Part shown: positions 1-64,000 of the stretch, piece after piece
Position numbering within the stretch: position 1 is the first letter of the stretch
Layout: the number at the start of each line of letters is the position of its first letter
DNA from: Blautia sp.
Lineage (GTDB): Bacteria; Bacillota; Clostridia; Lachnospirales; Lachnospiraceae
Direction of reading: 5' to 3'
DNA: 64,000 bases
NCBI GenBank assembly: GCA_022769545.1
Contig: JALEJS010000022.1
Location: forward strand, 1-64,000
The notes under the pieces: model-generated
What the model saw: only the letters and a program-made list of their open reading frames with translations
What the model was told of the DNA's origin: nothing
The model's database searches: none
Made by a program: the position numbers and the translations under genes

Positions 1-147
1 AGATATCCACTTGGCTATCTCTCGTTTTTACTGTTTTGGTTCATAGAACCGTTCTTTGAATGTGTAAAGAATTTTCGAGAATCGTATGTGTTTCACTGTT
101 CAGTTATCATGGTTCGTTTTGTTTCGTTGTCTTGCGACAGCCATATA

Positions 148-176
148 AGATTACCACATCTTTCGTGGCTTGTCAA
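148..176 (-). promoter_or_regulatory. Strong promoter reading out of the left edge, probably of an rRNA operon
   Basis: On the minus strand a perfect -35 (TTGACA, 171-176) is followed after exactly 17 bases by TAATCT (148-153). An A-rich stretch lies directly upstream (177-200), like an UP element. No protein start follows within the remaining 147 bases, and a TTCTTTACACA stretch resembles a boxA antiterminator. Together these suggest a stable-RNA leader, with the 16S gene just outside the window. The rRNA assignment is inference; the promoter boxes are seen directly. Confidence 0.55.
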
Positions 177-223
177 CAACTTTTTTATTTGATTTTTCAG
201 TTTGTTCAAACCGGAAAATCAAG

Positions 224-313
224 CGGAGAAGGAGGGATTTGAACCCTCGCGCCGCTGTTAACGACCTGCACCCTTTCCAGGGGTGTCCCTTCGGCCAGCT
301 TGGGTACTTCTCC
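224..313 (-). tRNA. tRNA-Ser (anticodon GGA)
   Basis: The minus strand folds as a class II tRNA with a 7-bp acceptor stem (GGAGAAG/CTTCTCC), anticodon stem CACCC/GGGTG, loop CTGGAAA (anticodon GGA, reading UCC/UCU), a long variable arm, and a T arm with GGTTCAAATCC. The discriminator base is G, as serine tRNAs require. The 3' CCA is not encoded and must be added by nucleotidyltransferase. It sits downstream of a second serine tRNA in the same orientation. Confidence 0.97.
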
Positions 314-359
314 AAATTGCCCTACTTAATAGGTTTACTTTTTTCCAAAAGCATTATTT

Positions 360-388
360 ATTATATCTATGCGCAGCATATATGTCAA
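360..388 (-). promoter_or_regulatory. Promoter of tRNA-Ser(GGA)
   Basis: On the minus strand, TTGACA (383-388), a 17-base spacer and TATAAT (360-365) form a full-consensus promoter about 47 bases upstream of the tRNA. The tRNA is therefore probably transcribed on its own and not only by read-through from tRNA-Ser(UGA). Confidence 0.8.
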
Positions 389-446
389 GCACTTTTTAAA
401 CATTTTTCATCTTTTTTTGACAGGACTGTTTATAATGCCTGACCAG

Positions 447-532
447 CGGAGAGAGTGGGATTCGAACCCACGCGCCCTTGCGGACAAACGGTTTTCAAGA
501 CCGCCTCGTTATGACCACTTCGATATCTCTCC
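447..532 (-). tRNA. tRNA-Ser (anticodon UGA)
   Basis: Class II tRNA on the minus strand: acceptor stem GGAGAGA with its complement, anticodon loop CTTGAAA (anticodon TGA, reading UCA/UCG), long variable arm, T loop GGTTCGAATCC, and G as discriminator base. CCA is not encoded. It lies 133 bases upstream of tRNA-Ser(GGA); the two differ clearly in sequence, so this is not a recent tandem duplicate. Confidence 0.97.
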
Positions 533-562
533 GTGTGCGCTTACGATTTCAGCGCAAGTTGA

Positions 563-591
563 ATTTTACCATTAATTATCTCTTGTGTCAA
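563..591 (-). promoter_or_regulatory. Promoter of tRNA-Ser(UGA)
   Basis: TTGACA (586-591), a 17-base spacer and TAAAAT (563-568) on the minus strand, about 30 bases before the tRNA. It sits between the 3' end of ispD and the tRNA. Confidence 0.75.
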
Positions 592-629
592 CAATAAAAT
601 ACCCGCTTTTTATGTTTTTATTCCCGTTT

Positions 630-1328
630 TTATTTTCTCTGCAAAAAGCCGGCCGCTACCACAAGATCTTCCGGCGTGGTGATCTTAATGTTCTGATAAG
701 ATCCTCTGGCCAGACACACCTTTCTGCTTCCGTAGCGTTCCATAATCATGGCATCATCGGTAATATCACTCATGTCGCCTTCTTTTGCCCGGTCAAAGGC
801 CTGCTTTATTTCCTTATACATAAAAATCTGAGGTGTCTGAACCGACCAGACCTGACTGCGTCTGGGAGTTGCTTCCACGCAGCCTTGCTCGTCTGCTATT
901 TTTATTGTATCCTTCGAAGGCATGCCAATCACACAGGCCCCTGTCTTTCTGGCGCCTTCCAGCCCCCGTTCCAGGATTTCTTCTGTAACAAAAGGCCTGG
1001 CCCCATCATGGATACAGACATATTCCGGAGCGTCACATGAGAGAAGCCCCTCATACACGGAATCGTATCGTTCTTTTCCTCCGGCAACAATTCTGGTCAC
1101 TTTTGAAAACGCATACCGATTCACAATATTTTCCCGGCAATAAGCAATGTTCTCTTCTCCGGTCACCAGCACGATTTCCCCGATCAGAGGGCTGTCCTGA
1201 AAACATTTCAGCGAATAATAAACAACGGGATGTCCTTCCAGCTCCAGAAACTGCTTTTGTACCTTGCTGTTCATCCGCTTTCCCTGGCCTGCCGCCAGAA
1301 CCACTGCGCTGCATTTCACCTTTTCCAT
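630..1328 (-). CDS. ispD: 2-C-methyl-D-erythritol 4-phosphate cytidylyltransferase
   Basis: IspD of the non-mevalonate isoprenoid pathway. It transfers CMP from CTP to methylerythritol 4-phosphate in the cytoplasm. The 232-residue length fits the family. The nucleotide-binding signature LAAGQGKRM is at about residues 11-19, followed by KQF and by HDGARPFV (about 107-114). The start chosen (1328) has GGGAGAGAG about ten bases upstream; an in-frame extension further upstream lies within the end of tsaD and looks spurious. It is the last gene of the tsaE-to-ispD run, starting two bases after the tsaD stop codon, so it is probably cotranscribed and translationally coupled. Confidence 0.95.
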   Translation of the reverse strand: MEKVKCSAVVLAAGQGKRMNSKVQKQFLELEGHPVVYYSLKCFQDSPLIGEIVLVTGEENIAYCRENIVNRYAFSKVTRIVAGGKERYDSVYEGLLSCDAPEYVCIHDGARPFVTEEILERGLEGARKTGACVIGMPSKDTIKIADEQGCVEATPRRSQVWSVQTPQIFMYKEIKQAFDRAKEGDMSDITDDAMIMERYGSRKVCLARGSYQNIKITTPEDLVVAAGFLQRK

Positions 1329-1330
1329 GT

Positions 1331-2350
1331 TTATCTCTCTCCCAGCTTCAGATTCGGCACCGCATTCAGATCCCACCCATGGCGCGTTCCCTTACAGTAT
1401 TCATAGTATGCCGCCACGCCAATCATAGCCGCATTGTCCGTACAGAAAACAGGCGATGGCCGATAAAACTGATAGTGGCGGTTCCTGCATGCCTTTTCCA
1501 TCGCTTCGCGCAAAGTTCCATTGGATGCGACACCCCCAGCAATGGCGATTTTTTTCATTCCGAAATCCTTCGCAGCCAGCATGGTGTGCTCTACCAGAAC
1601 ATCCACTACCGCTTTCTGAAAGGAAGCTGCCAGATCCGCACGGTTCACTTCCTCTCCCGTCATCTGCGCATGATTCAGATAATTCAGAACTGCTGATTTT
1701 ACACCGCTGAAACTGAAATCATACGGACAGTCACCAACTTTTGCACGCGGAAATACGATTGCATCCGCATTTCCTTCTTGAGACAACCGGTCAATTTTCG
1801 GACCTCCCGGATATCCCAGGCCAATGGCACGGGCAACTTTGTCAAACGCTTCTCCCGCCGCATCATCTCGTGTGCGCCCCAGTATCTCAAATTCACCATA
1901 ATCCTTTACGATCACAAGATGTGTATGTCCGCCGGAAACAATCAGGCACAGAAACGGCGGTTCCAGCTCCGGATGTTCTATATAGTTTGCTGACACATGA
2001 CCCTCAATATGGTGAACACCGACCAGCGGAAGTTTTTTTGCATATGCGATCGCTTTTGCTTCTGCGACCCCCACAAGAAGAGCCCCTACCAGTCCAGGGC
2101 CATATGTTACACCGATGGCATCCAGATCATCCAGTGTTACCTGTGCATCCGTAAGCGCCTGCTCAATCACCTGATTGATTTTTTCAATGTGTTTTCTGGA
2201 AGCAATCTCCGGAACAACCCCTCCATACAGTTTGTGAAGCTCGATCTGAGAAGAAATCACATTAGACAGTACGGTCCTCCCGTTTTTTACCACTGCTGCC
2301 GCAGTTTCATCGCACGAGCTCTCAATTGCAAGAATTAATGTATCTTTCAT
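1331..2350 (-). CDS. tsaD: tRNA N6-threonylcarbamoyladenosine transferase TsaD
   Basis: Catalytic subunit that moves the threonylcarbamoyl group onto A37 of ANN-reading tRNAs, working with TsaB and TsaE encoded just upstream. Its 339 residues start with the ASKHA-fold phosphate motif (AIESSCDET, about 8-16). The metal-binding HHIEGH is at about 113-118. Later motifs include SGGHTH and GGVASNG. The start at 2350 is preceded by a GAGGAAGAG stretch; the extra N-terminal residues of the longer frame are not conserved-looking. The gene is 18 bases downstream of rnz and 2 bases before ispD. Confidence 0.96.
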
Positions 2351-2368
2351 TTTTCTCTTCCTCATTCA

Positions 2369-3280
2369 TCAGGATTCTTCAAAATTCAGTTCCACACTTT
2401 TTCCGTCCTTTCCGGGAAACGCATTTGGAAAAATTCCCCGGACCATATCCATATAGTCATCCGGACGAACCAGAGACGGACTGTAATGTGTCAGCCACAG
2501 TTCTTTCACCTGCGCATTTTTTGCCAGAAGAGCTGCTTCCCGGAAGGTCATGTGTTTATATCCTCTGGCTTTTTCGATTTTCTCCTCCTCACCGTACATC
2601 CCTTCGCAGATGAACAGGTCGGAGCCGCCGGCATTTTTCTCAATGGATTCCGTCGGCCTGGTATCGGTCGTATATGTCAGCTTGATCCCCTTTCTCGGCG
2701 GGCCAAGCACCATATCCGGCGTGAAAATCCTGCCATCTGCCTCCACCGTCTCCCCTTTCTGGAGCGGATTCCAAAAGCGCAGCGGAATTTCCTGTTCCCT
2801 GGCTCGTTCCGGAGAAAATTTCCCCTGCCGGAGAATTTCCAGTACATATCCATAACACAGTACGTTATGGTTCACTTTAAATGCAGTAATACGATAACCG
2901 TTTATCTCAAAAACCTGCTCCGCCCCCTGAATTTCTATAAATTTCAGTTCAAACGGAAGCTCAGGGGCAATGACACGGAGGGCATTCACCACCCTTTCCA
3001 GTCCTTTGGGGCCGATCAGCGTCAGCGGTTCCGTCCGATCCGCATTCCCCATTGTAAGCAGAAGCCCCGGAAGGCCGCTGATATGGTCTCCGTGATAATG
3101 CGTAAAGCATATCACATCGATCGGCTTAAAGCTCCAGCCCTTTTCCTTGATTGCCACCTGCGTTCCTTCTCCGCAGTCGATCATCAGGCTGCTTCCATTA
3201 TATCTGGTCACCAGAGCCGTCAGCCATCTTTTCGGGAGCGGCATCATTCCGCCGCATCCTACCAAACAAACATCTAACAT
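2369..3280 (-). CDS. rnz: Ribonuclease Z (tRNA 3'-end processing)
   Basis: Metallo-beta-lactamase-fold endonuclease that trims 3' trailers of tRNA precursors. This fits the two serine tRNAs nearby, which lack an encoded CCA and are the usual type of substrate. The 303 residues contain the zinc motif HYHGDH at 61-66, the GEGT segment at 37-40, a late TDTRPT segment, and THYSPS near the C-terminus. The gene is 9 bases after rimI and 18 bases before tsaD, so it sits inside the t6A operon. Confidence 0.94.
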   Translation of the reverse strand: MLDVCLVGCGGMMPLPKRWLTALVTRYNGSSLMIDCGEGTQVAIKEKGWSFKPIDVICFTHYHGDHISGLPGLLLTMGNADRTEPLTLIGPKGLERVVNALRVIAPELPFELKFIEIQGAEQVFEINGYRITAFKVNHNVLCYGYVLEILRQGKFSPERAREQEIPLRFWNPLQKGETVEADGRIFTPDMVLGPPRKGIKLTYTTDTRPTESIEKNAGGSDLFICEGMYGEEEKIEKARGYKHMTFREAALLAKNAQVKELWLTHYSPSLVRPDDYMDMVRGIFPNAFPGKDGKSVELNFEES

Positions 3281-3289
3281 TTCTTTCCT

Positions 3290-3730
3290 CTATACTTTCC
3301 TTGTATTTGTCATGAGAATGGCATCCTCCACCGGATCGGTGTAATAATTTCTGCGAATTCCATCCTCCTCAAATCCCAGTCTTTTATACAGACGAACAGC
3401 AGTCTGATTGCTGCTTCGTACTTCCAGATGAATCACATTCACCCCCCGCTCATGGCAAAGCCGGAGCAATCCATCTGTCATAAAAAATCCGATTCCTTCT
3501 TTTTGCCGTTCCCGGCGCACTGCCACATTTGTGATATCTCCCTCGTCCAACACGGTAAGGATTCCGCAGTATCCCAGAATCTTCTGCTTCTCCTCCACCA
3601 CAAGAAACATGGCATTTTCTTTCATTAAAAAGGTAAAAAAGCCTTCTTTTGTCCAGGGTACGGAAAACAGATCTTTTTCGATTTCCATCACCTGATCCAG
3701 GTCATCCAGTTCCATTTCTCTCAGTACCAT
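3290..3730 (-). CDS. rimI: Ribosomal protein S18 alanine N-acetyltransferase RimI-like
   Basis: GNAT-fold acetyltransferase of 146 residues, the normal RimI length. The acetyl-CoA binding segment RRERQKEGIG is near residue 73, followed by LEVRSSNQTAVRLYKRLGF, typical of RimI. The family acetylates the N-terminal alanine of ribosomal protein S18, although other substrates are possible. It stands between tsaB and rnz with 11- and 9-base gaps, the common tsaE-tsaB-rimI order in Firmicutes. Confidence 0.9.
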   Translation of the reverse strand: MVLREMELDDLDQVMEIEKDLFSVPWTKEGFFTFLMKENAMFLVVEEKQKILGYCGILTVLDEGDITNVAVRRERQKEGIGFFMTDGLLRLCHERGVNVIHLEVRSSNQTAVRLYKRLGFEEDGIRRNYYTDPVEDAILMTNTRKV

Positions 3731-3741
3731 AAACTATCCTC

Positions 3742-4464
3742 TTACTGTTCGCTGCCGCCGGTCTGTTTCTGACGTTCTTCCCGCTCCCGTTCTGCCTGGG
3801 AAACGCGAAGATATTCCGGTGTATGCTCTGTCGCCGTCTGTATCTTTCCCTCGCGGAAATACTGCACACCAAGTGCACCTACCGCCGCTGCTCTCTGCCG
3901 GTTCACATGTGCAGGCGCAAACGCATAAGGAACCTGTAGTGTATCTTCAATCTGTTTTCGGAATACCGGAACACCGTCTCCCAGAAATGTCACGGGTTCT
4001 CCCAGTTTATTCAGCCGTTCCACAAGCTGCGTCAGCGGAACTGCCATCTGCCCTTCCACTGTCCGAAGCTGATGTTCCTGAAAACGATAAATTCCTGTAT
4101 AAGTCTGGTTTCTTCTGGCATCCATGATCGGGCAGATCAGGCCCTGAACATCATACAGGTTAAATGCCAGAGCTTCTACCGTCGGGACACTGATCAATGG
4201 TTTTTTCAGGGCAAGCCCCAGACCTTTTGCAGTGGCAGAGCCTATGCGCAGTCCGGTAAAAGATCCGGGACCTGCCGCAACAGCAATGGCATCTACCGTC
4301 TCCAGATCCAGTTCTGTCATTTTTGCAATTTCATCCAGCATGGGAAGCAGTGTCTGTGAATGTGTCTTTTTGTAATTCACAGTATATTCCGCCAGCAGTG
4401 TATCCTCCTCCAGCAGCGCCACCGATGCGACAATTCCGGAGCTGTCTAATGCTAATATTTTCAT
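3742..4464 (-). CDS. tsaB: tRNA threonylcarbamoyladenosine biosynthesis protein TsaB
   Basis: Non-catalytic ASKHA-fold partner that dimerises with TsaD and is needed for t6A formation. It has 240 residues, with an N-terminal ILALDSSG phosphate motif and the diagnostic GPGSFTGLR at about 65-73. Its ATG overlaps the tsaE stop as ATGA, indicating translational coupling. The C-terminus is charged (REREERQKQTGGSEQ) and is unlikely to be structured. Confidence 0.95.
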   Translation of the reverse strand: MKILALDSSGIVASVALLEEDTLLAEYTVNYKKTHSQTLLPMLDEIAKMTELDLETVDAIAVAAGPGSFTGLRIGSATAKGLGLALKKPLISVPTVEALAFNLYDVQGLICPIMDARRNQTYTGIYRFQEHQLRTVEGQMAVPLTQLVERLNKLGEPVTFLGDGVPVFRKQIEDTLQVPYAFAPAHVNRQRAAAVGALGVQYFREGKIQTATEHTPEYLRVSQAEREREERQKQTGGSEQ

Positions 4465-4901
4465 AATATCCTCTTTTCTTTTCCTTCTATAATAATGCGG
4501 CGATAGTCAAACCCCTTTTCCAGATCCTTTTCGATCCGGACCGAAATTCTATCCTCAGGCAGAATTTCCTCAATCAGATCTGCCCATTCGATCAGACAGA
4601 TTCCATTGCCGAAGAAATAATCATCATACCCGATTTCTTCCATTTCCTCAATATCCCCGATTCGATATACATCAAAATGATAAAACGGCATTCTTCCTGA
4701 TTCATACTCCTGTACGATCGTAAACGTCGGACTGCTGATCGGCTCCGATATATTCAGACCCGCCGCAACGCCCTGGGTAAAAACCGTCTTCCCCACCCCG
4801 AGGTCCCCCACCAGTGTGTAAATCTGTCCCGGAAGTGCTTCCATACCGATCTTTTTTCCGAGTTCATACGTTTCTTCTGCTGATTTCGTCTCTACAACCA
4901 T
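4461..4901 (-). CDS. tsaE: tRNA threonylcarbamoyladenosine biosynthesis ATPase TsaE
   Basis: Small P-loop ATPase (146 residues) that energises the TsaBD complex. The Walker A motif GDLGVGKT is at about 32-39, followed by ISSPTFTIV, YHFDVYR and IEWAD, all typical of the family. The start at 4901 has AAAGGTG upstream; an ATG 36 bases earlier is less well placed. It is the first gene of the t6A operon and has a likely promoter at 4938-4966. Confidence 0.95.
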   Translation of the reverse strand: MVVETKSAEETYELGKKIGMEALPGQIYTLVGDLGVGKTVFTQGVAAGLNISEPISSPTFTIVQEYESGRMPFYHFDVYRIGDIEEMEEIGYDDYFFGNGICLIEWADLIEEILPEDRISVRIEKDLEKGFDYRRIIIEGKEKRIL

Positions 4902-4916
4902 TCTTTCACCTTTTCC

Positions 4917-4945
4917 TTGCAGATTCATTCTTTGCATATTATAAT
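4917..4945 (+). promoter_or_regulatory. Promoter of the cyclophilin gene
   Basis: TTGCAG (4917-4922), 17 bases, TATAAT (4940-4945) on the plus strand. It is interleaved with the oppositely oriented tsaE promoter, sharing the same AT-rich core. Confidence 0.6.
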
Positions 4946-4966
4946 AGAGCGAACAGGGAAAAACAA
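4938..4966 (-). promoter_or_regulatory. Promoter of the tsaE operon
   Basis: On the minus strand TTGTTT (4961-4966), 17 bases, TATAAT (4938-4943). The -10 element overlaps that of the divergent cyclophilin promoter, so the two promoters probably compete for polymerase. Confidence 0.55.
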
Positions 4967-4991
4967 TACTTTTTGAAAAGGAGAATCAACT

Positions 4992-5510
4992 ATGGCAAAT
5001 CCAGTAGTTACCATTACCATGGAAAACGGCGATGTCATGAAAGCAGAATTGTATCCGGAAATCGCCCCTAATACAGTAAATAATTTCATCAGCCTTGTTA
5101 AAAAAGGTTTTTATGACGGACTCATCTTCCACCGTGTCATCAATGGCTTTATGATCCAGGGCGGCTGTCCTGACGGCACCGGTATGGGCGGTCCCGGCTA
5201 TTCCATCAAAGGAGAATTCGCTCAGAATCATTTTAAAAACGATCTGGCACACACCCCAGGTGTTCTGTCCATGGCCCGTGCAATGCATCCGAACTCTGCA
5301 GGAAGTCAGTTCTTTATCATGCATAAAGCAGCTCCCCATCTGGACGGTGCATACGCTGCCTTCGGAAAAATCATTGAAGGCATGGACGTCGTGAACCGCA
5401 TTGCCGGGGAAGATACCGATTACCGTGATCGTCCCCTGGATGACCAGCAGATCAGATCCATGACTGTGGATACCTTTGGAACAGACTATCCGGAGCCCGA
5501 AAAATGCTGA
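4992..5510 (+). CDS. Peptidyl-prolyl cis-trans isomerase, cyclophilin type
   Basis: Cytoplasmic cyclophilin (172 residues, no signal peptide) that catalyses proline isomerisation during folding. The active-site segment FHRVINGFMIQGG is at 46-58, followed by MARAMHPNSAGSQFF and the substrate-pocket AAFGKI. AAAAGGAG precedes the ATG. It is a single-gene unit between a divergent promoter and a strong hairpin terminator. It resembles PpiB. Confidence 0.93.
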   Translation: MANPVVTITMENGDVMKAELYPEIAPNTVNNFISLVKKGFYDGLIFHRVINGFMIQGGCPDGTGMGGPGYSIKGEFAQNHFKNDLAHTPGVLSMARAMHPNSAGSQFFIMHKAAPHLDGAYAAFGKIIEGMDVVNRIAGEDTDYRDRPLDDQQIRSMTVDTFGTDYPEPEKC

Positions 5511-5576
5511 TATCCTGTACTCCCATCGATTCATCGGATTTTGATATTTCAGGAGCTTGCAAAGCAGTTTCCTGCG

Positions 5577-5620
5577 AAAAAACAACAGCTGGCAGAATCC
5601 GTCAGCTGTTGTTTTCTTTC
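5577..5620. terminator. Bidirectional terminator between cyclophilin and yigZ-like genes
   Basis: An 11-bp perfect stem (AACAACAGCTG at 5581-5591 with its complement at 5603-5613), flanked by A-run and T-run sides. It can stop transcription from both convergent genes. Confidence 0.85.
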
Positions 5621-5666
5621 TTTCGGAAAGTCATCCCATCCGTTCTGTCCGGGAATGAATTTCCTC

Positions 5667-6332
5667 TTATTGGATTTCATCATCAAATACCAGCACTTCT
5701 CCGTCCAGATCCGCGAAATAGAGTTCCCGTTCCCTGGAAAGCTTCGCCCGGCCATTCGTCCCTTCTGTGATCGCCTTACGCACACTTTCTTCCTGATGTG
5801 CCGGAACCATGAGATGGAGTACCACCTTATCCGTGTATTCGCTGTCCAAGATCGGAAGTCGTCTTTCTCCTGCAATGTATTGAATTTTTCCGATTCCCAT
5901 GTAATCCGTCGTCACCTCCAGAGACACCCCGTGGATCTTCTCAATTATGGTACTTTCTGCCAGTCCGGCCTGCACAGCACCGGAATATGCCCGTACCAGC
6001 CCGCCTGTTCCCAGAAGGATTCCCCCGAAATAGCGGGTAACCACAACCGCGACATCATACAGATCCGTTCCCAGAATCACATCCAGCATCGGTCTGCCTG
6101 CTGTTCCGGAAGGCTCTCCGTCATCACTGCATCTGGTAAATTCTCTGTTTTTCCCGATGGAATACACATAACAGTTATGTCTGGCATCCCAGTATTTTTT
6201 TCGCATTTCCTCAATAAACGCAAGAGCCTCTTCTTCTGTTTTAACCGGGCGCACGGTGGCGATAAACCTTGATTTCTTCTCAATAATTTCTCCTTCGCCG
6301 CCTGTATATATCGTCTTATATCGCTCCAACAT
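5667..6332 (-). CDS. YigZ/IMPACT family protein
   Basis: A 221-residue member of the YigZ (UPF0029/IMPACT) family. The N-terminal half carries the family hallmark DDGEPSGTAGRPML and the RYFGGILLGTGGLVRAYS segment; the C-terminal half is the DUF1949-like ferredoxin-fold domain. Bacterial members have no settled biochemical role; eukaryotic IMPACT acts on translational control. It is transcribed alone toward the bidirectional terminator. Confidence 0.88.
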   Translation of the reverse strand: MLERYKTIYTGGEGEIIEKKSRFIATVRPVKTEEEALAFIEEMRKKYWDARHNCYVYSIGKNREFTRCSDDGEPSGTAGRPMLDVILGTDLYDVAVVVTRYFGGILLGTGGLVRAYSGAVQAGLAESTIIEKIHGVSLEVTTDYMGIGKIQYIAGERRLPILDSEYTDKVVLHLMVPAHQEESVRKAITEGTNGRAKLSRERELYFADLDGEVLVFDDEIQ

Positions 6333-6450
6333 CTTCGGTTCTCCCCCGTATTTTTTTCTTTACAGATTCTTCTTTCCACCAGTGTATCATGTTTTTAAAA
6401 AGAACTCTACCCATCCCCGGCTATATTTCCCCGGAAATTTTATTTGGGGC

Positions 6451-6479
6451 TTTATTTACCTATTTGAATTTGCTATAAT
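6451..6479 (+). promoter_or_regulatory. Extended -10 promoter of the penicillin-binding protein gene
   Basis: TGCTATAAT (6471-6479) is an extended -10 element, with a weak TTTATT 17 bases upstream of the hexamer. A strong AAAGGAGG ribosome site (6492-6499) follows, six bases before the ATG. Confidence 0.6.
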
Positions 6480-6505
6480 ATAACGGATTATAAAGGAGGA
6501 ATATC

Positions 6506-9163
6506 ATGAATTACGGAAAGAAATCGACCGCGAAAAAGCGGGATGCTCTCATATCCCGTGCTTCAATGATAGGAAAAAAAGCACACGTATCACTGATCCG
6601 GTTTCTGTTTATTTCACTGATCACTCTCTGTGTTGCCGTCATCTGTGTCGGCATCGGTGCTTACAAAGGTGTCATTGACAATACACCGGATGTTGATGAA
6701 GTCGATATCATGCCCCTGGGATATGCCACACACCTGTACGATCAGAATGGCAATGAGCGCAGAAAACTGTCCGCACCGGATTCCAATCGTCTTCCGGTTT
6801 CTATCGACCAGATTCCCAAGGCACTTCAGTATGCCGTTGTGGCAATCGAGGATGAACGTTTTTACGAGCACAACGGTATAGATGTAAAAGGTATTCTCCG
6901 TGCCGCCACCAAGGCTGTCCAGTCCGGAAGCCTCTCGGAAGGTGCGAGTACCATCACCCAGCAGCTTCTGAAAAACAATGTATTTACAAACTGGACGAAC
7001 GAATCCACCTGGCTGGAACGGATCACACGAAAGCTTCAGGAACAGTATCTGGCTGTTCAGATCGAAAAGAAAGTCAACAACAAAGATGTCATTCTGGAAA
7101 ACTATCTGAACACCATCAACCTTGGGGCCGGAGCCTACGGCGTTCAGGCAGCTGCCCACCAGTATTTTAACAAAGATGTGTGGGATCTGAATCTTTCCGA
7201 ATGTGCCACCCTGGCCGGCATCACCCAGAACCCTACCAGATATAACCCGATCACCAACCCGAAGGAAAACGCAAAACGTAAAAAAGAAGTTCTTCAGCAT
7301 ATGCTGGAGCAGGGATATATCGATCAGACGCAATATGATGAGGCTCTGAATGATGATGTCTATACACGCATTCAGGAAGCACAGGCCATGATCTCCGAAA
7401 CGACCAATACGGTGTACTCCTATTTCGAGGATGAGCTGATCGATCAGGTTATCAAGGATCTGATGAATATCAAAGGCTACACACGGACACAGGCAAGAAA
7501 TATGCTGTACAGCGGCGGCCTTTCTATTTTCACCACGCAGGATGATACCATCCAGCAGATTCTAGACCAGGAATATGCCGATGAATCCAATTTCCCGGAT
7601 TATGTTCAGTTTGAACTGGATTACGCTCTGACCGTAAAAAATCCGGAAGGCGAAGAAGTAAACTACAGTAAAGAAATGCTGCGTCTCTATTTCCAGAACG
7701 AAGATCCATCCTTTGATCTGCTGTTTGATACCCAGGAAGAGGGGCAGGCTTATGTAGACCGCTATAAGGCAGACATTCTTGCCGACGGAAGTACCGTTGT
7801 GGCAGAACGTGTGAATTTTGCTCCGCAGCCGCAGTCTTCCATGAGTGTCATCGACCAGCATACCGGTTATGTTAAGGCCATTGTAGGCGGACGCGGAGAA
7901 AAAACCGCCAGTCTTACACTGAACCGTGCCACGGACACCACACGTCAGCCCGGTTCCACATTTAAGATCGTTTCCACCTATGCACCGGCTCTGAACGAAA
8001 AAAATATGACTCTTGCCACCACCTTCATTGATGAAGAGTACAACTACCCGGATGGTTCACCGGTAAACAACTATACCAAAACCTACGGCGGTGAAACCAC
8101 AATCCGGAAGGCAATTGAACAGTCCATCAACGTTGTGGCCGTAAAATGTCTGGAAGAGGTAACTCCTCAGCTCGGTCTGCAGTATCTTGACAATTTTGGC
8201 TTTACGACTCTGGCACACGGTACAGAGGCGGATCGCGATTCCAACGGAACTATATGGACGGATGCGAATCTGGCGATGGCACTGGGCGGTATCACAAACG
8301 GTGTCACAAACGTCGAGCTTTGCGCATCCTATGCAGCCATTGCAAACGGCGGAAATTATATCAAACCAATCTATTATACAAAAATTCTGGACCACAACGG
8401 AAACGTTCTCATTGAAAACACCTCCGCAGGACGGTCCGTCATCAAGGAAAGTACCGCATGGCTTCTTACCAACGCCATGGAAGATGTTGTAAACAACGGT
8501 ACCGGTAAGGCCTGCCGTCTGGATAACATGACCGTTGCAGGAAAAACAGGTACGACCGAAGAATACAATGACCTCTGGTTTGTAGGCTACACCCCCTATT
8601 ATACCTGTGCAATCTGGTCCGGATATGACGATAATGAGAAGCTTCCTCAGGATCAGCGTGATTATCACAAGGCACTCTGGAAAAAGGTTATGCAGCGAAT
8701 CCACACAGATCTTCCAAACCAGGATTTCGTCATGCCGTCCACGGTCGAGAAATGCAATGTATGTGCTCAGTCCGGACTTCTTCCCCGAGCCGGCTGTGAT
8801 GTGATTACCGAATATTTTGATGTGGGAACTCTGCCTACCGAGTATTGTGAAAATCATTTCTATTCCATTGATGATTATGACGAATATGAAATATTCACAG
8901 ATGATTCTCTTCCGGAAGATACACTCAATATCCCGGGCAATCTGGAAGACATTCTGAATGGTGACGGTACACTGCCCGATGGAACAAATCCGGATAACAC
9001 CGGAGAAAATCCAGGCAACACGGATACTCCGGCCGAGCCTTCAGACCCCGGCAGCAGCGGCGGCGGTGAAGACTATGGAGGCGATGATTATGACGGCGGT
9101 GACGTGGATTACGGTTACGGCGGCGATGATTATGACAGCGACGTCGTCGAGGTCATCGAATAA
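6506..9163 (+). CDS. ponA: Class A penicillin-binding protein (PBP1a-type)
   Basis: Bifunctional peptidoglycan synthase of 885 residues. A basic cytoplasmic tail is followed by one membrane anchor (about 29-52). The glycosyltransferase domain has EDERFYEH (115-122) and GASTITQQLLKN (146-157). The transpeptidase domain has SxxK at S484 (GSTFK), SxN at S540 and KTGT at 680-683, so all catalytic motifs are intact. The last roughly 65 residues are a low-complexity tail rich in Pro/Thr/Asp, ending in Gly-Asp-Tyr repeats (GGDDYD and variants). The gene is monocistronic, with its own promoter and terminator. The symbol follows the usual Gram-positive name; the exact paralogue is not determined. Confidence 0.93.
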   Translation: MNYGKKSTAKKRDALISRASMIGKKAHVSLIRFLFISLITLCVAVICVGIGAYKGVIDNTPDVDEVDIMPLGYATHLYDQNGNERRKLSAPDSNRLPVSIDQIPKALQYAVVAIEDERFYEHNGIDVKGILRAATKAVQSGSLSEGASTITQQLLKNNVFTNWTNESTWLERITRKLQEQYLAVQIEKKVNNKDVILENYLNTINLGAGAYGVQAAAHQYFNKDVWDLNLSECATLAGITQNPTRYNPITNPKENAKRKKEVLQHMLEQGYIDQTQYDEALNDDVYTRIQEAQAMISETTNTVYSYFEDELIDQVIKDLMNIKGYTRTQARNMLYSGGLSIFTTQDDTIQQILDQEYADESNFPDYVQFELDYALTVKNPEGEEVNYSKEMLRLYFQNEDPSFDLLFDTQEEGQAYVDRYKADILADGSTVVAERVNFAPQPQSSMSVIDQHTGYVKAIVGGRGEKTASLTLNRATDTTRQPGSTFKIVSTYAPALNEKNMTLATTFIDEEYNYPDGSPVNNYTKTYGGETTIRKAIEQSINVVAVKCLEEVTPQLGLQYLDNFGFTTLAHGTEADRDSNGTIWTDANLAMALGGITNGVTNVELCASYAAIANGGNYIKPIYYTKILDHNGNVLIENTSAGRSVIKESTAWLLTNAMEDVVNNGTGKACRLDNMTVAGKTGTTEEYNDLWFVGYTPYYTCAIWSGYDDNEKLPQDQRDYHKALWKKVMQRIHTDLPNQDFVMPSTVEKCNVCAQSGLLPRAGCDVITEYFDVGTLPTEYCENHFYSIDDYDEYEIFTDDSLPEDTLNIPGNLEDILNGDGTLPDGTNPDNTGENPGNTDTPAEPSDPGSSGGGEDYGGDDYDGGDVDYGYGGDDYDSDVVEVIE

Positions 9164-9182
9164 CCGCTTGGTCTTATGAACC

Positions 9183-9231
9183 AAAACGAAACGGAGAAGC
9201 ATTCCGGCTTCTCCGTTTCGTTTTTTATTTA
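9183..9231 (+). terminator. Terminator of the penicillin-binding protein gene
   Basis: A 16-bp perfect stem (9185-9200 with 9207-9222), a six-base loop, and TTTTTTATTTATTT on the plus strand. It may also act weakly on the glucokinase operon arriving from the other side. Confidence 0.9.
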
Positions 9232-9252
9232 TTTAAATGTTTTTTTAAACCA

Positions 9253-10191
9253 TCAGTCGAGAACCATTCTTGCAGCTCCATAGATTCCGGCATCATTGCC
9301 CAGTTTCGCAAGAACAATCGGTGTATCTTTACTCGGTGTAAAGGCATATTTGCGGTAATATTTCTGTATACAGTCAATCAGAGGCTGTCCGGCTCTTGAT
9401 ACACCGCCGCCGATCACAATCGTCTCAGGGTCCACAACACAGGAGAAAATGCCCAGAGCTCCGCCAAGCTGATCTCCGACAAATTCCATCACCTGAACTG
9501 CAAGCGCATCTCCATCCTTATATGCATCCAGAACCTTCTTCGCACTGAGGGACTTGCATCCTCTGAGTACGCTTGGTGTATTCTCCGATTCAAGCATTTT
9601 TTTTGCAACCCGGACAATTCCTGTCGCTGACGCAACCTGCTCCAGACATCCGCAGTTTCCGCAGTTACAGGGTTCGGTTTCCGCATGGTTCATATTTGCA
9701 TGTCCCACTTCTCCGGCTGCACCGTTATGACCGCATACGATTTTCTGATCAATGATGATTCCGCCGCCCACGCCGGTTCCAAGTGTAATCATAATAACAC
9801 TGCGTGCACCGGCAGCCGCACCCTTCCAGGCTTCTCCCAGTGCCGCAACATTTGCATCGTTTCCTGCCTTTGCCGAAAGTCCGGTCAGTTCACTCAGTTC
9901 CTTTGCCACCGGCTTAAATCCCCAGTACAGATTCACCGCACATGCAGCCTCTCCCGCCTCGTTGATCGGCCCGGGAATTCCGATTCCCACACCTTCCACA
10001 TCTGTTTTCAGTATCTGACGGGCATTCATCCTTTCCTTGATCGCAGTTGCAATATCCGGAAGAATTTCTGAACCGTTGTTTTCTGTACGAGTGGGAATTT
10101 CCCATTTTTCAATTAAGGTACCGTCCGTGCGAAAGAATCCGCATTTGACAGATGTTCCGCCCACATCAATTCCAAAGCAATACTTACCCAT
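9253..10191 (-). CDS. glcK: ROK-family glucokinase
   Basis: Phosphorylates glucose to glucose 6-phosphate with ATP. The 312 residues open with the phosphate motif FGIDVGGTSVKCG, followed by a catalytic GNDANVAALGE segment. The ROK zinc-binding CNCGNCGCLE cluster is in the middle, so the metal site is complete. The start at 10191 has GGATGG eight bases upstream; an ATG twelve bases earlier lacks proper spacing. It is last in the ftsH-uvrC-hprK-glcK run, next to HPr kinase, which fits a carbon-catabolite context. Confidence 0.92.
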   Translation of the reverse strand: MGKYCFGIDVGGTSVKCGFFRTDGTLIEKWEIPTRTENNGSEILPDIATAIKERMNARQILKTDVEGVGIGIPGPINEAGEAACAVNLYWGFKPVAKELSELTGLSAKAGNDANVAALGEAWKGAAAGARSVIMITLGTGVGGGIIIDQKIVCGHNGAAGEVGHANMNHAETEPCNCGNCGCLEQVASATGIVRVAKKMLESENTPSVLRGCKSLSAKKVLDAYKDGDALAVQVMEFVGDQLGGALGIFSCVVDPETIVIGGGVSRAGQPLIDCIQKYYRKYAFTPSKDTPIVLAKLGNDAGIYGAARMVLD

Positions 10192-10213
10192 TTCCTTTTC
10201 CATCCTTTCGTAC

Positions 10214-11146
10214 TCAGTTGTTATTCTTTCTTGCAATATTGGCCTGAACGCGCTTATACAGTTCTTCCGCTGCATTATATCCCATCTTCTTCTGTCTGTG
10301 GTTTACCGCTGCCGACTCAACGATAATGGCCAGGTTTCTTCCCGGACGAATCGGAAGAGAATGACATACGATCTTATTTCCCAGATATTCTGTATATTCT
10401 TCTTTCAGTCCCAGTCGGTCATATTCCTTATCCTTGTCCCATTCTTCCAGACGGATCACCAGGTCTACCGACTGTGTATCCTTCACGCTTTCCACACCGA
10501 ACAGAGTCTTCACATCAATAATACCGATACCGCGAAGCTCAATAAAATGGCGGGTGATGTCCGGAGCGGAACCAACAAGAGTCACATCGCTGACCTTTCT
10601 CAGTTCTACCACATCATCACTGACAAGACGATGACCGCGCTTGATCAGTTCCAGTGCCGCCTCACTCTTTCCAATGCCGCTCTCACCGGTAATCAGCACA
10701 CCTTCACCATATACATCCACCAGTACGCCATGAATGGAAATACACGGTGCCAGCTTCACACCAAGCCATCGAATGATCTCCGCCATAAAACTGGATGTGG
10801 AACGCTCTGTCACAAATGTAGGAACCTTATACTTCAGTGCCAGATCGATCATATCCTGAGACGGCCGTGTCATTGTACTGAACACAACACAGGGAATTTT
10901 ACTGGAGAGCAGACGCTCATATTTAAACAGCCGCTCATTATCATTCAGCTGCATCAGGTAAGTATACTCTACATATCCGATAATCTGAACGCGTTCGTTT
11001 GCGAAATGCTCCAGATATCCGGTCAGCTGAAGCGCCGGTCGGTTTATCTCCGCCGTCCGGATCAGAATTTCCGACAGATCAATTTCCGGAGTAAGATTGG
11101 TAAGCTCCAGCTCCTGGGCCAACTTTGTCAACTCTACACCTTTCAT
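10214..11146 (-). CDS. hprK: HPr kinase/phosphorylase
   Basis: Phosphorylates or dephosphorylates Ser46 of HPr in response to fructose-1,6-bisphosphate and phosphate, the central switch of CcpA-type catabolite repression. It has 310 residues, with Walker A GESGIGKS at 154-161 and the family signature around HFIELRGIGIIDVK. The C-terminal helix ending YKRVQANIARKNNN is typical. It lies 22 bases upstream of glucokinase and 66 bases downstream of uvrC. Confidence 0.95.
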   Translation of the reverse strand: MKGVELTKLAQELELTNLTPEIDLSEILIRTAEINRPALQLTGYLEHFANERVQIIGYVEYTYLMQLNDNERLFKYERLLSSKIPCVVFSTMTRPSQDMIDLALKYKVPTFVTERSTSSFMAEIIRWLGVKLAPCISIHGVLVDVYGEGVLITGESGIGKSEAALELIKRGHRLVSDDVVELRKVSDVTLVGSAPDITRHFIELRGIGIIDVKTLFGVESVKDTQSVDLVIRLEEWDKDKEYDRLGLKEEYTEYLGNKIVCHSLPIRPGRNLAIIVESAAVNHRQKKMGYNAAEELYKRVQANIARKNNN

Positions 11147-11212
11147 TTTTTTCTCCTTTTGCTGCTCATTCTATTTATGCTCATTATAGCATATTCCGTC
11201 ACCGAACTTCAA

Positions 11213-13081
11213 TCAGTGCGGTTCATTTTGCTCTTTTTCTTTATGGAAAAACCCATATACCTGTCTTGCACTGGCTGCATTCATAGACTCCGTATTCTCC
11301 AGCTCCTCCAGTGTGGCATCTCTGATATTTTCCATGGTTTTAAACGTCCTCAGCAGTGCTTTTCTCCTGGTCGGTCCGATTCCCGGAATATCGTCCAGAA
11401 GAGAATGCACCTGCTCCTTACTGCGCAGAGAACGGTGATATTCAATGGCAAACCGGTGTGCTTCGTCCTGAATTCTTGTGATCAGACGAAATCCCTCGCT
11501 TCCTGTATCAATGGGAATTTCCACATTATTATAATAAATTCCCCGGGTCCGGTGATAGTCATCCTTTACCATGCCGCATACCGGAATCTTAAGGTCCAGC
11601 TTCTCCAGAACCTGCAGTGCAATATTCACCTGGCCCCGGCCGCCATCCATCAGAATCAGATCCGGCAGTCTGGAAAAGCTGTCATATTCTCCCTTTCCCT
11701 CATGTGTAAACCGTCTGGTAAGCACCTCTTCCATGCTGGCATAATCATTTGGTCCCTTCACCGACCGGATTCTGAATTTTCTGTAATCACTGCGCTTCGG
11801 CTTTCCCTTTTCGTATACCACCATGGAGCCCACTGACTCAAATCCGCTGATATTGGAAATATCGTACGCCTCCATCCGAACGATCCCGGATAGTCCAAGC
11901 CAGCTTTCCACCTCTCTCACCGCCCCGATGGTACGTCCTTCCTCCCGTTTGATCCGTTCCCGGTCTTTGGACAGAACCATCTTTGCATTTTCCCAGGCCA
12001 GCTCCACCAGCTTTTCCTTCGTCCCTTTTTTGGGGACACGGATCGTCACCTTCTGTCCACGTCTTGCAGACAGCCATTCCTCTATGATGCTGCTGTCCTC
12101 GATCTCTTTCTGAAGAACGATCTCCTTTGGAATAAATGGCGTTCCCGCATAAAACTGCTTCAGGAAGCTGGACAGCACCTGTGATTTTGTGTCTCCACGG
12201 GCAACCCGCAGATAAAAATGGTCTCTTCCGATCAGTTTTCCTCCACGGATAAAAAACACCTGTACTACTGCATCCTGCTCCCGCAGATCTTCACTCTCAT
12301 CCATGGCAGCTGCAATAATATCCTTGTCTTCCTGACTGTAGCCTGTGATTTTCTGCCGCTCGCCGATCCGTTTGATGCTTTGAATCAGATCCCGGTAATT
12401 CATGGCATCTTCATACCGGAGTTCTTCCGATGCTGCCATCATTTTTGCCGTGAGATCATCCATGGTACTCTTCACATCCCCATTCAGGAAACGCAGCACC
12501 CTGCTGATGTTTTCCCGGTATTCCTGTTCCGAAATTTTCCCCTGGCAGGGTGCCTTACACTGTCCCATATGATAATAAAGACATGGCCGGTCCTTTCCGA
12601 TGTCTCTTGGAAGGACACGGCTGCAGGTGCGTACCTGATACAGTCTGGTCACCAGCTCGATCACATCCTTCACGGCTCCGGCACTGGTATATGGCCCGAA
12701 ATATCTGGACTTATCCTTTTTCATTCTCCTGGCAAACAGCACCCGCGGATATGGTTCTCCCACCGTCACCTTGATAAACGGGTAGCTTTTGTCATCCTTG
12801 AGCATGGTATTGTATTTCGGGCGGTGCTCCTTGATCAGATTGCTTTCCAGTACCAGCGCTTCCAGCTCCGAATCGGTAATAATGTACTCAAAACGGCTGA
12901 TGTGTGTCACCATCTGTTCGATTTTGGCCCCTTTATTCCGGCTGGACTGAAAATACTGTCTCACCCGGTTCTTCAGGCTGACCGCTTTTCCCACATATAT
13001 AATTTCGTCGTTCTCGCCGTGCATGATATAAACTCCCGGTCTTGCCGGAAGTTTTTTCAGTTCTTCCTCGATCTGAAACAT
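11213..13081 (-). CDS. uvrC: Excinuclease ABC subunit C
   Basis: UvrC makes both incisions around a DNA lesion. The 622 residues contain the N-terminal GIY-YIG nuclease ([19 protein letters not shown], about 15-33), a Cys-rich segment ([13 protein letters not shown]), a UvrB-binding UVR motif, the RNase H-like C-terminal nuclease, and terminal helix-hairpin-helix repeats ([13 protein letters not shown]). The start at 13081 follows an AGGAGG ribosome site; upstream in-frame codons are not supported. Confidence 0.96.
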
Positions 13082-13138
13082 CTGACATCCTCCTGACAGT
13101 TCAAGCCAAACGCACGTAAGTCCGGGCTCCACTGAGAT

Positions 13139-13175
13139 AAATGCCCGCTGCATTCCATTGGAATACAGCGGGCAC
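13139..13175 (-). terminator. Hairpin between ftsH and uvrC
   Basis: Inverted repeat TGCCCGCTG...CAGCGGGCA (13142-13174) extended by ATTCCA/TGGAAT, just after the ftsH stop. The following T-tract on the minus strand is short, so some read-through into uvrC is likely. Confidence 0.5.
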
Positions 13176-13186
13176 CTGTATCATCG

Positions 13187-15241
13187 TTATGATTCCTGTT
13201 CATCGAAGACAATTTCTGCCGTCTTCGGTTCTTCTTCGGCTGCTGTCTGTGCACATTTCTGTGCTTCTTCTTTCACAGACTCCACAGCCTTCACGGGTTC
13301 TTCCGTTTTTTCCTTTTTTGGATCCGGCAGTTCATTCAGATCTTCCGGGATTTCCATACCGTTCTGTACCGCACGGAATATCTTCATGAATTCTTTTCCG
13401 GTAATGGTCTCCTTCCTGATCAGATACTCTGCAATCTTATCCAGCGCCAGTCTGTTCCGGGAAAGAAGACGCTTCGCTTCTTCATAGGAATCATGAAGAA
13501 GCTTCATCACCTCATGATCCACCTCAGTCGCGGTATCATCACCACAATTTAAGACGGTGTGACCCGTAAGATACTGATTTTCCTGTGTAGCCAGACCCAT
13601 CAGTCCAAACTTTTCTGACATTCCGTACTGTGTGATCATCGCACGGGCAACCTTGGTCGCCTGCTCGATATCATTTGCCGCACCGGTCGTCACGGTATCA
13701 AATACGATTTCCTCCGCAGCCCGGCCGCCGAGATAACCCACCAGCATAGCTTCCAGCTCTTTCTTCGTATTCAGATACTTTTCTTCTTCCGGCACATGCA
13801 TCACATATCCAAGAGCTCCCATCGTGCGGGGTACGATTGTGATCTTCTGTACCGGTTCCGAGTCCTTCTGAAGCGCACTGACCAGCGCATGTCCCACCTC
13901 ATGATACGATACGATCCGACGCTCCTGCACGCTCATGATACGATCCTTCTTTTCTTTTCCGACGAGAACCACTTCCACAGACTCATACAGGTCTTTCTGG
14001 GAAATTGCCATCCGGCCGTTTTTCACTGCCAGAATCGCCGCCTCGTTGATCATATTTGCCAGGTCAGAACCTACGGCACCCGAAGTCGCAAGCGCGATCG
14101 CCTCAAAATCCACAGTCTCATCCAGCTTGACATTTTTGGCATGAACTTTCAGAATGTCCACACGCCCCTTCAGGTCCGGACGGTCCACAATCACCCTCCG
14201 GTCAAAACGTCCCGGACGAAGCAGCGCCGGATCCAGTACCTCCGGACGGTTCGTCGCCGCCAGAATCAGAAGCCCTTTGGATGTATCAAAACCGTCCATC
14301 TCCGCAAGCAGCTGATTCAGCGTCTGCTCACGCTCATCGTTTCCCCCGCCGTACCGGGAATCACGACTTTTTCCAATGGCATCGATCTCATCAATAAACA
14401 CGATACACGGCGCATTCTTCTTCGCCTCATCAAAAAGATCCCGCACACGGGAAGCACCCACGCCGACAAACATTTCCACAAATTCCGAACCGGAAAGGGA
14501 AAAGAACGGAACATGTGCCTCACCCGCCACAGCCTTCGCAAGAAGCGTTTTACCGGTACCCGGAGGTCCTACCAGCAGTGCCCCCTTCGGCAGCTTGGCA
14601 CCGATCCTGGTATATTTGTCCGGATTGTGAAGAAAGTCAACCACTTCCTCCAGCGACTCCTTCGCCTCATCCTGCCCGGCCACATCCTTAAAGGTAACAC
14701 CGGTCTCCTTCTGAATATACGCTTTGGCCTTACTTTTTCCAACACCCATCATTCCTCCGCCGCTGCGTCCCATATGACGCATAAACAGCATCAGAAGTCC
14801 AAAGAGCAGCAGCGTGGGCAAAAGCACTCCGATAATCATGGAAATAAATTCGCTCATGGCATCCGGCGTCTCTGCCCGGAAAATGATATTCTTCCCTTCC
14901 AGTCTTTTGGTCAGGGCCGTCTCATCTTCCACCATGTTGGTATAATACACCGTATCCTGAAAGGATGAGTTCTGCTTTCTGGGAACGATTTCCAGTGTAC
15001 CGTCCTGCAGCGTCACTTCCTTTACCTGGTCTTTTTCGATCATCTCAATAAATTTGTCATAGGTAATTTCACTGGTACTGTCCTTCAGAATATTGGTAAA
15101 AAGGCTGAAACAGACCAGAGTGACCAGGAGGCATATCAATAATGCAAATAATGTCTGCTGATTCTTGTTGCCGGATCCATTTGAATTCGGATTTTTATCC
15201 GGACGGTTGCCGTTCGGATTCCTATCCATATTGTTATCCAT
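13187..15241 (-). CDS. ftsH: ATP-dependent zinc metalloprotease FtsH
   Basis: Membrane-anchored AAA+ protease that degrades misfolded membrane proteins and regulators. The 684 residues have a hydrophilic Asn/Gly-rich N-terminus, TM1 (about 31-49), an extracytoplasmic domain, and TM2 (about 134-155). Walker A GPPGTGKT is at 225-232 and the zinc site HEVGH at 447-451 (Val instead of the common Ala at the third position; both His and the Glu are present). The C-terminal 50 residues form an acidic, Glu/Lys-rich tail. AGGAGG precedes the start, and a consensus promoter lies just upstream. Confidence 0.97.
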
Positions 15242-15269
15242 TTTATTCCTCCTAATTGTAATCTTTTTT

Positions 15270-15298
15270 ATTATAAAGATTTATACTGAATAAATCAA
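15270..15298 (-). promoter_or_regulatory. Promoter of ftsH
   Basis: Minus strand TTGATT (15293-15298), 17 bases, TATAAT (15270-15275), about 30 bases before the ftsH start. Confidence 0.6.
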
Positions 15299-15406
15299 CT
15301 GTCAGATTGTGAAAATCCTGCAAAAAAATGCTTCCAAAAACTCACATTTGTAGTATACTAAGAAAGTGATTGAATATTACTATGGATGGGAAAGGAAACA
15401 TAGCAA

Positions 15407-16888
15407 ATGAAAATTGGATTTGATAATGATAAATACCTTCGAATGCAGTCCGAGCATATCAAAGAGCGCATCAGCCAGTTCGGCAATAAGCTTTATCTGG
15501 AATTCGGCGGAAAATTGTTTGATGATTACCATGCATCCCGTGTACTTCCGGGTTTTGAGCCGGACAGCAAGCTGCGCATGCTGATGCAGATTTCAGATCA
15601 GGCAGAAATCGTCATCGTTATCAGCGCATCAGATATTGACAAGAACAAGGTCCGGGGTGATCTGGGAATCACATATGACATGGATGTTCTGCGTCTCATC
15701 GATGAGTTCACATCCCGCGGCCTGTATGTGGGCAGCGTATGCATCACACAGTATTCCGGACAGGAAAGCGCAGATTCGTTCAAAAAGCGTCTGGAAAAAA
15801 TGAACATTCGTGTATATACCCATTATGTAATTCCGGGATATCCGAGCAACACCTCCCTGATCGTCAGCGATGAAGGATATGGAAAAAATGATTATATTGA
15901 AACGACACGCCCTCTGGTGGTAATCACCGCACCGGGACCCGGAAGCGGAAAAATGGCCACCTGTCTTTCCCAGCTTTACCATGAATATAAAAGGGGAATC
16001 AGTGCCGGATACGCAAAATACGAAACATTCCCGATCTGGAATATTCCTCTGAAGCATCCGGTCAACCTTGCATACGAAGCAGCCACCGCAGATCTGAATG
16101 ACGTAAACATGATCGACCCCTTCCATATGGAAGCGTATGGCGTCACCACCGTAAACTATAACCGTGATGTCGAGATTTTCCCGGTTCTTCAGGCAATGTT
16201 TGAAAAGATCATCGGTGAATGTCCTTACAAATCTCCCACGGATATGGGCGTAAATATGGCCGGCAACTGCATCGTGGATGATGAAGTCTGCAGAGAAGCC
16301 TCCCGCCAAGAAATCATCCGCAGATACTACAAGAGCATTGACGCACTGGTATCCGGCTCAGACAATGAAAATGAGGTTTCCAAAATCCGCCTTCTCCTTC
16401 AGCAGGCCCACGCCTGTGTGGAAGACCGGAAGGTTGTTCCTGCCAGCCTGGAATACGAAAAGCAGACCGGCGGTCCCGCTGCTGCCATTGAGCTCCCGGA
16501 CGGACATATCGTGTGCGGAAAAACCTCAGACCTTCTTGGTGCTTCCTCCGCGCTCCTTTTGAACGCTCTGAAAGAGCTGGCCGGAAGCATTGCAAAAGAG
16601 AAACACCTGATCTCTCCGGATGCGCTTCGCCCCATTCAGGAACTGAAAACACGATACCTCGGAAGCAAGAACCCACGTCTGCACATCGACGAGACACTGA
16701 TCGCACTCTCTGTCAGTGCTGCCAGCGATTCCGATTCCCGTCTGGCCCTGGAGCAGCTTCCGAAGCTGCGCGGCTGTCAGGTACACACTTCTGTCATGCT
16801 TTCCTCCGTGGATATTCTCAGTTTCCGCAAGCTGGGAATTGAACTGACCTGTGAGCCGAAATTTGAACACGAAAAGAAATATCTGTAA
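15407..16888 (+). CDS. DUF1846 domain-containing protein
   Basis: A 493-residue cytoplasmic protein matching the DUF1846 family in length and in its opening (IGFDNDKYLRMQSEHI). It contains a P-loop-like GPGSGKMATCLSQLYHEY segment near residue 180. Structures are known for the family but no firm biochemical function is established. It is monocistronic, divergent from ftsH. AGGAAACATAGCAA precedes the ATG, and TATACT (15354-15359) may be its -10 element. Confidence 0.9.
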   Translation: MKIGFDNDKYLRMQSEHIKERISQFGNKLYLEFGGKLFDDYHASRVLPGFEPDSKLRMLMQISDQAEIVIVISASDIDKNKVRGDLGITYDMDVLRLIDEFTSRGLYVGSVCITQYSGQESADSFKKRLEKMNIRVYTHYVIPGYPSNTSLIVSDEGYGKNDYIETTRPLVVITAPGPGSGKMATCLSQLYHEYKRGISAGYAKYETFPIWNIPLKHPVNLAYEAATADLNDVNMIDPFHMEAYGVTTVNYNRDVEIFPVLQAMFEKIIGECPYKSPTDMGVNMAGNCIVDDEVCREASRQEIIRRYYKSIDALVSGSDNENEVSKIRLLLQQAHACVEDRKVVPASLEYEKQTGGPAAAIELPDGHIVCGKTSDLLGASSALLLNALKELAGSIAKEKHLISPDALRPIQELKTRYLGSKNPRLHIDETLIALSVSAASDSDSRLALEQLPKLRGCQVHTSVMLSSVDILSFRKLGIELTCEPKFEHEKKYL

Positions 16889-16896
16889 TAATGTGA

Positions 16897-16930
16897 GGGG
16901 CACTGCAAAACCTGCAGCGCCCCATCTTGT
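16897..16930. terminator. Terminator after the DUF1846 gene
   Basis: GGGGC/GCCCC and CTGCA/TGCAG arms with one mismatch form a hairpin between two convergent genes. The T-tract is weak, so efficiency is uncertain. Confidence 0.5.
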
Positions 16931-16960
16931 TATCTTCTGACGATTCCTGTTCTATGAGAA

Positions 16961-17878
16961 TTAAAATTCTTCCGGATACAGTCCTTCCTTCTTCAGTTTC
17001 TGAATTGCCTCCATCACAACCGGCTTATCTTCCTTATATGTCACACCATACCATTTATCCATGGATTTGAGCACCTGAACAGAAGCACGTTTTTCTTTCA
17101 GCAGCTCGTCCACCACAAAAGGAAGAAAATATTCACATTTCAACGGATTATTCTTAAGATTTTCATCCAGAAAAGCCGGAAACCGTTCCTTCAGTTCTGA
17201 CAGAATACTTGCGGAAAAGCCCCACATATTCATCGATACCGTACAATCCATCGGAAGCTGAGTCCAGCTTGCTCCGTCATCCTCTGTATACGCAGCTCCG
17301 CCGTCACGCTTCTCAATATGGGTCCGCTCATTGATTTTCTGCAGATAGCCCTTCTCATCTGTCACACATACACCTCTGGCCACATGCCCGTTATCTGTCA
17401 GTGTGTTTTCCAGCTTATATCCGACCATCATATACCGATAGCCTTCTTCCTCGTCTTTCTCTCCGGAAAGAAAATCATAAGCCATCTGAAATGCATGACT
17501 GCCGTAATAATCATCGGCATTGATTACCGCAAACGGTCCGTCAATTTCCCCGATGCAGCTGAGTACTGCATGCCCGGTTCCCCATGGCTTTACCCTTCCC
17601 TCCGGAACCTGATAGCCTTCCGGAATGTTATGAATATCCTGGAACACATAGGCTACCGGAATCTTTTTGCTCACACGATCCCCGATCGCCTCTGCAAAAG
17701 CCTCTTTGTTTTCCTTTTTTATAATAAAAATGACCTTCTCAAACCCTGCACGTATCGCATCATATATGGAAAAATCCATAATAATATGTCCCTGCCGATC
17801 TACCGGGTCAATCTGTTTCAGACCTCCGTATCTGCTGCCCATACCTGCTGCCATAACGACCAAAACCGGTTTCTTCAT
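16961..17878 (-). CDS. Sugar-phosphate nucleotidyltransferase family protein
   Basis: A 305-residue Rossmann-fold nucleotidyltransferase with the N-terminal signature VVMAAGMGSRYGGLKQ (7-22) and a DDYYG metal-binding segment near residue 122. This is the NTP_transferase fold that makes NDP-sugars or activates choline/phosphate headgroups. The substrate cannot be told from sequence and no sugar-nucleotide partner genes are adjacent. It lies 68 bases downstream of the PhoR-like kinase in the same direction, so it may be cotranscribed. Confidence 0.8.
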   Translation of the reverse strand: MKKPVLVVMAAGMGSRYGGLKQIDPVDRQGHIIMDFSIYDAIRAGFEKVIFIIKKENKEAFAEAIGDRVSKKIPVAYVFQDIHNIPEGYQVPEGRVKPWGTGHAVLSCIGEIDGPFAVINADDYYGSHAFQMAYDFLSGEKDEEEGYRYMMVGYKLENTLTDNGHVARGVCVTDEKGYLQKINERTHIEKRDGGAAYTEDDGASWTQLPMDCTVSMNMWGFSASILSELKERFPAFLDENLKNNPLKCEYFLPFVVDELLKEKRASVQVLKSMDKWYGVTYKEDKPVVMEAIQKLKKEGLYPEEF

Positions 17879-17946
17879 CCTTTTCCCTCCCTGATAGTAT
17901 TTCTTCCGTATATCAGTATATACCCTTTGTCAGGGAATTTCCACCC

Positions 17947-19323
17947 TCAATCTGCCGGTCGGACTGCCGGCTCTTTCCGGCTATTCTCAGAAGGAAAACA
18001 GATTTCCACACAGGTTCCTTTCCCCGGTTCACTGTCAAGCAGAATCCTTGCATTGTGCAGAATCGCGCCATGCTTCACAATGGACAGACCCAGCCCGGTT
18101 CCTCCCGTTTCCCGGGAGTGGCTTTTGTCCACCCGGTAAAACCGTTCAAATACCCGTTTCTGCTCTTCCTTCGCAATACCGATTCCGTTGTCACGCACGC
18201 GGTAAAAAGCATTTCCGTTCTTTTTTCCAAGCGTGATCATCACCTTACCGCCTTCCGGTGTGTACCGCACCGCATTATCCGCAAGATTGTAAAACATCTC
18301 ATACAGAACCTGGCGATTGCCGCGAAGAAGCACCGATTCTCCGTACAACTGCATGTGAAGTCGTTTTTTCCTGGCTGCTTCCCGGAGATGTTCCACACTG
18401 TCCTGCGCGATATCATAAAGATTCACTTCCTCAAAGGTCTGATCCAGACTCTGCTCATCCAGTCTGGAAATCTGAATCACATCCTGTACCAGATTCGTGA
18501 GCCGGGAGGCTTCATGATAAATTCTGCCGGAAAATTCCGGGATTTTTTCGGGAGGGACCATCTGATTCATCATCAGCTCCGCATAACCGGAAATGGACAT
18601 CAGAGGCGTTTTCAGCTCATGCGAAACATTTGCCGAAAACTCTCTCCGGATACTTTCCGCCTGCTTCAGTTCATCCAGCTGTCTTGCGATCTGCCGATTC
18701 TGCTCATCCACTCTCACAAGGAGAGGCCGAAGCTCTTCATAGCAGACATTTTTCAGCGGATCCTCCAGATTCAGCTGATTGATGGGCTGAATCAGATCCC
18801 TGGTATTTTTCTGCACCATAAAAAAGTCCAGCAGAAGAATCCCGATAATCAGTATCCCCAGGAGTGCAAAGCTGGACATCAGAGTCCGGAAAACACTTTC
18901 CGTTGTTCTGGCTACACGCAGCACGTATCCATCCGGAAGCCGTACCGCATAATAATAGGTCTGTTCCGACAGCGTCTCAGAAAAGCGGGTGGCTTCACCC
19001 ACACCTTCGCTGAGCGCCTGGTGAAATTCCGGCCGGTCGCTGTGATTTGTCAGGACACTCACATCGGCATCGCTGTCATAAACCACCGTTCCGTCCCTGT
19101 TTGCAAGTGTCACACGGCTTTCGGTGGCATCTCCGATCTCATCGGTCAGAAATGCTTCTCCTTCTGCAATGATCCCGGCACGCAAATAGGCAGCTTCATC
19201 CTTGACTCCCTGCTTCATGAAGCTGCCAAATTTCTGATACATTACAATGCTGGCTGATACAAATGTCAATAAGACGGAAATGACAACCAGAAAACTTCCG
19301 TGTCTGAATATCTTCTGTCTCAT
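17947..19323 (-). CDS. phoR: Sensor histidine kinase, PhoR/ResE-like
   Basis: A 458-residue membrane kinase. An N-terminal TM segment (about 9-28), an extracytoplasmic sensor of about 120 residues and a second TM (about 150-170) are followed by the phosphoacceptor box SHELKTPL and an intact HATPase domain with DNAVRYTPEGGK, DNGIGI and GTGLGLSIV. Its ATG overlaps the response-regulator stop as ATGA. The phosphate-sensing role is inferred from the upstream Na/Pi symporter and the Pho-box-like repeats. Confidence 0.88.
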   Translation of the reverse strand: MRQKIFRHGSFLVVISVLLTFVSASIVMYQKFGSFMKQGVKDEAAYLRAGIIAEGEAFLTDEIGDATESRVTLANRDGTVVYDSDADVSVLTNHSDRPEFHQALSEGVGEATRFSETLSEQTYYYAVRLPDGYVLRVARTTESVFRTLMSSFALLGILIIGILLLDFFMVQKNTRDLIQPINQLNLEDPLKNVCYEELRPLLVRVDEQNRQIARQLDELKQAESIRREFSANVSHELKTPLMSISGYAELMMNQMVPPEKIPEFSGRIYHEASRLTNLVQDVIQISRLDEQSLDQTFEEVNLYDIAQDSVEHLREAARKKRLHMQLYGESVLLRGNRQVLYEMFYNLADNAVRYTPEGGKVMITLGKKNGNAFYRVRDNGIGIAKEEQKRVFERFYRVDKSHSRETGGTGLGLSIVKHGAILHNARILLDSEPGKGTCVEICFPSENSRKEPAVRPAD

Positions 19324-19994
19324 AAAGCATCCTCAATCCGGTACCCCACTCCACGGATCGTTTCAATGAGATTACCGGCCTTTCCCAGTTTCTGCCGAAG
19401 GGTTCGGATATGCACATCTACCGTTCGGGTCTCTCCGTAGTAATCATATCCCCACACATGAAGCAGGATCTGATCTCTTGTCATTACAAGCCCTTTGTTT
19501 TCCACCAGATACCTCAGCATTTCAAATTCCTTGCGGGTCAGTTCCACCCGGCCGCCATCCACAAGCACCTCATGCTTCGCAGGTGCAATCTGAATACATC
19601 CGCAGGTAAGTGTCTTATCCGAGGTGACCCGCGCACTTCTTCGCAGTACCGCCTTGATCCGGGCAACAAACTCCATCATTCCAAATGGTTTGGTAATATA
19701 ATCGTCCGCACCGTTTTCCAGACCCTGTACCTTATCATATTCCGCATCCTTGGCGGTTACCATGATCACCGGAATTTCTTTCGTATTCTGATCCGCCCTG
19801 AGTTTTTTCAGAATCGAATATCCATCCTCCCCGGGCATCATGATATCGAGAAGGATCAGCTCCGGTTTCTCTGACTCCAGAGCCGTCCACAATTCTCTGC
19901 CGCAGCTGAAGCCTCTTGCCTCAAAACCGGTTGTCTGCAGCGTATAAACCAGCAGCTCCCGGATATTCGTCTCATCTTCTACGCAATAGATCAT
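19320..19994 (-). CDS. phoP: OmpR/PhoB-family response regulator
   Basis: A 224-residue regulator with a receiver domain (phospho-acceptor D50 in LILLDIMMPGEDG, conserved K in VTAKDA) and a C-terminal winged helix of the Trans_reg_C type (VELTRKEFEMLRYL...RTVDVHIRTLRQKL). It is the partner of the overlapping kinase gene. Direct control of the symporter upstream is suggested by the repeats at 21886-21927 but not shown. Confidence 0.9.
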   Translation of the reverse strand: MIYCVEDETNIRELLVYTLQTTGFEARGFSCGRELWTALESEKPELILLDIMMPGEDGYSILKKLRADQNTKEIPVIMVTAKDAEYDKVQGLENGADDYITKPFGMMEFVARIKAVLRRSARVTSDKTLTCGCIQIAPAKHEVLVDGGRVELTRKEFEMLRYLVENKGLVMTRDQILLHVWGYDYYGETRTVDVHIRTLRQKLGKAGNLIETIRGVGYRIEDAL

Positions 19995-20068
19995 TTCACT
20001 TTTGCCTCTCTGATAATATCGTTACCAACAGTATAAAATCTTTTTCTCACAAGGGCAAGACTTATCCT

Positions 20069-21838
20069 TTACGGAAGAAGATACTTAAACCGCAATTCCT
20101 CCAGATCATGCAGGAATGCCTCGTTGGTCTCATGCTTGATCGAATCCAGATGGCTGTGTGTATCATACAGGTCCTCTTTTACCTGCGTCACACAGACACC
20201 GATATTGGAACAGTGATCGGAAATTCTTTCCAGGCTGGTTGTGATATCGGAAAGAATAAATCCCATCTCTATGGTACAGTTACCTGCACGAAGTCTCTGG
20301 ACATGCCGCAGCTTCAGTTCCTTGGAAAGTTCATCAATGACCTCTTCCAGCGGTTCAATTTCTCCGGCCATTTTTACATCCTGACGGTCAAAGGTTGTAA
20401 AGGTAATACTTACAATATCTCTCACCGCATTTTCCAGTACACGAAGCTCCTGAACAGCCTCTTTTGAAAAATGGGCGTCCTTCTCATGAAGCTCTCTGGC
20501 GGATTCCATTAGATTTACCGCATGGTCCGAAATCCGTTCAAAATCGCCGATGCAGTGCAGCATAATGGAAAGACTCCGGCTGTCATTTTCTGACAGATCT
20601 TTGTGATTCAGACGGACAAGATAGGTTCCCAGAACGTCTTCATACCGGTCTACCATCGCTTCCATGTGCTCCACATATTCTGCGCCTTCTTCACTGTAAT
20701 GCTCCAGCAGCTGCAGTGCCTTTTCCAACGCGCTCTGGGAGTTTTCTGCCATTTTCCGCACTGCTGTACGGCTCTGCTCCACCGCAAATGCCGGCTTTTC
20801 CAGGAATCGTGGATCCAGAATCTTAAATTCCTGTTCCTCTGCAGACAGCTGAACATCTTCTCTCGTATCCCGTATGGTAAGGCAGGCCAGTTTTTCCAGC
20901 ATGCCGGAGAACGGAAGAAGGATCAGTGTCGCAACCACATTAAATACACTGTGTATCACCGCAATTCCTGCAGGATTTGCTGCCTGGGTAAGAAACGGAA
21001 AATGCACCACCGAATTGATCAGATAAAACGCTCCCATGAAAATCACCGTTCCGATCAGGTTGAAATACAGATGTACCATAGCGGCACGTTTTGCATTTTT
21101 CGTCGCTCCGATACCAGACAGCAGCGCAGTGACACAGGTTCCGATATTCTGTCCCATGATAATGGGAAGCGCAACACTGTACCTGACTGCCCCGGTCATA
21201 CAAAGAGCCTGCAGAATACCAACCGATGCAGAGGAGGACTGAATAATTGCCGTGAGGACTGCACCCGCCACCACGCCGAGAATCGGATTGGAAAACGCCG
21301 TCATAATGCTGGTAAACTCCGGCACATCTGCCAGCGGTTTTACTGCACCGCTCATCGTCTCCATTCCAAACATCAGAACCGCAAAACCAATCAGAATTCC
21401 ACCAATATCCTTTTTCTTCTGATCTTTCAGAAACATGAGCAGAATAATGCCGATCATTGCCAGTACCGGGGCAAAAGAAGTCGGTTTCATCAGCCGCAGC
21501 AGGAAATTGTCACTCTCTATGCCCGCCAGACTGAGGATCCATGAGGTAATTGTGGTCCCGATATTGGCACCCATAATAATTCCCACGGCCTGAGAAAGCT
21601 TCATAATTCCGGAGTTTACAAATCCCACCACCATGACCGTGGTTGCAGAAGAGGACTGGATCACAGCGGTCACTGCGGCTCCCAGCAAAACTGCTTTTAT
21701 CGGATTTGATGTGAGATTTTCCAGGATTTTTTCCAGTTTACCGCCGGAAACCTTAGCCAGTCCGTCTCCCATTACCTGCATTCCATACAGAAACATGGCA
21801 AGCCCGCCTGCCAATGTTAAAATACTAAAGAAATCCAT
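20069..21838 (-). CDS. Na/Pi cotransporter family protein with PhoU-like domain
   Basis: A 589-residue membrane protein importing phosphate with sodium. Two inverted repeats each carry the transport motif QSSS (AVIQSSSATTVMVVG near the N-terminus, AIIQSSSASVGILQ near residue 205). About eight or nine membrane segments are followed by a cytoplasmic, helical PhoU-like region (about 340-589). ATG at 21838 with AAGGAG upstream was preferred to a TTG six bases earlier. It is first in an apparent symporter-regulator-kinase unit. Confidence 0.9.
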   Translation of the reverse strand: MDFFSILTLAGGLAMFLYGMQVMGDGLAKVSGGKLEKILENLTSNPIKAVLLGAAVTAVIQSSSATTVMVVGFVNSGIMKLSQAVGIIMGANIGTTITSWILSLAGIESDNFLLRLMKPTSFAPVLAMIGIILLMFLKDQKKKDIGGILIGFAVLMFGMETMSGAVKPLADVPEFTSIMTAFSNPILGVVAGAVLTAIIQSSSASVGILQALCMTGAVRYSVALPIIMGQNIGTCVTALLSGIGATKNAKRAAMVHLYFNLIGTVIFMGAFYLINSVVHFPFLTQAANPAGIAVIHSVFNVVATLILLPFSGMLEKLACLTIRDTREDVQLSAEEQEFKILDPRFLEKPAFAVEQSRTAVRKMAENSQSALEKALQLLEHYSEEGAEYVEHMEAMVDRYEDVLGTYLVRLNHKDLSENDSRSLSIMLHCIGDFERISDHAVNLMESARELHEKDAHFSKEAVQELRVLENAVRDIVSITFTTFDRQDVKMAGEIEPLEEVIDELSKELKLRHVQRLRAGNCTIEMGFILSDITTSLERISDHCSNIGVCVTQVKEDLYDTHSHLDSIKHETNEAFLHDLEELRFKYLLP

Positions 21839-21885
21839 ACACAATATTCTCCTTATATGTAATATGGATTCATTCTAAAAAAAAT

Positions 21886-21927
21886 ATGTAAAATTCACGG
21901 ACAGGAAATGTAAAATCTATGTAAAAT
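21886..21927 (-). promoter_or_regulatory. Candidate Pho box (direct repeats)
   Basis: On the minus strand ATTTTACAT occurs three times, at 21919-21927, 21908-21916 and 21886-21894, that is at 11- and 22-base steps. This matches the 11-base-periodic TTAACA-like repeats bound by Firmicute PhoP, with one of four positions degenerate. A related ATATTACAT lies at 21857. The location just upstream of the phosphate symporter supports the reading. Confidence 0.6.
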
Positions 21928-21959
21928 TTTCTACAAAAAAACGGTGACCAGACATAAAG

Positions 21960-21987
21960 AAATCCGCGGATTAAAATCCACGGATTT
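21960..21987 (-). terminator. Hairpin overlapping the greA stop codon
   Basis: A 12-bp inverted repeat (AAATCCGTGGAT / ATCCGCGGATTT on the minus strand, one G-U pair) spans the greA stop. The downstream T-tract is modest. Confidence 0.5.
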
Positions 21988-22471
21988 CCTCGTCTTCTGC
22001 TCCTGTTTTTTCGATAGAACGAATTTTCAGATAATAACTGTAGGAATCATTCACCTTTACTTCCACACGGTCTCCGACTTTATGTCCCCTCAGAGCTTTC
22101 CCGATGGGGGACTCAATGCTGACCCGGTTCTCCAGAGAATTTCCCCGGATGGACGTCACCAGCTTATATTTCTCGATCTCACCGTCTTCCTCAAATTCCA
22201 CTTCCACGATATCATCCATTCCCACTTCATCCGAGCCGGATTCCTCGGAAATGATCGTGGCTGTTTTCAGCATTCGTTCCAGATAACGGATACGGCTTTC
22301 GTTCTGGTTTTTATGTCTTTTCGCCGCGTAGTACTCAAAGTTCTCACTTAAGTCCCCCTGTGCCCGCGCCTCCTTGACTGCTTCAATCGCCTCCTTGCGA
22401 ATCACCAGTTTACGATGCTCGATCTCCTGTTCAATTTTTTCCACATCTTTTTTTGTTAATTGCTCTCTCAT
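21971..22471 (-). CDS. greA: Transcription elongation factor GreA
   Basis: Rescues backtracked RNA polymerase by stimulating transcript cleavage. The 166 residues comprise an N-terminal coiled coil with the acidic tip region (EARAQGDLSENFEYYAAK) and a C-terminal FKBP-like domain ending in VSIESPIGKALRGHKVGD. The start at 22471 has TAGGAAG upstream. It is 32 bases downstream of the DUF3343 gene and may be read from the selenium-gene promoter. Confidence 0.93.
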   Translation of the reverse strand: MREQLTKKDVEKIEQEIEHRKLVIRKEAIEAVKEARAQGDLSENFEYYAAKRHKNQNESRIRYLERMLKTATIISEESGSDEVGMDDIVEVEFEEDGEIEKYKLVTSIRGNSLENRVSIESPIGKALRGHKVGDRVEVKVNDSYSYYLKIRSIEKTGAEDEEIRGF

Positions 22472-22503
22472 GCTTCCTACCATAGCAGAAATCATCGGCT
22501 TTG

Positions 22504-22746
22504 TCAATTTTCCTCTGCCATATACACCTGGCCAAAGCCTGCCTTTTCCACAGAAACAATCTGCTCCAGTTCTTCATTTACCGGCGGATAGGTCCCGTCC
22601 GGAGAAACAAAGCTGACACAGGTTCCGCAGGAGGAGCTCAGATTTCTCGGTACCGGCATGATTTTAGCCGGAAATCCTGCTTTTTCACAGGCTCTTCGGT
22701 ACTGGATCGCCCCAAAATGAGAATAGAACGTGGCAATGTATTCCAT
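22504..22746 (-). CDS. DUF3343 domain-containing small protein
   Basis: An 80-residue protein with the DUF3343 pattern: an N-terminal YIATFYSHFGAIQYRR segment and a CGTC motif (SSCGTCVSF, about 39-47). The family frequently accompanies selenium-metabolism genes; its biochemical role is unknown. The start codon lies two bases after the yedF stop, so it belongs to the yedE-yedF operon. Confidence 0.85.
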   Translation of the reverse strand: MEYIATFYSHFGAIQYRRACEKAGFPAKIMPVPRNLSSSCGTCVSFVSPDGTYPPVNEELEQIVSVEKAGFGQVYMAEEN

Positions 22747-22748
22747 GG

Positions 22749-22955
22749 CTATTTCTCCAGGCGAAGAAGATAATCCTCATCCTTTTCGGTTACTGTCACA
22801 CGATATCCCTGGTGAGAAGCAAAACGGCTTACATTTTCCTTTGCCGTAACATTGTCCACCAGTATTTCATAGCTCTTCTCTTTGGATGTCATCGCATTTC
22901 TGGTCAGAATCACCGGTTCCGGGCAGGAAAGCCCTCTCGCATCAATTGTTTTCAT
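22749..22955 (-). CDS. yedF: TusA-like sulfurtransferase-fold protein YedF
   Basis: A 68-residue TusA-fold domain with the conserved CPEP motif (RGLSCPEPV, about 6-14). In selenium-using bacteria YedF proteins usually carry an additional C-terminal domain; here only the TusA-like domain is present. GAGGG precedes the start at 22955. The gene lies between yedE (4-base gap) and DUF3343 (2-base gap). A role in moving sulfur or selenium is inferred. Confidence 0.85.
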   Translation of the reverse strand: MKTIDARGLSCPEPVILTRNAMTSKEKSYEILVDNVTAKENVSRFASHQGYRVTVTEKDEDYLLRLEK

Positions 22956-22959
22956 ATTC

Positions 22960-24036
22960 TCAACCCTCTTTTTTTGTATTTGCCGCTGCAATGAGCGTGA
23001 TCACAAGAATCCCGACGATAACCGCCACTTTTCCATTCATGGTAGGACCTTCTCCGGAAGATGCGAGCCCGAAATTATGAGCAAATGCAGCCCCGACAAG
23101 AATTCCCAGGACAGCCACTGCAGAATCCGTATTTCCTTCTCCTGCCAGTACCAGCTGACGCAGCGGACATCCGCCCAGGAGCACACATCCAAATCCTGCC
23201 AGAAGCATTCCCAGAATATTCCAGAGTGCATCCGTATGTGCCACCGGCTGACCTGCAAAGCCGAAATGGATATAAGGTGTGCCGGTCACAGCTGTCAGAA
23301 TCACATTCCCCAGCAATGCGCTGATCAGAATCGCAAGAAATCCCAGAAGAAGCTTCCATTCCCCAAACAGGATCACATCACGGACACCACCCACCATGCA
23401 GAGGCGTGTTTTCTGAGCCAGGGCGCCGACAATCAGACCGGCCGCCAGTGAAATGAGTACCGCTGCATGCATTGCACCGGGACCACCCCCTGCCTCCGTA
23501 AAATGAATAAAGGACGGTGCTGCAGCCAGCAGAATCAGAAACAGGATCTCCACTGCCGGAAACAAAAAACCTTCCGCCTTCGGCATTTTATAGGATCTTT
23601 TCAGTGTATATCCTCTTTTCAGGAAAAACACACCTGCAAGAATTCCCAGTGCAAATCCAACCAGTCCCAGGACCGCATTCAAATCGCCTCCTGCAATACG
23701 CAGAATCATACGGAAGGGACAGCCAAGAAACATCAGGCATCCAATTGCCACAAAGACACCCAGGATAAAACGGGTAAAGGGTGCAGAACCGCCTCGCGGT
23801 TTAAACTCCTTCGTCGCCAGCGCAATGATGCAGGACCCCAGTACCAGACCGATGATTTCCGGACGTATGTACTGCACGGCGGCTGCCGAGTGAAGCCCCA
23901 GCGCACCAGCCGTATCTCTCACAAAGCAGGCGATACAGAAGCCCATGTTTGCCGGATTCCCGAAAAATACCAGGAGCACCGCAATCAGTCCGATGACGAT
24001 TCCTGCTCCTGCAATGGTTACTTTTTCATTTTTCAT
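22960..24036 (-). CDS. yedE: YedE-family putative selenium/sulfur transporter
   Basis: A 358-residue polytopic membrane protein of the YeeE/YedE fold with two internally related halves. Cys-containing signatures include GCPFRMILRIAGGDLN in the first half and GGCPLRQLVLAGEGN in the second. About ten hydrophobic segments can be read. Related YeeE transports thiosulfate; genome-context work links this branch with yedF to selenium. It is first in the yedE-yedF-DUF3343(-greA) unit, with TATGAT (24070-24075) as a possible -10. Confidence 0.88.
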   Translation of the reverse strand: MKNEKVTIAGAGIVIGLIAVLLVFFGNPANMGFCIACFVRDTAGALGLHSAAAVQYIRPEIIGLVLGSCIIALATKEFKPRGGSAPFTRFILGVFVAIGCLMFLGCPFRMILRIAGGDLNAVLGLVGFALGILAGVFFLKRGYTLKRSYKMPKAEGFLFPAVEILFLILLAAAPSFIHFTEAGGGPGAMHAAVLISLAAGLIVGALAQKTRLCMVGGVRDVILFGEWKLLLGFLAILISALLGNVILTAVTGTPYIHFGFAGQPVAHTDALWNILGMLLAGFGCVLLGGCPLRQLVLAGEGNTDSAVAVLGILVGAAFAHNFGLASSGEGPTMNGKVAVIVGILVITLIAAANTKKEG

Positions 24037-24105
24037 TTTCTTTTTGATTCCTTTCCTTTTGATAAATCTATCATACCATTTTCTCCTTCTGTCCTCCAAT
24101 TAATT

Positions 24106-24143
24106 ATAGATGATTTTTAATATCTTTTATAGATTTCATCTAT
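24106..24143. promoter_or_regulatory. Candidate LysR-type operator between divergent selenium operons
   Basis: A perfect palindrome ATAGAT-TTC-ATCTAT (24129-24143) fits the 15-base interrupted dyad bound by LysR regulators. A further ATAGAT half-site lies 23 bases upstream (24106-24111), and ATCTAT recurs at 24066-24071 within the yedE promoter region. The plus-strand -10 TACAAT is at 24153-24158. The lysR gene is two genes downstream. Confidence 0.55.
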
Positions 24144-24209
24144 GAACTATGGTACAATCTCTTCAGAAAATCACTTCTGTCCACAGAAGAATGCAGAAAG
24201 GAACCATTC

Positions 24210-25379
24210 ATGAAAAAAATATATCTGGATCAGGCAAGCACCGCTTCTCCGAAAGCTCCTCACGTGGCAGATGCCGTATATCAGTATCTGTCCGGAATTC
24301 CGGTAAATGTGGGACGAGGCGGATATCAGGAAGCCTATTCTGCCGAAGAAATCATCTATGATACCCGGGAACAGCTGTGCCGTCTGTTTCATTTTTCCCA
24401 GCCCAGAAATGTCATTTTTACCCCAAATATTACCACCAGCCTGAATATTCTGCTGAAAGGCCTTCTTCGTCCCGGTGATCATGTTCTCGTTTCTTCCATG
24501 GAACACAATGCAGTCATGCGCCCGCTGACACAGCTTCGTGCCGGCGGCGTCCGCTTCGACCGGATTCCATGCAGCCGGACCGGCGATCCGGATCTTTCCT
24601 CCGTCAAAGACATGCTTCGACCCGAGACAAAAGCCATTGTCTGCCTTCATGCTTCCAATGTCTGCGGAACCATTCTTCCCATCCATGCCCTGGGACAGAT
24701 ATGCCGGGAACATCATCTGTGTTTTATACTGGATACTGCTCAGACTGCAGGCATCCTCCCCATCGATATGGAGGACTGCTGCATTGACGCGCTTGCCTTC
24801 ACCGGTCACAAGGGTCTTCGGGGGCCTCAGGGAACCGGCGGCTTTCTGATCCGGGACGAGCTGATATCCAGGATCACACCGCTTCTTTCCGGCGGTACCG
24901 GAAGTATCTCCCACACCGAAGAAATTCCGGACTTTATGCCGGATCGTTTCGAACCGGGCACCCCGAACATTCCGGGAATCCTCGGCCTTCATACCGCGCT
25001 GGATGATCTGGAAAAGCAGGATATGGCAAAACGGTTCCGATACGAGATGGAACTGACCGGTTACTTTCTGAATGGCCTGCGGACACTGGACCCCCACGGC
25101 AAACATATTCGGATCATTGGTCACAGACATACCGATAACCGCTGTGCCGTTGTCTCCATTCAGACTTTGTCCGAAGACATGGCGAAAATCGCCTTTCTTC
25201 TGGACAGCGAATACGGAATCATGACCAGGGTCGGCCTGCACTGTGCACCGGCAGCACATCGGACACTTGGAACCTACCCGGCCGGAACAATCCGTTTTTC
25301 TTTCGGACCGGAAAACACCTTTGACGAGCTGGATACTGCTCTTGCTGCCCTGCGGGAGCTTCTTCCCTTCCCGAAATGA
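24210..25379 (+). CDS. Class V aminotransferase / cysteine desulfurase-like protein
   Basis: A 389-residue PLP enzyme. It opens with IYLDQASTASPKAP, has the pyridoxal-lysine region FTGHKGLRGPQGTGG near residue 205, and a catalytic-Cys-like GLHCAPAAHRTLGT segment near residue 345, as in cysteine desulfurases and selenocysteine lyases. Such enzymes are known companions of yedE/yedF/DUF3343. It probably supplies persulfide or selenide for a labile selenium cofactor, which is inference. It is divergent from yedE and 26 bases upstream of lysR. GAAAGG precedes the start. Confidence 0.85.
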   Translation: MKKIYLDQASTASPKAPHVADAVYQYLSGIPVNVGRGGYQEAYSAEEIIYDTREQLCRLFHFSQPRNVIFTPNITTSLNILLKGLLRPGDHVLVSSMEHNAVMRPLTQLRAGGVRFDRIPCSRTGDPDLSSVKDMLRPETKAIVCLHASNVCGTILPIHALGQICREHHLCFILDTAQTAGILPIDMEDCCIDALAFTGHKGLRGPQGTGGFLIRDELISRITPLLSGGTGSISHTEEIPDFMPDRFEPGTPNIPGILGLHTALDDLEKQDMAKRFRYEMELTGYFLNGLRTLDPHGKHIRIIGHRHTDNRCAVVSIQTLSEDMAKIAFLLDSEYGIMTRVGLHCAPAAHRTLGTYPAGTIRFSFGPENTFDELDTALAALRELLPFPK

Positions 25380-25405
25380 TATTTTCTGTTTGCAAAGGAG
25401 CCATT

Positions 25406-26308
25406 ATGGAATTTAAACAACTGGAAGTTTTTACTGCTGTAGTTGATTACGGAAGCTTTTCGGAAGCCGCCAGACATCTGTACCTGACACAGCCCACCGT
25501 CAGCGCTCACATTCTCTCTCTGGAAACCGAGCTGAATTCCCGGCTGATCATCCGTACCACAAAGAAGATGACAGTCACATCCAGGGGATATCAGCTGTAT
25601 GATTACGCCCAGCGAATGCTGAATATCCGAAACAATCTGATAGAAGAATTTACCGGTTCCCGGAAGAAGATCATCGATCTTGGAGCCTCCACCATCCCCT
25701 CCGCCTATCTCCTGCCGGAGCTTCTGTCCGCTTTCGGCCAGAAGGAAAACAATACCTACTTCCATTCCCGGCAGTCAGACAGCACCCAGGCCATTCAGAT
25801 GGTCCTGGACGGTACCGTGGATCTGAGTCTGGTGGGGAAGAAAAGTGACGAGCCCTCCTGCTGCTTTTTGCCCTTTTACAGAGATTCCCTTGTCATCGCA
25901 ACACCTGTGACCGAACATTTCCTGCAGCTGCAGGATCGGCCCGTAACCATCCGTGATTTTCTGGACCAGCCTTTTATTCTCCGCGAGCAGGGCTCCGGCA
26001 CGAAAAAAGCCATGGATCTTTTTCTGGAAAGCAGCCGTATCGCCCCTTCCGATCTTCATGTCATCGCTCAGATGAATGATCTGGAAGCCATAAAAAAATC
26101 CATTGCTGCCGGTCTGGGCATTTCCATTCTCTCTGCCCGCAGCGCTCAGGATATGCAAAAAACAAAGCAGATTCTTCTTTTTCCTGTTGAAGAACCTGCC
26201 TGTATTCGTTACTTTTATATTGTATACAGCAAAAACCGTATTCTGAAACCACATGTAAAGCAATTCATCCGGTTCGTACAGAACTATTATCCCAATTCCG
26301 AAGTCTGA
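25406..26308 (+). CDS. LysR-family transcriptional regulator
   Basis: A 300-residue regulator with an N-terminal winged helix (FKQLEVFTAVVDYGSFSEAARHLYLTQ region, residues 3-60) and a periplasmic-binding-like effector domain. AAAGGAG lies five bases before the chosen ATG. It is cotranscribed with the cysteine-desulfurase-like gene and is the obvious candidate to bind the divergent palindrome at 24129-24143. It is similar in type to CysB/CysL, so it may sense a sulfur or selenium metabolite. Its 3' end overlaps the 3' end of the convergent CarD-like gene by 22 bases. Confidence 0.9.
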   Translation: MEFKQLEVFTAVVDYGSFSEAARHLYLTQPTVSAHILSLETELNSRLIIRTTKKMTVTSRGYQLYDYAQRMLNIRNNLIEEFTGSRKKIIDLGASTIPSAYLLPELLSAFGQKENNTYFHSRQSDSTQAIQMVLDGTVDLSLVGKKSDEPSCCFLPFYRDSLVIATPVTEHFLQLQDRPVTIRDFLDQPFILREQGSGTKKAMDLFLESSRIAPSDLHVIAQMNDLEAIKKSIAAGLGISILSARSAQDMQKTKQILLFPVEEPACIRYFYIVYSKNRILKPHVKQFIRFVQNYYPNSEV

Positions 26309-26808
26309 CGTTCCGATAATTGTCTGGAAATGTATGCACCGATTTCATTTTTGGGGATGCCAAGGAGCATTCCCAGCTCTGCATGCAGATTGTCCTCTGC
26401 CTGCTTCAGATATCGTTCATCCGTTGCCGTGATTTTTTTCCCCTGCTCCATCCGCGCCTTTTTTCTCTTATGTATGGTTTTTATCACACGTACCATTTCC
26501 CTGCTTTCACAGCTTCTCAGACATTCCTTATACTTTTCCTCGCGCATCCGGTCATCCGCAATATCCAGCACTTCAATTTCGGGAATCATTCGGATCAGCT
26601 CCTGCACCTCATCCCTCGTCATAATTCTGCGGATCACAAGTTTTGAATTATCCACCGGCGTAAAAATCTTTCCTTCTGTCTGGCCATCCGGCCGAAGCAC
26701 ATAGTACAGTCTGTCTTTTGGGACTCCATCCATATTCATCGTCGTAATATCCATCACCTGACAGATACCATTTTGCCCGTAAATCACATAGTCACCGGTC
26801 TTAAACAT
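26287..26808 (-). CDS. CarD-family transcriptional regulator
   Basis: A 173-residue protein with an N-terminal CarD/CdnL/TRCF RNA-polymerase-interacting Tudor-like domain (FKTGDYVIYGQNGICQV...) and a helical C-terminal half rich in Lys/Arg. CarD proteins bind RNA polymerase and stabilise open complexes, in some species at rRNA promoters. ATG 26808 was chosen because AAAGGAG lies eight bases upstream; a GTG nine bases earlier is too close. It converges with lysR. Confidence 0.88.
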   Translation of the reverse strand: MFKTGDYVIYGQNGICQVMDITTMNMDGVPKDRLYYVLRPDGQTEGKIFTPVDNSKLVIRRIMTRDEVQELIRMIPEIEVLDIADDRMREEKYKECLRSCESREMVRVIKTIHKRKKARMEQGKKITATDERYLKQAEDNLHAELGMLLGIPKNEIGAYISRQLSERQTSELG

Positions 26809-26867
26809 TGTATACACTCCTTTCTTTTTATATCCCTATGACTTCTGTATTTTCTGAAAAAGAACCA

Positions 26868-26906
26868 AAAACTCCTTGAACTGCCGGAATGATCAAGGAG
26901 CTTTTA
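26868..26906. terminator. Hairpin upstream of the CarD gene
   Basis: CTCCTTGA (26872-26879) and TCAAGGAG (26893-26900) form an 8-bp stem with TTTTT on the minus-strand side. It follows the stronger terminator at 26945-27006 and may be a second stop or an attenuator in the carD leader. Confidence 0.55.
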
Positions 26907-26944
26907 CTGCTTCTTATATTTTAACATTTTCACTTTTGATTTGC

Positions 26945-27006
26945 AAAAAAAAGTACCGGTTTCGGAAAATTTTGTGAATATTTTCCAAACCGGCACCCCC
27001 TTTTTT
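26945..27006 (-). terminator. Strong terminator of the GTPase-nuclease gene
   Basis: A long stem (about 17 bp with small mismatches; 26953-26970 with 26979-26995) followed by eight T on the minus strand. The plus-strand side also ends in a T-run, so it can act both ways. Confidence 0.88.
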
Positions 27007-27038
27007 CTATACAATTTCAACAATTTAATCCCGTTTTT

Positions 27039-29774
27039 TCAGGCTTCAGGCTTTCTTTTTCCCAGACGTATTTCTTCCATATATTCTGAGAGTTCTTCTG
27101 TCATGTGATCGAACAGATAATTCCGACTGCTCTGCCTGCGTGCGGTGATATCCTGCCGGATCTGCTGCCGGGTATTGCTGATTTCCAGCTTCAGATCGGC
27201 TGCCGACAGGCGGCGGGCTCCCTGCCCCATGATAATGATCTGCTCCAGCCCGTCAGAAGTTGCCACCGTCACATCATATTCCTTTCCCAGACGGTGTACC
27301 GTCCGTTCGATATACTGGTCTGCCGTTTCCGCTTCTCTGGTGTAAACCACATATATGTTATGATAACGGACGGTCTCCTCCACATGCCCCTCCACCTTGT
27401 AGGCATCAAATACAAGAATCAGCGTTCCGCCCCGGTATCCCTGATAATCTGACAGAATATCCATCAGCTTTGTCTGTGCCGCATGGATATCTGCTTTTGC
27501 CAGCTCCTTCAGGTCTTCCCATGCAAAAATCACATTGTAGCCATCTACCAGAAGATAATCTTCCTTTTCTTTCTTTTTCGGGACATAACGTGCGGTCACT
27601 TCCCCGGCCCGGACGACCCGTTTGGAACTCTGCAGCCGTTCTCTTTTTACCGGACCGAAGGTTCTCTCAAAGATTTCCTGCAGTTCCTTTTCCTGGGCAT
27701 AGCTTCCCATTCCCTGATAAGCACTTCTTCCGCCTTTCGCCTGTGCACAGCGCGGTGCTTCCTCCTGTGCCGGCTGCGTTCCTTCCAGATGCATGTAATC
27801 CTCCACCTGGTCCCAGGGAACCACAAAACCGGCCCCATGGGCACAGAAAACAGAACCTGTGGGATTTTCCAGGTCCCGCTCGGAATCGTAGCCGATTTCC
27901 TCCACGATCTTTTCCTGCTCCTTACAGGGGACGTATCCTTTCAGTTCACAGAACATCCGGCCCCTTCCGCCGGTATAGGCAATCACCTGATTCTGATAAT
28001 CCCGCATGGCCGACACCGGAGCATTTCCGGTAAGGACAGACATTTCTCCGGCAACCTGAGGCGGACCGAAGCTTCCCTGCATTTTCTGAATATCAGAAAT
28101 CGCACGGCCGATCATTTCCGAAGGGATTTCCAGTCGAAATTCATAATAGGGCTCCAGAAGAATGCTCCGGGCTCTTTTCAGTCCCTGCCTCACTGCCCGG
28201 TAAGTCGCCTGTCGGAAATCACCGCCCTCGGTATGCTTCAGATGTGCTCTTCCTGTGAGCAGCGTAATCTGCATATCCGTGATGGGTGAGCCGGTAAGCA
28301 CACCCAGATGTTCCTTTTCTTCCAGATGCGTCAGAATCAAACGCTGCCAGTTCCGGGCAAGCACATCCTCGCTGCAGGCCGTAAAAAACTGCAGACCGCT
28401 TCCCCGCTCTCCGGGCTCCAGCAGAAGGTGGACTTCTGCATAATGACGAAGGGGCTCAAAATGACCCACTCCTTCCACCGGCTCCGCAATCGTCTCTTTA
28501 TACACGATTCTTCCTGCCCCCAGTTCCACCGCCACATGAAACCTCTCCCAGATCAGATGCTTCAGCACCTCAATCTGTATCTCACCCATAAGCATGGCAT
28601 GAATTTCTCCCAGCGTTTCATCCCACACAATATGAAGCTGAGGCTCTTCTTCCTCCAGCTGTTTCAGTTTTATCAGCATCTGGTGGGTATCACAGCCGGA
28701 CGGAAGCTGAATCTGATAATTCAGAATCGGCTCCAGCACAGGAAGATCCGCTTCCTTTTCCATTCCCAGACCCTGTCCCGGATATGTCCTGGTAAGTCCG
28801 GTAACCGCACAGACCATCCCGGCCTCTGCCTCCTGCACCAACTCGTATTTTGCTCCGGAATAAATCCGGATCTGGTCTGCTTTTTCTTCCCATACCTCAT
28901 CCAGCTGTCCATGCCGGATCGCACAGGAGGTTCCCGGTCTGCGATTCGATAAGAGACTTTTCACTTTCAGACTCCCACCGGTAATTTTCATGTATGTCAG
29001 ACGGCTTCCCTGTTCATCTCTGGCAATTTTGTAAACCCTTGCTCCGAACTCCTCCGGATATTCCTTCCTCCTGACGTATCTGCAGACTCCCTGAAGAAAG
29101 GACTCCACACCTGTCATTTTCAGCGCAGAGCCAAAATAACACGGAAAAAGCTTTCGTCCGGCAATCAGATCGGAAATCTCCCGATCTGTCACCTCACCGG
29201 TTTCCAGATATGTTTCCAGAAGTTCTTCCGAACAGACCGCAACATTTTCCAGAAAGGTCTCCTTTGGCTGCCCCTGTGTGAAATCCACACAGCTTCCGTC
29301 CAGACGTTTTTTCAGTTCTTCCATAAGCTTTTCCCGGTCCGTTCCCTCCTGGTCCATCTTATTGATGAACAAAAAGGTGGGGATCTCATATCGTTTCAAC
29401 AGCTTCCAGAGCGTCATAGTATGTCCCTGTACACCGTCTGCTCCGCTGATGACCAGAAGCGCATAATCCATTACCTGGAGCGCCCGCTCCATTTCTGCCG
29501 AAAAATCCACATGCCCCGGCGTATCCAGAAGGGTGATCTCCAGATCATCCATCGTCAGGACAGCCTGTTTGGAAAAGATAGTGATTCCCCTTTCCCGCTC
29601 CAGGTCAAAGGTATCCAGATAGGCATCTTTGTGATCGACTCTTCCCAGCTTACGGATTTTGCCGCAGGTATATAACAGTCCTTCCGACAAAGTTGTCTTC
29701 CCGGCATCCACATGGGCCAACAGACCCGCACAAATATGTTTCTTTCTATTCTTTTTCTCTGCCTGTCCGCCCAT
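27039..29774 (-). CDS. Ribosomal-protection-type GTPase fused to a Rae1/YacP (NYN) ribonuclease domain
   Basis: A 911-residue two-part protein. Residues about 10-660 are an EF-G/TetM-like GTPase with AHVDAGKTT (G1), RERGITI (G2), DTPGHVDF (G3) and NKMD (G4), plus the later domains typical of tetracycline ribosomal protection proteins. After a linker rich in Gln/Glu/Arg (about 665-738), residues 741-911 match the whole of the ribosome-dependent mRNA endonuclease Rae1 (YacP): LLVDGYNVIFAW, VFDAYKV, ETADQYIE, ATSDGLEQ and GQGARR. The acidic metal-ligand positions appear intact. Rae1 cleaves mRNA in the ribosomal A site, and TetM-like GTPases bind beside that site, so the fusion probably acts on stalled or drug-bound ribosomes (inference). 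GAGGAGG and an extended -10 promoter precede the start. Whether it gives tetracycline resistance is unknown. Confidence 0.9.
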   Translation of the reverse strand: MGGQAEKKNRKKHICAGLLAHVDAGKTTLSEGLLYTCGKIRKLGRVDHKDAYLDTFDLERERGITIFSKQAVLTMDDLEITLLDTPGHVDFSAEMERALQVMDYALLVISGADGVQGHTMTLWKLLKRYEIPTFLFINKMDQEGTDREKLMEELKKRLDGSCVDFTQGQPKETFLENVAVCSEELLETYLETGEVTDREISDLIAGRKLFPCYFGSALKMTGVESFLQGVCRYVRRKEYPEEFGARVYKIARDEQGSRLTYMKITGGSLKVKSLLSNRRPGTSCAIRHGQLDEVWEEKADQIRIYSGAKYELVQEAEAGMVCAVTGLTRTYPGQGLGMEKEADLPVLEPILNYQIQLPSGCDTHQMLIKLKQLEEEEPQLHIVWDETLGEIHAMLMGEIQIEVLKHLIWERFHVAVELGAGRIVYKETIAEPVEGVGHFEPLRHYAEVHLLLEPGERGSGLQFFTACSEDVLARNWQRLILTHLEEKEHLGVLTGSPITDMQITLLTGRAHLKHTEGGDFRQATYRAVRQGLKRARSILLEPYYEFRLEIPSEMIGRAISDIQKMQGSFGPPQVAGEMSVLTGNAPVSAMRDYQNQVIAYTGGRGRMFCELKGYVPCKEQEKIVEEIGYDSERDLENPTGSVFCAHGAGFVVPWDQVEDYMHLEGTQPAQEEAPRCAQAKGGRSAYQGMGSYAQEKELQEIFERTFGPVKRERLQSSKRVVRAGEVTARYVPKKKEKEDYLLVDGYNVIFAWEDLKELAKADIHAAQTKLMDILSDYQGYRGGTLILVFDAYKVEGHVEETVRYHNIYVVYTREAETADQYIERTVHRLGKEYDVTVATSDGLEQIIIMGQGARRLSAADLKLEISNTRQQIRQDITARRQSSRNYLFDHMTEELSEYMEEIRLGKRKPEA

Positions 29775-29807
29775 AAAAATTCCTCCTCTTGTAAAAACAT
29801 CCATTTC

Positions 29808-29818
29808 AGTATATCACA
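29808..29818 (-). promoter_or_regulatory. Extended -10 promoter of the GTPase-nuclease gene
   Basis: TGTGATATACT on the minus strand fits the TRTGnTATAAT extended -10 pattern, about 35 bases before the ATG. No clear -35 is present. Confidence 0.5.
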
Positions 29819-29960
29819 AGAGACATTTTTTGTATCATTCAAATATGGAAAATCCGAGGAAAATGTTGCTCTTAGTGCCGACATTGACTGTTTTCTTCCG
29901 ATATGGACAGAAAAATGATATACTAAGAAAATGATGTCTGCAAAAATTTAAAATTACCTA

Positions 29961-29991
29961 TTGACCCTCACGGTGCGTAATAGATTAAAGT
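29961..29991 (+). promoter_or_regulatory. MerR-type promoter/operator
   Basis: TTGACC (29961-29966) and TAAAGT (29986-29991) are separated by 19 bases, the over-long spacer typical of MerR-controlled promoters. The spacer holds the near-dyad CTCACGGTGCGTAA. It suggests autoregulation by the gene that follows. Confidence 0.7.
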
Positions 29992-30021
29992 AAGCATATC
30001 AGGAACAGGAGGCTGACGGCA

Positions 30022-30873
30022 ATGAGGACAGTAAAAGAAATATCGGATTTAACAGGTATCAGCGTGCGCACGCTTCACTACTATGACGAAATAGGGCTTT
30101 TGAAACCAACAGCCAAAAGCGAAGCGGGATACCGGCTTTATGACGATAAGGCATTGGAAACATTGCAGCAGATTTTGTTTTTCCGCGAGTTTGATATTTC
30201 CCTGAAAGAAATCAAAACCGTCATCGAAAATCCGGCTCTTGAAAAAAATCAGATTTTGCAGATGCAGAGGAAAATGCTGACAGCAAAGAAAGAACGCATG
30301 GAGCGTCTGATTGCCAGCATTGACCGAATTTTGAAAGGAGATCATTCAATGGACTTTGAAGTATTCAGCAAGGCTGAAATAGAGGATATGTATCACTCAA
30401 TGGAGGCAAATATGAGCGACGATCAGAAAGCAATCTTCATTGAGCAGTATGGCAGTATGGAGGAATGGAAAAAGAAATTCCTTGAAAATGCTTCCACCGA
30501 AGCCGTTCAGAAAAATTTTCAGAAAGTTGTGGAGTGGTATGGCAGCAAGGACAAAGCACTGGAGGCGTCTAAAAATCCGGGAAATACAGAAATCGTTCCG
30601 GCTTTTCAGAAACAGCTTGGCGAAATAATCAAAAAGCTGGCAGAAAAGAAAGGTCAGGATGTCAATTCTTTTGAAGTAAAAGAATTAGTCGGAAAATATG
30701 ATTTTGTGACAAAGCAGATGTTCCAGCTGCCAGATGCCACTTCCATGGTACTTGAGATAGCTGACGCCTATTGCACAAAAAAGGATATTCAGGCAGCACA
30801 GGACAGTATTTACGGAGAAGGAACAACGGAGTTTATCGGGCAGGCCATGAAAGCCTATTATCAGAAAAAGTGA
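30022..30873 (+). CDS. MerR-family regulator with TipAS antibiotic-recognition domain
   Basis: A 283-residue regulator. The N-terminal MerR winged helix (TVKEISDLTGISVRTLHYYDEIGLL) and a coiled-coil dimerisation helix are followed by a C-terminal TipAS domain (about 130-283), which in relatives binds thiopeptides or other drugs covalently or tightly. AGGAGG lies nine bases before the ATG. No efflux or resistance gene is in the same direction, so it looks like an orphan regulator. Its coding sequence is more A-rich than its neighbours, which could mark acquisition. Confidence 0.9.
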   Translation: MRTVKEISDLTGISVRTLHYYDEIGLLKPTAKSEAGYRLYDDKALETLQQILFFREFDISLKEIKTVIENPALEKNQILQMQRKMLTAKKERMERLIASIDRILKGDHSMDFEVFSKAEIEDMYHSMEANMSDDQKAIFIEQYGSMEEWKKKFLENASTEAVQKNFQKVVEWYGSKDKALEASKNPGNTEIVPAFQKQLGEIIKKLAEKKGQDVNSFEVKELVGKYDFVTKQMFQLPDATSMVLEIADAYCTKKDIQAAQDSIYGEGTTEFIGQAMKAYYQKK

Positions 30874-30919
30874 TTTTAAATTGTCAGAATACCCGCCGCT
30901 GACCAGTAAAAATACTGCA

Positions 30920-30982
30920 CAAAAAAGTGCATCGCAAAAGCATATCTGGCCCGACCAGCCTTATATGCTTTCGCGATGCACA
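30920..30982 (-). terminator. Terminator of the ara/YesMN operon
   Basis: A 19-bp stem with one mismatch (30927-30945 with 30963-30981) followed by TTTTTT on the minus strand, about 35 bases after the stop of the membrane-protein gene. It also lies downstream of the convergent MerR gene. Confidence 0.85.
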
Positions 30983-31017
30983 TTCCAAATCTCCGGAAAG
31001 ATCCTGGAGGACTTTTC

Positions 31018-32283
31018 TCAGTAATCACACAGATAAGGATTTCCCAGATATGTCATCCAGGAATATTTCAGCCCACATCCCAGATGCCATCCAAAAAGGA
31101 GCACTGCTGCCAAGAGATACAGAAGTCGGAGGCGCTTTTTTCTGTCTGCCGTTTTCAGATAAGCTCCTATGGATTTTTTGGACAGACGGTACTGCACCCA
31201 TTCTTTTTCCAGCATCTGATACATTTTGCACATACACACCACAAATACCAGAAACATGCAGAAGCTGTAGCCCCAGGAAAAATTGCCGTGATTCTGACGT
31301 TCCCCGCTTTCTCCCAGAAACAGATACTCCAGCAGCCCGATTCCCCAGATCAGCCAGGAAGCACGATAGATCCGGTCTGTTTTCAGTTCCCTCCAGGTTC
31401 CCGCAAGCACCATAAGCGGAAACGCCGCAGACTGAAACAGCGACGCAATGGGATGGGTATTCCAGAATTTCAGGCTGTACAACATGGTAAATACCACATG
31501 GGAATCACTGTCTCCGCCCTGATACAATACTGCAGTCTCATACACAACCACCACAAGAGAAATCAGTACCGGTATTCCGAACAGGATCTGCTTCAGCAGA
31601 GTTTCCCCTCTGTCCCGAATGCAGTCTGCCAGAAGCATAATCGCCATGGCAGGCGCAAAACAGAGAATAAAATTGGGTTTTAGCAGATTTACCAGAATCA
31701 GTGTCACAGTAAATGCAAACCATTCACGCATTTCCAGGCCGCCCACATATCTTCCTGCAATCTTCCTTCCGCGATAGGTCTGCTGATACCTGAAGTACAG
31801 AAGCAGAACCAGCATTCCTCCCATCTTCATTCCGGTATAGGTGTCATTATGCCAGATCGTGCCGGACTGAAGTCCCAGATATCGGTACGGATTGACCATC
31901 GGAAGAAACAGAGGCATCACAAACATCGCCGCAAAAGCCATCAGATGAAGAATCCACCGGTTCCCCCGCGGACAGAGCAGCTTTATTACCCGCCATGTAA
32001 GATAAACCGTCAGCATGGTAACCACTGCCAGCAGAACTGCCGCCGGTTTTTCATTCAGCTTCCGTGTGCGCAGAAGAAATCCATAGATCACTTCCAGAAG
32101 ACTGTAGCCTGTCCGATTGATTCCGGAAATCATATGGCTGCGCAGATCCGCCATGTAGCGGCCCATAGGTCCCGGAAAGCCGATAGCCTGCCGCAGATAC
32201 AGACGGTAACACATGGCACCCATTCCTATATATAATATCAGAAAGATTGCTGAGCCAAAAATTGTCTTTTTTCTCTTATTCAT
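31018..32283 (-). CDS. Polytopic membrane protein of unknown function
   Basis: A 421-residue protein with roughly ten to eleven hydrophobic segments and a short cytoplasmic basic start (MNKRKKT). Positively charged loops and a conserved-looking GNFSWGY segment late in the sequence recall glycan-handling membrane proteins such as polymerases or GT-C transferases, but no catalytic motif is recognised and no family name is assigned. CAGGAGA lies just before the chosen ATG. It is 37 bases after the YesM-like kinase and last in the pentose operon, so it may serve uptake, sensing or envelope work linked to that sugar. Confidence 0.7.
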   Translation of the reverse strand: MNKRKKTIFGSAIFLILYIGMGAMCYRLYLRQAIGFPGPMGRYMADLRSHMISGINRTGYSLLEVIYGFLLRTRKLNEKPAAVLLAVVTMLTVYLTWRVIKLLCPRGNRWILHLMAFAAMFVMPLFLPMVNPYRYLGLQSGTIWHNDTYTGMKMGGMLVLLLYFRYQQTYRGRKIAGRYVGGLEMREWFAFTVTLILVNLLKPNFILCFAPAMAIMLLADCIRDRGETLLKQILFGIPVLISLVVVVYETAVLYQGGDSDSHVVFTMLYSLKFWNTHPIASLFQSAAFPLMVLAGTWRELKTDRIYRASWLIWGIGLLEYLFLGESGERQNHGNFSWGYSFCMFLVFVVCMCKMYQMLEKEWVQYRLSKKSIGAYLKTADRKKRLRLLYLLAAVLLFGWHLGCGLKYSWMTYLGNPYLCDY

Positions 32284-32320
32284 ATTTTCTCCTGTATCAG
32301 ATATCTTTATGATCCGTTTT

Positions 32321-33802
32321 CTAATTCTGAATGGAATTATCATTGGAAGCAGGTTCCATTATTACGGCCGGCAAACGTATCACTGCCTCTGTTCCTTCCC
32401 CATAGACGCTGAAAAGCTCCATCCCATAGGAAGGACCATAGTACAGCCGGATCCGTTCCACCACATTGAACAGGCCAAAGACCGATGGCTGGGAGTTCTC
32501 CTCTCTCTCTTTCCCCATTTCCTTTTTCACCTGCTCCAGACGTTCTTCTGTCATACCCATTCCGTTGTCTTTCACCCGGAAAATCATAGTATCGTCTTCC
32601 AGCTGCCCTGTGACCAGAATATGTCCCATTCCCCGCTTATTTTTTATCCCATGGTACAGAGCATTTTCCACCAGCGGCTGCAGCATCAGTTTCAAAATCT
32701 GATACTGATACAATTCTTCCGGAATATTGATCTCATATTCCAGAATGTCCTGATAACGGAATCTCTGAATTTTCAGATAACTGCGAATATGCGATTCTTC
32801 CTCCTTCACAGAAATAAAATCACGCCCTTTACTGAGTGTCGTACGGAAAAAATCAGACAAGGCCGTTACCATCATAACCACCTGTTCTTTTTCTCCTGCT
32901 TCCGCCTGCCAGATAATGGCATCCAGTGTATTGTACAAAAAATGTGGATTAATCTGTGCCTGAAGAAGCTTCTGCTCTGTCACTCTCTGGTTAAACTGCT
33001 CTGTTTTGATGTCCTCCACCAGATTATCGATTCGCTCTACCATGTGATTGAAGCCTTCTTCCAGTTCGGCAATTTCCTCATCATTGTCCTCCGAGCAGGC
33101 TCGTACCGTGAAGTCTCCCTGTCCAACCTTCCTGGTGACTCTCTGGAGCTGACGGATCCCTTCCGTCAGATTATCCGATATTCTCCTGCTGATCAGAAGC
33201 GCCACGATAAAAGCCGAGATACTGATCACGGTACTGATCAGAAGTGCGGTCTGCATTTCCGAGCGGACCTGTTCCCGAAGGTTCTGCAGCTTCACGGACT
33301 CATAGTAGATATACTCCTGAATATTTTCCTGGATCAGTTCCGTAAGGATCCGGATATTCAGATCCAGACGTTCCATATTTTTATCATACGAGCCGCTGAT
33401 ACGCACATCCTGCTCAATTTCCGCCACCGCATTTTCAAGTGACTTCAGACATTTCAGAATGCTCACCAGCTTGCCTTTTGCTGCATCATCCTCCGTATTT
33501 TCCATAAGCTGAGAAAATGTTTTTCTGGCACCTGCGATCAGTTCATGAGGACGGTTCACATCCACAATTTCCGATGCACGTTCCGAATTGACTACCACCA
33601 CATACATGGTGTAGTCAATCTCTTCCTTCATGTCCAGATTATAGGTATTCGCTTTCGTAATTTTATCAACGACAATATCATACCGCACGGAAAACTGCTG
33701 CGCCATGATCAGCAGATATACCATAATCAGCGCAAACGGGATAAAGCACACTGCCAGCAGCATATTCAGCCGCCCTGTCAGAGATGTGTTTTTATGATTC
33801 AT
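32321..33802 (-). CDS. Sensor histidine kinase, YesM/LytS type
   Basis: A 493-residue kinase with TM1 (about 11-33), an extracytoplasmic sensor rich in helices, TM2 (about 188-208), a HAMP domain, and the His_kinase box NPHFLYNTLDAIIWQ followed by a HATPase domain (VENALYHGI, DNGMGM). It is paired with the AraC-type response regulator six bases upstream. In such pairs the kinase responds to oligosaccharides or sugar-binding proteins; the pentose genes upstream point to an arabinose-type signal. Confidence 0.9.
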   Translation of the reverse strand: MNHKNTSLTGRLNMLLAVCFIPFALIMVYLLIMAQQFSVRYDIVVDKITKANTYNLDMKEEIDYTMYVVVVNSERASEIVDVNRPHELIAGARKTFSQLMENTEDDAAKGKLVSILKCLKSLENAVAEIEQDVRISGSYDKNMERLDLNIRILTELIQENIQEYIYYESVKLQNLREQVRSEMQTALLISTVISISAFIVALLISRRISDNLTEGIRQLQRVTRKVGQGDFTVRACSEDNDEEIAELEEGFNHMVERIDNLVEDIKTEQFNQRVTEQKLLQAQINPHFLYNTLDAIIWQAEAGEKEQVVMMVTALSDFFRTTLSKGRDFISVKEEESHIRSYLKIQRFRYQDILEYEINIPEELYQYQILKLMLQPLVENALYHGIKNKRGMGHILVTGQLEDDTMIFRVKDNGMGMTEERLEQVKKEMGKEREENSQPSVFGLFNVVERIRLYYGPSYGMELFSVYGEGTEAVIRLPAVIMEPASNDNSIQN

Positions 33803-33808
33803 AACCGG

Positions 33809-35431
33809 CTACTCTTTTCTGCGATTCTTGTATTCCTTTGGGCTGCATCCCACCACTTTTTTGAATATATAGCTGAAGTAATGAGAATCCTTATATCCGA
33901 CCTCATATCCGATCTCTGCCGTTCTCATAGAAGAACACATCAGAAGTTCCTTGGCCCGGTCCAACCGCACCGAAGTCAGATATTCGATGAACGTCTGTCC
34001 CATTTCCGAGCTGAAGATCGCACTGAAGTAGCTGGGGCTGATATTCACCTTTGCCGCCACCGTCTGAAGGGACATTTCTTCTTTCTGATAATTCTCCTGG
34101 ATAAATGCCTTCGCCTCCTCCAGAAGCGCACTGTACTTTTTCAGAGAATGACTGTCTCTGAGCTTCATGGCTTCCTCAAACAGACGCTCCAGATGTTCTT
34201 CCATTTCCTCCGGAGATGACGTATTTCTGATAATCTCATTGATATCTCTGCATTCCTTGGGCAGTTTTTCCACACGGATATCAAGTCCTTTCAGAAAATC
34301 GGTGATAATAAAAAACAGATCCATCATCACATACTGCCGATACAAAAGTGACTGATAATTCTGTTCCCCTACATTGCGAAAATATTCTTCCAGAAAGCTT
34401 TTGATTTCTTCCTGCGTCCCGCTTTTCAGAAATTTTTCAATCAGCTCCTGTTCCACTTTCTTTGAGCGCAGCACACTGACATCTATCTTTTCTCCGGCTG
34501 ATGCATGAATGCCGGGAACATCCTCTGCGCGGACAATCTTATTCATTCCGATGAAGAAACGTCCGGAAAAAGCCTTGGCTGCCTCCAGATAAGAACTTCG
34601 CACATCTCCCAGCCGCTGCACCACAGAGCCGATTCCCCCAAAGTATTCCAGCTGAGGATAGCAGCTGATCCTGCGGATCAGATTTTCCCTTCCAAATTCC
34701 AGCCGCTTCAGCACTTCCTCCTCAGAACCGCCTTTCACCAGAAAAGCCCACCCATCCGGACTCCTGTCAAAGGTGATCACATTTTCCCACACTTCTGCAA
34801 ACCGTTCGATTTGTGCAGACGCATCCACAAAATCCTGCAGATTCCCTGATGCATCCTCCTCGCGGACGATTTTGAAAAGGAACACCAGAAATGCCGACGC
34901 CGTAAAATCAATTCCCAAACGCTGCCCGTTCTCCAGTACCTCCGCCGTCGAAAGATGATTGGAGGCAAGATCACTCCAGAGCTTATTCTTTTCCCTCTGA
35001 ACGTTTTCTTCCATTTCTCTTCGATACCGCTCCAGGATCCGCTCATTTTCCCGCTCTGTCTCGATCATATCCGCCACCTTGCGAATCGCCTCCAGCAGCT
35101 TGGCCGCCCCGATGGGTTTGAGCAGATAATCGGTCACGCCGATGCTGATTGCCGACTTTGCATAGTCAAAATCATTATATCCGCTGAGAATGATGATCTT
35201 GATCTGCGGCAGTTCCTTTTTTACGATCCGGCTCAGTTCCAGTCCGTCCATGAACGGCATTTTGATATCTGTGATCAGAATATCCGGTTTTTCCTTTTTA
35301 ATAAGAGGATAGGCCAGCTCTCCATCGCTGGCCTCTCCCACAAATTCAAATCCTTCTTTTTCCCACGGAATCGTATTTTTAATTCCGTTTCGCATGACGA
35401 CTTCGTCTTCTACCAAAAAAACTTTTAACAT
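33809..35431 (-). CDS. Response regulator with AraC DNA-binding domain (YesN type)
   Basis: A 540-residue regulator: receiver domain (phospho-acceptor D55 in ILITDIKMPF), a long central helical region, and a C-terminal AraC double helix-turn-helix (about 435-540, SPSYFSAIFSSEMGQTF and DSHYFSYIFKKVVGCSP). Its ATG directly abuts the araD stop codon. It probably activates the sugar import and catabolism genes of this region. Confidence 0.91.
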   Translation of the reverse strand: MLKVFLVEDEVVMRNGIKNTIPWEKEGFEFVGEASDGELAYPLIKKEKPDILITDIKMPFMDGLELSRIVKKELPQIKIIILSGYNDFDYAKSAISIGVTDYLLKPIGAAKLLEAIRKVADMIETERENERILERYRREMEENVQREKNKLWSDLASNHLSTAEVLENGQRLGIDFTASAFLVFLFKIVREEDASGNLQDFVDASAQIERFAEVWENVITFDRSPDGWAFLVKGGSEEEVLKRLEFGRENLIRRISCYPQLEYFGGIGSVVQRLGDVRSSYLEAAKAFSGRFFIGMNKIVRAEDVPGIHASAGEKIDVSVLRSKKVEQELIEKFLKSGTQEEIKSFLEEYFRNVGEQNYQSLLYRQYVMMDLFFIITDFLKGLDIRVEKLPKECRDINEIIRNTSSPEEMEEHLERLFEEAMKLRDSHSLKKYSALLEEAKAFIQENYQKEEMSLQTVAAKVNISPSYFSAIFSSEMGQTFIEYLTSVRLDRAKELLMCSSMRTAEIGYEVGYKDSHYFSYIFKKVVGCSPKEYKNRRKE

Positions 35432-36121
35432 TTACCTTCCCTGTCCGTAATATGCATTTGCTCCATGCTTTCTGAAATAGTGCTTGTCCTGCAATTCCTG
35501 CGGAGCCGGCTGAACCTGCGGATTGATCATCTCACATCTGCACGCCATCTTGGCAACCTCTTCCAGGACAACTGCATTATGCACTGCTTCATGGGCATCC
35601 TTTCCCCAGGAAAACGGACCGTGGTTCTTACACAGAACAGCCGGAACTGCTTCATAATCCTTGTCTTTGAAAAGATCCACGATCAGAAGGCCCGTATTCC
35701 TTTCATAATCCTTCAGTTCTTCTTCATTCAGGCATCTTGCGCAGGGTACTTCTCCGTAAATGTAATCTGCATGTGTGGTTCCGTAGCAGGGAATTCCTCT
35801 TCCTGCCTGTGCCCAGCTGGTCGCCCAGGAGGAATGTGTATGTACGACACCGCCGATATTGGCAAATGCCTTATACAGTTCCACATGCGTCGGAGTATCT
35901 GAGGACGGATTATATTTTCCTTCCACCTTATTTCCGTTCAGATCCATGATCACCATGTCGTCCGGTGTCAGCTTGTCATAATCCACACCGCTGGGCTTGA
36001 TGGCAAACAGTCCGCTCTCGCGGTCGATCTCGCTGACATTTCCCCATGTAAAGGTTACCAGGCCATATTTCGGAAGAAGCATATTGGCTTCATAAACACG
36101 TTTTTTCAGTTCTTCTAACAT
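35432..36121 (-). CDS. araD: L-ribulose-5-phosphate 4-epimerase
   Basis: Class II aldolase-fold enzyme (229 residues) that converts L-ribulose 5-phosphate to D-xylulose 5-phosphate. It carries the zinc-ligand HTHSSWA segment (about 94-100), a KPSGVDYD substrate-binding stretch, and a late NHGPFSWG. The length and C-terminal [10 protein letters not shown] match AraD. It lies 49 bases downstream of the ribulokinase-like gene, completing the last two steps of L-arabinose use; no isomerase (araA) is in the window. Confidence 0.95.
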
Positions 36122-36170
36122 ATCTCTTCTCCTTTCTCATTCCTGCCCGACGGCACTGCCCCGGCCAAAA

Positions 36171-37757
36171 TTACAAACTCTCCACTGCCGCACGCTCTGT
36201 CGGAAGGGCCTTCTTAAAGGTTTCCAGGAATCGGTCAAAGCCTTCCACATCCTCCGGATCCGGGCTGAGTGTACTGCCCTTCTGGCCGGCAAAGACCTTA
36301 TCATTCAGGTAAGCGTCCAGAGTTTCTCCCTCTGCCTTGTTCTTCATATAAGATGCCAGCAGTGCGATGCCCCACGCGCCGCCTTCTCCTGCCGTCTCCA
36401 TAACCGTTACAGGCGTATTCATGGCGGCTGCCATAAAGCTCTGTCCCACACCCTTTGTCTTAAACAGTCCGCCGTGTCCCATCAGTTCATCCAGGGTCAC
36501 ATTTTCCTGCTTGCTCAGAATATCCATGCCGATCTTCAGAGATGCCATACAGGAGTACAGGTGTGCGCGCATAAAGTTTGCAAGGTTGAATTTGCTGTCC
36601 GGTCTGCGCATAAACAGAGGACGTCCTTCATCAAATCCTGTAATATGCTCTCCGGAGAAATAGCAGTAGGACATCAGTCCGCCGCAGTCCTTGTCGCCTT
36701 CCAGCGCCTTGTTGTACAGAGTTCCGTAAAGCTGGTTCATATCCACTTCCATACCCATGGATTCCATAAATTCACGGAATACGCCAACCCAGGCATTCAG
36801 ATCGGAGGTACAGTTGTTGCAGTGTACCATGGCAACCAGGCTGCCGTCCGGCGTGGTAACCATATCCAGCTCCGGATACGCTTTGGACAGTTCTTTTTCC
36901 AATACCGCCATCAGGAAGATCGAAGTTCCTGCGGAAACATTTCCGGTTCTCTGTTTTACGCTGTTTGTTGCCGTCATTCCGGTACCTGCATCTCCCTCTG
37001 CCGGGCATACCGGAATTCCCGCTTTCAGATTTCCGCTCACATCAAGGCGCTTTGCACCTTCCTCCGTCAGTGTACCGGCCTGTTCGCCTGCCACAAGCAC
37101 CTTCGGAAGAATGTCTCTGAGCTTCCACGGGAAGTTTTTGTCTGCGATCAGAGCCTCGAATTTATCGATCATTGCCTGATCATAATCTTTTGTTTTGGGA
37201 TCAATGGGGAACATTCCGGATGCATCTCCGATTCCCAGAACACGTTCTCCGGTCAGCTGCCAGTGGATATATGCTGCCAGCGTTGCCAGATAATCCATGT
37301 CCTTCACATGTTCTTCCCCGTTCAGAATTGCCTGATACAGATGGGAAATGCTCCATCTCTGAGGAATGTTATACTGGAAAAGGTCAAACAGCTTTCCGGA
37401 AGCCTCTCCGGTAATGGTATTTCTCCAGGTACGGAAAGGCACCATCAGTTCACCGTCCTTATTGAATGCCATATAACCATGCATCATCGCAGAGAAACCG
37501 ATCGCACCGATTGTTTCCAGAGTCACATCATACTGTTTCTTCACATCTGCAGCCATATCTGCATATGCGCCCTGAAGGCCTTTCCAGATGTCTTCCAGGG
37601 AATATGTCCAGATTCCGTTTTCCAGGCTGTTTTCCCATTCATAGCTTCCGGATGCCACCGGAGTATTTGTAGAGTCCACCAGCACGGCTTTGATTCTGGT
37701 CGAACCAAACTCAATTCCAAGTGCTGTATTTCCGTTCATGATATCCTGTTTTACCAT
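36171..37757 (-). CDS. araB: FGGY-family carbohydrate kinase, probable L-ribulokinase
   Basis: A 528-residue FGGY kinase with N-terminal [16 protein letters not shown] and a C-terminal [13 protein letters not shown]. The fold is the xylulokinase-like branch and not the classical AraB. A non-orthologous clostridial ribulokinase (AraK) is known, and the adjacent araD argues for L-ribulose as substrate. GAGGG eight bases upstream supports the start at 37757 over two other ATGs. It is first in the araB-araD-YesN-YesM-membrane-protein operon. Xylulose or another ketose remains possible. Confidence 0.85.
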
Positions 37758-37791
37758 ACGCTTACCCTCGCAATCTTTCATAGTTATTTAT

Positions 37792-37821
37792 ACTATACCG
37801 CAATATTGCACAGATTCACAA
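37792..37821 (-). promoter_or_regulatory. Promoter of the araB operon
   Basis: Minus strand TTGTGA (37816-37821), 18 bases, TATAGT (37792-37797), about 35 bases before the start codon. Confidence 0.5.
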
Positions 37822-37877
37822 GAGAACATTTTCTGAATTTTGTTAAATATTTTATTGTAATGCCTTTGGCGGCCCGG

Positions 37878-38663
37878 TTATAAAATATCCTTCCGGCAGT
37901 ATTTCCAGTATGCCGCCGCGATGCCGATCAGGCAGAACAGAATTCCCGGAAGAAGCATTCCCATATCCAGGCTGCCGTTGGTGATGATATCTGCACCTTC
38001 TGCATATCCAAAGGGTGTAATGTACTTCAGAAATTCTGCTTTTTCCGAAAGATTGGCAATGATATTCAGAAAATACATCACTGTCGCAAGGCCAAGACCG
38101 ATGCCCAGTCCGCTCCGTCTCAGGAATGCAGATATTCCCAGACAGATTCCTGCCAGCTCCAGCTGAACCAGATAATATGCAAGATGCAGAAGTCCGACTT
38201 CCTTCCAGGGAATCGTCTCACCGATCAGAGCGATGGAGCCTGCCGCCAGAAGAAAAGCCACCGCATTCAGCCCTGTGATCTGCAGAAAAACAGCCGTCAG
38301 CTTTTCCGTAAGGATGCGCATCCGGCTCACCGGATGGGTCAGCAGAAATTCTGCCGTACGTTCCTTCTCTTCCTTCGCCAGCATCCCGATCGCTGTCAGA
38401 GAGGCAAAAAACGCACCTCCGATTCCCAGAATATTTCCGCATTCAATGGCATAAAAACCCGTCAGTGCCCCAAAATTCAGGCGATCCATCCCAAAGGCTG
38501 CCGTGAAAGAGCCCATGGAAGCAAAAAGGTTTGTGACACCTTCCATTTCGCTCTTCATCTCCGGATACATAAAAACACAGATCACGATAAAAAATCCGAT
38601 CGCGGCAGTCCACACTGCCAGCGCTGTACGCCCCTGTTTCCATTCATGCTTTACAAGTGTCAT
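37878..38663 (-). CDS. ABC-2-type transporter permease
   Basis: A 261-residue membrane protein with six predicted TM segments and the ABC-2 permease layout, including a cytoplasmic loop with EKERTAEFLLTHPVSR typical of this class. Its ATG overlaps the ATPase stop as ATGA. With the upstream ATPase it forms a two-gene exporter of unknown substrate. Confidence 0.88.
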   Translation of the reverse strand: MTLVKHEWKQGRTALAVWTAAIGFFIVICVFMYPEMKSEMEGVTNLFASMGSFTAAFGMDRLNFGALTGFYAIECGNILGIGGAFFASLTAIGMLAKEEKERTAEFLLTHPVSRMRILTEKLTAVFLQITGLNAVAFLLAAGSIALIGETIPWKEVGLLHLAYYLVQLELAGICLGISAFLRRSGLGIGLGLATVMYFLNIIANLSEKAEFLKYITPFGYAEGADIITNGSLDMGMLLPGILFCLIGIAAAYWKYCRKDIL

Positions 38664-39541
38664 GCCTTTTCTCCTCCGTCCTCATAATAATGGAGAAAAA
38701 TTTCCTCCAGATCCGGCTCTGCCACCGACAGGTCCTTCACGTCCCCCTGTGCCAGAAGGCGCACAAGGCAATTGATATCCCCGCTGTAGAGGAAGCTCAC
38801 TCCCTCCTCTGTCTCCATCCGGTCACGGATTCCCGTTATCCCGTCCAGATTCACGCTGCCATGGATACTCACCCGTTTCGCAGACGTTCTGGACAGTTCT
38901 TCCACACTGCCGCAGGCAATCAGACGCCCTTCCCGTATGATCGCCGCCCTTGAACAGTTCCGCTGAATTTCCGACAGCACATGACTGGACAGAAATATCG
39001 TTGTTCCTTCCTGGTTTCGCTCACGCAGAATGGAGAAAAATTCTCTCTGCATCAGAGGGTCCAGACCACTGGTCGGTTCATCCAGAATCAGAAGCTCCGG
39101 GCTGTGCTGCAGTGCACACACAATTCCCACCTTTTTCCGGTTTCCGAAGGACAGTTCTTCCACCTTTCTGGAAACATCCAGCTGCAGCCGTTCACACAGC
39201 TGCTCTGCATCTCTTTTGCAGTCCTTTTTCCGAAGATCTGCCGACAGCTTCAGAATATCCCGAACCTTCATCCCATGATAGAACACTGCTTCAGACGGAA
39301 GATAACCCACCCGGGACATAATTGTTTCCCGGTCCGTTCTGATATCTGTCCCGAAAATCTGTACCTGTCCCGAAGTCGGCCGGATCAGCCCCAGCATCGT
39401 CCGGATCGTTGTCGATTTCCCGGCTCCGTTCGGGCCGATAAACCCGAAAAATTCCCCGGCTTTGACGGTCAGATCCAGATCCATAATTCCCCGCGCCTTT
39501 CCATAATATTTTGTCAGTTTACTGATTTGAATTGCATCCAT
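38660..39541 (-). CDS. ABC transporter ATP-binding protein (drug/efflux type)
   Basis: A 293-residue ATPase with Walker A GPNGAGKS (about 36-43), the signature ELSFGNRKK in place of LSGGQ, Walker B LLILDEPTSGLD and the switch His in LSSH. The C-terminal extension resembles CcmA/NatA-type exporters. Its start lies inside the last 23 bases of the TetR gene, so the three genes are tightly coupled. Confidence 0.92.
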   Translation of the reverse strand: MDAIQISKLTKYYGKARGIMDLDLTVKAGEFFGFIGPNGAGKSTTIRTMLGLIRPTSGQVQIFGTDIRTDRETIMSRVGYLPSEAVFYHGMKVRDILKLSADLRKKDCKRDAEQLCERLQLDVSRKVEELSFGNRKKVGIVCALQHSPELLILDEPTSGLDPLMQREFFSILRERNQEGTTIFLSSHVLSEIQRNCSRAAIIREGRLIACGSVEELSRTSAKRVSIHGSVNLDGITGIRDRMETEEGVSFLYSGDINCLVRLLAQGDVKDLSVAEPDLEEIFLHYYEDGGEKA

Positions 39542-40208
39542 ATCGTCCCTCTTTTCTTTGTATTATGGTTTCTTCCGAACCAGCGGAAGGGTTGCCGTCT
39601 TTTGAAACAACGTAGACCGATTTCCAGAAATCCATCATTCGGATAAAATCCTGTTCCATCCGGTCCACATCAATGTCTCCCGACCGGACTATCTCCAGTA
39701 AGTATCCTTCTGATGCCAGGTACATCTGGCGGTACATCATTTCCAGATCCAGCCCGGGCAAAAACTGCTCCGGATCCAGTTTTTTTATGGCCTTCAGGGC
39801 TTTGAAATTTAGAAACTTCTGATAGCTTGCCTGAACTTCCTGACAGACAGCCGGATCTTTTTCATAATAGGCCTTGATCACGAAAGTTCCCATTGCCGGA
39901 TATCGTTTCATCAGATACATCTTTGCCTTCATTCCCCGATACATCATATCAAAAAGATCTGTACTCTCATAGCAGCCATATCGAGTCAGATATTCAATGG
40001 TGATTCTGGCACATTCCTCCCACAAAAAAAGGTACAGTTCTTTTTTGTTCTGAAAATAGTGAAACAGCAATGATTTGCTGATTCCGGCTTCCGCTGCGAT
40101 TTCACTCACCGGACTCTTTTTGTAGGAATTCATTCCAAATACCCGGAATCCTGCATTGATGATCTTCTGCTGCTTTTCCTCCGGAAGGGAAAAAAACTTC
40201 TCGTTCAT
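39519..40208 (-). CDS. TetR-family transcriptional regulator
   Basis: A 229-residue regulator with an N-terminal helix-turn-helix (SEIAAEAGISKSLLFHYFQNK, about 33-53) and a helical ligand-binding C-terminal part. GGAGGTGA precedes the ATG. It heads a tetR-ATPase-permease operon and overlaps the ATPase gene by 23 bases. A palindrome covering its -10 region suggests autoregulation of the exporter. Confidence 0.9.
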   Translation of the reverse strand: MNEKFFSLPEEKQQKIINAGFRVFGMNSYKKSPVSEIAAEAGISKSLLFHYFQNKKELYLFLWEECARITIEYLTRYGCYESTDLFDMMYRGMKAKMYLMKRYPAMGTFVIKAYYEKDPAVCQEVQASYQKFLNFKALKAIKKLDPEQFLPGLDLEMMYRQMYLASEGYLLEIVRSGDIDVDRMEQDFIRMMDFWKSVYVVSKDGNPSAGSEETIIQRKEGRYGCNSNQ

Positions 40209-40231
40209 TTCATCACCTCCATTAACCATTC

Positions 40232-40261
40232 CGGTCAATATTCATTATACCCTGTTGACCG
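40232..40261. promoter_or_regulatory. Candidate TetR operator over the tetR -10 element
   Basis: CGGTCAA (40232-40238) and TTGACCG (40255-40261) are perfect inverted 7-base arms. Between them lies the minus-strand TATAAT (40244-40249). Binding there would block the promoter of the tetR-ABC operon. Confidence 0.6.
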
Positions 40262-40334
40262 TTTTTGAGAAGACCCCTTCCGCATTTTTGCTATTTTTAT
40301 TTCATAGATAAATTCCAGAGGAATTTCCTGTGAA

Positions 40335-40383
40335 ATAAAAACATACCGCCAATATGCCTGTAATTGCCATATCAGCGGTATGT
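40335..40383 (-). terminator. Terminator of the ytfQRT-yjfF operon
   Basis: ACATACCGC...GCGGTATGT arms plus internal ATATGG/CATAT pairing, followed by TTTTATTT on the minus strand, about 55 bases after the yjfF stop. Confidence 0.8.
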
Positions 40384-40436
40384 CAGCCTGTCAACATGAT
40401 TCAGCTGTCGCAACGGTTACTTCTCATTCCCCGTCT

Positions 40437-41459
40437 TTATTTTTTATTCTTTTCCTTGGCTGCAGCAAAAATACTCTGAAGAACGATGAAGAAGCAGAGC
40501 ATTGCCGCAATCGTAATTCTCGTCCACCAGGAGGACAAGGTTCCCTGGAAGGTGATAAATGCTTCGATCGTTCCTTTGATCAACACTCCAAAAAGACTTC
40601 CAAATACATTTCCGACACCACCGGTCAGCAGCGTTCCGCCGATAACCGAAGAGGCAATGGCATCCATCTCAAATCCTTTGGCCTGCTCCACAAATCCGGA
40701 ACAGGTATTCAGACAGAACAGAAAGCCTCCGAGACTTGCCAGAAATCCTTCCAGAATATATGCCTTCAGTTTCGTGCGTTTTACATTCAGGCCCATCATC
40801 AGCGCAGACTGCTCATTTCCTCCGATGGCATAGATGCTGCGTCCGAATTTGGTGTATTTCAGCACGATAAACACGATAACCAGCACTGCAAGTGCAATAA
40901 TAACGCTTGGATAAATATACGGAAGGATCAGTTTTCCTTTCTTATTCACATATCCTCCGAAGGGCAGATAAATCTTGTACTGAGCCCAGGAAAGGAACAG
41001 TTCATTCTTTATACTGATCATTTCCTTGCTGATTACAGCAGTCATACCACGTGCAAAGAACATTCCTGCCAGTGTTACGATGAATGGCTGTATCTTCAGG
41101 TAGGCAACCAGCCATCCCTGTACCAGTCCGAACACAAGTCCAATAAAAAGGACAAAAATCATTGCCTGAATGGCACCCCATCCGGCATTTTCCATACTCC
41201 ATGCCAGAATCATACATACCATGGCCACAACCGACCCAACAGAAATATCAATTCCGCCTGTAATCATGACGATCGTCATGCCTGCAGCAATTACAATAAG
41301 GCCGGCGTTTGAAATAAAAAGATTCAAGAAATTCTGTGTTTTGGCAAATCCCTGGTCTTTGAAAAGAACCACTCCGATGAGATACATGATTACAAATAAA
41401 AGAATCGTGATCATCAGCAAAAAGGAATTGCCATCCAGCCTGCGTCTCTGTTTTTTCAT
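40437..41459 (-). CDS. yjfF: Furanose ABC transporter permease (YjfF type)
   Basis: A 340-residue CUT2-type permease with about nine to ten TM segments and the BPD_transp_2 signature GGIDISVGSVVAM near residue 68 and LLTGGVGNVFGSLFG late. It pairs with the YtfT permease to form the channel. Its start overlaps the ytfT stop by one base (TAATG). In E. coli the YtfQRT-YjfF system imports galactofuranose; here arabinofuranose is equally plausible given araB-araD nearby. Confidence 0.88.
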   Translation of the reverse strand: MKKQRRRLDGNSFLLMITILLFVIMYLIGVVLFKDQGFAKTQNFLNLFISNAGLIVIAAGMTIVMITGGIDISVGSVVAMVCMILAWSMENAGWGAIQAMIFVLFIGLVFGLVQGWLVAYLKIQPFIVTLAGMFFARGMTAVISKEMISIKNELFLSWAQYKIYLPFGGYVNKKGKLILPYIYPSVIIALAVLVIVFIVLKYTKFGRSIYAIGGNEQSALMMGLNVKRTKLKAYILEGFLASLGGFLFCLNTCSGFVEQAKGFEMDAIASSVIGGTLLTGGVGNVFGSLFGVLIKGTIEAFITFQGTLSSWWTRITIAAMLCFFIVLQSIFAAAKEKNKK

Positions 41460-42514
41460 TATGCCGCTCCTTTCCCGCTCGTTGTCTGAACGGAAGATTT
41501 CGCTCTGAGACGGCGAATCATCCTCATAAGTTCAGGTGACTGCAGCGATACAATAATAACCACTACGATTGCTTTGTAAACCGGAATCTGGTCCGAGCTT
41601 ACGGAGACAGCATACAGAGTCGTCGTCAGTGTCTGAATCGTATATGCTCCGATCACAGAGCCAAGCAGAGAAAATTTGCCGCCTGCCAGAGAGTTTCCGC
41701 CCAGTGCCACTGCCAGAATTGCATCCAGTTCCAGGTTCAGGCCGATGTTGTTGGCATCTGCCGAATAAATACGGGAACAGTTGATCAAGCCTGCGATACT
41801 TGCGCAGAATCCGCTGAATGCATATACCATAAAGATGATCTTTGTGGATTTCAAGCCAACCAGCCTTGCTGCCTTGGAATTGATACCTACGGTCTCAATG
41901 TACATCCCCAGTGCCGTCTTTTTCAGAAGAAGCAGGGTCAGAAGCACCACGAAAGCCGTCACAAAAATCGCTGTGGGAATCGGCACACCAGGGATGCTGG
42001 CGCCCAGCTTCTTAAAGCTTTCCACACGTACATATGTGATCTGTCCATTTGTCAGCAGCTGAGCGATACCACGTCCTGCCGTGAACAGAATCAATGTCGC
42101 AACCATCGGCTGGATTTTAAGCTTTGCCACCAGGAGTCCGTTAAAGCATCCGCAGAGAATACCGACAAGAATTCCCAGCATTGCTCCGAGAATCGGGTTA
42201 TTGATATATTCATTGACGCTCTGCTGTCCGCCGGCAATGAACGAACAGGTTACTGCAGCAACCACTGCCATGACAGCACCTACTGAGATATCGGTTCCGG
42301 CAGAAGCTGCTACGACCAGAGTCATCCCGACTGCCAGAATCACCACTTCACTTCCCCGGTTTATTACATCAATAATACGTCCGTAGAGGACTCCGTTCTG
42401 AACCCCGATTTTAAAGAAGTCGGGGCTGGCAATCACTGCCGCAATCAGCATAATAACCAGGCAGAAAATCGGCATAAACAGTCTTTTTGATGTTAATTTC
42501 TTTACTTTATCCAT
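41459..42514 (-). CDS. ytfT: Furanose ABC transporter permease (YtfT type)
   Basis: A 351-residue CUT2 permease with about ten hydrophobic segments, AGTDISVGAVMAV near residue 72 and NSLAGGKFSLLGSVIGA late. GGGAGGTGG precedes the ATG, which overlaps the ytfR stop by one base (TGATG). It is one of two different permeases of a heteromeric channel, the hallmark of the YtfQRT-YjfF arrangement as opposed to ribose-type systems with one permease. Confidence 0.88.
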   Translation of the reverse strand: MDKVKKLTSKRLFMPIFCLVIMLIAAVIASPDFFKIGVQNGVLYGRIIDVINRGSEVVILAVGMTLVVAASAGTDISVGAVMAVVAAVTCSFIAGGQQSVNEYINNPILGAMLGILVGILCGCFNGLLVAKLKIQPMVATLILFTAGRGIAQLLTNGQITYVRVESFKKLGASIPGVPIPTAIFVTAFVVLLTLLLLKKTALGMYIETVGINSKAARLVGLKSTKIIFMVYAFSGFCASIAGLINCSRIYSADANNIGLNLELDAILAVALGGNSLAGGKFSLLGSVIGAYTIQTLTTTLYAVSVSSDQIPVYKAIVVVIIVSLQSPELMRMIRRLRAKSSVQTTSGKGAA

Positions 42515-44028
42515 CAATTTCCACCTCCCGCAATTGCTTTCATAATAGCACTCTGGTTCAGCTCAGATTCCTCCAGCTCTCCCACCTTGGCTCCATCACG
42601 CAGAACAGCCATTCTGCTGCAGGTACGAATCATCTCTTCAATCTCAGAAGAGATGAACATTACAGCCATTCCGTTTTCAGCCAGCTCCAGTACCAGCTTC
42701 TGAATTTCGGTCTTTGTACCAATATCAATGCCTCGTGTCGGCTCATCCAGAATCAGGAAATCCGGATTTGTCAGAAGCCATCTTCCGAGAATTACTTTCT
42801 GCTGATTTCCTCCGGAAAGCTGCTTGATCGGCGTCTCACGGCTGGCCGTTTTTATCTGCAGAATGTCAATATATTTGTCCGTAAATTCTTCCTGTTCCTT
42901 CCGGCTCATCAGATGGAACAATCCCTTTTTCGCCTGCAATGCAATGATAATATTTTCCCTTACCGAAAGATCCGAAATAATGCCCTCCTCTTTACGGTTT
43001 TCCGGAAGATACGCCATTCCGGCCATCATTGCATCCAGCGGCGCTCCGACCAGAAGCTTCTTACCTTTCACGGAAAGCTCTCCGGAATCCGGTCTGTCTG
43101 CCCCGTATATGCTTCGTGCCAGCTCTGAACGGCCGGATCCCAAAAGCCCTGTCAGGCCAATGACCTCACCCTTATGGATATCCAGATCAAAGGGTTTGAT
43201 CGTTCCTTTATGCCCCAGGCCTTTCGCTGAGATCACCACTTCCTCACATTTCTTATCCTGTGCATCCTCTTTCTTGATTTTTGCCAGGTCATCAAAATCT
43301 TTACCCATCATTTTCGCTACCAGCTGAACCCTCGGAAGCTCTTCAACCTTGAATTCGCCCACCAGCGCACCGTTTCTCAGCACGGTGATACGGTCACAGA
43401 CTGCATAAACCTGCTCCAGGAAATGTGTAACAAAAATGATCCCTACGCCCTGTGCTTTCAGCTTGTTCATCAGTCGGAACAGCTTCTCAACCTCTCCGTC
43501 ATCCAGAGACGAAGTCGGCTCATCCAGAATCAGTACTTTTGCAGACATGTCCACTGCACGAGCAATGGCCAGCATCTGCTGAATTGCGATTGAATAGTTT
43601 TCTACCGCCATCGAAACATCAATATGTATGTCAAGTCCTTCCAAAAGCTCTCTGGACTTCTTTTTCATAGTTCTCCAGTCAATCATTCCCGCTTTTCTCG
43701 GTTCGCGGCCTATATACAGATTTTCTGCCACAGAAAGATTGGGGCAGAGATTGACTTCCTGATACACGGTGCTGATACCGTTTGCCTGTGCCTCCTGAGG
43801 AGATCGATTGATAATTGCAGTATCTTTTCCTTCAATCCGGATTTCACCTGTTTCAAATTCTTCCACTCCGGTTAAAACCTTGATCAAAGTAGATTTTCCG
43901 GCTCCATTTTCTCCCATAAGAGCATGAATTTCACCTTTTCTCAGCGTAAAATCCACATCCTGCAGTGCCTTTACTCCAGGAAAATTCTTGCTGATATGTC
44001 TCATGCTGAGCACAACATCCCGCTCCAT
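42514..44028 (-). CDS. ytfR: Sugar ABC transporter ATP-binding protein (YtfR type, duplicated)
   Basis: A 504-residue protein made of two ATPase halves. The first has Walker A GENGAGKS (about 38-45) and Walker B VLILDEPTSSLD. The second has the degenerate GLLGSGRS loop and LSGGNQQKVILGRWL with LILDEPTRGID. This is normal for CUT2 transporters. It is separated from the binding-protein gene by 127 bases containing a hairpin. Confidence 0.93.
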   Translation of the reverse strand: MERDVVLSMRHISKNFPGVKALQDVDFTLRKGEIHALMGENGAGKSTLIKVLTGVEEFETGEIRIEGKDTAIINRSPQEAQANGISTVYQEVNLCPNLSVAENLYIGREPRKAGMIDWRTMKKKSRELLEGLDIHIDVSMAVENYSIAIQQMLAIARAVDMSAKVLILDEPTSSLDDGEVEKLFRLMNKLKAQGVGIIFVTHFLEQVYAVCDRITVLRNGALVGEFKVEELPRVQLVAKMMGKDFDDLAKIKKEDAQDKKCEEVVISAKGLGHKGTIKPFDLDIHKGEVIGLTGLLGSGRSELARSIYGADRPDSGELSVKGKKLLVGAPLDAMMAGMAYLPENRKEEGIISDLSVRENIIIALQAKKGLFHLMSRKEQEEFTDKYIDILQIKTASRETPIKQLSGGNQQKVILGRWLLTNPDFLILDEPTRGIDIGTKTEIQKLVLELAENGMAVMFISSEIEEMIRTCSRMAVLRDGAKVGELEESELNQSAIMKAIAGGGN

Positions 44029-44056
44029 AAATCCACCTCTCTTTTTTCATAAATAA

Positions 44057-44103
44057 AGGTGCGAGGGAGAAGAGCCTTACGGCTCCCGGCCCTCACACCT
44101 TTT
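44057..44103 (-). terminator. Intercistronic hairpin between ytfQ and ytfR
   Basis: AAGGTGTGAGGG / CCCTCGCACCTT arms (one mismatch) with an inner GGAGCC/GGCTC stem, followed by a T-rich stretch on the minus strand. It probably lowers read-through so the binding protein is made in excess, or protects its mRNA 3' end. Confidence 0.7.
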
Positions 44104-44155
44104 CACTCACTCTTCAGCTTGCATTTCTATCCGAAAAATGCACTTTCATCTCTGA

Positions 44156-45136
44156 TTAATATGCACGCTCTGCCAGGATAGCTTCCAGATCCATAGAAGT
44201 ATCGAAGTATGCTTCATCAACGTACTGGATCTTTTCTACTTCTTCGCCTGCTTCCAGTTTCTGAATGATTTCAGCAACACGCGGTCCATGAAGCGGGTTG
44301 CACTCGAATGTAGCATTCAGATCACCTGCGATCATAGAATCAAATGCAGCTTTTACAGAGTCGAAGGAAACAACGATGATGTCGCCTTCCGGTCCGCAGG
44401 TCTTTCCTGCAGCTTTGATTGCATCAATCGCACCAAATGCTTCGTTATCGTTTTCGCAGATAACAACATCGATGTCATCATAGGATTTCAGGAAGGATTC
44501 CATAACTTCCTGGCCCTTTGCCTGTGTGAACTCACCGGACTGCATATCCAGCATGTTCCAGTTTTCATGTTCTGCAAGAATGTTTGCAACACCTTCTGTA
44601 CGTCCGATCTGAGCAGATGCTCCGATTGTTCCCTGAATTGTTACAAGATTGATTTCCTCATCACCGCGTCCCTGTGACTCAAGATAATCTGCGATCCACT
44701 GTCCGCAGGTTTCACCTTCTTTTACGAAGTTTCCGCCTACCCAGCATGTATACAGGCTGTCATCAGCCAGATCCATCATACGGTCGGAAAGAATAACCGG
44801 AATGCCTGCATCAGCTGCTTCCTGAAGAACGGTCTCCCAACCGGTCTCAACTACTGGTGCAACTACGATATAGTCAACTTCCTGCTGAATAAAGCTTCTG
44901 ATTGCCTTAATCTGATTTTCCTGTTTCTGCTGTGCATCGTCAAAAATCAGTTTGTATCCGTTTTCTTCTGTAAATGTGGATTTAAAGGACTCTGTGTTTG
45001 CTGTTCTCCAGTCAGACTCAGCACCAACCTGTGCGTATCCGACGGTAATCAGATCGTCTTCTGCAAATACGTTCAGTGGAAGCATGGTAACTGCCATTGC
45101 GCTTGCTGCTAACATAGCTACGATTTTCTTATTCAT
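44156..45136 (-). CDS. ytfQ: Furanose ABC transporter substrate-binding protein (YtfQ type)
   Basis: A 326-residue periplasmic-binding-protein-like fold (cluster B, ribose-type) with ITVGYAQVGAESDWRTAN near the mature start, ICENDNEAFGAIDAIKAAG in the middle and CNPLHGPRVAEIIQKL late, close to YtfQ. The signal peptide (about 1-25, ending VFA before EDD) has no lipobox cysteine, unusual for a Gram-positive binding protein. AGGAGG precedes the start. It is the first gene of the operon. Confidence 0.9.
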   Translation of the reverse strand: MNKKIVAMLAASAMAVTMLPLNVFAEDDLITVGYAQVGAESDWRTANTESFKSTFTEENGYKLIFDDAQQKQENQIKAIRSFIQQEVDYIVVAPVVETGWETVLQEAADAGIPVILSDRMMDLADDSLYTCWVGGNFVKEGETCGQWIADYLESQGRGDEEINLVTIQGTIGASAQIGRTEGVANILAEHENWNMLDMQSGEFTQAKGQEVMESFLKSYDDIDVVICENDNEAFGAIDAIKAAGKTCGPEGDIIVVSFDSVKAAFDSMIAGDLNATFECNPLHGPRVAEIIQKLEAGEEVEKIQYVDEAYFDTSMDLEAILAERAY

Positions 45137-45347
45137 TTCTTTTCCTCCTTTTTCTGTTCGGGAACCCCCGTCCCGCATAACTTGTAATTGTATTTTACCA
45201 ATCCAGTCACCGATTGAAAACGGAAAAAAGAAGTCAGTTTGTATTTTTTTTTATGATTTTTATCCCAGCGAAATATCTGATTGTATTTTTTTTAAAAAAA
45301 ATGTATGATTTTTTTTGATGACACATCATATGAAAAAGGAGATTCCC

Positions 45348-46190
45348 ATGCCGAATATAATAGAAATCACAGATTTTGATGCCCCCGAGCTGGACATCTA
45401 TGCCAGACTCACGGAAAACCAGCTGCTGAACCGTCATCAGCCGGAAAAAGGTCTTTTCATTGCAGAAAGCCCCAAAGTTGTGGAGCGTGCCCTGGACGCA
45501 GGCTGTACCCCGGTCTCTCTTCTTCTGGAAACCAGACATATCGAAGGCGAAGCCAGAGAGATTATCGCACGGTGCGGTAATGTCCCGATCTATACTGCCG
45601 CGTACCCGGTTCTCAGAAATCTCACCGGGTTTCCCATGACCCGCGGCGTTCTCTGTGCCATGCGCCGTCCGCCTCTGCCTTCTGTGGAGGAAATCTGCCG
45701 CTGCGCCAAAAGAATCGTGATACTGGAACACGTGATGAACCCCACCAATGTGGGAGCCATCTTCCGCTCTGCCGCTGCCCTGAATATGGATGCCGTTCTT
45801 CTCACCTCCGACTGCAGCAATCCTCTGTACCGCCGTTCTGTCCGTGTCAGCATGGGAACCGTCTTTCAGATTCCATGGACATATCTTCCCACAGAGCAGG
45901 GGAATGCTTCTCTGGAGCTCCCGGTCGGACAGCTCAAAAAGCTCGGTTTTCGCACCGCTGCCATGGCTCTTTGTGATGACTCTGTAAGCATATCCGATCC
46001 CCGCCTGGCAGCAGAAGAAAAGCTGGCTGTTTTCATGGGCTCTGAGGGAGACGGACTGTCTGCCGAAACCATATCGGCATGTGATTATACGGTGCGGATC
46101 CCCATGTCTCACGGCGTGGATTCTCTAAACGTGGCTGCTGCCAGCGCCGTCGCATTCTGGGAGCTGGGAAAAGCGAAAGAAACCTTCTGA
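45348..46190 (+). CDS. TrmH/SpoU-family RNA methyltransferase
   Basis: A 280-residue SAM-dependent rRNA or tRNA 2'-O-methyltransferase with an N-terminal substrate-binding domain and a knotted SPOUT domain. All three motifs are present: NPTNVGAIFRSA, MGSEGDGL and IPMSHGVDSLNVAAASA. The target nucleotide is not predictable. ATG 45348 has AAGGAG six bases upstream. It is monocistronic and divergent from ytfQ. Confidence 0.92.
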   Translation: MPNIIEITDFDAPELDIYARLTENQLLNRHQPEKGLFIAESPKVVERALDAGCTPVSLLLETRHIEGEAREIIARCGNVPIYTAAYPVLRNLTGFPMTRGVLCAMRRPPLPSVEEICRCAKRIVILEHVMNPTNVGAIFRSAAALNMDAVLLTSDCSNPLYRRSVRVSMGTVFQIPWTYLPTEQGNASLELPVGQLKKLGFRTAAMALCDDSVSISDPRLAAEEKLAVFMGSEGDGLSAETISACDYTVRIPMSHGVDSLNVAAASAVAFWELGKAKETF

Positions 46191-46217
46191 CACACATGCT
46201 TCCCGGCGCAGTTTCTG

Positions 46218-47207
46218 CTAATCAATCAGATCATTCTGAAACCTTGACAAATGCTCATACGGAAGAATCAGCCTTCCGCGGTACAGTCCGCATCCGTCAT
46301 TGACCAGACTGTTGTTCACCGCCGAAAACATATTGACATCCAGCTCTGACAGATTCAGCTGCAAAAGTCTCATCCCCCGCTCATAAGCTTCATCAAAATA
46401 CACACATTCCCCTTCCGGGACCGCATCTCTGCGGGCGCGTTCGTTCTGCTGACGTTTTTCATATCCCAGATGATTGGCAGATCCTATTTCCGCAATATCA
46501 TCCATTGCCTTGGTGCGAAGCTGCACTTCCATATAGGATCTTGATGTGTTGTCATAAAAAGTGATGTGAAGCGACTGATAACCAAAAGCGGTAGCTGCGC
46601 AGATGTAATCCCTGTAATACGGCTTCACTGCCGCATCCAGAAGGGAAGAACTGCTTTCCTTCACACCGTAGGCCGATTCTGCCGTAAAGCCCTGATCTTC
46701 CAGGAACCCGGGAAGAACATTTGCGATCTGATATAAGTATTTCCGTTCTTCCTCCTCCCGGTTTTCTCCGGCCTTCAGATGACATTTTGGCAGCGAAATT
46801 ACGATCCGGTAAGCAATCAGATCCCGGAAACAGTGCAGTCTTTTTTTCAGTTCTGCCACCGGGGGATATGACCCATGTCTGATATAAAAATCATAAATAT
46901 ATTCCACAATATAACCATTAAATTTCTCTTCCGCACGAATCAGCGATTTGATTCTTCCTTTAAAAGTAAACGCCAGAAAGGGATATTCCCTGGCCATATA
47001 TTTATAGAATTCTCTGATTTTCTGTGACTGTGCCGTCAGGAAATCATTGTGCTCCAGCAATTCCATGATCTGAAGCAGGAAATTGCTGTGGGCAAGATCG
47101 ATCTCATTATGAGTCACCCTGGACTCTTTGCGGAGATCTTCGATATATCTTTGTAAAATTCTCAGAACGGTATTTCCAGAATACAGATAATCATTTAATG
47201 TAACCAT
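46218..47207 (-). CDS. RelA/SpoT-like nucleotidyltransferase-domain protein
   Basis: A protein of about 329 residues with a single (p)ppGpp-synthetase-like domain and no HD hydrolase. Readable motifs are GRIKSLIRAEEKF, CFRDLIAYRIV (Asp present), YQSLH and EVQLRT, followed by NHLGYEK, so the expected metal and pyrophosphate ligands look retained. N-terminal (about 80 residues) and C-terminal (about 60 residues) extensions are not recognised. The start is uncertain: ATG 47207 has only AGAGAG upstream, and GTG codons lie 18 and 36 bases earlier. A repeat array lies just upstream. Alarmone synthesis is likely but other nucleotide chemistry is possible. Confidence 0.78.
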   Translation of the reverse strand: MVTLNDYLYSGNTVLRILQRYIEDLRKESRVTHNEIDLAHSNFLLQIMELLEHNDFLTAQSQKIREFYKYMAREYPFLAFTFKGRIKSLIRAEEKFNGYIVEYIYDFYIRHGSYPPVAELKKRLHCFRDLIAYRIVISLPKCHLKAGENREEEERKYLYQIANVLPGFLEDQGFTAESAYGVKESSSSLLDAAVKPYYRDYICAATAFGYQSLHITFYDNTSRSYMEVQLRTKAMDDIAEIGSANHLGYEKRQQNERARRDAVPEGECVYFDEAYERGMRLLQLNLSELDVNMFSAVNNSLVNDGCGLYRGRLILPYEHLSRFQNDLID

Positions 47208-47384
47208 ATTGCGCTCTCTTTCCACATCGCTGCCGCCGGGCACCTTTTCCGGACGCAGGGTCTCATCTTTTGTTTTACAGCATTATACCTCAAATCTACA
47301 TTTGTGTGAATCATTTTATCCGAAGTTTCAAGATCTGAAGGTACCTCTCAGCGCTTACTTCCGAATTCTGAAAAAGTTTGTTTT

Positions 47385-47716
47385 GTTGACCAGATTTTAA
47401 TATATATAATTCTTAGCCAATAATTCAGGCTTGCTTTGTTGGCCGGATTATTAAATATTGGAATTGTAGCCAACAGTTCAGACTTACTTTGTTGATTGGA
47501 TTTCCAATTGTCAAAAAGCGAGTCAATTGTTTGGCGTAAATGAATAGACTGAAATTATATTATTGAGGATTTCAGTCATCTTGCGCCGCTATTAAAAATG
47601 ACTGTCTTTTTGAAAAAAGAATTTGCAGTCATCTTACACTACTTCTTAATATGACTGAATTTTAGAAAATAGAATTTACAGGCATCCCGTGCTTCGCATC
47701 TGGTTGGCTGAATATG
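47385..47716. repeat. Structured tandem repeat array A (six 53-56-base units)
   Basis: Units start at 47385, 47438, 47491, 47547, 47600 and 47653, with a partial unit at 47706; lengths are 53, 53, 56, 53, 53, 53. Each begins with a short arm and carries a complementary arm 20-25 bases later: GTTGGC/GCCAAC in unit 2, GACTGAAAT/ATTTCAGTC in unit 4, GACTG/CAGTC in unit 5. Arm sequences differ between units yet mostly stay complementary. The rest of the 600-base gap (47244-47384 and 47775-47843) shows no gene; a terminator closes it. Confidence 0.85.
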
Positions 47717-47774
47717 GCAAAAATACCTCCCGGTATCCGAATACAAAAATGATTCTGACACCGGAAGGTATCTT
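47717..47774 (-). terminator. Terminator of the tdh-kbl run
   Basis: ATACCTTCCGGT with its near-complement (47760-47771 with 47723-47736), followed by TTTTTG on the minus strand, about 70 bases after the kbl stop. A smaller GACAAAT/ATTTGTC dyad lies between (47805-47831). Confidence 0.75.
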
Positions 47775-47843
47775 TTGACACCAATATCATCTTATGAGTT
47801 GCCCGACAAATGATCCTGACGTCGATTTGTCCCTTGGCTCATC

Positions 47844-49037
47844 TTATTTAGAAATTTCCTCTCTTACTTCCATGAAGCACTTCACCACAAAATCAATGTC
47901 TTCCTTCGTATGGCCTGCACACACCTGGGTACGGATTCTCGCTTTTCCCTTCGGAACCACAGGATAGGAAAATGCGACAACATACACACCCTTTTCCATC
48001 ATTCTTCTGGCATATTCTCCTGCAAGCAATTCATCATAAAGCATGATCGGTACACATGGATGGGAACCCGGGATAATATCAAACCCATTCTCCACCAGCA
48101 GCCGCCGGTAATAGTCCGTTATCTCCTCCAGGTGATCACGCATCTGAGTACTTTCCTCCAGCATCCGGAACATCTCAATACTTGCTCCCACAATCGCCGG
48201 TGCCAGAGAATTTGAAAAGAGATACGGTCTGCTCCTCTGACGAAGCAAATCAATAATTTCTTTTCGACCACTGGTATATCCCCCGGAAGCTCCACCAAGT
48301 GCTTTACCCAGCGTTCCTGTAATAATATCCACACGGCCTTCCACTTTGCAATACTCAGAAGTGCCTCGCCCTGTCTTTCCCACAAATCCAACCGCATGGC
48401 TGTCATCCACCATAACCAGTGCATGATATTTATCTGCCAGATCACATACACCTTTTAAATTGCATATAATACCGTCCATGGAAAATACACCATCTGTCGC
48501 AATCAGTTTAATTCTTGCGCCGGCCTCATCTGCTTCGATCAGCTTTGCTTCCAGATCTTCCATATCATTATTCTTATATCGATAACGTTTTGCCTTGCAA
48601 AGACGTACTCCGTCGATGATAGAGGCATGATTCAGTTCATCGCTGATTACCGCGTCTTCAGACGATAAAATTGTTTCAAACAGACCTCCATTTGCATCGA
48701 AACAGGAAGAATACAAAATGGTATCGTCTGTTCCGAGAAAATCCGAAATTTTCTTTTCCAGTTTTTTATGGATATCCTGTGTCCCACAAATAAAACGAAC
48801 CGACGCAACACCATACCCTCTTTCGTCATATGTTTTCTTGGCTGCTTCGATCAGACGTGGATTATCACCAAGTCCCAGATAATTATTTGCACACATGCAA
48901 ATCAGTTCTCTCCCGTCTTCCAGTTTCACTTTCGCACCCTGGGCAGAAACAAACGGAGCCTCCCCTTTGAAAAGTCCTGCTGCTTTAATATTTTCAACTT
49001 CCTTTGAATAAATATCCAGAATATCGTTTTTTCGCAT
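47844..49037 (-). CDS. kbl: Glycine C-acetyltransferase (2-amino-3-ketobutyrate CoA ligase)
   Basis: PLP enzyme of 397 residues that splits 2-amino-3-oxobutyrate with CoA to glycine and acetyl-CoA. It shows the alpha-oxoamine synthase features: CANNYLGLGD, DELNHASIIDG, VDDSHAVGF and the pyridoxal-lysine segment TGTLGKALGG near residue 243. It lies 22 bases after tdh, giving the two-step threonine-to-glycine pathway. Confidence 0.95.
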   Translation of the reverse strand: MRKNDILDIYSKEVENIKAAGLFKGEAPFVSAQGAKVKLEDGRELICMCANNYLGLGDNPRLIEAAKKTYDERGYGVASVRFICGTQDIHKKLEKKISDFLGTDDTILYSSCFDANGGLFETILSSEDAVISDELNHASIIDGVRLCKAKRYRYKNNDMEDLEAKLIEADEAGARIKLIATDGVFSMDGIICNLKGVCDLADKYHALVMVDDSHAVGFVGKTGRGTSEYCKVEGRVDIITGTLGKALGGASGGYTSGRKEIIDLLRQRSRPYLFSNSLAPAIVGASIEMFRMLEESTQMRDHLEEITDYYRRLLVENGFDIIPGSHPCVPIMLYDELLAGEYARRMMEKGVYVVAFSYPVVPKGKARIRTQVCAGHTKEDIDFVVKCFMEVREEISK

Positions 49038-49059
49038 GATTCTATCCCCTTCTTTTTAA

Positions 49060-50106
49060 TCAAATATGCTTCCAATCCAGTATCACTTTTCCGGATTGTC
49101 CGGAAATCATGGCTTCAAATCCTTTCTCATAATCCTTTATGTCGAAACGGTGTGTAATGATCGGTGAAATATCCAGTCCTGCCTGTATCATCGTGGACAT
49201 CTTATACCATGTATCCCATACCTTTCGTCCGTAGATTCCGTGAATATTTAATCCATTAAAAATTACCGTTTCCAGATCTACCACGGTATCCGTTCTCTGC
49301 AGTCCAAGAAGAGCGAGCTTACCGCCATGCTTCATATTATGAATCATATCGTCCAGACCCTGTTGACTGCCGGACATTTCAAGTCCTATGTCAAAGCCTT
49401 CTGTCATCCCAATATCCTTCATAACTTCCCGCAGCTTCTCTTCCTTCAGATTCACTGCCCGCGTCGCCCCCAGTTTTTCTGCCAGATTCAGGCGGTACGG
49501 ATTCATATCCGTAATCACCACATGCCGCGCACCTGCAAATCTGACGATGGCAGCAGCCATGATCCCAATCGGTCCGGCCCCGGTAATCAGCACATCCTCA
49601 CCCAGTACATCATAAGAAAGTGCCGTATGTGCCGCATTTCCAAATGGATCAAAAATAGCATACAGTTCTTCCGGAATATTCGGATTACAAGGCCATACAT
49701 TGGAAGACGGTATCACAAGATATTCCGCAAATGCCCCATTACGGTTTACTCCCACGCCTCTGGCATCCTTACAGTTTTCCTTATGGCCCTCCAGACAGTT
49801 TCTGCATTTCCCGCAGGTAATATGGCCTTCTCCTGAGACCAGATCTCCTTTGCAAAACCCTTTCACACCGGCTCCCGTTTCCACAACCTCTCCTACATAT
49901 TCATGCCCGATCGTCAGCCCTATGGGAATCGTATGCTGTGCCCAGCTGTTCCACTGATAAATATGTACATCTGTCCCACAGATTGCTGTCTTATGAATTT
50001 TAATTTTCACATCATTTGGGCCTACTTCCGGAATCGGAACCCGTTTCATCCATATTCCTGTCTCCGGTTTTTCTTTCACAAGAGCCCACATCGTATTTTC
50101 TCTCAT
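49060..50106 (-). CDS. tdh: L-threonine 3-dehydrogenase
   Basis: Zinc-dependent medium-chain dehydrogenase (348 residues) oxidising threonine to 2-amino-3-oxobutyrate with NAD+. It has the catalytic-zinc CGTDVHIY and GHEYVGEV, the structural-zinc cysteines ([15 protein letters not shown]), the nucleotide-binding [10 protein letters not shown], and the Tdh-specific THRF and [10 protein letters not shown] at the end. The start at 50106 follows GGAGGAG; the upstream GTG is less likely. It lies 54 bases after the DUF2961 gene with no visible terminator, so it may be read from the sugar operon. Confidence 0.95.
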
Positions 50107-50160
50107 TGCCACTCCTCCACCTTATTCTTCTGGAAAAAGCCAGGGAAGCTGTTTCCATTT

Positions 50161-51231
50161 TTATAGAACCTCCTCATAAATCGGGAGTCTTTCTTCCACT
50201 TCCGGAAGCTTTGGAAATCTCTGATGCGGTTCTGTCTGATACCAGTAAGCAGTGGAAGACCAGTCATCACTTCGGTGATTGTTATGCCCATGCTCAATGG
50301 TGACACGAATCGATTTCTCAAACATCACGGGATCCTGAATATGGTATCGATAATAGGTGATTTTGTCTTTCCAGTTGTCTTTGCCCGGAAGAATGATTCC
50401 GTGATACGGAGCATTATATTCCTGCGTCGGACACCATGCCATATTTACATAATCTTCTGTGCCTGTCCCGTGAAGCTGCGGCGGCCAGGATTCTCCGTCT
50501 ATGAAAATCATATCGTCACCTTCTCCCGGCCAGTCCCATTTTGATGTATCACGCAAATTGTGAATATTCAGATGACAACCCACATAATGTCCGCGTCCCT
50601 GCGCTTCCAGAATCACATAATTCCCATCCCCGGTTACGTTTTCTCCACTGAACAGAAAATCTCTGTTCTCCATTCCTTCATCGCTGATACCATCTGTCGG
50701 ATTTTCCCTGCGCCACTGTGAATGAAAACGCAGCATTCCTTCAGGAAGTGCTGAATACTCCTCATAATCGAAATAGAAATAAACGGTCATGGAAACATTG
50801 CACTCATTCAGCATTTCAATACGCGCACTGTTATAGGGCATGGGGAACCAGCAATTAAACCCTTTTCCGTCTTCCGGACTCATTTGCAATGGTGCCGAAA
50901 CAAAATTATGTGTCTGTGCATGACCCATTCCAAAGAAATCTCCAACCGGGACTTCCACACTTGGAGTTTCTTCCCCATCCCAATACATTCGCAGAACCAT
51001 TCTTCGTAGATAATCCTGCTCCGGTTTACGGCTGTCCGTGGCAATCGTAATCCAGATATGTGTGATCATTCCCGGTCTGTCCATTTCAGCCAGCACCTTA
51101 TTCTCACCAGCTGCCAGATGAACCCTGTCATCATTTCCGCCTTTTCTGTCGTATGAAGAAATTCTTCTTCTTTTTCCTTCTCGCTGATAGCAGATATTTG
51201 ATAAATTTGCCGGGTATAAAAAATCTCTCAT
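50161..51231 (-). CDS. DUF2961 protein, probable GH172 glycosidase
   Basis: A 356-residue protein of the DUF2961 family, now glycoside hydrolase family 172, whose studied members act on alpha-D-fructofuranosides/difructose anhydrides and alpha-D-arabinofuranosides. Readable features include RPGMITHIWI, a VPVGDFFGMGH loop and the acidic GTGTEDYVN segment near residue 255. There is no signal peptide, so it acts inside the cell on imported oligosaccharides. GGAGGAA precedes the start. It follows the putative glycosidase gene by 20 bases. Confidence 0.85.
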   Translation of the reverse strand: MRDFLYPANLSNICYQREGKRRRISSYDRKGGNDDRVHLAAGENKVLAEMDRPGMITHIWITIATDSRKPEQDYLRRMVLRMYWDGEETPSVEVPVGDFFGMGHAQTHNFVSAPLQMSPEDGKGFNCWFPMPYNSARIEMLNECNVSMTVYFYFDYEEYSALPEGMLRFHSQWRRENPTDGISDEGMENRDFLFSGENVTGDGNYVILEAQGRGHYVGCHLNIHNLRDTSKWDWPGEGDDMIFIDGESWPPQLHGTGTEDYVNMAWCPTQEYNAPYHGIILPGKDNWKDKITYYRYHIQDPVMFEKSIRVTIEHGHNNHRSDDWSSTAYWYQTEPHQRFPKLPEVEERLPIYEEVL

Positions 51232-51251
51232 AATTGTTATTTCCTCCGTTT

Positions 51252-53225
51252 CTACTGAAATAATCCCGTTCCATAATGATCCAGAAGCCGCAGATATGCT
51301 TCTGCTGCTGCACCGTTTCCCCAATCGTAGATGGTAAATTCACCGATTCCAAGACCGGTATCATTCGTTTCACCATTATGACCGTAGTTTTCCATATTAA
51401 AACCATAGTCCAGCTCATTTAAAAATGGCCATTTTCTTTCCCATTGTTCCTTCACCTCCGGATTTTCCGGACAGTACATCATGGTAAAAGCTCTTCTGAT
51501 CGCTGCAATTCCTCTCTCCAGATATTCTTTTTTATCCAGAACCTTCCCATAACGTATGATCAGCTCCGCAAAAAGACTCTCACGCGCATCATTCAATTCA
51601 CCATCTGCATTCAGCACTCCAAAACCGCCTAAGGTGGGAATCGGCATTTTGGAAGGCTGATAGGAGGATTGTGTCATCAGCATTTCGTCCAGCACACGCT
51701 GTCCGATCTGCAAATATTTTTCTTCTCTCTCTGCCTCATACAGTTCCAGAAGGGCCCAGGCCGTAAAAAACATGGAAAAATTACACTGTTTATACATGTT
51801 ATTTCTCCGGATCTTTTCTCCAACATGATCACTCCAGAACGACGAGCAGGACCAGTATGTCTCAAAATCTTCCCATCTCCCTGCAGGAATGATCTTTTCA
51901 CATATCACATCCACGGCTTTTCTCGCAGCATCTGTAAACCGTGAATCTTTCATCAGTTTTCCATAATGGAGCAGAAATACAGCAGACATCGCACTTTCCG
52001 GTGATTCATCCAAAATCCCCATAGCCATTCCCTTCTCATCCACCCAACCGGGAAAAAAGCCACTGTCCGCCTGCAGCTTCAGCAAACGTTCTGCATAGCT
52101 TCCTGCATATTGCAGAAGCCGTTCATCCCGCTCCAGCTCTGTATACCACTGAAGCATATATTCTGCCGTAAAACTCATATCCAGAATATGTCTGGGGGCA
52201 CGACGGACATCCATACCAAACGGATTCCGGTCAGAGTTCCCCCAAAATTTCGTCTTCCATCCCAGAGAACGCATGTATTTTTTTCCATCGTGCTCAAATT
52301 CTTCCATCTCTGTGGCAATCACGGCATCGAACAGACCATGATCCTGCGGAAAAGACAGAGCCAGTTCTTTTGTTTTTTCCGCATATTCTTTATATTCCTG
52401 TGAACCAGTCCTGCGAGCATATCGACAAAGACCACTGGCACTCCGAAGAGAACAAAACCATGCCTGATTCCATATGGAACGAAGCTCCCGTTCATTTTTC
52501 GCACCGTGATAATTCGGACTTTGCGATGTGGTAACAATAAACACCGGGGCTCCGACCAGTTTGTGATCCAGGTCAAACTCCTGCCATACCACATCCTTCC
52601 AGCGGTCAAATGCCCATTCATAGGTATATTTCACATAAACATCAAAGTTTTTATTTGTATGATCTGTCAAAAAATCTTTTCTTCCAAATCTTTCCCAGTA
52701 AAAAGAGAGAACCGGACGAAACGGATTGTCCAGTTTTTCATGAAAAATCATCATGTAAAACGCAATTTCCGTTTTCCCTGCCTTCCAGATACTTTGCCCC
52801 TTCTTTTTATATAAAATATGGTCAACCACTTTACTCTCGCAAAGCCCTGACATCATTTTTCCTGAGACAGCATCCATATCTATATAACCCGGCACACACT
52901 GCTTTTCCAAAATCTCATGATCCGGAATCAGAATCCATGTCTGATCTGCATATTCAAAAATAACTGCCGGTGTCCGAAAAACATGCTGCTGAATAATATA
53001 GCCATTCTCAGGTGTAAGATGAGGACTCCATGCAAACACAGGACTTCCCGGTGCCTGAATGCAAATCTGGCATGCATCCTGTTTTCCTTCTTCTTTTAAA
53101 TCATACACAAAAGAATAATGATACAGGTTCTCACCCAGGCATTTCACTTTCTGTTCCGGCTCAACACCACACAGAAGATCTGCCGTAAAGCAATTTGCCG
53201 GTATATGAATAGAAATCTTTTCCAT
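51252..53225 (-). CDS. Putative cytoplasmic glycosidase, alpha/alpha-barrel type
   Basis: A 657-residue protein with no signal peptide. The N-terminal 200 residues look beta-rich; the rest has the repeated helix pattern and Trp/Tyr/His-rich segments of (alpha/alpha)6-barrel carbohydrate enzymes (FFPGWVDEKGMAMGILDESPES, YWSCSSFWSDHVGEK). I cannot assign a GH family. Its position between an oligosaccharide importer and a GH172-type enzyme, with gaps of 42 and 20 bases, argues for a role in degrading the same glycan. Confidence 0.7.
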   Translation of the reverse strand: MEKISIHIPANCFTADLLCGVEPEQKVKCLGENLYHYSFVYDLKEEGKQDACQICIQAPGSPVFAWSPHLTPENGYIIQQHVFRTPAVIFEYADQTWILIPDHEILEKQCVPGYIDMDAVSGKMMSGLCESKVVDHILYKKKGQSIWKAGKTEIAFYMMIFHEKLDNPFRPVLSFYWERFGRKDFLTDHTNKNFDVYVKYTYEWAFDRWKDVVWQEFDLDHKLVGAPVFIVTTSQSPNYHGAKNERELRSIWNQAWFCSLRSASGLCRYARRTGSQEYKEYAEKTKELALSFPQDHGLFDAVIATEMEEFEHDGKKYMRSLGWKTKFWGNSDRNPFGMDVRRAPRHILDMSFTAEYMLQWYTELERDERLLQYAGSYAERLLKLQADSGFFPGWVDEKGMAMGILDESPESAMSAVFLLHYGKLMKDSRFTDAARKAVDVICEKIIPAGRWEDFETYWSCSSFWSDHVGEKIRRNNMYKQCNFSMFFTAWALLELYEAEREEKYLQIGQRVLDEMLMTQSSYQPSKMPIPTLGGFGVLNADGELNDARESLFAELIIRYGKVLDKKEYLERGIAAIRRAFTMMYCPENPEVKEQWERKWPFLNELDYGFNMENYGHNGETNDTGLGIGEFTIYDWGNGAAAEAYLRLLDHYGTGLFQ

Positions 53226-53267
53226 TGATCTGCTCCGCCTTTCCGCAAGTCGATATGAAACGGGTTT

Positions 53268-54119
53268 TCATCCTTTTACCGCACCTGCGGTCAGACCTTG
53301 TCCCATATACTTCTGTATAAATGCAAACAAAATGACAGACGGTATAATAGAAAGCATGACACCTGCAGATAATTCTCCCCATTTGATATCAAATTTTAAA
53401 ATAAATGAATTCAGTGCAACAGGAATCGTTTTTAATTCGTCACTGCTGATCATCATATTGGCTGTAAACACATCATTCCAGGCATTGATAAATGAAAAAA
53501 TATAAGTAGTGGCAATCCCCGGTTTAATCAGCGGAAGCACAACCTTAAACAGTGCCTGAATTCTTGTACATCCATCGATTGTCGCCGCTTCTTCCAAAGA
53601 GACGGGAATCCCCTGGAAAAAGCCGCGAAGATTTACAATGGAATACGGTATCATGGAACTCATATATATCAGACATAAGCCTTGTCTTGTATTGGAAAGT
53701 CCCAATTTTGAAAGCATCTGATACTGTGGCGCAAGACTGATAAAAATAGGAATCATCTGCGTAAACAGAAACAGAAATAAGACGGCACCCTTTATTTTAA
53801 AATCAAATCTTGCCAAAACATAAGCAGCAAAAATGGAAACAAGAACTGCTCCTGTTGCTCCAATACCGGCAGTAAGGAAAGAATTCAGGAAATAGTTGCC
53901 AAAATTTCCAATCCGGATGATATCTGCGAAATTTTTCAGACTGGGATGCTCCGGCCAGTAAATGACAGGATATGCATATATTTCAGCCTGCGAGCCTTTT
54001 ACAGCTGTAGATAAAATCCAGAAAAACGGAAAAAGTACAACGGTTAAATACCCGGCCAGCAGAAGAAATCTCAGTATATTTCCAACATAATACTGTGGTT
54101 TTTTTCTTTTTCGACTCAT
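53268..54119 (-). CDS. Carbohydrate ABC transporter permease (MalG type)
   Basis: A 283-residue CUT1 permease with six TM segments and the EAA loop EEAATIDGCTRIQALFKVVL. It forms a channel with the MalF-type protein encoded upstream. GAGGTGA lies before the chosen ATG; the longer frame overlaps the upstream gene. No ATPase gene is in the cluster, so a shared MsmX/MsmK-type ATPase encoded elsewhere is expected. Confidence 0.92.
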   Translation of the reverse strand: MSRKRKKPQYYVGNILRFLLLAGYLTVVLFPFFWILSTAVKGSQAEIYAYPVIYWPEHPSLKNFADIIRIGNFGNYFLNSFLTAGIGATGAVLVSIFAAYVLARFDFKIKGAVLFLFLFTQMIPIFISLAPQYQMLSKLGLSNTRQGLCLIYMSSMIPYSIVNLRGFFQGIPVSLEEAATIDGCTRIQALFKVVLPLIKPGIATTYIFSFINAWNDVFTANMMISSDELKTIPVALNSFILKFDIKWGELSAGVMLSIIPSVILFAFIQKYMGQGLTAGAVKG

Positions 54120-54135
54120 AACTTTATCACCTCGC

Positions 54136-55053
54136 TCAATAATCACCCAGATTTTCAAATTTGGTAAATTTCAGATAAATCAGGGTATAAATCGACAAAA
54201 TGATCATAATAATCACCCCGAAAGCACTTCCCATACCGTAATCATTGCTGTATATGTATTCAATCATATATGATGTCAGAATACGGCTGGAACCTGCAGG
54301 TCCGCCGTTCGTCATAGAGTAAATCATATCCGGCATGTTGAAAATCCAGATCACTCTCAGCAATAACGTAAGTACCAGCACCGGTTTGATAAATGGAATC
54401 GTAATGGAAAAAAACCTTCGAAATACACCTGCTCCGTCTACCTTTGCAGCCTCATACAAATCCTCCGGAACACCCTGCAGTGCCGCTCCGATCATAATCG
54501 TAAAAAACGGAATACCATACCACACATTTGCGACAATAACGGAATTCAACGCGGTTCCCGTCTGCGCAAGAAAGCCAATCGGCTGATCAATGATTCCGAT
54601 CCGCATCAGAAGATCATTCAAAACCCCGGATGTACCGTTGTACATCCAACGCCAGACAATTCCGATTACAAAACCCGAGACCGCATAGGGCATAAAGGCA
54701 ATTCCTTTATATAAGCCAACACCGCGGAACGGTTTGTTCAGTAAAAGTGCCAGGGCAAATCCTATCATAAACTGGAAAAAAAGAGAGGCTATTACCCACT
54801 TTAACGTATTATAGAGAACCTGATAAAAATTATTCATTGCAGACGGTGTAAGTATTTGCCTGAAATTGTCCAGCCCGACCCATTTTGTGTTATTGATGTT
54901 GAACAGATTGTAATCCTGGAAAGCCATTGTTACCCCTTTCAGCAAAGGATAATATGTAAAGATTCCAATAAAAATAAATGCCGGCAAAAGCATCAGAAAA
55001 ATAAATCTTCGATCTCTGCTGCGCTTGCTGGTTCTCCCTGTCATTTTTTTCAA
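54136..55053 (-). CDS. Sugar ABC transporter permease (MalF type), TTG start
   Basis: A 305-residue CUT1 permease with six TM segments, a basic N-terminus and the EAA loop YEAAKVDGAGVFRRFFSITI. AAGGAGG is followed after seven bases by TTG at 55053, while the first ATG is nine bases further on (spacing of 16), so TTG is the better start. The ribosome site sits directly behind the intercistronic terminator. Confidence 0.9.
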   Translation of the reverse strand: MKKMTGRTSKRSRDRRFIFLMLLPAFIFIGIFTYYPLLKGVTMAFQDYNLFNINNTKWVGLDNFRQILTPSAMNNFYQVLYNTLKWVIASLFFQFMIGFALALLLNKPFRGVGLYKGIAFMPYAVSGFVIGIVWRWMYNGTSGVLNDLLMRIGIIDQPIGFLAQTGTALNSVIVANVWYGIPFFTIMIGAALQGVPEDLYEAAKVDGAGVFRRFFSITIPFIKPVLVLTLLLRVIWIFNMPDMIYSMTNGGPAGSSRILTSYMIEYIYSNDYGMGSAFGVIIMIILSIYTLIYLKFTKFENLGDY

Positions 55054-55065
55054 ATCAAAACCTCC

Positions 55066-55098
55066 TTAAAAAAATCGAGGAGCAAAATGCCCCTCGAA
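55066..55098 (-). terminator. Intercistronic terminator between binding protein and permeases
   Basis: TCGAGGGGC/GCTCCTCGA arms (55089-55097 with 55075-55083), a five-base loop and seven T on the minus strand, 11 bases after the binding-protein stop. It probably makes the binding protein more abundant than the permeases. Confidence 0.85.
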
Positions 55099-55108
55099 TT
55101 TTAAATTC

Positions 55109-56428
55109 CTATTTCCAAAGAACCCCTTCTTCATTCAGAGCATTCAACCAGAAATCATCATATGTCTGTAACAGCTCTTCTGCTGAAATATTTCCCATCA
55201 GATAGTTTTGTGTCCACTGATCTGCCTGTGTGGAAAGCTCTGAAAATGCCTGATAGTTATAAGGAATACTTGTTGCCGGATACACATCCGGATTCTGCAG
55301 CATTTCCATATATCCGCTGAATGACTCAGATTTAAAGATCTCACTGTTTTCAGCAGCCGTTGTGTGAATCGGAATAAGAGAATTTAACTCTGTAAAATAT
55401 GTGTTGTTTTCTTCCTCAGAAAGGAACAGAACAAGCTCAGCTGCGAGATCTGCATACTCTGTATAAGAAGTAATACCCCATCCTGCAAAGCCGGTCGGGA
55501 TAAGGCCCTGTCCGCTGGTTCCTTTCGGAATCGGAGCTACACCCCATGTTCCATCTTCCATATTTTCCTTACAGGAGGTGATTACTTCCGGATCCTGGAT
55601 CAGCATTGCAGTTGTACCGCCTACAAATCCCTGAACCATCTCTGTAAATCCCCATGCGATAGAATCCTTTGGAGATCCTTCTTCGAACAGTTTCTTATAA
55701 AGTTCTGCCGCATCCAGTGCTTCCTGTGTACTGTAGATTGTGGAATCCTCGCCTGTAAATACATTGTAGATCAGGCTTGCCAGTCCATCTGCTCCCACAT
55801 TGGATGTGGTAATATAATCCAGATATGAGAATCCCATGGATCCGCCGCGGAAAGAATACCCATAACGATTCTGTTCCGGATCTGTCAGAGCGATCGCTGC
55901 ATCCACCAGTTCTTCCCATGTTTCCGGAACCTCAATTCCCGCTTCTTCAAACCAGTCCTGTCTGTAATAGAGTGCTTTCTCATAGAAACCATACGGTACC
56001 ATATAGGTTTCATCCGTATATGCATTCATATAGAATTTCGTCGTTTCCGACAGAGTATCACGGCCTTCCCAGCCTTCCAGATATTCGTCAAGAGTTCCCA
56101 GCCATCCATTATTGGAATACTGAGCAAATGTCTGATCACGAACTTCCAGCACATCTATTTTTTCTTCTGCCATCAGCATCTGTGCAATCTTTGTATTTGC
56201 GTTTTCAGACGGGGGAGAAACAAGCTCTACGGTAACTCCCGGATGTGCTTCTTCGAATTTATCACAGATCGAGCGAATAATTTCTGTTCTTTCAGGGCTT
56301 GTGATCGCTTCTACCAATGTCAGGGTTACTTCCTCTGTTCCTTCTGCCGCCACATTGACTGCCGTTGTACCGATCGTACCGGCCAGCATGGATACCGCTA
56401 ATAAAACACTGATCGTCTTCCTTTTCAT
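55109..56428 (-). CDS. Extracellular sugar-binding protein of a CUT1 ABC transporter
   Basis: A 439-residue binding protein (SBP_bac_1 type). The signal peptide (about 1-31) contains LAGT where a lipobox would read LAGC, and ends VAA before EGTEE, so signal peptidase I cleavage and a non-lipidated product are predicted. Oligosaccharide-binding features include QDWFEEAGIEVPETWEELVDAA. AAGGAG precedes ATG 56428. It heads the import/degradation operon and has TATAAT elements at 56486-56491 and 56534-56539 without good -35 boxes, as expected for activator-dependent transcription. Confidence 0.9.
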   Translation of the reverse strand: MKRKTISVLLAVSMLAGTIGTTAVNVAAEGTEEVTLTLVEAITSPERTEIIRSICDKFEEAHPGVTVELVSPPSENANTKIAQMLMAEEKIDVLEVRDQTFAQYSNNGWLGTLDEYLEGWEGRDTLSETTKFYMNAYTDETYMVPYGFYEKALYYRQDWFEEAGIEVPETWEELVDAAIALTDPEQNRYGYSFRGGSMGFSYLDYITTSNVGADGLASLIYNVFTGEDSTIYSTQEALDAAELYKKLFEEGSPKDSIAWGFTEMVQGFVGGTTAMLIQDPEVITSCKENMEDGTWGVAPIPKGTSGQGLIPTGFAGWGITSYTEYADLAAELVLFLSEEENNTYFTELNSLIPIHTTAAENSEIFKSESFSGYMEMLQNPDVYPATSIPYNYQAFSELSTQADQWTQNYLMGNISAEELLQTYDDFWLNALNEEGVLWK

Positions 56429-56572
56429 CCTTTTCTCTCCTTTTCTGTAAATGATTTTGCAATTCCTGTTGCTTTTCATGATTTCATTATAATTCCGGCA
56501 CTGTCGGGATTCCATTTTAAAAATCCCATTTTTATTATAATCTCGCCACATTTTAACCACATTGCACAAAAA

Positions 56573-56625
56573 AGCAAAAAAAGAAAGCAAAAATATGTCA
56601 TTTTGTCCGACTGATTTTTGCTTTC
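56573..56625 (-). terminator. Terminator of the second YesM-YesN operon
   Basis: An 11-bp perfect stem (GAAAGCAAAAA at 56583-56593 with its complement at 56615-56625) followed by seven T on the minus strand, directly after the response-regulator stop. It separates the regulators from the transporter operon. Confidence 0.88.
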
Positions 56626-56631
56626 CTCACT

Positions 56632-58140
56632 TTATTTTTTCAAATATTTCCGGTATTCCGCCGGTGTCACTCCGGTATTCTTTTTAAAAACGGTGACAAA
56701 ATATTGCGAATTCTGGTACCCTGTACGCTCCGCAATACGGTATATCTTTTCATTCGTATGTGCCAGAAGTTCTTTTGCCTTTTCCATTCGAAGCTTCAGC
56801 AGGTAGTCCGTAAATGGCATTCCCATTTTTTCCTTGAAGTAGTTGCTCAGATACCCAACCGACAGATTTACATGACCCGCCACATCTTCCAGGGAAATCG
56901 GCTGGTCAAAATGATCCTGCACAAAATCCAGAATCTGTTTGAGATAATACGAGTTCATTTTCCACTCTGTCACTTCGGAAGCTACTTTCGCCATTCGCTC
57001 CAGCTGATTCATAAATACACGTTCCATTTCAGAAAAATCTTCGATCTCTTCCATGTTTCTTAAAAATGCCTGAATCGAATTGCTACACGTGCCGTCCATT
57101 CCGATTTCTTCCGCCACACTCTCAATATTTCGCGAAAAGCGACGCAAATGTTGTTTCAGGCAGCAGATTGTACACCGTTTTTCTTTATATTCTTCAAAAA
57201 ACAACTGCAAAGACTGTTTTACCTGTTCGGTATTTCCACTTCGAATGGCATTCATAACCTTCTCACAGAGGAGCGAAGGAAAAACCATCTTTTTCTGTTC
57301 TAAGCGGTCCGCCCGGCTTACCTTCTGTTCTTTAAAATATATATACTGTTTTACGGCATCCAACGCTTCAAAATACGCTTCCTTTATCTGATGGTAATCC
57401 TCTTTCCATCTGCTGATTCCAAGGTAAAACCTGCACCCAAAAGTATTTTCCAGTTTTTGAATCACCTCTTCCAGAAAATCATCGGAATACGGATCTTTCC
57501 AGACAGAGATGAGCTGGTATCCAAAACAGGTGTATGTTTTTTCTGCTCTCGGAAGATATTCTTTTACTGCATACGCAAGACTGCCATATTTCCTGGTAAA
57601 TTCCTCACAGTTCATTCTTGCATCCAGAAGAGCCACACAATATTTTTCCTTATCCTTTGATAACCCAAGAAAATCCCTGTTTTTTTCTTCCTCATCCTTC
57701 GTCTCTGAACGTATCAGATTAAAAAAATAATTATCCTCAATGCTCTGGGATTCGGTAATATGACTGCTGTTGCGCTTCTCCGCAACACCATCCAGTGCAC
57801 GGAAAAGTTCCTCCGGCTTTAATGGTTTCAACAGAAAATCATAGACCTGAAACTGTAAGGCTTTTCTGGCATATTCAAAATCATCATAACCGCTTAAAAT
57901 AATAAAATCCAAATTCTGATACCGATGTTTTAAGTAATCAATCAACTCCAGGCCATCCTGATCCGGCATCCGAATGTCTGTCAGAATCACATCCGGAACA
58001 GATTTTCCCAGTATTTCGATTGCCTCTTTTGCACATGCGCAGCACCCGATCATTTCATATTTCTCCGGATACATTCGAATGAGCCCGGAAACACCACGCC
58101 TTACTTTCGGTTCATCATCTACTACCAGTATTCTTAACAT
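56632..58140 (-). CDS. Response regulator with AraC DNA-binding domain (YesN type)
   Basis: A 502-residue regulator: receiver with D55 (VILTDIRMPD), a central helical region and a C-terminal AraC domain (about 400-502; LSVGYLSNYFKEKMGMPF and NSQYFVTVFKKNTGVTP). It is the partner of the kinase 15 bases upstream and probably activates the sugar operon starting at 56428. It differs clearly in sequence from the YesN-like protein at 33809-35431, so the two systems are not recent duplicates. Confidence 0.91.
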   Translation of the reverse strand: MLRILVVDDEPKVRRGVSGLIRMYPEKYEMIGCCACAKEAIEILGKSVPDVILTDIRMPDQDGLELIDYLKHRYQNLDFIILSGYDDFEYARKALQFQVYDFLLKPLKPEELFRALDGVAEKRNSSHITESQSIEDNYFFNLIRSETKDEEEKNRDFLGLSKDKEKYCVALLDARMNCEEFTRKYGSLAYAVKEYLPRAEKTYTCFGYQLISVWKDPYSDDFLEEVIQKLENTFGCRFYLGISRWKEDYHQIKEAYFEALDAVKQYIYFKEQKVSRADRLEQKKMVFPSLLCEKVMNAIRSGNTEQVKQSLQLFFEEYKEKRCTICCLKQHLRRFSRNIESVAEEIGMDGTCSNSIQAFLRNMEEIEDFSEMERVFMNQLERMAKVASEVTEWKMNSYYLKQILDFVQDHFDQPISLEDVAGHVNLSVGYLSNYFKEKMGMPFTDYLLKLRMEKAKELLAHTNEKIYRIAERTGYQNSQYFVTVFKKNTGVTPAEYRKYLKK

Positions 58141-58155
58141 TCCATACCTTATCCT

Positions 58156-59898
58156 TTACTTTTCGAACGATTCTTTCGGGAATCGCAAAATCACCTCAGT
58201 GCCTCTGCTTTTTTCACTGAGAATCACTAAGCCATATTCTTCTCCATATAACAGTTTCAGTCTCTGATGTATATTGCTGAGACCGATCCGATTACTGTCT
58301 CTTGACAAAAGATACAATACTCTTTCCTGTGAAATTCCACATCCATTATCCCGAATACGTATTACAGCTTCCTCTCCTTGTATTTCTCCAATCACTTCCA
58401 GAACTGCATTTTCAAGATTATTGGAAAAGCCATGCACAATACTGTTTTCTACAATCGGCTGAAGCAGCATTTTCGATGTACGATATGGATAGATCCGTTC
58501 ATCGATTTCAAAATGTCCAAACTTTTTTTCGTACCGTTCCTCATAAATCATAATATAATTCTGAATACATTTCAACTCCTCCTCAAGAGTAACAAATGTC
58601 GATTTTTTACTGATGGAATATCGCAGAATATCAGAAAAAGAGGTAATCAACTGACACATTTTGGGCTCTGGAATTTCCATGGCCATCCAGTGAAGTGTAT
58701 CAAGTGTATTGTACATAAAATGAGGATTGATCTGTGCATTCAGTGCCTGAATCTGATATTCCCGTTCCCGCTTATTTGTCTCCTCATTCAACTGTATGTA
58801 TTCCTCGATTCGTTCCCGCATCTCGTTAAAGCTCTGATAAAGTCTTCCGATCTCATCTTCCTGATCGATCTGCATACGCATTCCCTGCAGTTCTTTTTCC
58901 GGTCTGCTCATCACAACAACCATTTTTCTTATCGGGCGGATAATGTAATGTTCAAGAATACCTGCCCCAGCTACAGCAAGCACAAGAATCAGAAAAATCT
59001 GTATGATGATTGCCGTCAGAACCCATCTTCTGCTTTTCATGACCTCCGCTTTGCTTTTCATGGAAATGTAATTCCAACCGTTATAACCCGAGTGAAAAGA
59101 AGTTGTCACATACTCAATACCTTCATATTTTTGTACATCACAAGAGTATTCCTGTGTACAAACCGCCCGAAAAAATTCCTGATCCAATTTATCCGCAGCT
59201 TCCATTTTATTACTCCAGATAATATTGCCCTCCTCATCGGTAAGAAGATATGTGGTATTGTCATCTACCTGTCCCAGCAGAGCAAATAAATCATCAAACA
59301 AACGGATATCGATATTTAATACCAGTGTTCCATAAGACTTTTTAATATCGTACAAATTCTTCATCAGAATCCCGCATGAGAAATTGTAATAAGTATTATA
59401 CGTTTTCTGAATCTTATGCGTCGGAATCCAGGTGATTTTTCCATCTCTTTTCTTTATCGCATCGGCCCACTGACTGTTCTGACGGTAAAGCGTTTCATAT
59501 TGTCCCTGAAGCTGTACTTCCCTGAAGACCACCTTTCCATTGTCCAGAAACAGATAAGCACCCTTTACATAGGTGTCTTTTGACAAAATATTGTTCAGGA
59601 TATCTGTTAATTTCAGATAGCTTCCGGAACTCCATTCATTCGCAGGCTTCTCAAGTATTTCCATCAGTTCCGGAATCATATACACCGAGTACATAATATC
59701 TTTGTACTCATCCAGCCATTTCTCCGTGGTACTTAAAATATTTCCGATTTCATTTGCCTGAATGCTGTATTCTTTTTGTATCCAGCTGTTGCTGATCTTG
59801 TGATACATCCAAAACGACACAACAAAAGTTGGCAAAAGCATAAATACCAGCATAATTACAATGAATTTCTTTTTAATAGAAAGTGATTTCAGTTTCAT
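58156..59898 (-). CDS. Sensor histidine kinase, YesM type
   Basis: A 580-residue kinase with TM1 (about 12-33), a large extracytoplasmic dCache-like sensor, TM2 (about 285-308), HAMP, the His_kinase box NPHFMYNTLDTLHWM, and a HATPase domain with VENSIVHGF and DNGCGI. It is first in its operon. The 190 bases upstream (59899-60088) hold only an AT-rich probable promoter region. Confidence 0.91.
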   Translation of the reverse strand: MKLKSLSIKKKFIVIMLVFMLLPTFVVSFWMYHKISNSWIQKEYSIQANEIGNILSTTEKWLDEYKDIMYSVYMIPELMEILEKPANEWSSGSYLKLTDILNNILSKDTYVKGAYLFLDNGKVVFREVQLQGQYETLYRQNSQWADAIKKRDGKITWIPTHKIQKTYNTYYNFSCGILMKNLYDIKKSYGTLVLNIDIRLFDDLFALLGQVDDNTTYLLTDEEGNIIWSNKMEAADKLDQEFFRAVCTQEYSCDVQKYEGIEYVTTSFHSGYNGWNYISMKSKAEVMKSRRWVLTAIIIQIFLILVLAVAGAGILEHYIIRPIRKMVVVMSRPEKELQGMRMQIDQEDEIGRLYQSFNEMRERIEEYIQLNEETNKREREYQIQALNAQINPHFMYNTLDTLHWMAMEIPEPKMCQLITSFSDILRYSISKKSTFVTLEEELKCIQNYIMIYEERYEKKFGHFEIDERIYPYRTSKMLLQPIVENSIVHGFSNNLENAVLEVIGEIQGEEAVIRIRDNGCGISQERVLYLLSRDSNRIGLSNIHQRLKLLYGEEYGLVILSEKSRGTEVILRFPKESFEK

Positions 59899-60088
59899 AA
59901 TATTTCCTTCTGCCTGTCCTGCAAATGATTCTGATCCTGTCGCATACTTTTTATATCATATAGATGTTCTCTCTTTTGTATTTTAACAGAAATATGTATC
60001 GTTTCAAAGAAAAGATTAAAGAATTCCGGCGGCAAAAATCTTCATTTTTTAAAATCCGTAATTACGGTCAACTAATATGATAGCTTTC

Positions 60089-60367
60089 GTTGACTTGATT
60101 TTAAAGTATTGGAATTTGAATCAACAATTCACTCTTTCTATGTTGATTGAATTTCAAATTACAGAAAAAAGAGTCAATAACTTGACAAAAATGAATAGAC
60201 TGAAATTTTAATATTTTGGATTTCCAGTCATCTCGCACTGCCTCATAATATGGCCGGATTTTAGAAAAAAGAATTTGCAGTCATCTTGCGCTGCCTCATA
60301 ATATGACTGGATTTTAGAAAAAGAATTTGCAGTCATCTCATGCCTCGCATCTGATTGACTGAACAGA
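60089..60367. repeat. Structured tandem repeat array B (five 52-56-base units)
   Basis: Units start at 60089, 60142, 60198, 60252 and 60305, with a partial at 60357; lengths are 53, 56, 54, 53, 52. Arms are GTTGA/TCAAC in unit 1 and GACTG/CAGTC in units 3 and 5. The unit order mirrors array A: GTTGA-type units first, then a 56-base unit ending in AATGAATA, then GACTG-type units, then a GCATCTG end. A half unit with GGTCAAC precedes unit 1. It lies between the 3' end of the possible nuclease gene and the YesM-type kinase gene. Confidence 0.85.
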
Positions 60368-60495
60368 AGAAAAGAATTCATTTTTTTCGAAATGATACCT
60401 GACAATATCATTCTGGGCGTTCACGTTTCGGAACTCCTGTCTTCAAATCTTCTTCTATATTCCGATTTTGGAATAGTTCTTCGGATAAACCGGTC

Positions 60496-61296
60496 TCAAT
60501 GCATGCTAAATTTCAAATATTTGTTTACCAAACCTTCTATCGTTTTTGTATTTAATACACTCTGTTCTGTTTCGAAAGTAAGTATCAGCCGATCCCCCGG
60601 ATAAATATCATTCTTTTGATAGGACTCTAGTTTTCGAATCGCAGTTCTGGCATACTCCTGCTTGTCCATCATTCCTTCATGTTCCCAGTAAATCTCCTGT
60701 CCTGTTTTCTTCGATAGAAACGAAAAATCAGGATACACGGTACCATACCCTCTCAAATACAAAGGTTTTTCATATTTGTAAGGTATGTTTCTTCGATAGA
60801 AGAAATCTGCAAGAATTTTCTCTGACTTTGATCTCACACGTTCCCCTTTTTCTGTCAGAATCACTGCTGTTCCTTCCTGAAATTCCTTCCCCTGATATTC
60901 TTCTGCATACCATGCATCAAGAAGCTGCTTCCATGTTGGCTCCACCGGCGTAACCAGAACTTGTCTGTCTGTATGCAAAGATGTGAATAGACTCTCAATC
61001 TCATCATCTGAATAATCCTTCGTTATTTTCTTAATCTGCTTTAGTCTTGCTTCTGCCTTCTTTATCACAGACAAGTTGTAAGTCTTCTGTGCCAGCTTTT
61101 GGGGTAATTTTTTATCTGATTTTGGAATATAGATTCCATTGCTGTCTTCTTTACAATGGTAATATCTGATTTTATTTTTATCTTTTGAAATTCTTAGATG
61201 CCCCTCCGGTGCTGCAGACAGTCCTGTTTTTGCTTTATATACAATATCTTCCAGATGCTTCTGCTCTTGTAAGAGCATATGTTTTAAACCTCGCAT
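60496..61296 (-). CDS. Hypothetical protein, possible PD-(D/E)XK-type nuclease domain
   Basis: A 266-residue protein. The N-terminal half (1-110) is basic and helical (coiled-coil-like around KKAEARLKQIKKI). The C-terminal half has RSKSEKILADFF (E159), a Tyr-Pro-Asp-Phe motif (D190) and IYWEHEG (E205, H206), spaced like the E...PD...ExK core of PD-(D/E)XK nucleases, but the catalytic lysine is not evident. It ends in GDRLILTFET. Nuclease activity is therefore only a suggestion. AAGGAG lies nine bases before the ATG. It is bracketed by array C (5' side) and array B (3' side). No homologue with a known role is recognised. Confidence 0.7.
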   Translation of the reverse strand: MRGLKHMLLQEQKHLEDIVYKAKTGLSAAPEGHLRISKDKNKIRYYHCKEDSNGIYIPKSDKKLPQKLAQKTYNLSVIKKAEARLKQIKKITKDYSDDEIESLFTSLHTDRQVLVTPVEPTWKQLLDAWYAEEYQGKEFQEGTAVILTEKGERVRSKSEKILADFFYRRNIPYKYEKPLYLRGYGTVYPDFSFLSKKTGQEIYWEHEGMMDKQEYARTAIRKLESYQKNDIYPGDRLILTFETEQSVLNTKTIEGLVNKYLKFSMH

Positions 61297-61327
61297 AGCC
61301 TCTTTCTCCTTCTATTGGCTTATATTT

Positions 61328-61645
61328 GATTTCTTGGATTTACGGTCATCTTTTAATGCTGACCATGGTGACTTGTTTTTGATTTTTGGGGATTACGGTC
61401 ATTTTTTAACTCTGACCATGGTGACTTGATTAAGATTTTTAGAATTACAGTCATCTTCTGGCTCTGTCCATGGTGACTTGATTGAGATTTTTAGAATTGC
61501 AGTCATCTTCTGACTCTGTCCATGGTGACTTGATTGAGATTTTTTAGATTTACAGTCATCTTCTGGCTCTGTCCATGGTGACTTGATTGAGATTTTTTAG
61601 AATTGCAGTCATCTTCCGGCTCTGACCGGGTGATCTGAATATAGA
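61328..61645. repeat. Structured tandem repeat array C (five full 52-53-base units)
   Basis: Full units start at 61368, 61421, 61473, 61525 and 61578 (lengths 53, 52, 52, 53, 52), with partial copies at 61328 and 61630. The consensus runs GTGACTTGATT...GAATTGCAGTCATC...CTCTGTCCATG. Arms are TGAC/GTCA or TGACT/AGTCA, and GGTCA/TGACC forms an alternative hairpin in the first two units. The period and the core GAATT-GCAGTCATCTT are shared with arrays A and B, so the three are one family. Nothing else is seen between 61297 and 61680. Confidence 0.88.
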
Positions 61646-61679
61646 ATAATAGTATCTGCGACCAATGATCTGACCAGAT

Positions 61680-61714
61680 ATAAAGAAATCCCGGAAACCG
61701 AAGTTCCCGGGATA
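61680..61714 (-). terminator. Terminator of rplM-rpsI
   Basis: ATCCCGG/CCGGGAT arms with inner GAA/TTC pairing (61688-61713) and TTCTTTAT on the minus strand, 30 bases after the rpsI stop. Confidence 0.75.
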
Positions 61715-61743
61715 AATATCTTTTGTAATCGTTCCACAAACGA

Positions 61744-62136
61744 TTAACGTTTGCTGAACTGAGGTGCACGTCTTGCTGCTTTGAGACCGTACTTCTTACG
61801 CTCTTTCATACGCGGATCACGAGTAAGATATCCGGCAGCTTTCAGAACCGGTCTGTACTCAGCATCTACTTCCAGAAGAGCTCTGGAGATACCATGTCTG
61901 ACAGCACCAGCCTGTCCGGTGTATCCACCGCCTTTTACGTTAACAAGAACGTCATATTTGCCTTCGGTATCGGTTGCTACCAGCGGCTGACGAACGATAA
62001 CCTTCAGTGTCTCTAATCCAAAATAGTCATCGATATCTCTTTTATTGATTGTGATTTTTCCTGTACCAGGTGTAAGATATACTCTTGCGATCGATTTTTT
62101 TCTTCTTCCTGTTCCGTAGAATTTTGCGCTAGCCAA
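61744..62136 (-). CDS. rpsI: Ribosomal protein S9, TTG start
   Basis: A 130-residue S9 with the expected start ([18 protein letters not shown]) and the classic C-terminus ending APQFSKR, whose terminal Lys-Arg reaches the P site. The reading frame opens at TTG (62134-62136), ten bases after AGGAGG; no in-frame ATG gives the conserved N-terminus. It is 16 bases downstream of rplM. Confidence 0.97.
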
Positions 62137-62152
62137 TGTTTTCTACCTCCTC

Positions 62153-62581
62153 TTAAAATGTTAATGCTTCCGGTTTCTGAGCTGCATGTTTGTGATCCGG
62201 GCCTGCATAAACGTGCAGTTTTGTGTACATCTGTCTTCCAAGAGGTCCCTTGGGAAGCATACCCTTCACTGCCAGCTCCACAACCTTCTCAGGTTTCTTT
62301 GCCAGCATTTCTTTTAATGTAGTCTCTTTCATACCGCCTACATAATCGGAGTGATTGTAGTAAATCTTCTGATCCAGTTTCTTACCTGTAACTTTGATCT
62401 TGTCAGCGTTAACTACGATAACATAATCACCTGTATCAACATGTGGTGTAAACTGAGGTTTGTTTTTTCCTCTTAAAACGCTTGCCACACCGGATGCCAG
62501 ACGGCCAAGTGTGCAGCCTTCAGCGTCAACGACATACCATTTTCTCTCGATTTTATCTGGATTAGCCATATAAGTCTGCAT
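62153..62581 (-). CDS. rplM: Ribosomal protein L13
   Basis: A 142-residue L13 with [18 protein letters not shown] at the start and the core [14 protein letters not shown] and [26 protein letters not shown] is correctly spaced before ATG 62581. First gene of the rplM-rpsI operon, transcribed from a full-consensus promoter with a leader of about 160 bases. Confidence 0.97.
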
Positions 62582-62745
62582 GGTTTTCCCTCCTGTAATT
62601 TATCTACAATGTCTGCATAACTGCGGTTCCCCGCAAAATATCTGATTATCTGCAGCCGTGCATAATCCGCGGAAATGTCCGAAACCGCTGTAAAAACAGC
62701 ATCACCGGGGCTATTGGTTCTGCTGCCTTCGCACTACGCCACATT
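62582..62745 (-). ncRNA. Probable L13 leader (5' untranslated regulatory RNA)
   Basis: About 160 untranslated bases lie between the promoter and rplM. Several local stems can be drawn, for example TGCGG-GGAA-CCGCA close to the ribosome site and GCAGCAGAACC with complementary stretches further upstream. Firmicutes are known to carry an L13 leader here; I cannot confirm the covariance model by eye. Confidence 0.4.
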
Positions 62746-62750
62746 GAGTA

Positions 62751-62779
62751 ATTATATTATAAGCCTCAGAACCTGTCAA
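62751..62779 (-). promoter_or_regulatory. Promoter of rplM-rpsI
   Basis: Perfect TTGACA (62774-62779), exactly 17 bases, perfect TATAAT (62751-62756) on the minus strand. Confidence 0.88.
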
Positions 62780-62823
62780 TAGTTTTTTCCCCGTTTTCCG
62801 GCATATTTTTCCTGTCTTTCCGC

Positions 62824-64000
62824 CTATTTTTCCCGTCCTTCTCTCCTGCGGATTTTCTTCCGGCCGATTCCCATTGCACCGGAGGCAGCAAACACCATCA
62901 GCAGCATCCAGGCCAGCACACTGGTCTCATCCCCCGTGCGGGCCGCGTTTGCCTTTGTGGTATTGTCCGCAGGGTTCTTGTTGGAAGCCGCCGGAGCAGC
63001 CGGTTCCGTGATGACGGCTGTCGGACTTATCGCTGGTTCCTCTTTCGGTTCCTCCGGAAGAATATTGATCACATTCGTCTCATACTCCATTCCGCCCGGC
63101 TCGATTTCGATCGGTTCGTCCGGATTCACAGGTTCATAGCCAAAGCTCTGGTATGCCTCGTCCTCTTCCCGGATAACCACGCCATTTTCATCGTAAACCT
63201 CCGCAACATAGTAGGTTCCCGCCGGAAGCTCTTCAAATTCCACATAATTCTGATTACGCATCACGATTTCCATGGGTGGTCTCACCATTTCCGTGTATTC
63301 AGCATCTGCGAACAATGCCACCCAGAAGCTCTCGTTCTCTGCGGAAGCTTCCTTACCCTCGGCATCCTGCACGGTTTTTACGACACATATTTTTCCGTCT
63401 TTTTCCATCGGACGCGACGGCGGAAGATCCTGATAATGATTTACGATAACCGAAGAGGCATCTGTCTGCGCACTGTTCAGGACAACCTCACGGCTGCTGA
63501 TTGAAATATCCAGGAAGCCTTCGATCGAATCCAGCGGGAGACCGGCATCGGTCGTCTCGGCAACATAATAGGTTCCCATATCCAGATCATCGAATTCCAC
63601 GGTACAGGAATAATGTCCATTCATTGCCAGGGCTTTTACCTCCGATACTCTGCTGCTTAAGTCTGCATCGCGGAACAGTGCCACATAATACACTTCATCA
63701 AAGCCCTGAACCTCACCCGCCAGCTGAGTCACCTTTGTCACAGTGATTTTTCCGCGAGGAGGCACTTTTATCTCTGTGTCCTTCTTATCCACCATGACAA
63801 GCGGTTCCATCCGGGAGTCCATGACAAATTTTATGTCGGAAGACAACAGATAACCTTGCGGAGCCGCTGCCTCGATCAGGGTATACTCTTTTCCGACTGT
63901 CAGCTTTCCGGTCACTTCGTGTGCCTTTCCGTCTGTGTTCCAGATATCAACCGTTGTTCCTTCTTCATCCACAATTGCCAGACAGGCGCCGGAAAGTGCT
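62824..64000 (-). CDS. C-terminal part of a SpaA-like prealbumin-fold surface protein (runs off the window)
   Basis: About 391 residues are visible; the frame is open to the window edge (ALSGACLAIVDEEG...), so the GTG at 63972 is internal and not the start. At least two to three prealbumin-like (Cna-B/SpaA) domains can be seen, each ending in a GTYYVAE-type strand, with a preceding PQGYLLSS segment. These are typical of isopeptide-stabilised pilins and adhesins. The C-terminus has a Pro/Glu/Asn/Ala-rich wall-spanning stretch, ARTGDETS in place of LPxTG, a hydrophobic helix and a basic tail (GRKKIRRREGREK). A sortase with atypical specificity would be needed. Confidence 0.85.
   Translation of the reverse strand, partial: ALSGACLAIVDEEGTTVDIWNTDGKAHEVTGKLTVGKEYTLIEAAAPQGYLLSSDIKFVMDSRMEPLVMVDKKDTEIKVPPRGKITVTKVTQLAGEVQGFDEVYYVALFRDADLSSRVSEVKALAMNGHYSCTVEFDDLDMGTYYVAETTDAGLPLDSIEGFLDISISSREVVLNSAQTDASSVIVNHYQDLPPSRPMEKDGKICVVKTVQDAEGKEASAENESFWVALFADAEYTEMVRPPMEIVMRNQNYVEFEELPAGTYYVAEVYDENGVVIREEDEAYQSFGYEPVNPDEPIEIEPGGMEYETNVINILPEEPKEEPAISPTAVITEPAAPAASNKNPADNTTKANAARTGDETSVLAWMLLMVFAASGAMGIGRKKIRRREGREK

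Follow-up and report, generated by a model that had tools for sequence, protein, structure and literature searches.

An EF-G-family GTPase fused to a Rae1/YacP ribonuclease stands in for stand-alone yacP in most of the Lachnospiraceae

We analysed a window of 64,000 nucleotides of Blautia sp. DNA and found that one of its genes joins a translational GTPase of the EF-G/EF2 family to a Rae1/YacP-type NYN ribonuclease domain (Table 1). The fusion is real, and in most of the host's family, the Lachnospiraceae, it stands in for the stand-alone yacP gene. We consider it probable, at roughly 0.6, that the protein is the only detected Rae1 of the cell, an mRNA endonuclease that depends on the ribosome and is attached to a translational GTPase dedicated to it, and that it has replaced stand-alone yacP. 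The architecture itself has been known since 2015, when one sentence of a survey described Tet-NYN fusions in ten Clostridiales species and mentioned a possible role in resistance (Atkinson 2015, PMC4342817). The Blautia protein belongs to this kind, an EF-G/Tet-type GTPase followed by a YacP-like NYN domain; that sentence called the proteins Tet, whereas we place them in a separate clade beside Tet. The main text of a further paper (PMC8547433) contains no NYN passage. Our analysis adds the spread of the fusion through 97 of 120 genera, the single clade formed by the fused GTPases, the loss of stand-alone yacP and the non-Tet character of the GTPase half.

Table 1. Features of the fusion gene, in positions of the window
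Feature	Position	Strand	Basis
Fusion gene, 911 aa, EF-G-family GTPase + Rae1/YacP NYN ribonuclease	27039..29774	-	One frame, Pfam domains
Shine-Dalgarno AGGAGG, 7 nt before ATG 29774	29782..29787	-	Sequence
G domain, residues 11-234 (G1 AHVDAGKTT, T65, G3 DTPGH, G4 NKMD)	29073..29744	-	Pfam GTP_EFTU, E 2.5e-51
EF-G domain II, residues 243-329	28788..29048	-	Pfam EF-G_D2, E 0.002, under cut-off
EF-G domain III, residues 348-419	28518..28733	-	Pfam EFG_III
EF-G domain IV, residues 421-535	28170..28514	-	Pfam EFG_IV
Domain IV tip loop 3, HxKHTEGGDFR (511-521)	28212..28244	-	Alignment; Tet(M/O/Q) have SPVSTPADFR there
EF-G domain V, residues 539-620	27915..28160	-	Pfam EFG_C
Clade-specific C-terminal motif SVFCxHGxGFxVxW..YMH after domain V, residues 629-662	27789..27890	-	Alignment
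Variable linker, residues 663-739, mostly low model confidence	27558..27788	-	Alignment + predicted structure
Conserved predicted helix in linker, residues 693-706, ELxxIFERTYG	27657..27698	-	Alignment + model
Rae1/YacP NYN ribonuclease domain, residues 741-903, acidic ligands D744, D790, D819, D841	27066..27554	-	Pfam, Rae1 alignment, structure match

One reading frame, two enzymes

The original prediction placed the gene at the correct coordinates but did not state the strand. It lies on the minus strand, reading from 29774 to 27039, and the plus strand has five stops in the fusion's frame. Translation starts at the ATG at 29774, with the AGGAGG Shine-Dalgarno sequence at 29787-29782; inspection of the sequence around an upstream in-frame ATG at 29804 revealed no Shine-Dalgarno sequence. 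Within this single frame, Pfam recognised GTP_EFTU, EF-G_D2, EFG_III, EFG_IV, EFG_C and NYN_YacP, the EF-G_D2 match scoring 18.7 bits against a cut-off of 27. All five EF-G domains are present, as is the full NYN domain that had been proposed, and so is every motif quoted with that proposal. The whole fusion also occupies one frame in 78 of 80 named relatives, the frames of the other two beginning at a contig end, which rules out an assembly error that joined two separate genes.

The GTPase half has domains G, II, III, IV and V in the order of an EF-G/EF2-family factor. The claim that motifs G1 to G4 are intact was upheld by alignment, in which all nine G-domain residues checked (D23, K26, T27, T65, D84, H88, N138, K139 and D141) are kept in 114 of 114 fusions. 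EF-G has the same fold and domain order and is among the top structural matches, but its domain IV tip loops differ from those of the fusion in the alignment, and the fusion scores 297.2 bits with the EF-G equivalog model (cut-off 659.4), below EF-G proper. The tip motif [KQ]HTxGGDF is found in all 114 fused GTPases. A loose form of the motif after domain V, [SA]xFCxxG, is found in 114/114 fused proteins and in 18/20 unfused relatives.

The prediction that the C-terminal segment is a complete Rae1-type domain, to be checked against Rae1/YacP profiles, was borne out. The segment scores 175.8 bits with NYN_YacP (curated cut-off 24.6), matches the Bacillus subtilis Rae1 structure 5mq9 by sequence (E 4.5e-26) and, when modelled alone, matches nothing in the PDB at E<=0.001 except three Rae1 chains. 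Its acidic active site is conserved: D744, N747, D790 and D819 are kept in 114 of 114 fusions; at D841 and at E823, 113 fusions have the residue and one has a gap. Fold and acidic site are those of B. subtilis Rae1/YacP (5mq8, 5mq9), at 36-39% identity by Foldseek. The B. subtilis enzyme is a separate protein, reported to be encoded in an operon with yacO/RlmB (PMC6613710), whereas the NYN domain of the fusion makes up the C-terminal fifth of a GTPase whose gene lies at another place in the genome. Rae1 is described, in passages of two papers, as a ribosomal A-site endoribonuclease (PMC6613710, PMC12320835), and one of these passages lists it among A-site nucleases with the RelE-type mRNases (PMC12320835), which belong to a different family.

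Replacement of stand-alone yacP and spread of the fusion

The fusion is the sole NYN_YacP match in the host genome, whose assembly is 91% complete. The ancestral site of yacP lies between rlmB and sigH, in the operon cysS-mrnC-rlmB-[yacP]-sigH; the gene beside rlmB, which had no family match, we take to be mrnC. In the host, CysS, MrnC, RlmB and SigH are contiguous and the rlmB-sigH slot holds no stand-alone yacP, only a gap of 42 bp, so that the genome has the fused form and not the classical gene, as had been guessed for genomes with the fusion. Among relatives with a stand-alone yacP, the RlmB-SigH spacing is 485-707 bp, and yacP lies inside it in 10 of 22 loci. One fusion-bearing relative retains a remnant of native yacP, 39 residues long, in the RlmB-SigH slot; it scores 39.7 bits, whereas 1000 shuffles reached no more than 26.9. 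This was the one clear remnant in the four RlmB-SigH gaps searched, the best score elsewhere being 24.3 bits. Double matches at first suggested that one genus had both a fused and a native YacP, but the second matches fell below the cut-off.

The survey of the fusion's spread that the original prediction called for showed that the YacP domain is present in 108 of the 120 Lachnospiraceae genera and lies inside the GTPase gene in 97 of them. The GTPase occurs in 104 of the 108 YacP-bearing genomes and in none of the 12 YacP-less ones (p 1.7e-13), both halves being missing together in 12 of 120 genera. The fusion itself accounts for most of this statistical link: in the 154 genomes of a class sample that lack it, the unfused GTPase and stand-alone YacP were not significantly associated (10/16 vs 62/138, p=0.20). 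In a quick tree with SH-aLRT support only, the fused GTPases, which come from 22 families, group together as one clade (SH-aLRT 99). For the NYN domains, a free tree did not recover a single fused clade (3 changes; 2% of bootstrap trees), and a tree constrained to contain one was not rejected (p-AU 0.52).

We found no conserved operon or neighbourhood of the fusion in 36 loci, and regulation by a divergent MerR-TipAS neighbour was dropped as a candidate after one weak match in 116 loci. Rfam gave no match within positions 20000-40000 of the window, where we counted 7 promoter-like sites (shuffle mean 5.3) and 7 terminator-like sites (3.2). PADLOC returned only matches at E 0.004, which we treated as chance. 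Of the best 45 of 1370 plasmid records matching the GTPase part, 38 are at 41-59% identity and the other seven at ~30%. Thirty-three of the 38 are megaplasmids of Ligilactobacillus salivarius, and the single one retrieved encodes an unfused protein of 644 aa; further hosts at 41-59% are Limosilactobacillus fermentum, Paenibacillus and Subdoligranulum. The remaining two of the 38 carry the fusion: a 252-kb plasmid of Agathobacter rectalis and a 518-kb plasmid of Monoglobus. A phage collection contained the whole fusion on two 'UNVERIFIED Bacteriophage' scaffolds, which we take to be bacterial DNA, and two loci on viral contigs have the GTPase with no NYN match. The PHROG model phrog_6880 matches the GTPase at 450 bits.

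A possible ribosome-dependent nuclease

We infer that the protein acts as one factor on stalled ribosomes, binding them, cleaving in the A site and coupling these steps to GTP. In its GTP-bound form, the EF-G-like body would dock at the factor site when a ribosome has paused and its A site is free, and the unusual domain IV tip, KHTEGGDFR, would enter or probe the decoding centre. Tethered by ~80 residues, the NYN domain would cut the A-site mRNA after domain IV had made room, since the two would hardly fit in the A site together. The cut ribosome could pass to tmRNA, which is present in the host genome, and GTP hydrolysis would free the factor from the ribosome. More tentatively, the fusion may be a bacterial counterpart of no-go decay in a single chain, in which the GTPase would recognise the open-A-site stall, the domain IV tip would license access and the tethered Rae1 would cut before release by GTP hydrolysis; across much of the Clostridia of the gut this factor may have displaced the free nuclease, in some cases by moving into new families whose resident yacP then decayed.

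The lack of a significant association between unfused GTPase and stand-alone YacP in the class sample bears against the reading of a ribosome-dependent nuclease on a dedicated GTPase. So do the unfused relative on L. salivarius megaplasmids, which indicates that the GTPase can exist independently, and B. subtilis Rae1, a separate chain, which indicates that Rae1 as such can do without a joined GTPase. We also count against it the linker, which is long, variable (67-142 aa over 114 fusions) and mostly of low confidence, and the full-fusion model, which has no fixed docking of the halves (pTM 0.64). The same linker would suit a protein with two uncoupled housekeeping activities, joined for equal dosage, in which Rae1 would act the way it does in B. 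subtilis and the role of the GTPase would be translocation- or recycling-like. We regard this alternative as doubtful. Each half does occur alone in the class sample, the GTPase without YacP in 6 and YacP without the GTPase in 62 of 243 genomes, as does the GTPase on the megaplasmids, but the fused GTPases of so many families form one clade, 3 of the 38 fusion loci examined are split while the other 35 are whole, and both halves are missing together from 12 of the 120 genera. Moreover, the linker contains a conserved helix (E697 in 111/114, I701 in 111/114 and T705 in 110/114 fusions), which argues against two activities that are simply joined.

Relation to tetracycline resistance and to ribosome maturation

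That the GTPase is TetM-like and part of an antibiotic response was the portion of the original prediction that found no support. Its best NCBIfam match is indeed tet_protect, at 409 bits against an equivalog cut-off of 775; scores with the other models were 249 of 1420 for Tet(M), 285.5 of 1100 for TetM/W, 235 of 1425 for Tet(Q) and 310 of 900 for Otr(A), and the fusion is below every Tet cut-off among the 25 of 39 NCBIfam families listed. Loop 3 of domain IV in Tet proteins is the drug-ejecting SPVS loop, whose Pro509 is described as overlapping the tetracycline site in a TetM structure (PMC7456112). SPVSTPADF is found in none of 134 clade members (114 fused, 20 unfused), the fusion having KHTEGGDF at this position, and the SPVS loop is also missing from the L. 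salivarius relative; the HTxGGDF tip therefore counts against Tet identity. Relative to Tet(M)/Tet(O), to which it is ~30% identical, the fusion also has a different loop 1 and a different C-terminus. The fusion clade stands on its own. Its sister group, with an SH-aLRT of 89, holds Tet(M/O/Q) plus three further sequences, and the node that unites the two has 100. By the tests applied, the GTPase half is thus not a tetracycline-resistance protein.

It is correspondingly improbable that the fusion is a tetracycline ribosomal protection protein that has gained a nuclease, in which domain IV would eject the drug and the RNase would aid resistance. Such a role would fit the tet_protect match, the sister position of the Tet(M/O/Q)-holding group, the Tet classification in the relevant sentence of Atkinson 2015 (PMC4342817) and the carriage of the clade on large plasmids, but the occurrence of the gene in 97 of the family's 120 genera, with no conserved neighbourhood in 36 loci, speaks against it together with the scores and the absent loop. 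Database names also point that way. The 933-aa A. rectalis fusion is entered in RefSeq as 'TetM/TetW/TetO/TetS family tetracycline resistance ribosomal protection protein', a label shared by most of the L. salivarius megaplasmid relatives, so the warning that a plain tetracycline-resistance label would miss the nuclease was well placed. Other such genes are named 'translation factor GTPase family protein'. Less probable still is a ribosome maturation factor, whose NYN domain would trim ribosomal RNA while the GTPase monitored new subunits: the ancestral position of yacP between rlmB and sigH, beside mrnC, and a role of NYN in rRNA and tRNA maturation, cited as a proposal in a passage of Atkinson 2015 (PMC4342817), would suit it, but Rae1 is described as acting on A-site mRNA (PMC6613710, PMC12320835) and the GTPase retains the domain IV of an elongation factor.

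Both RefSeq names hide the nuclease, and the Tet name asserts a resistance for which the sequence gives no support. The fusion has been kept intact in 22 families, replacing the free enzyme, which makes the admission of Rae1 to the A site testable with one protein.

Integrity and spread of the fusion

The original prediction placed an EF-G/ribosomal-protection-type GTPase with intact G1-G4 motifs and a full-length Rae1-type NYN domain in one reading frame, and this joining holds. The residue survey covered 114 fusions; 78 come from named genomes and 36, the window's among them, from unnamed ones. GTPase residues D23, K26, T27, T65, D84, H88, N138, K139 and D141 are kept in all 114, as are nuclease residues D744, N747, D790 and D819; D841 and E823 are each kept in 113, with one gap apiece. 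The whole fusion lies in a single frame in 78 of the 80 named loci, and an assembly error is therefore rejected; at L205 and L219 the frame begins at a contig end. These 80 loci are the best of a collection in which relatives number at least 596. Three fusion genes (L115, L119 and L090, from genomes G042, G163 and G308) are broken into two frames, a split that may be real, programmed or due to sequencing errors. The otherwise variable linker contains a predicted conserved helix, ELxxIFERTYG, which could be a contact to the ribosome or between domains.

Features of the window in and around the fusion gene
Feature	Position	Strand	Remark
Selenium-type cluster	22960-26308		Sulphur/selenium transporter-like gene, cysteine desulfurase/selenocysteine lyase-like gene, selenium-associated LysR regulator
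CarD/TRCF-RID domain gene	26287-26817	-	Downstream of fusion
Fusion gene	27039-29774	-	911 aa
Linker helix (predicted)	27657-27698	-	ELxxIFERTYG
MerR regulator with TipAS antibiotic-recognition domain	30022-30873	+	Divergent from fusion gene

No conserved set of neighbours was seen around 36 fusions. The pairing with MerR-TipAS is not conserved (one weak match in 116 loci), and in the same 116 loci a CarD/TRCF-RID gene lies near the fusion elsewhere only in L151 and L152.

A survey of the kind the original prediction had proposed found the fusion to be widespread. The names of the window's nearest named relatives place it in the family Lachnospiraceae. Among 120 genomes of this family, one per genus, NYN_YacP is present in 108 and the fusion-type GTPase in 104 (lowest accepted match 154 bits, next separate gene 110). 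Both halves fall in a frame of equal length in both searches, which we read as one frame, in 95 of these 104; they are adjacent on the same strand in two (G031 and G036), on two contigs close to contig ends in one (G095), adjacent overlapping frames in one (G042) and separate genes in five (G024, G029, G054, G059 and G099). YacP occurs alone in four genomes and the GTPase alone in none, the GTPase being absent from all 12 genomes that lack YacP (Fisher p 1.7e-13). Across 243 genomes of the class, the GTPase is present in 105 (that of G275 entered by hand from a contig-edge fragment) and, among the matches listed, YacP in 161; on the same basis 99 genomes have both, 6 the GTPase only, 62 YacP only and 76 neither. 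Of the 99, 10 carry the two halves as separate genes; the other 89 are counted together as fused or split, a joint class in which not every member need be a single frame. In a phylum sample of 199 genomes, searched for the GTPase alone, 13 have a match of at least 280 bits, 12 in frames of at least 857 aa and one in a 651-aa frame.

With fused genomes excluded, YacP is found in 6/6 GTPase-bearing versus 4/16 other genomes of the family (p 0.003, the adjacent pieces in G042 counted as unfused). In the class, among the matches listed, the figures are 10/16 versus 62/138, which is not significant (p 0.20) and counts against a tight partnership of GTPase and YacP. In six genomes (G296, G187, G321, G147, G144 and G173; loci L243, L244, L245, L250, L251 and L252) the GTPase is present and no YacP domain was found, so this GTPase may also act independently of the nuclease.

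Replacement of the stand-alone yacP gene

The fusion stands in for stand-alone YacP. At stand-alone loci the order is CysS-MrnC-RlmB-YacP-SigH wherever these genes are in view. NCBIfam confirmed RlmB, CysS and SigH; the remaining gene, without an NCBIfam match, we take to be MrnC. YacP lies directly 3' of RlmB (<100 bp) in 16 of 22 such loci examined; at 10 of these 22 it is enclosed in a gap of 485-707 bp between RlmB and SigH, and at two more in a larger one. In the window's genome (91% complete) the only NYN_YacP match is the fusion; CysS, MrnC, RlmB and SigH follow one another directly, and RlmB and SigH are 42 bp apart. We examined 18 genomes with the fusion. In 11 of them RlmB adjoins SigH with no YacP frame, at a spacing of -56 to 239 bp or, in one, 591 bp; SigH was not found in the examined stretch in the other seven. 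The original prediction had raised such an absence from the rlmB-sigH region, and it is what we observe. Among the matches listed in the family and class samples, no genome combines the fusion with another complete YacP that passes the cut-off; the one ambiguous case is G039, with an additional piece at a contig edge.

The 239-bp gap, in G235, holds on the operon's strand a 39-residue remnant of the native YacP C-terminus. It most resembles the stand-alone YacP found in the family of G235, with 43.6% identity and 39.7 bits, versus 26.9 for the best of 1000 shuffles. Two genomes of one genus (g151) differ in this respect: in G170 native yacP occupies the slot and the fusion is absent, and in G239 the slot is empty and the fusion present.

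Ancestry of the two halves

By the tests available, the GTPase half is not a Tet protein, and the TetM-like, antibiotic-response part of the original prediction is not supported. NCBIfam scores are 409 bits against a cut-off of 775 for tet_protect and 249 against 1420 for Tet(M). Loop 3 at the tip of domain IV reads SPVSTPADFR in Tet(M), Tet(O) and Tet(Q), whereas the fusion has KHTEGGDFR; Pro509 of the Tet loop overlaps bound tetracycline in the TetM structure (PMC7456112). The tip is [KQ]HTxGGDF in 114/114 fused proteins and KHTxGGDF in 19/20 unfused relatives, the exception being a fragment, and SPVSTPADF occurs in none of these 134. The GTPase clade also has its own motif, SVFCxHGxGF, after domain V. 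RefSeq names members either 'translation factor GTPase family protein' or TetM/TetW/TetO/TetS family.

In a quick GTPase tree (SH-aLRT, no bootstrap; 36 fused proteins and 19 unfused relatives, one fragment left out), the fused members, drawn from 22 families, group as a single clade (99). The unfused relatives stand beside it with weak support (54), and the two together reach 100. Their sister is a group (89) made up of Tet(M/O/Q) and three further sequences, of which one is close to identical with Tet(M).

The clade occurs on some large plasmids too. Among the best 45 of 1370 plasmid records, 38 match the GTPase part at 41-59% identity. These include 33 megaplasmids of Ligilactobacillus salivarius (48-50%), whose GTPases are mostly labelled TetM-family resistance. 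The one retrieved (L305) is unfused, with 644 aa, HTVGGDFR and no SPVS; it adjoins a ribosomal protein S14 gene. Both halves lie side by side in only two plasmid records among the matches listed, from Agathobacter rectalis and Monoglobus. The whole fusion also occurs on two scaffolds of human faecal origin labelled 'UNVERIFIED Bacteriophage' (L302 and L303), which are probably bacterial DNA within the phage set.

The NYN tree has 60 rows and an unsettled bootstrap; a single short row was omitted, and the parts of three split genes were entered as fused. It sets the fused domains, together with the stand-alone ones of the window's family and order, apart from nine of ten other stand-alone YacPs (98/97). 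A single clade of fused domains was not recovered in the free tree, nor is it rejected (p-AU 0.52). One group of 13 rows (100/99) unites fused domains of families f9, f21, f22, f26, f45, f49, f58 and f66 with four from the window's family, one of which (F_L096) has a very long branch and pairs with F_L069; its fused domains lie apart from the stand-alone YacPs sampled from f21, f22 and f26. Together with the remnant in G235, this grouping suggests that the fusion was transferred and the resident yacP lost afterwards.

Likely action and meaning

Rae1 is described as an endoribonuclease of the ribosomal A site (PMC6613710, PMC12320835). Tet-type factors share a binding site with EF-G and extend into the A site, and their GTP hydrolysis appears to serve release (PMC8161019). 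The fusion would dock on the ribosome, domain IV would probe, the tethered NYN domain would cleave once the site is free, and hydrolysis would lead to release. This cycle is likely; anatomy, conservation and replacement are the observed parts of the account.

Atkinson 2015 already noted that Tet proteins of ten clostridial species gained a YacP-like NYN RNase domain, and suggested a resistance role involving RNase activity (PMC4342817). We recognised no further description of it in the open-licence library searched. We conclude that the fusion is real, conserved and previously noted, and that it now takes on a different meaning: across a large gut family Rae1 usually has this form, carried on a GTPase that, by the tests made, is not a Tet protein.
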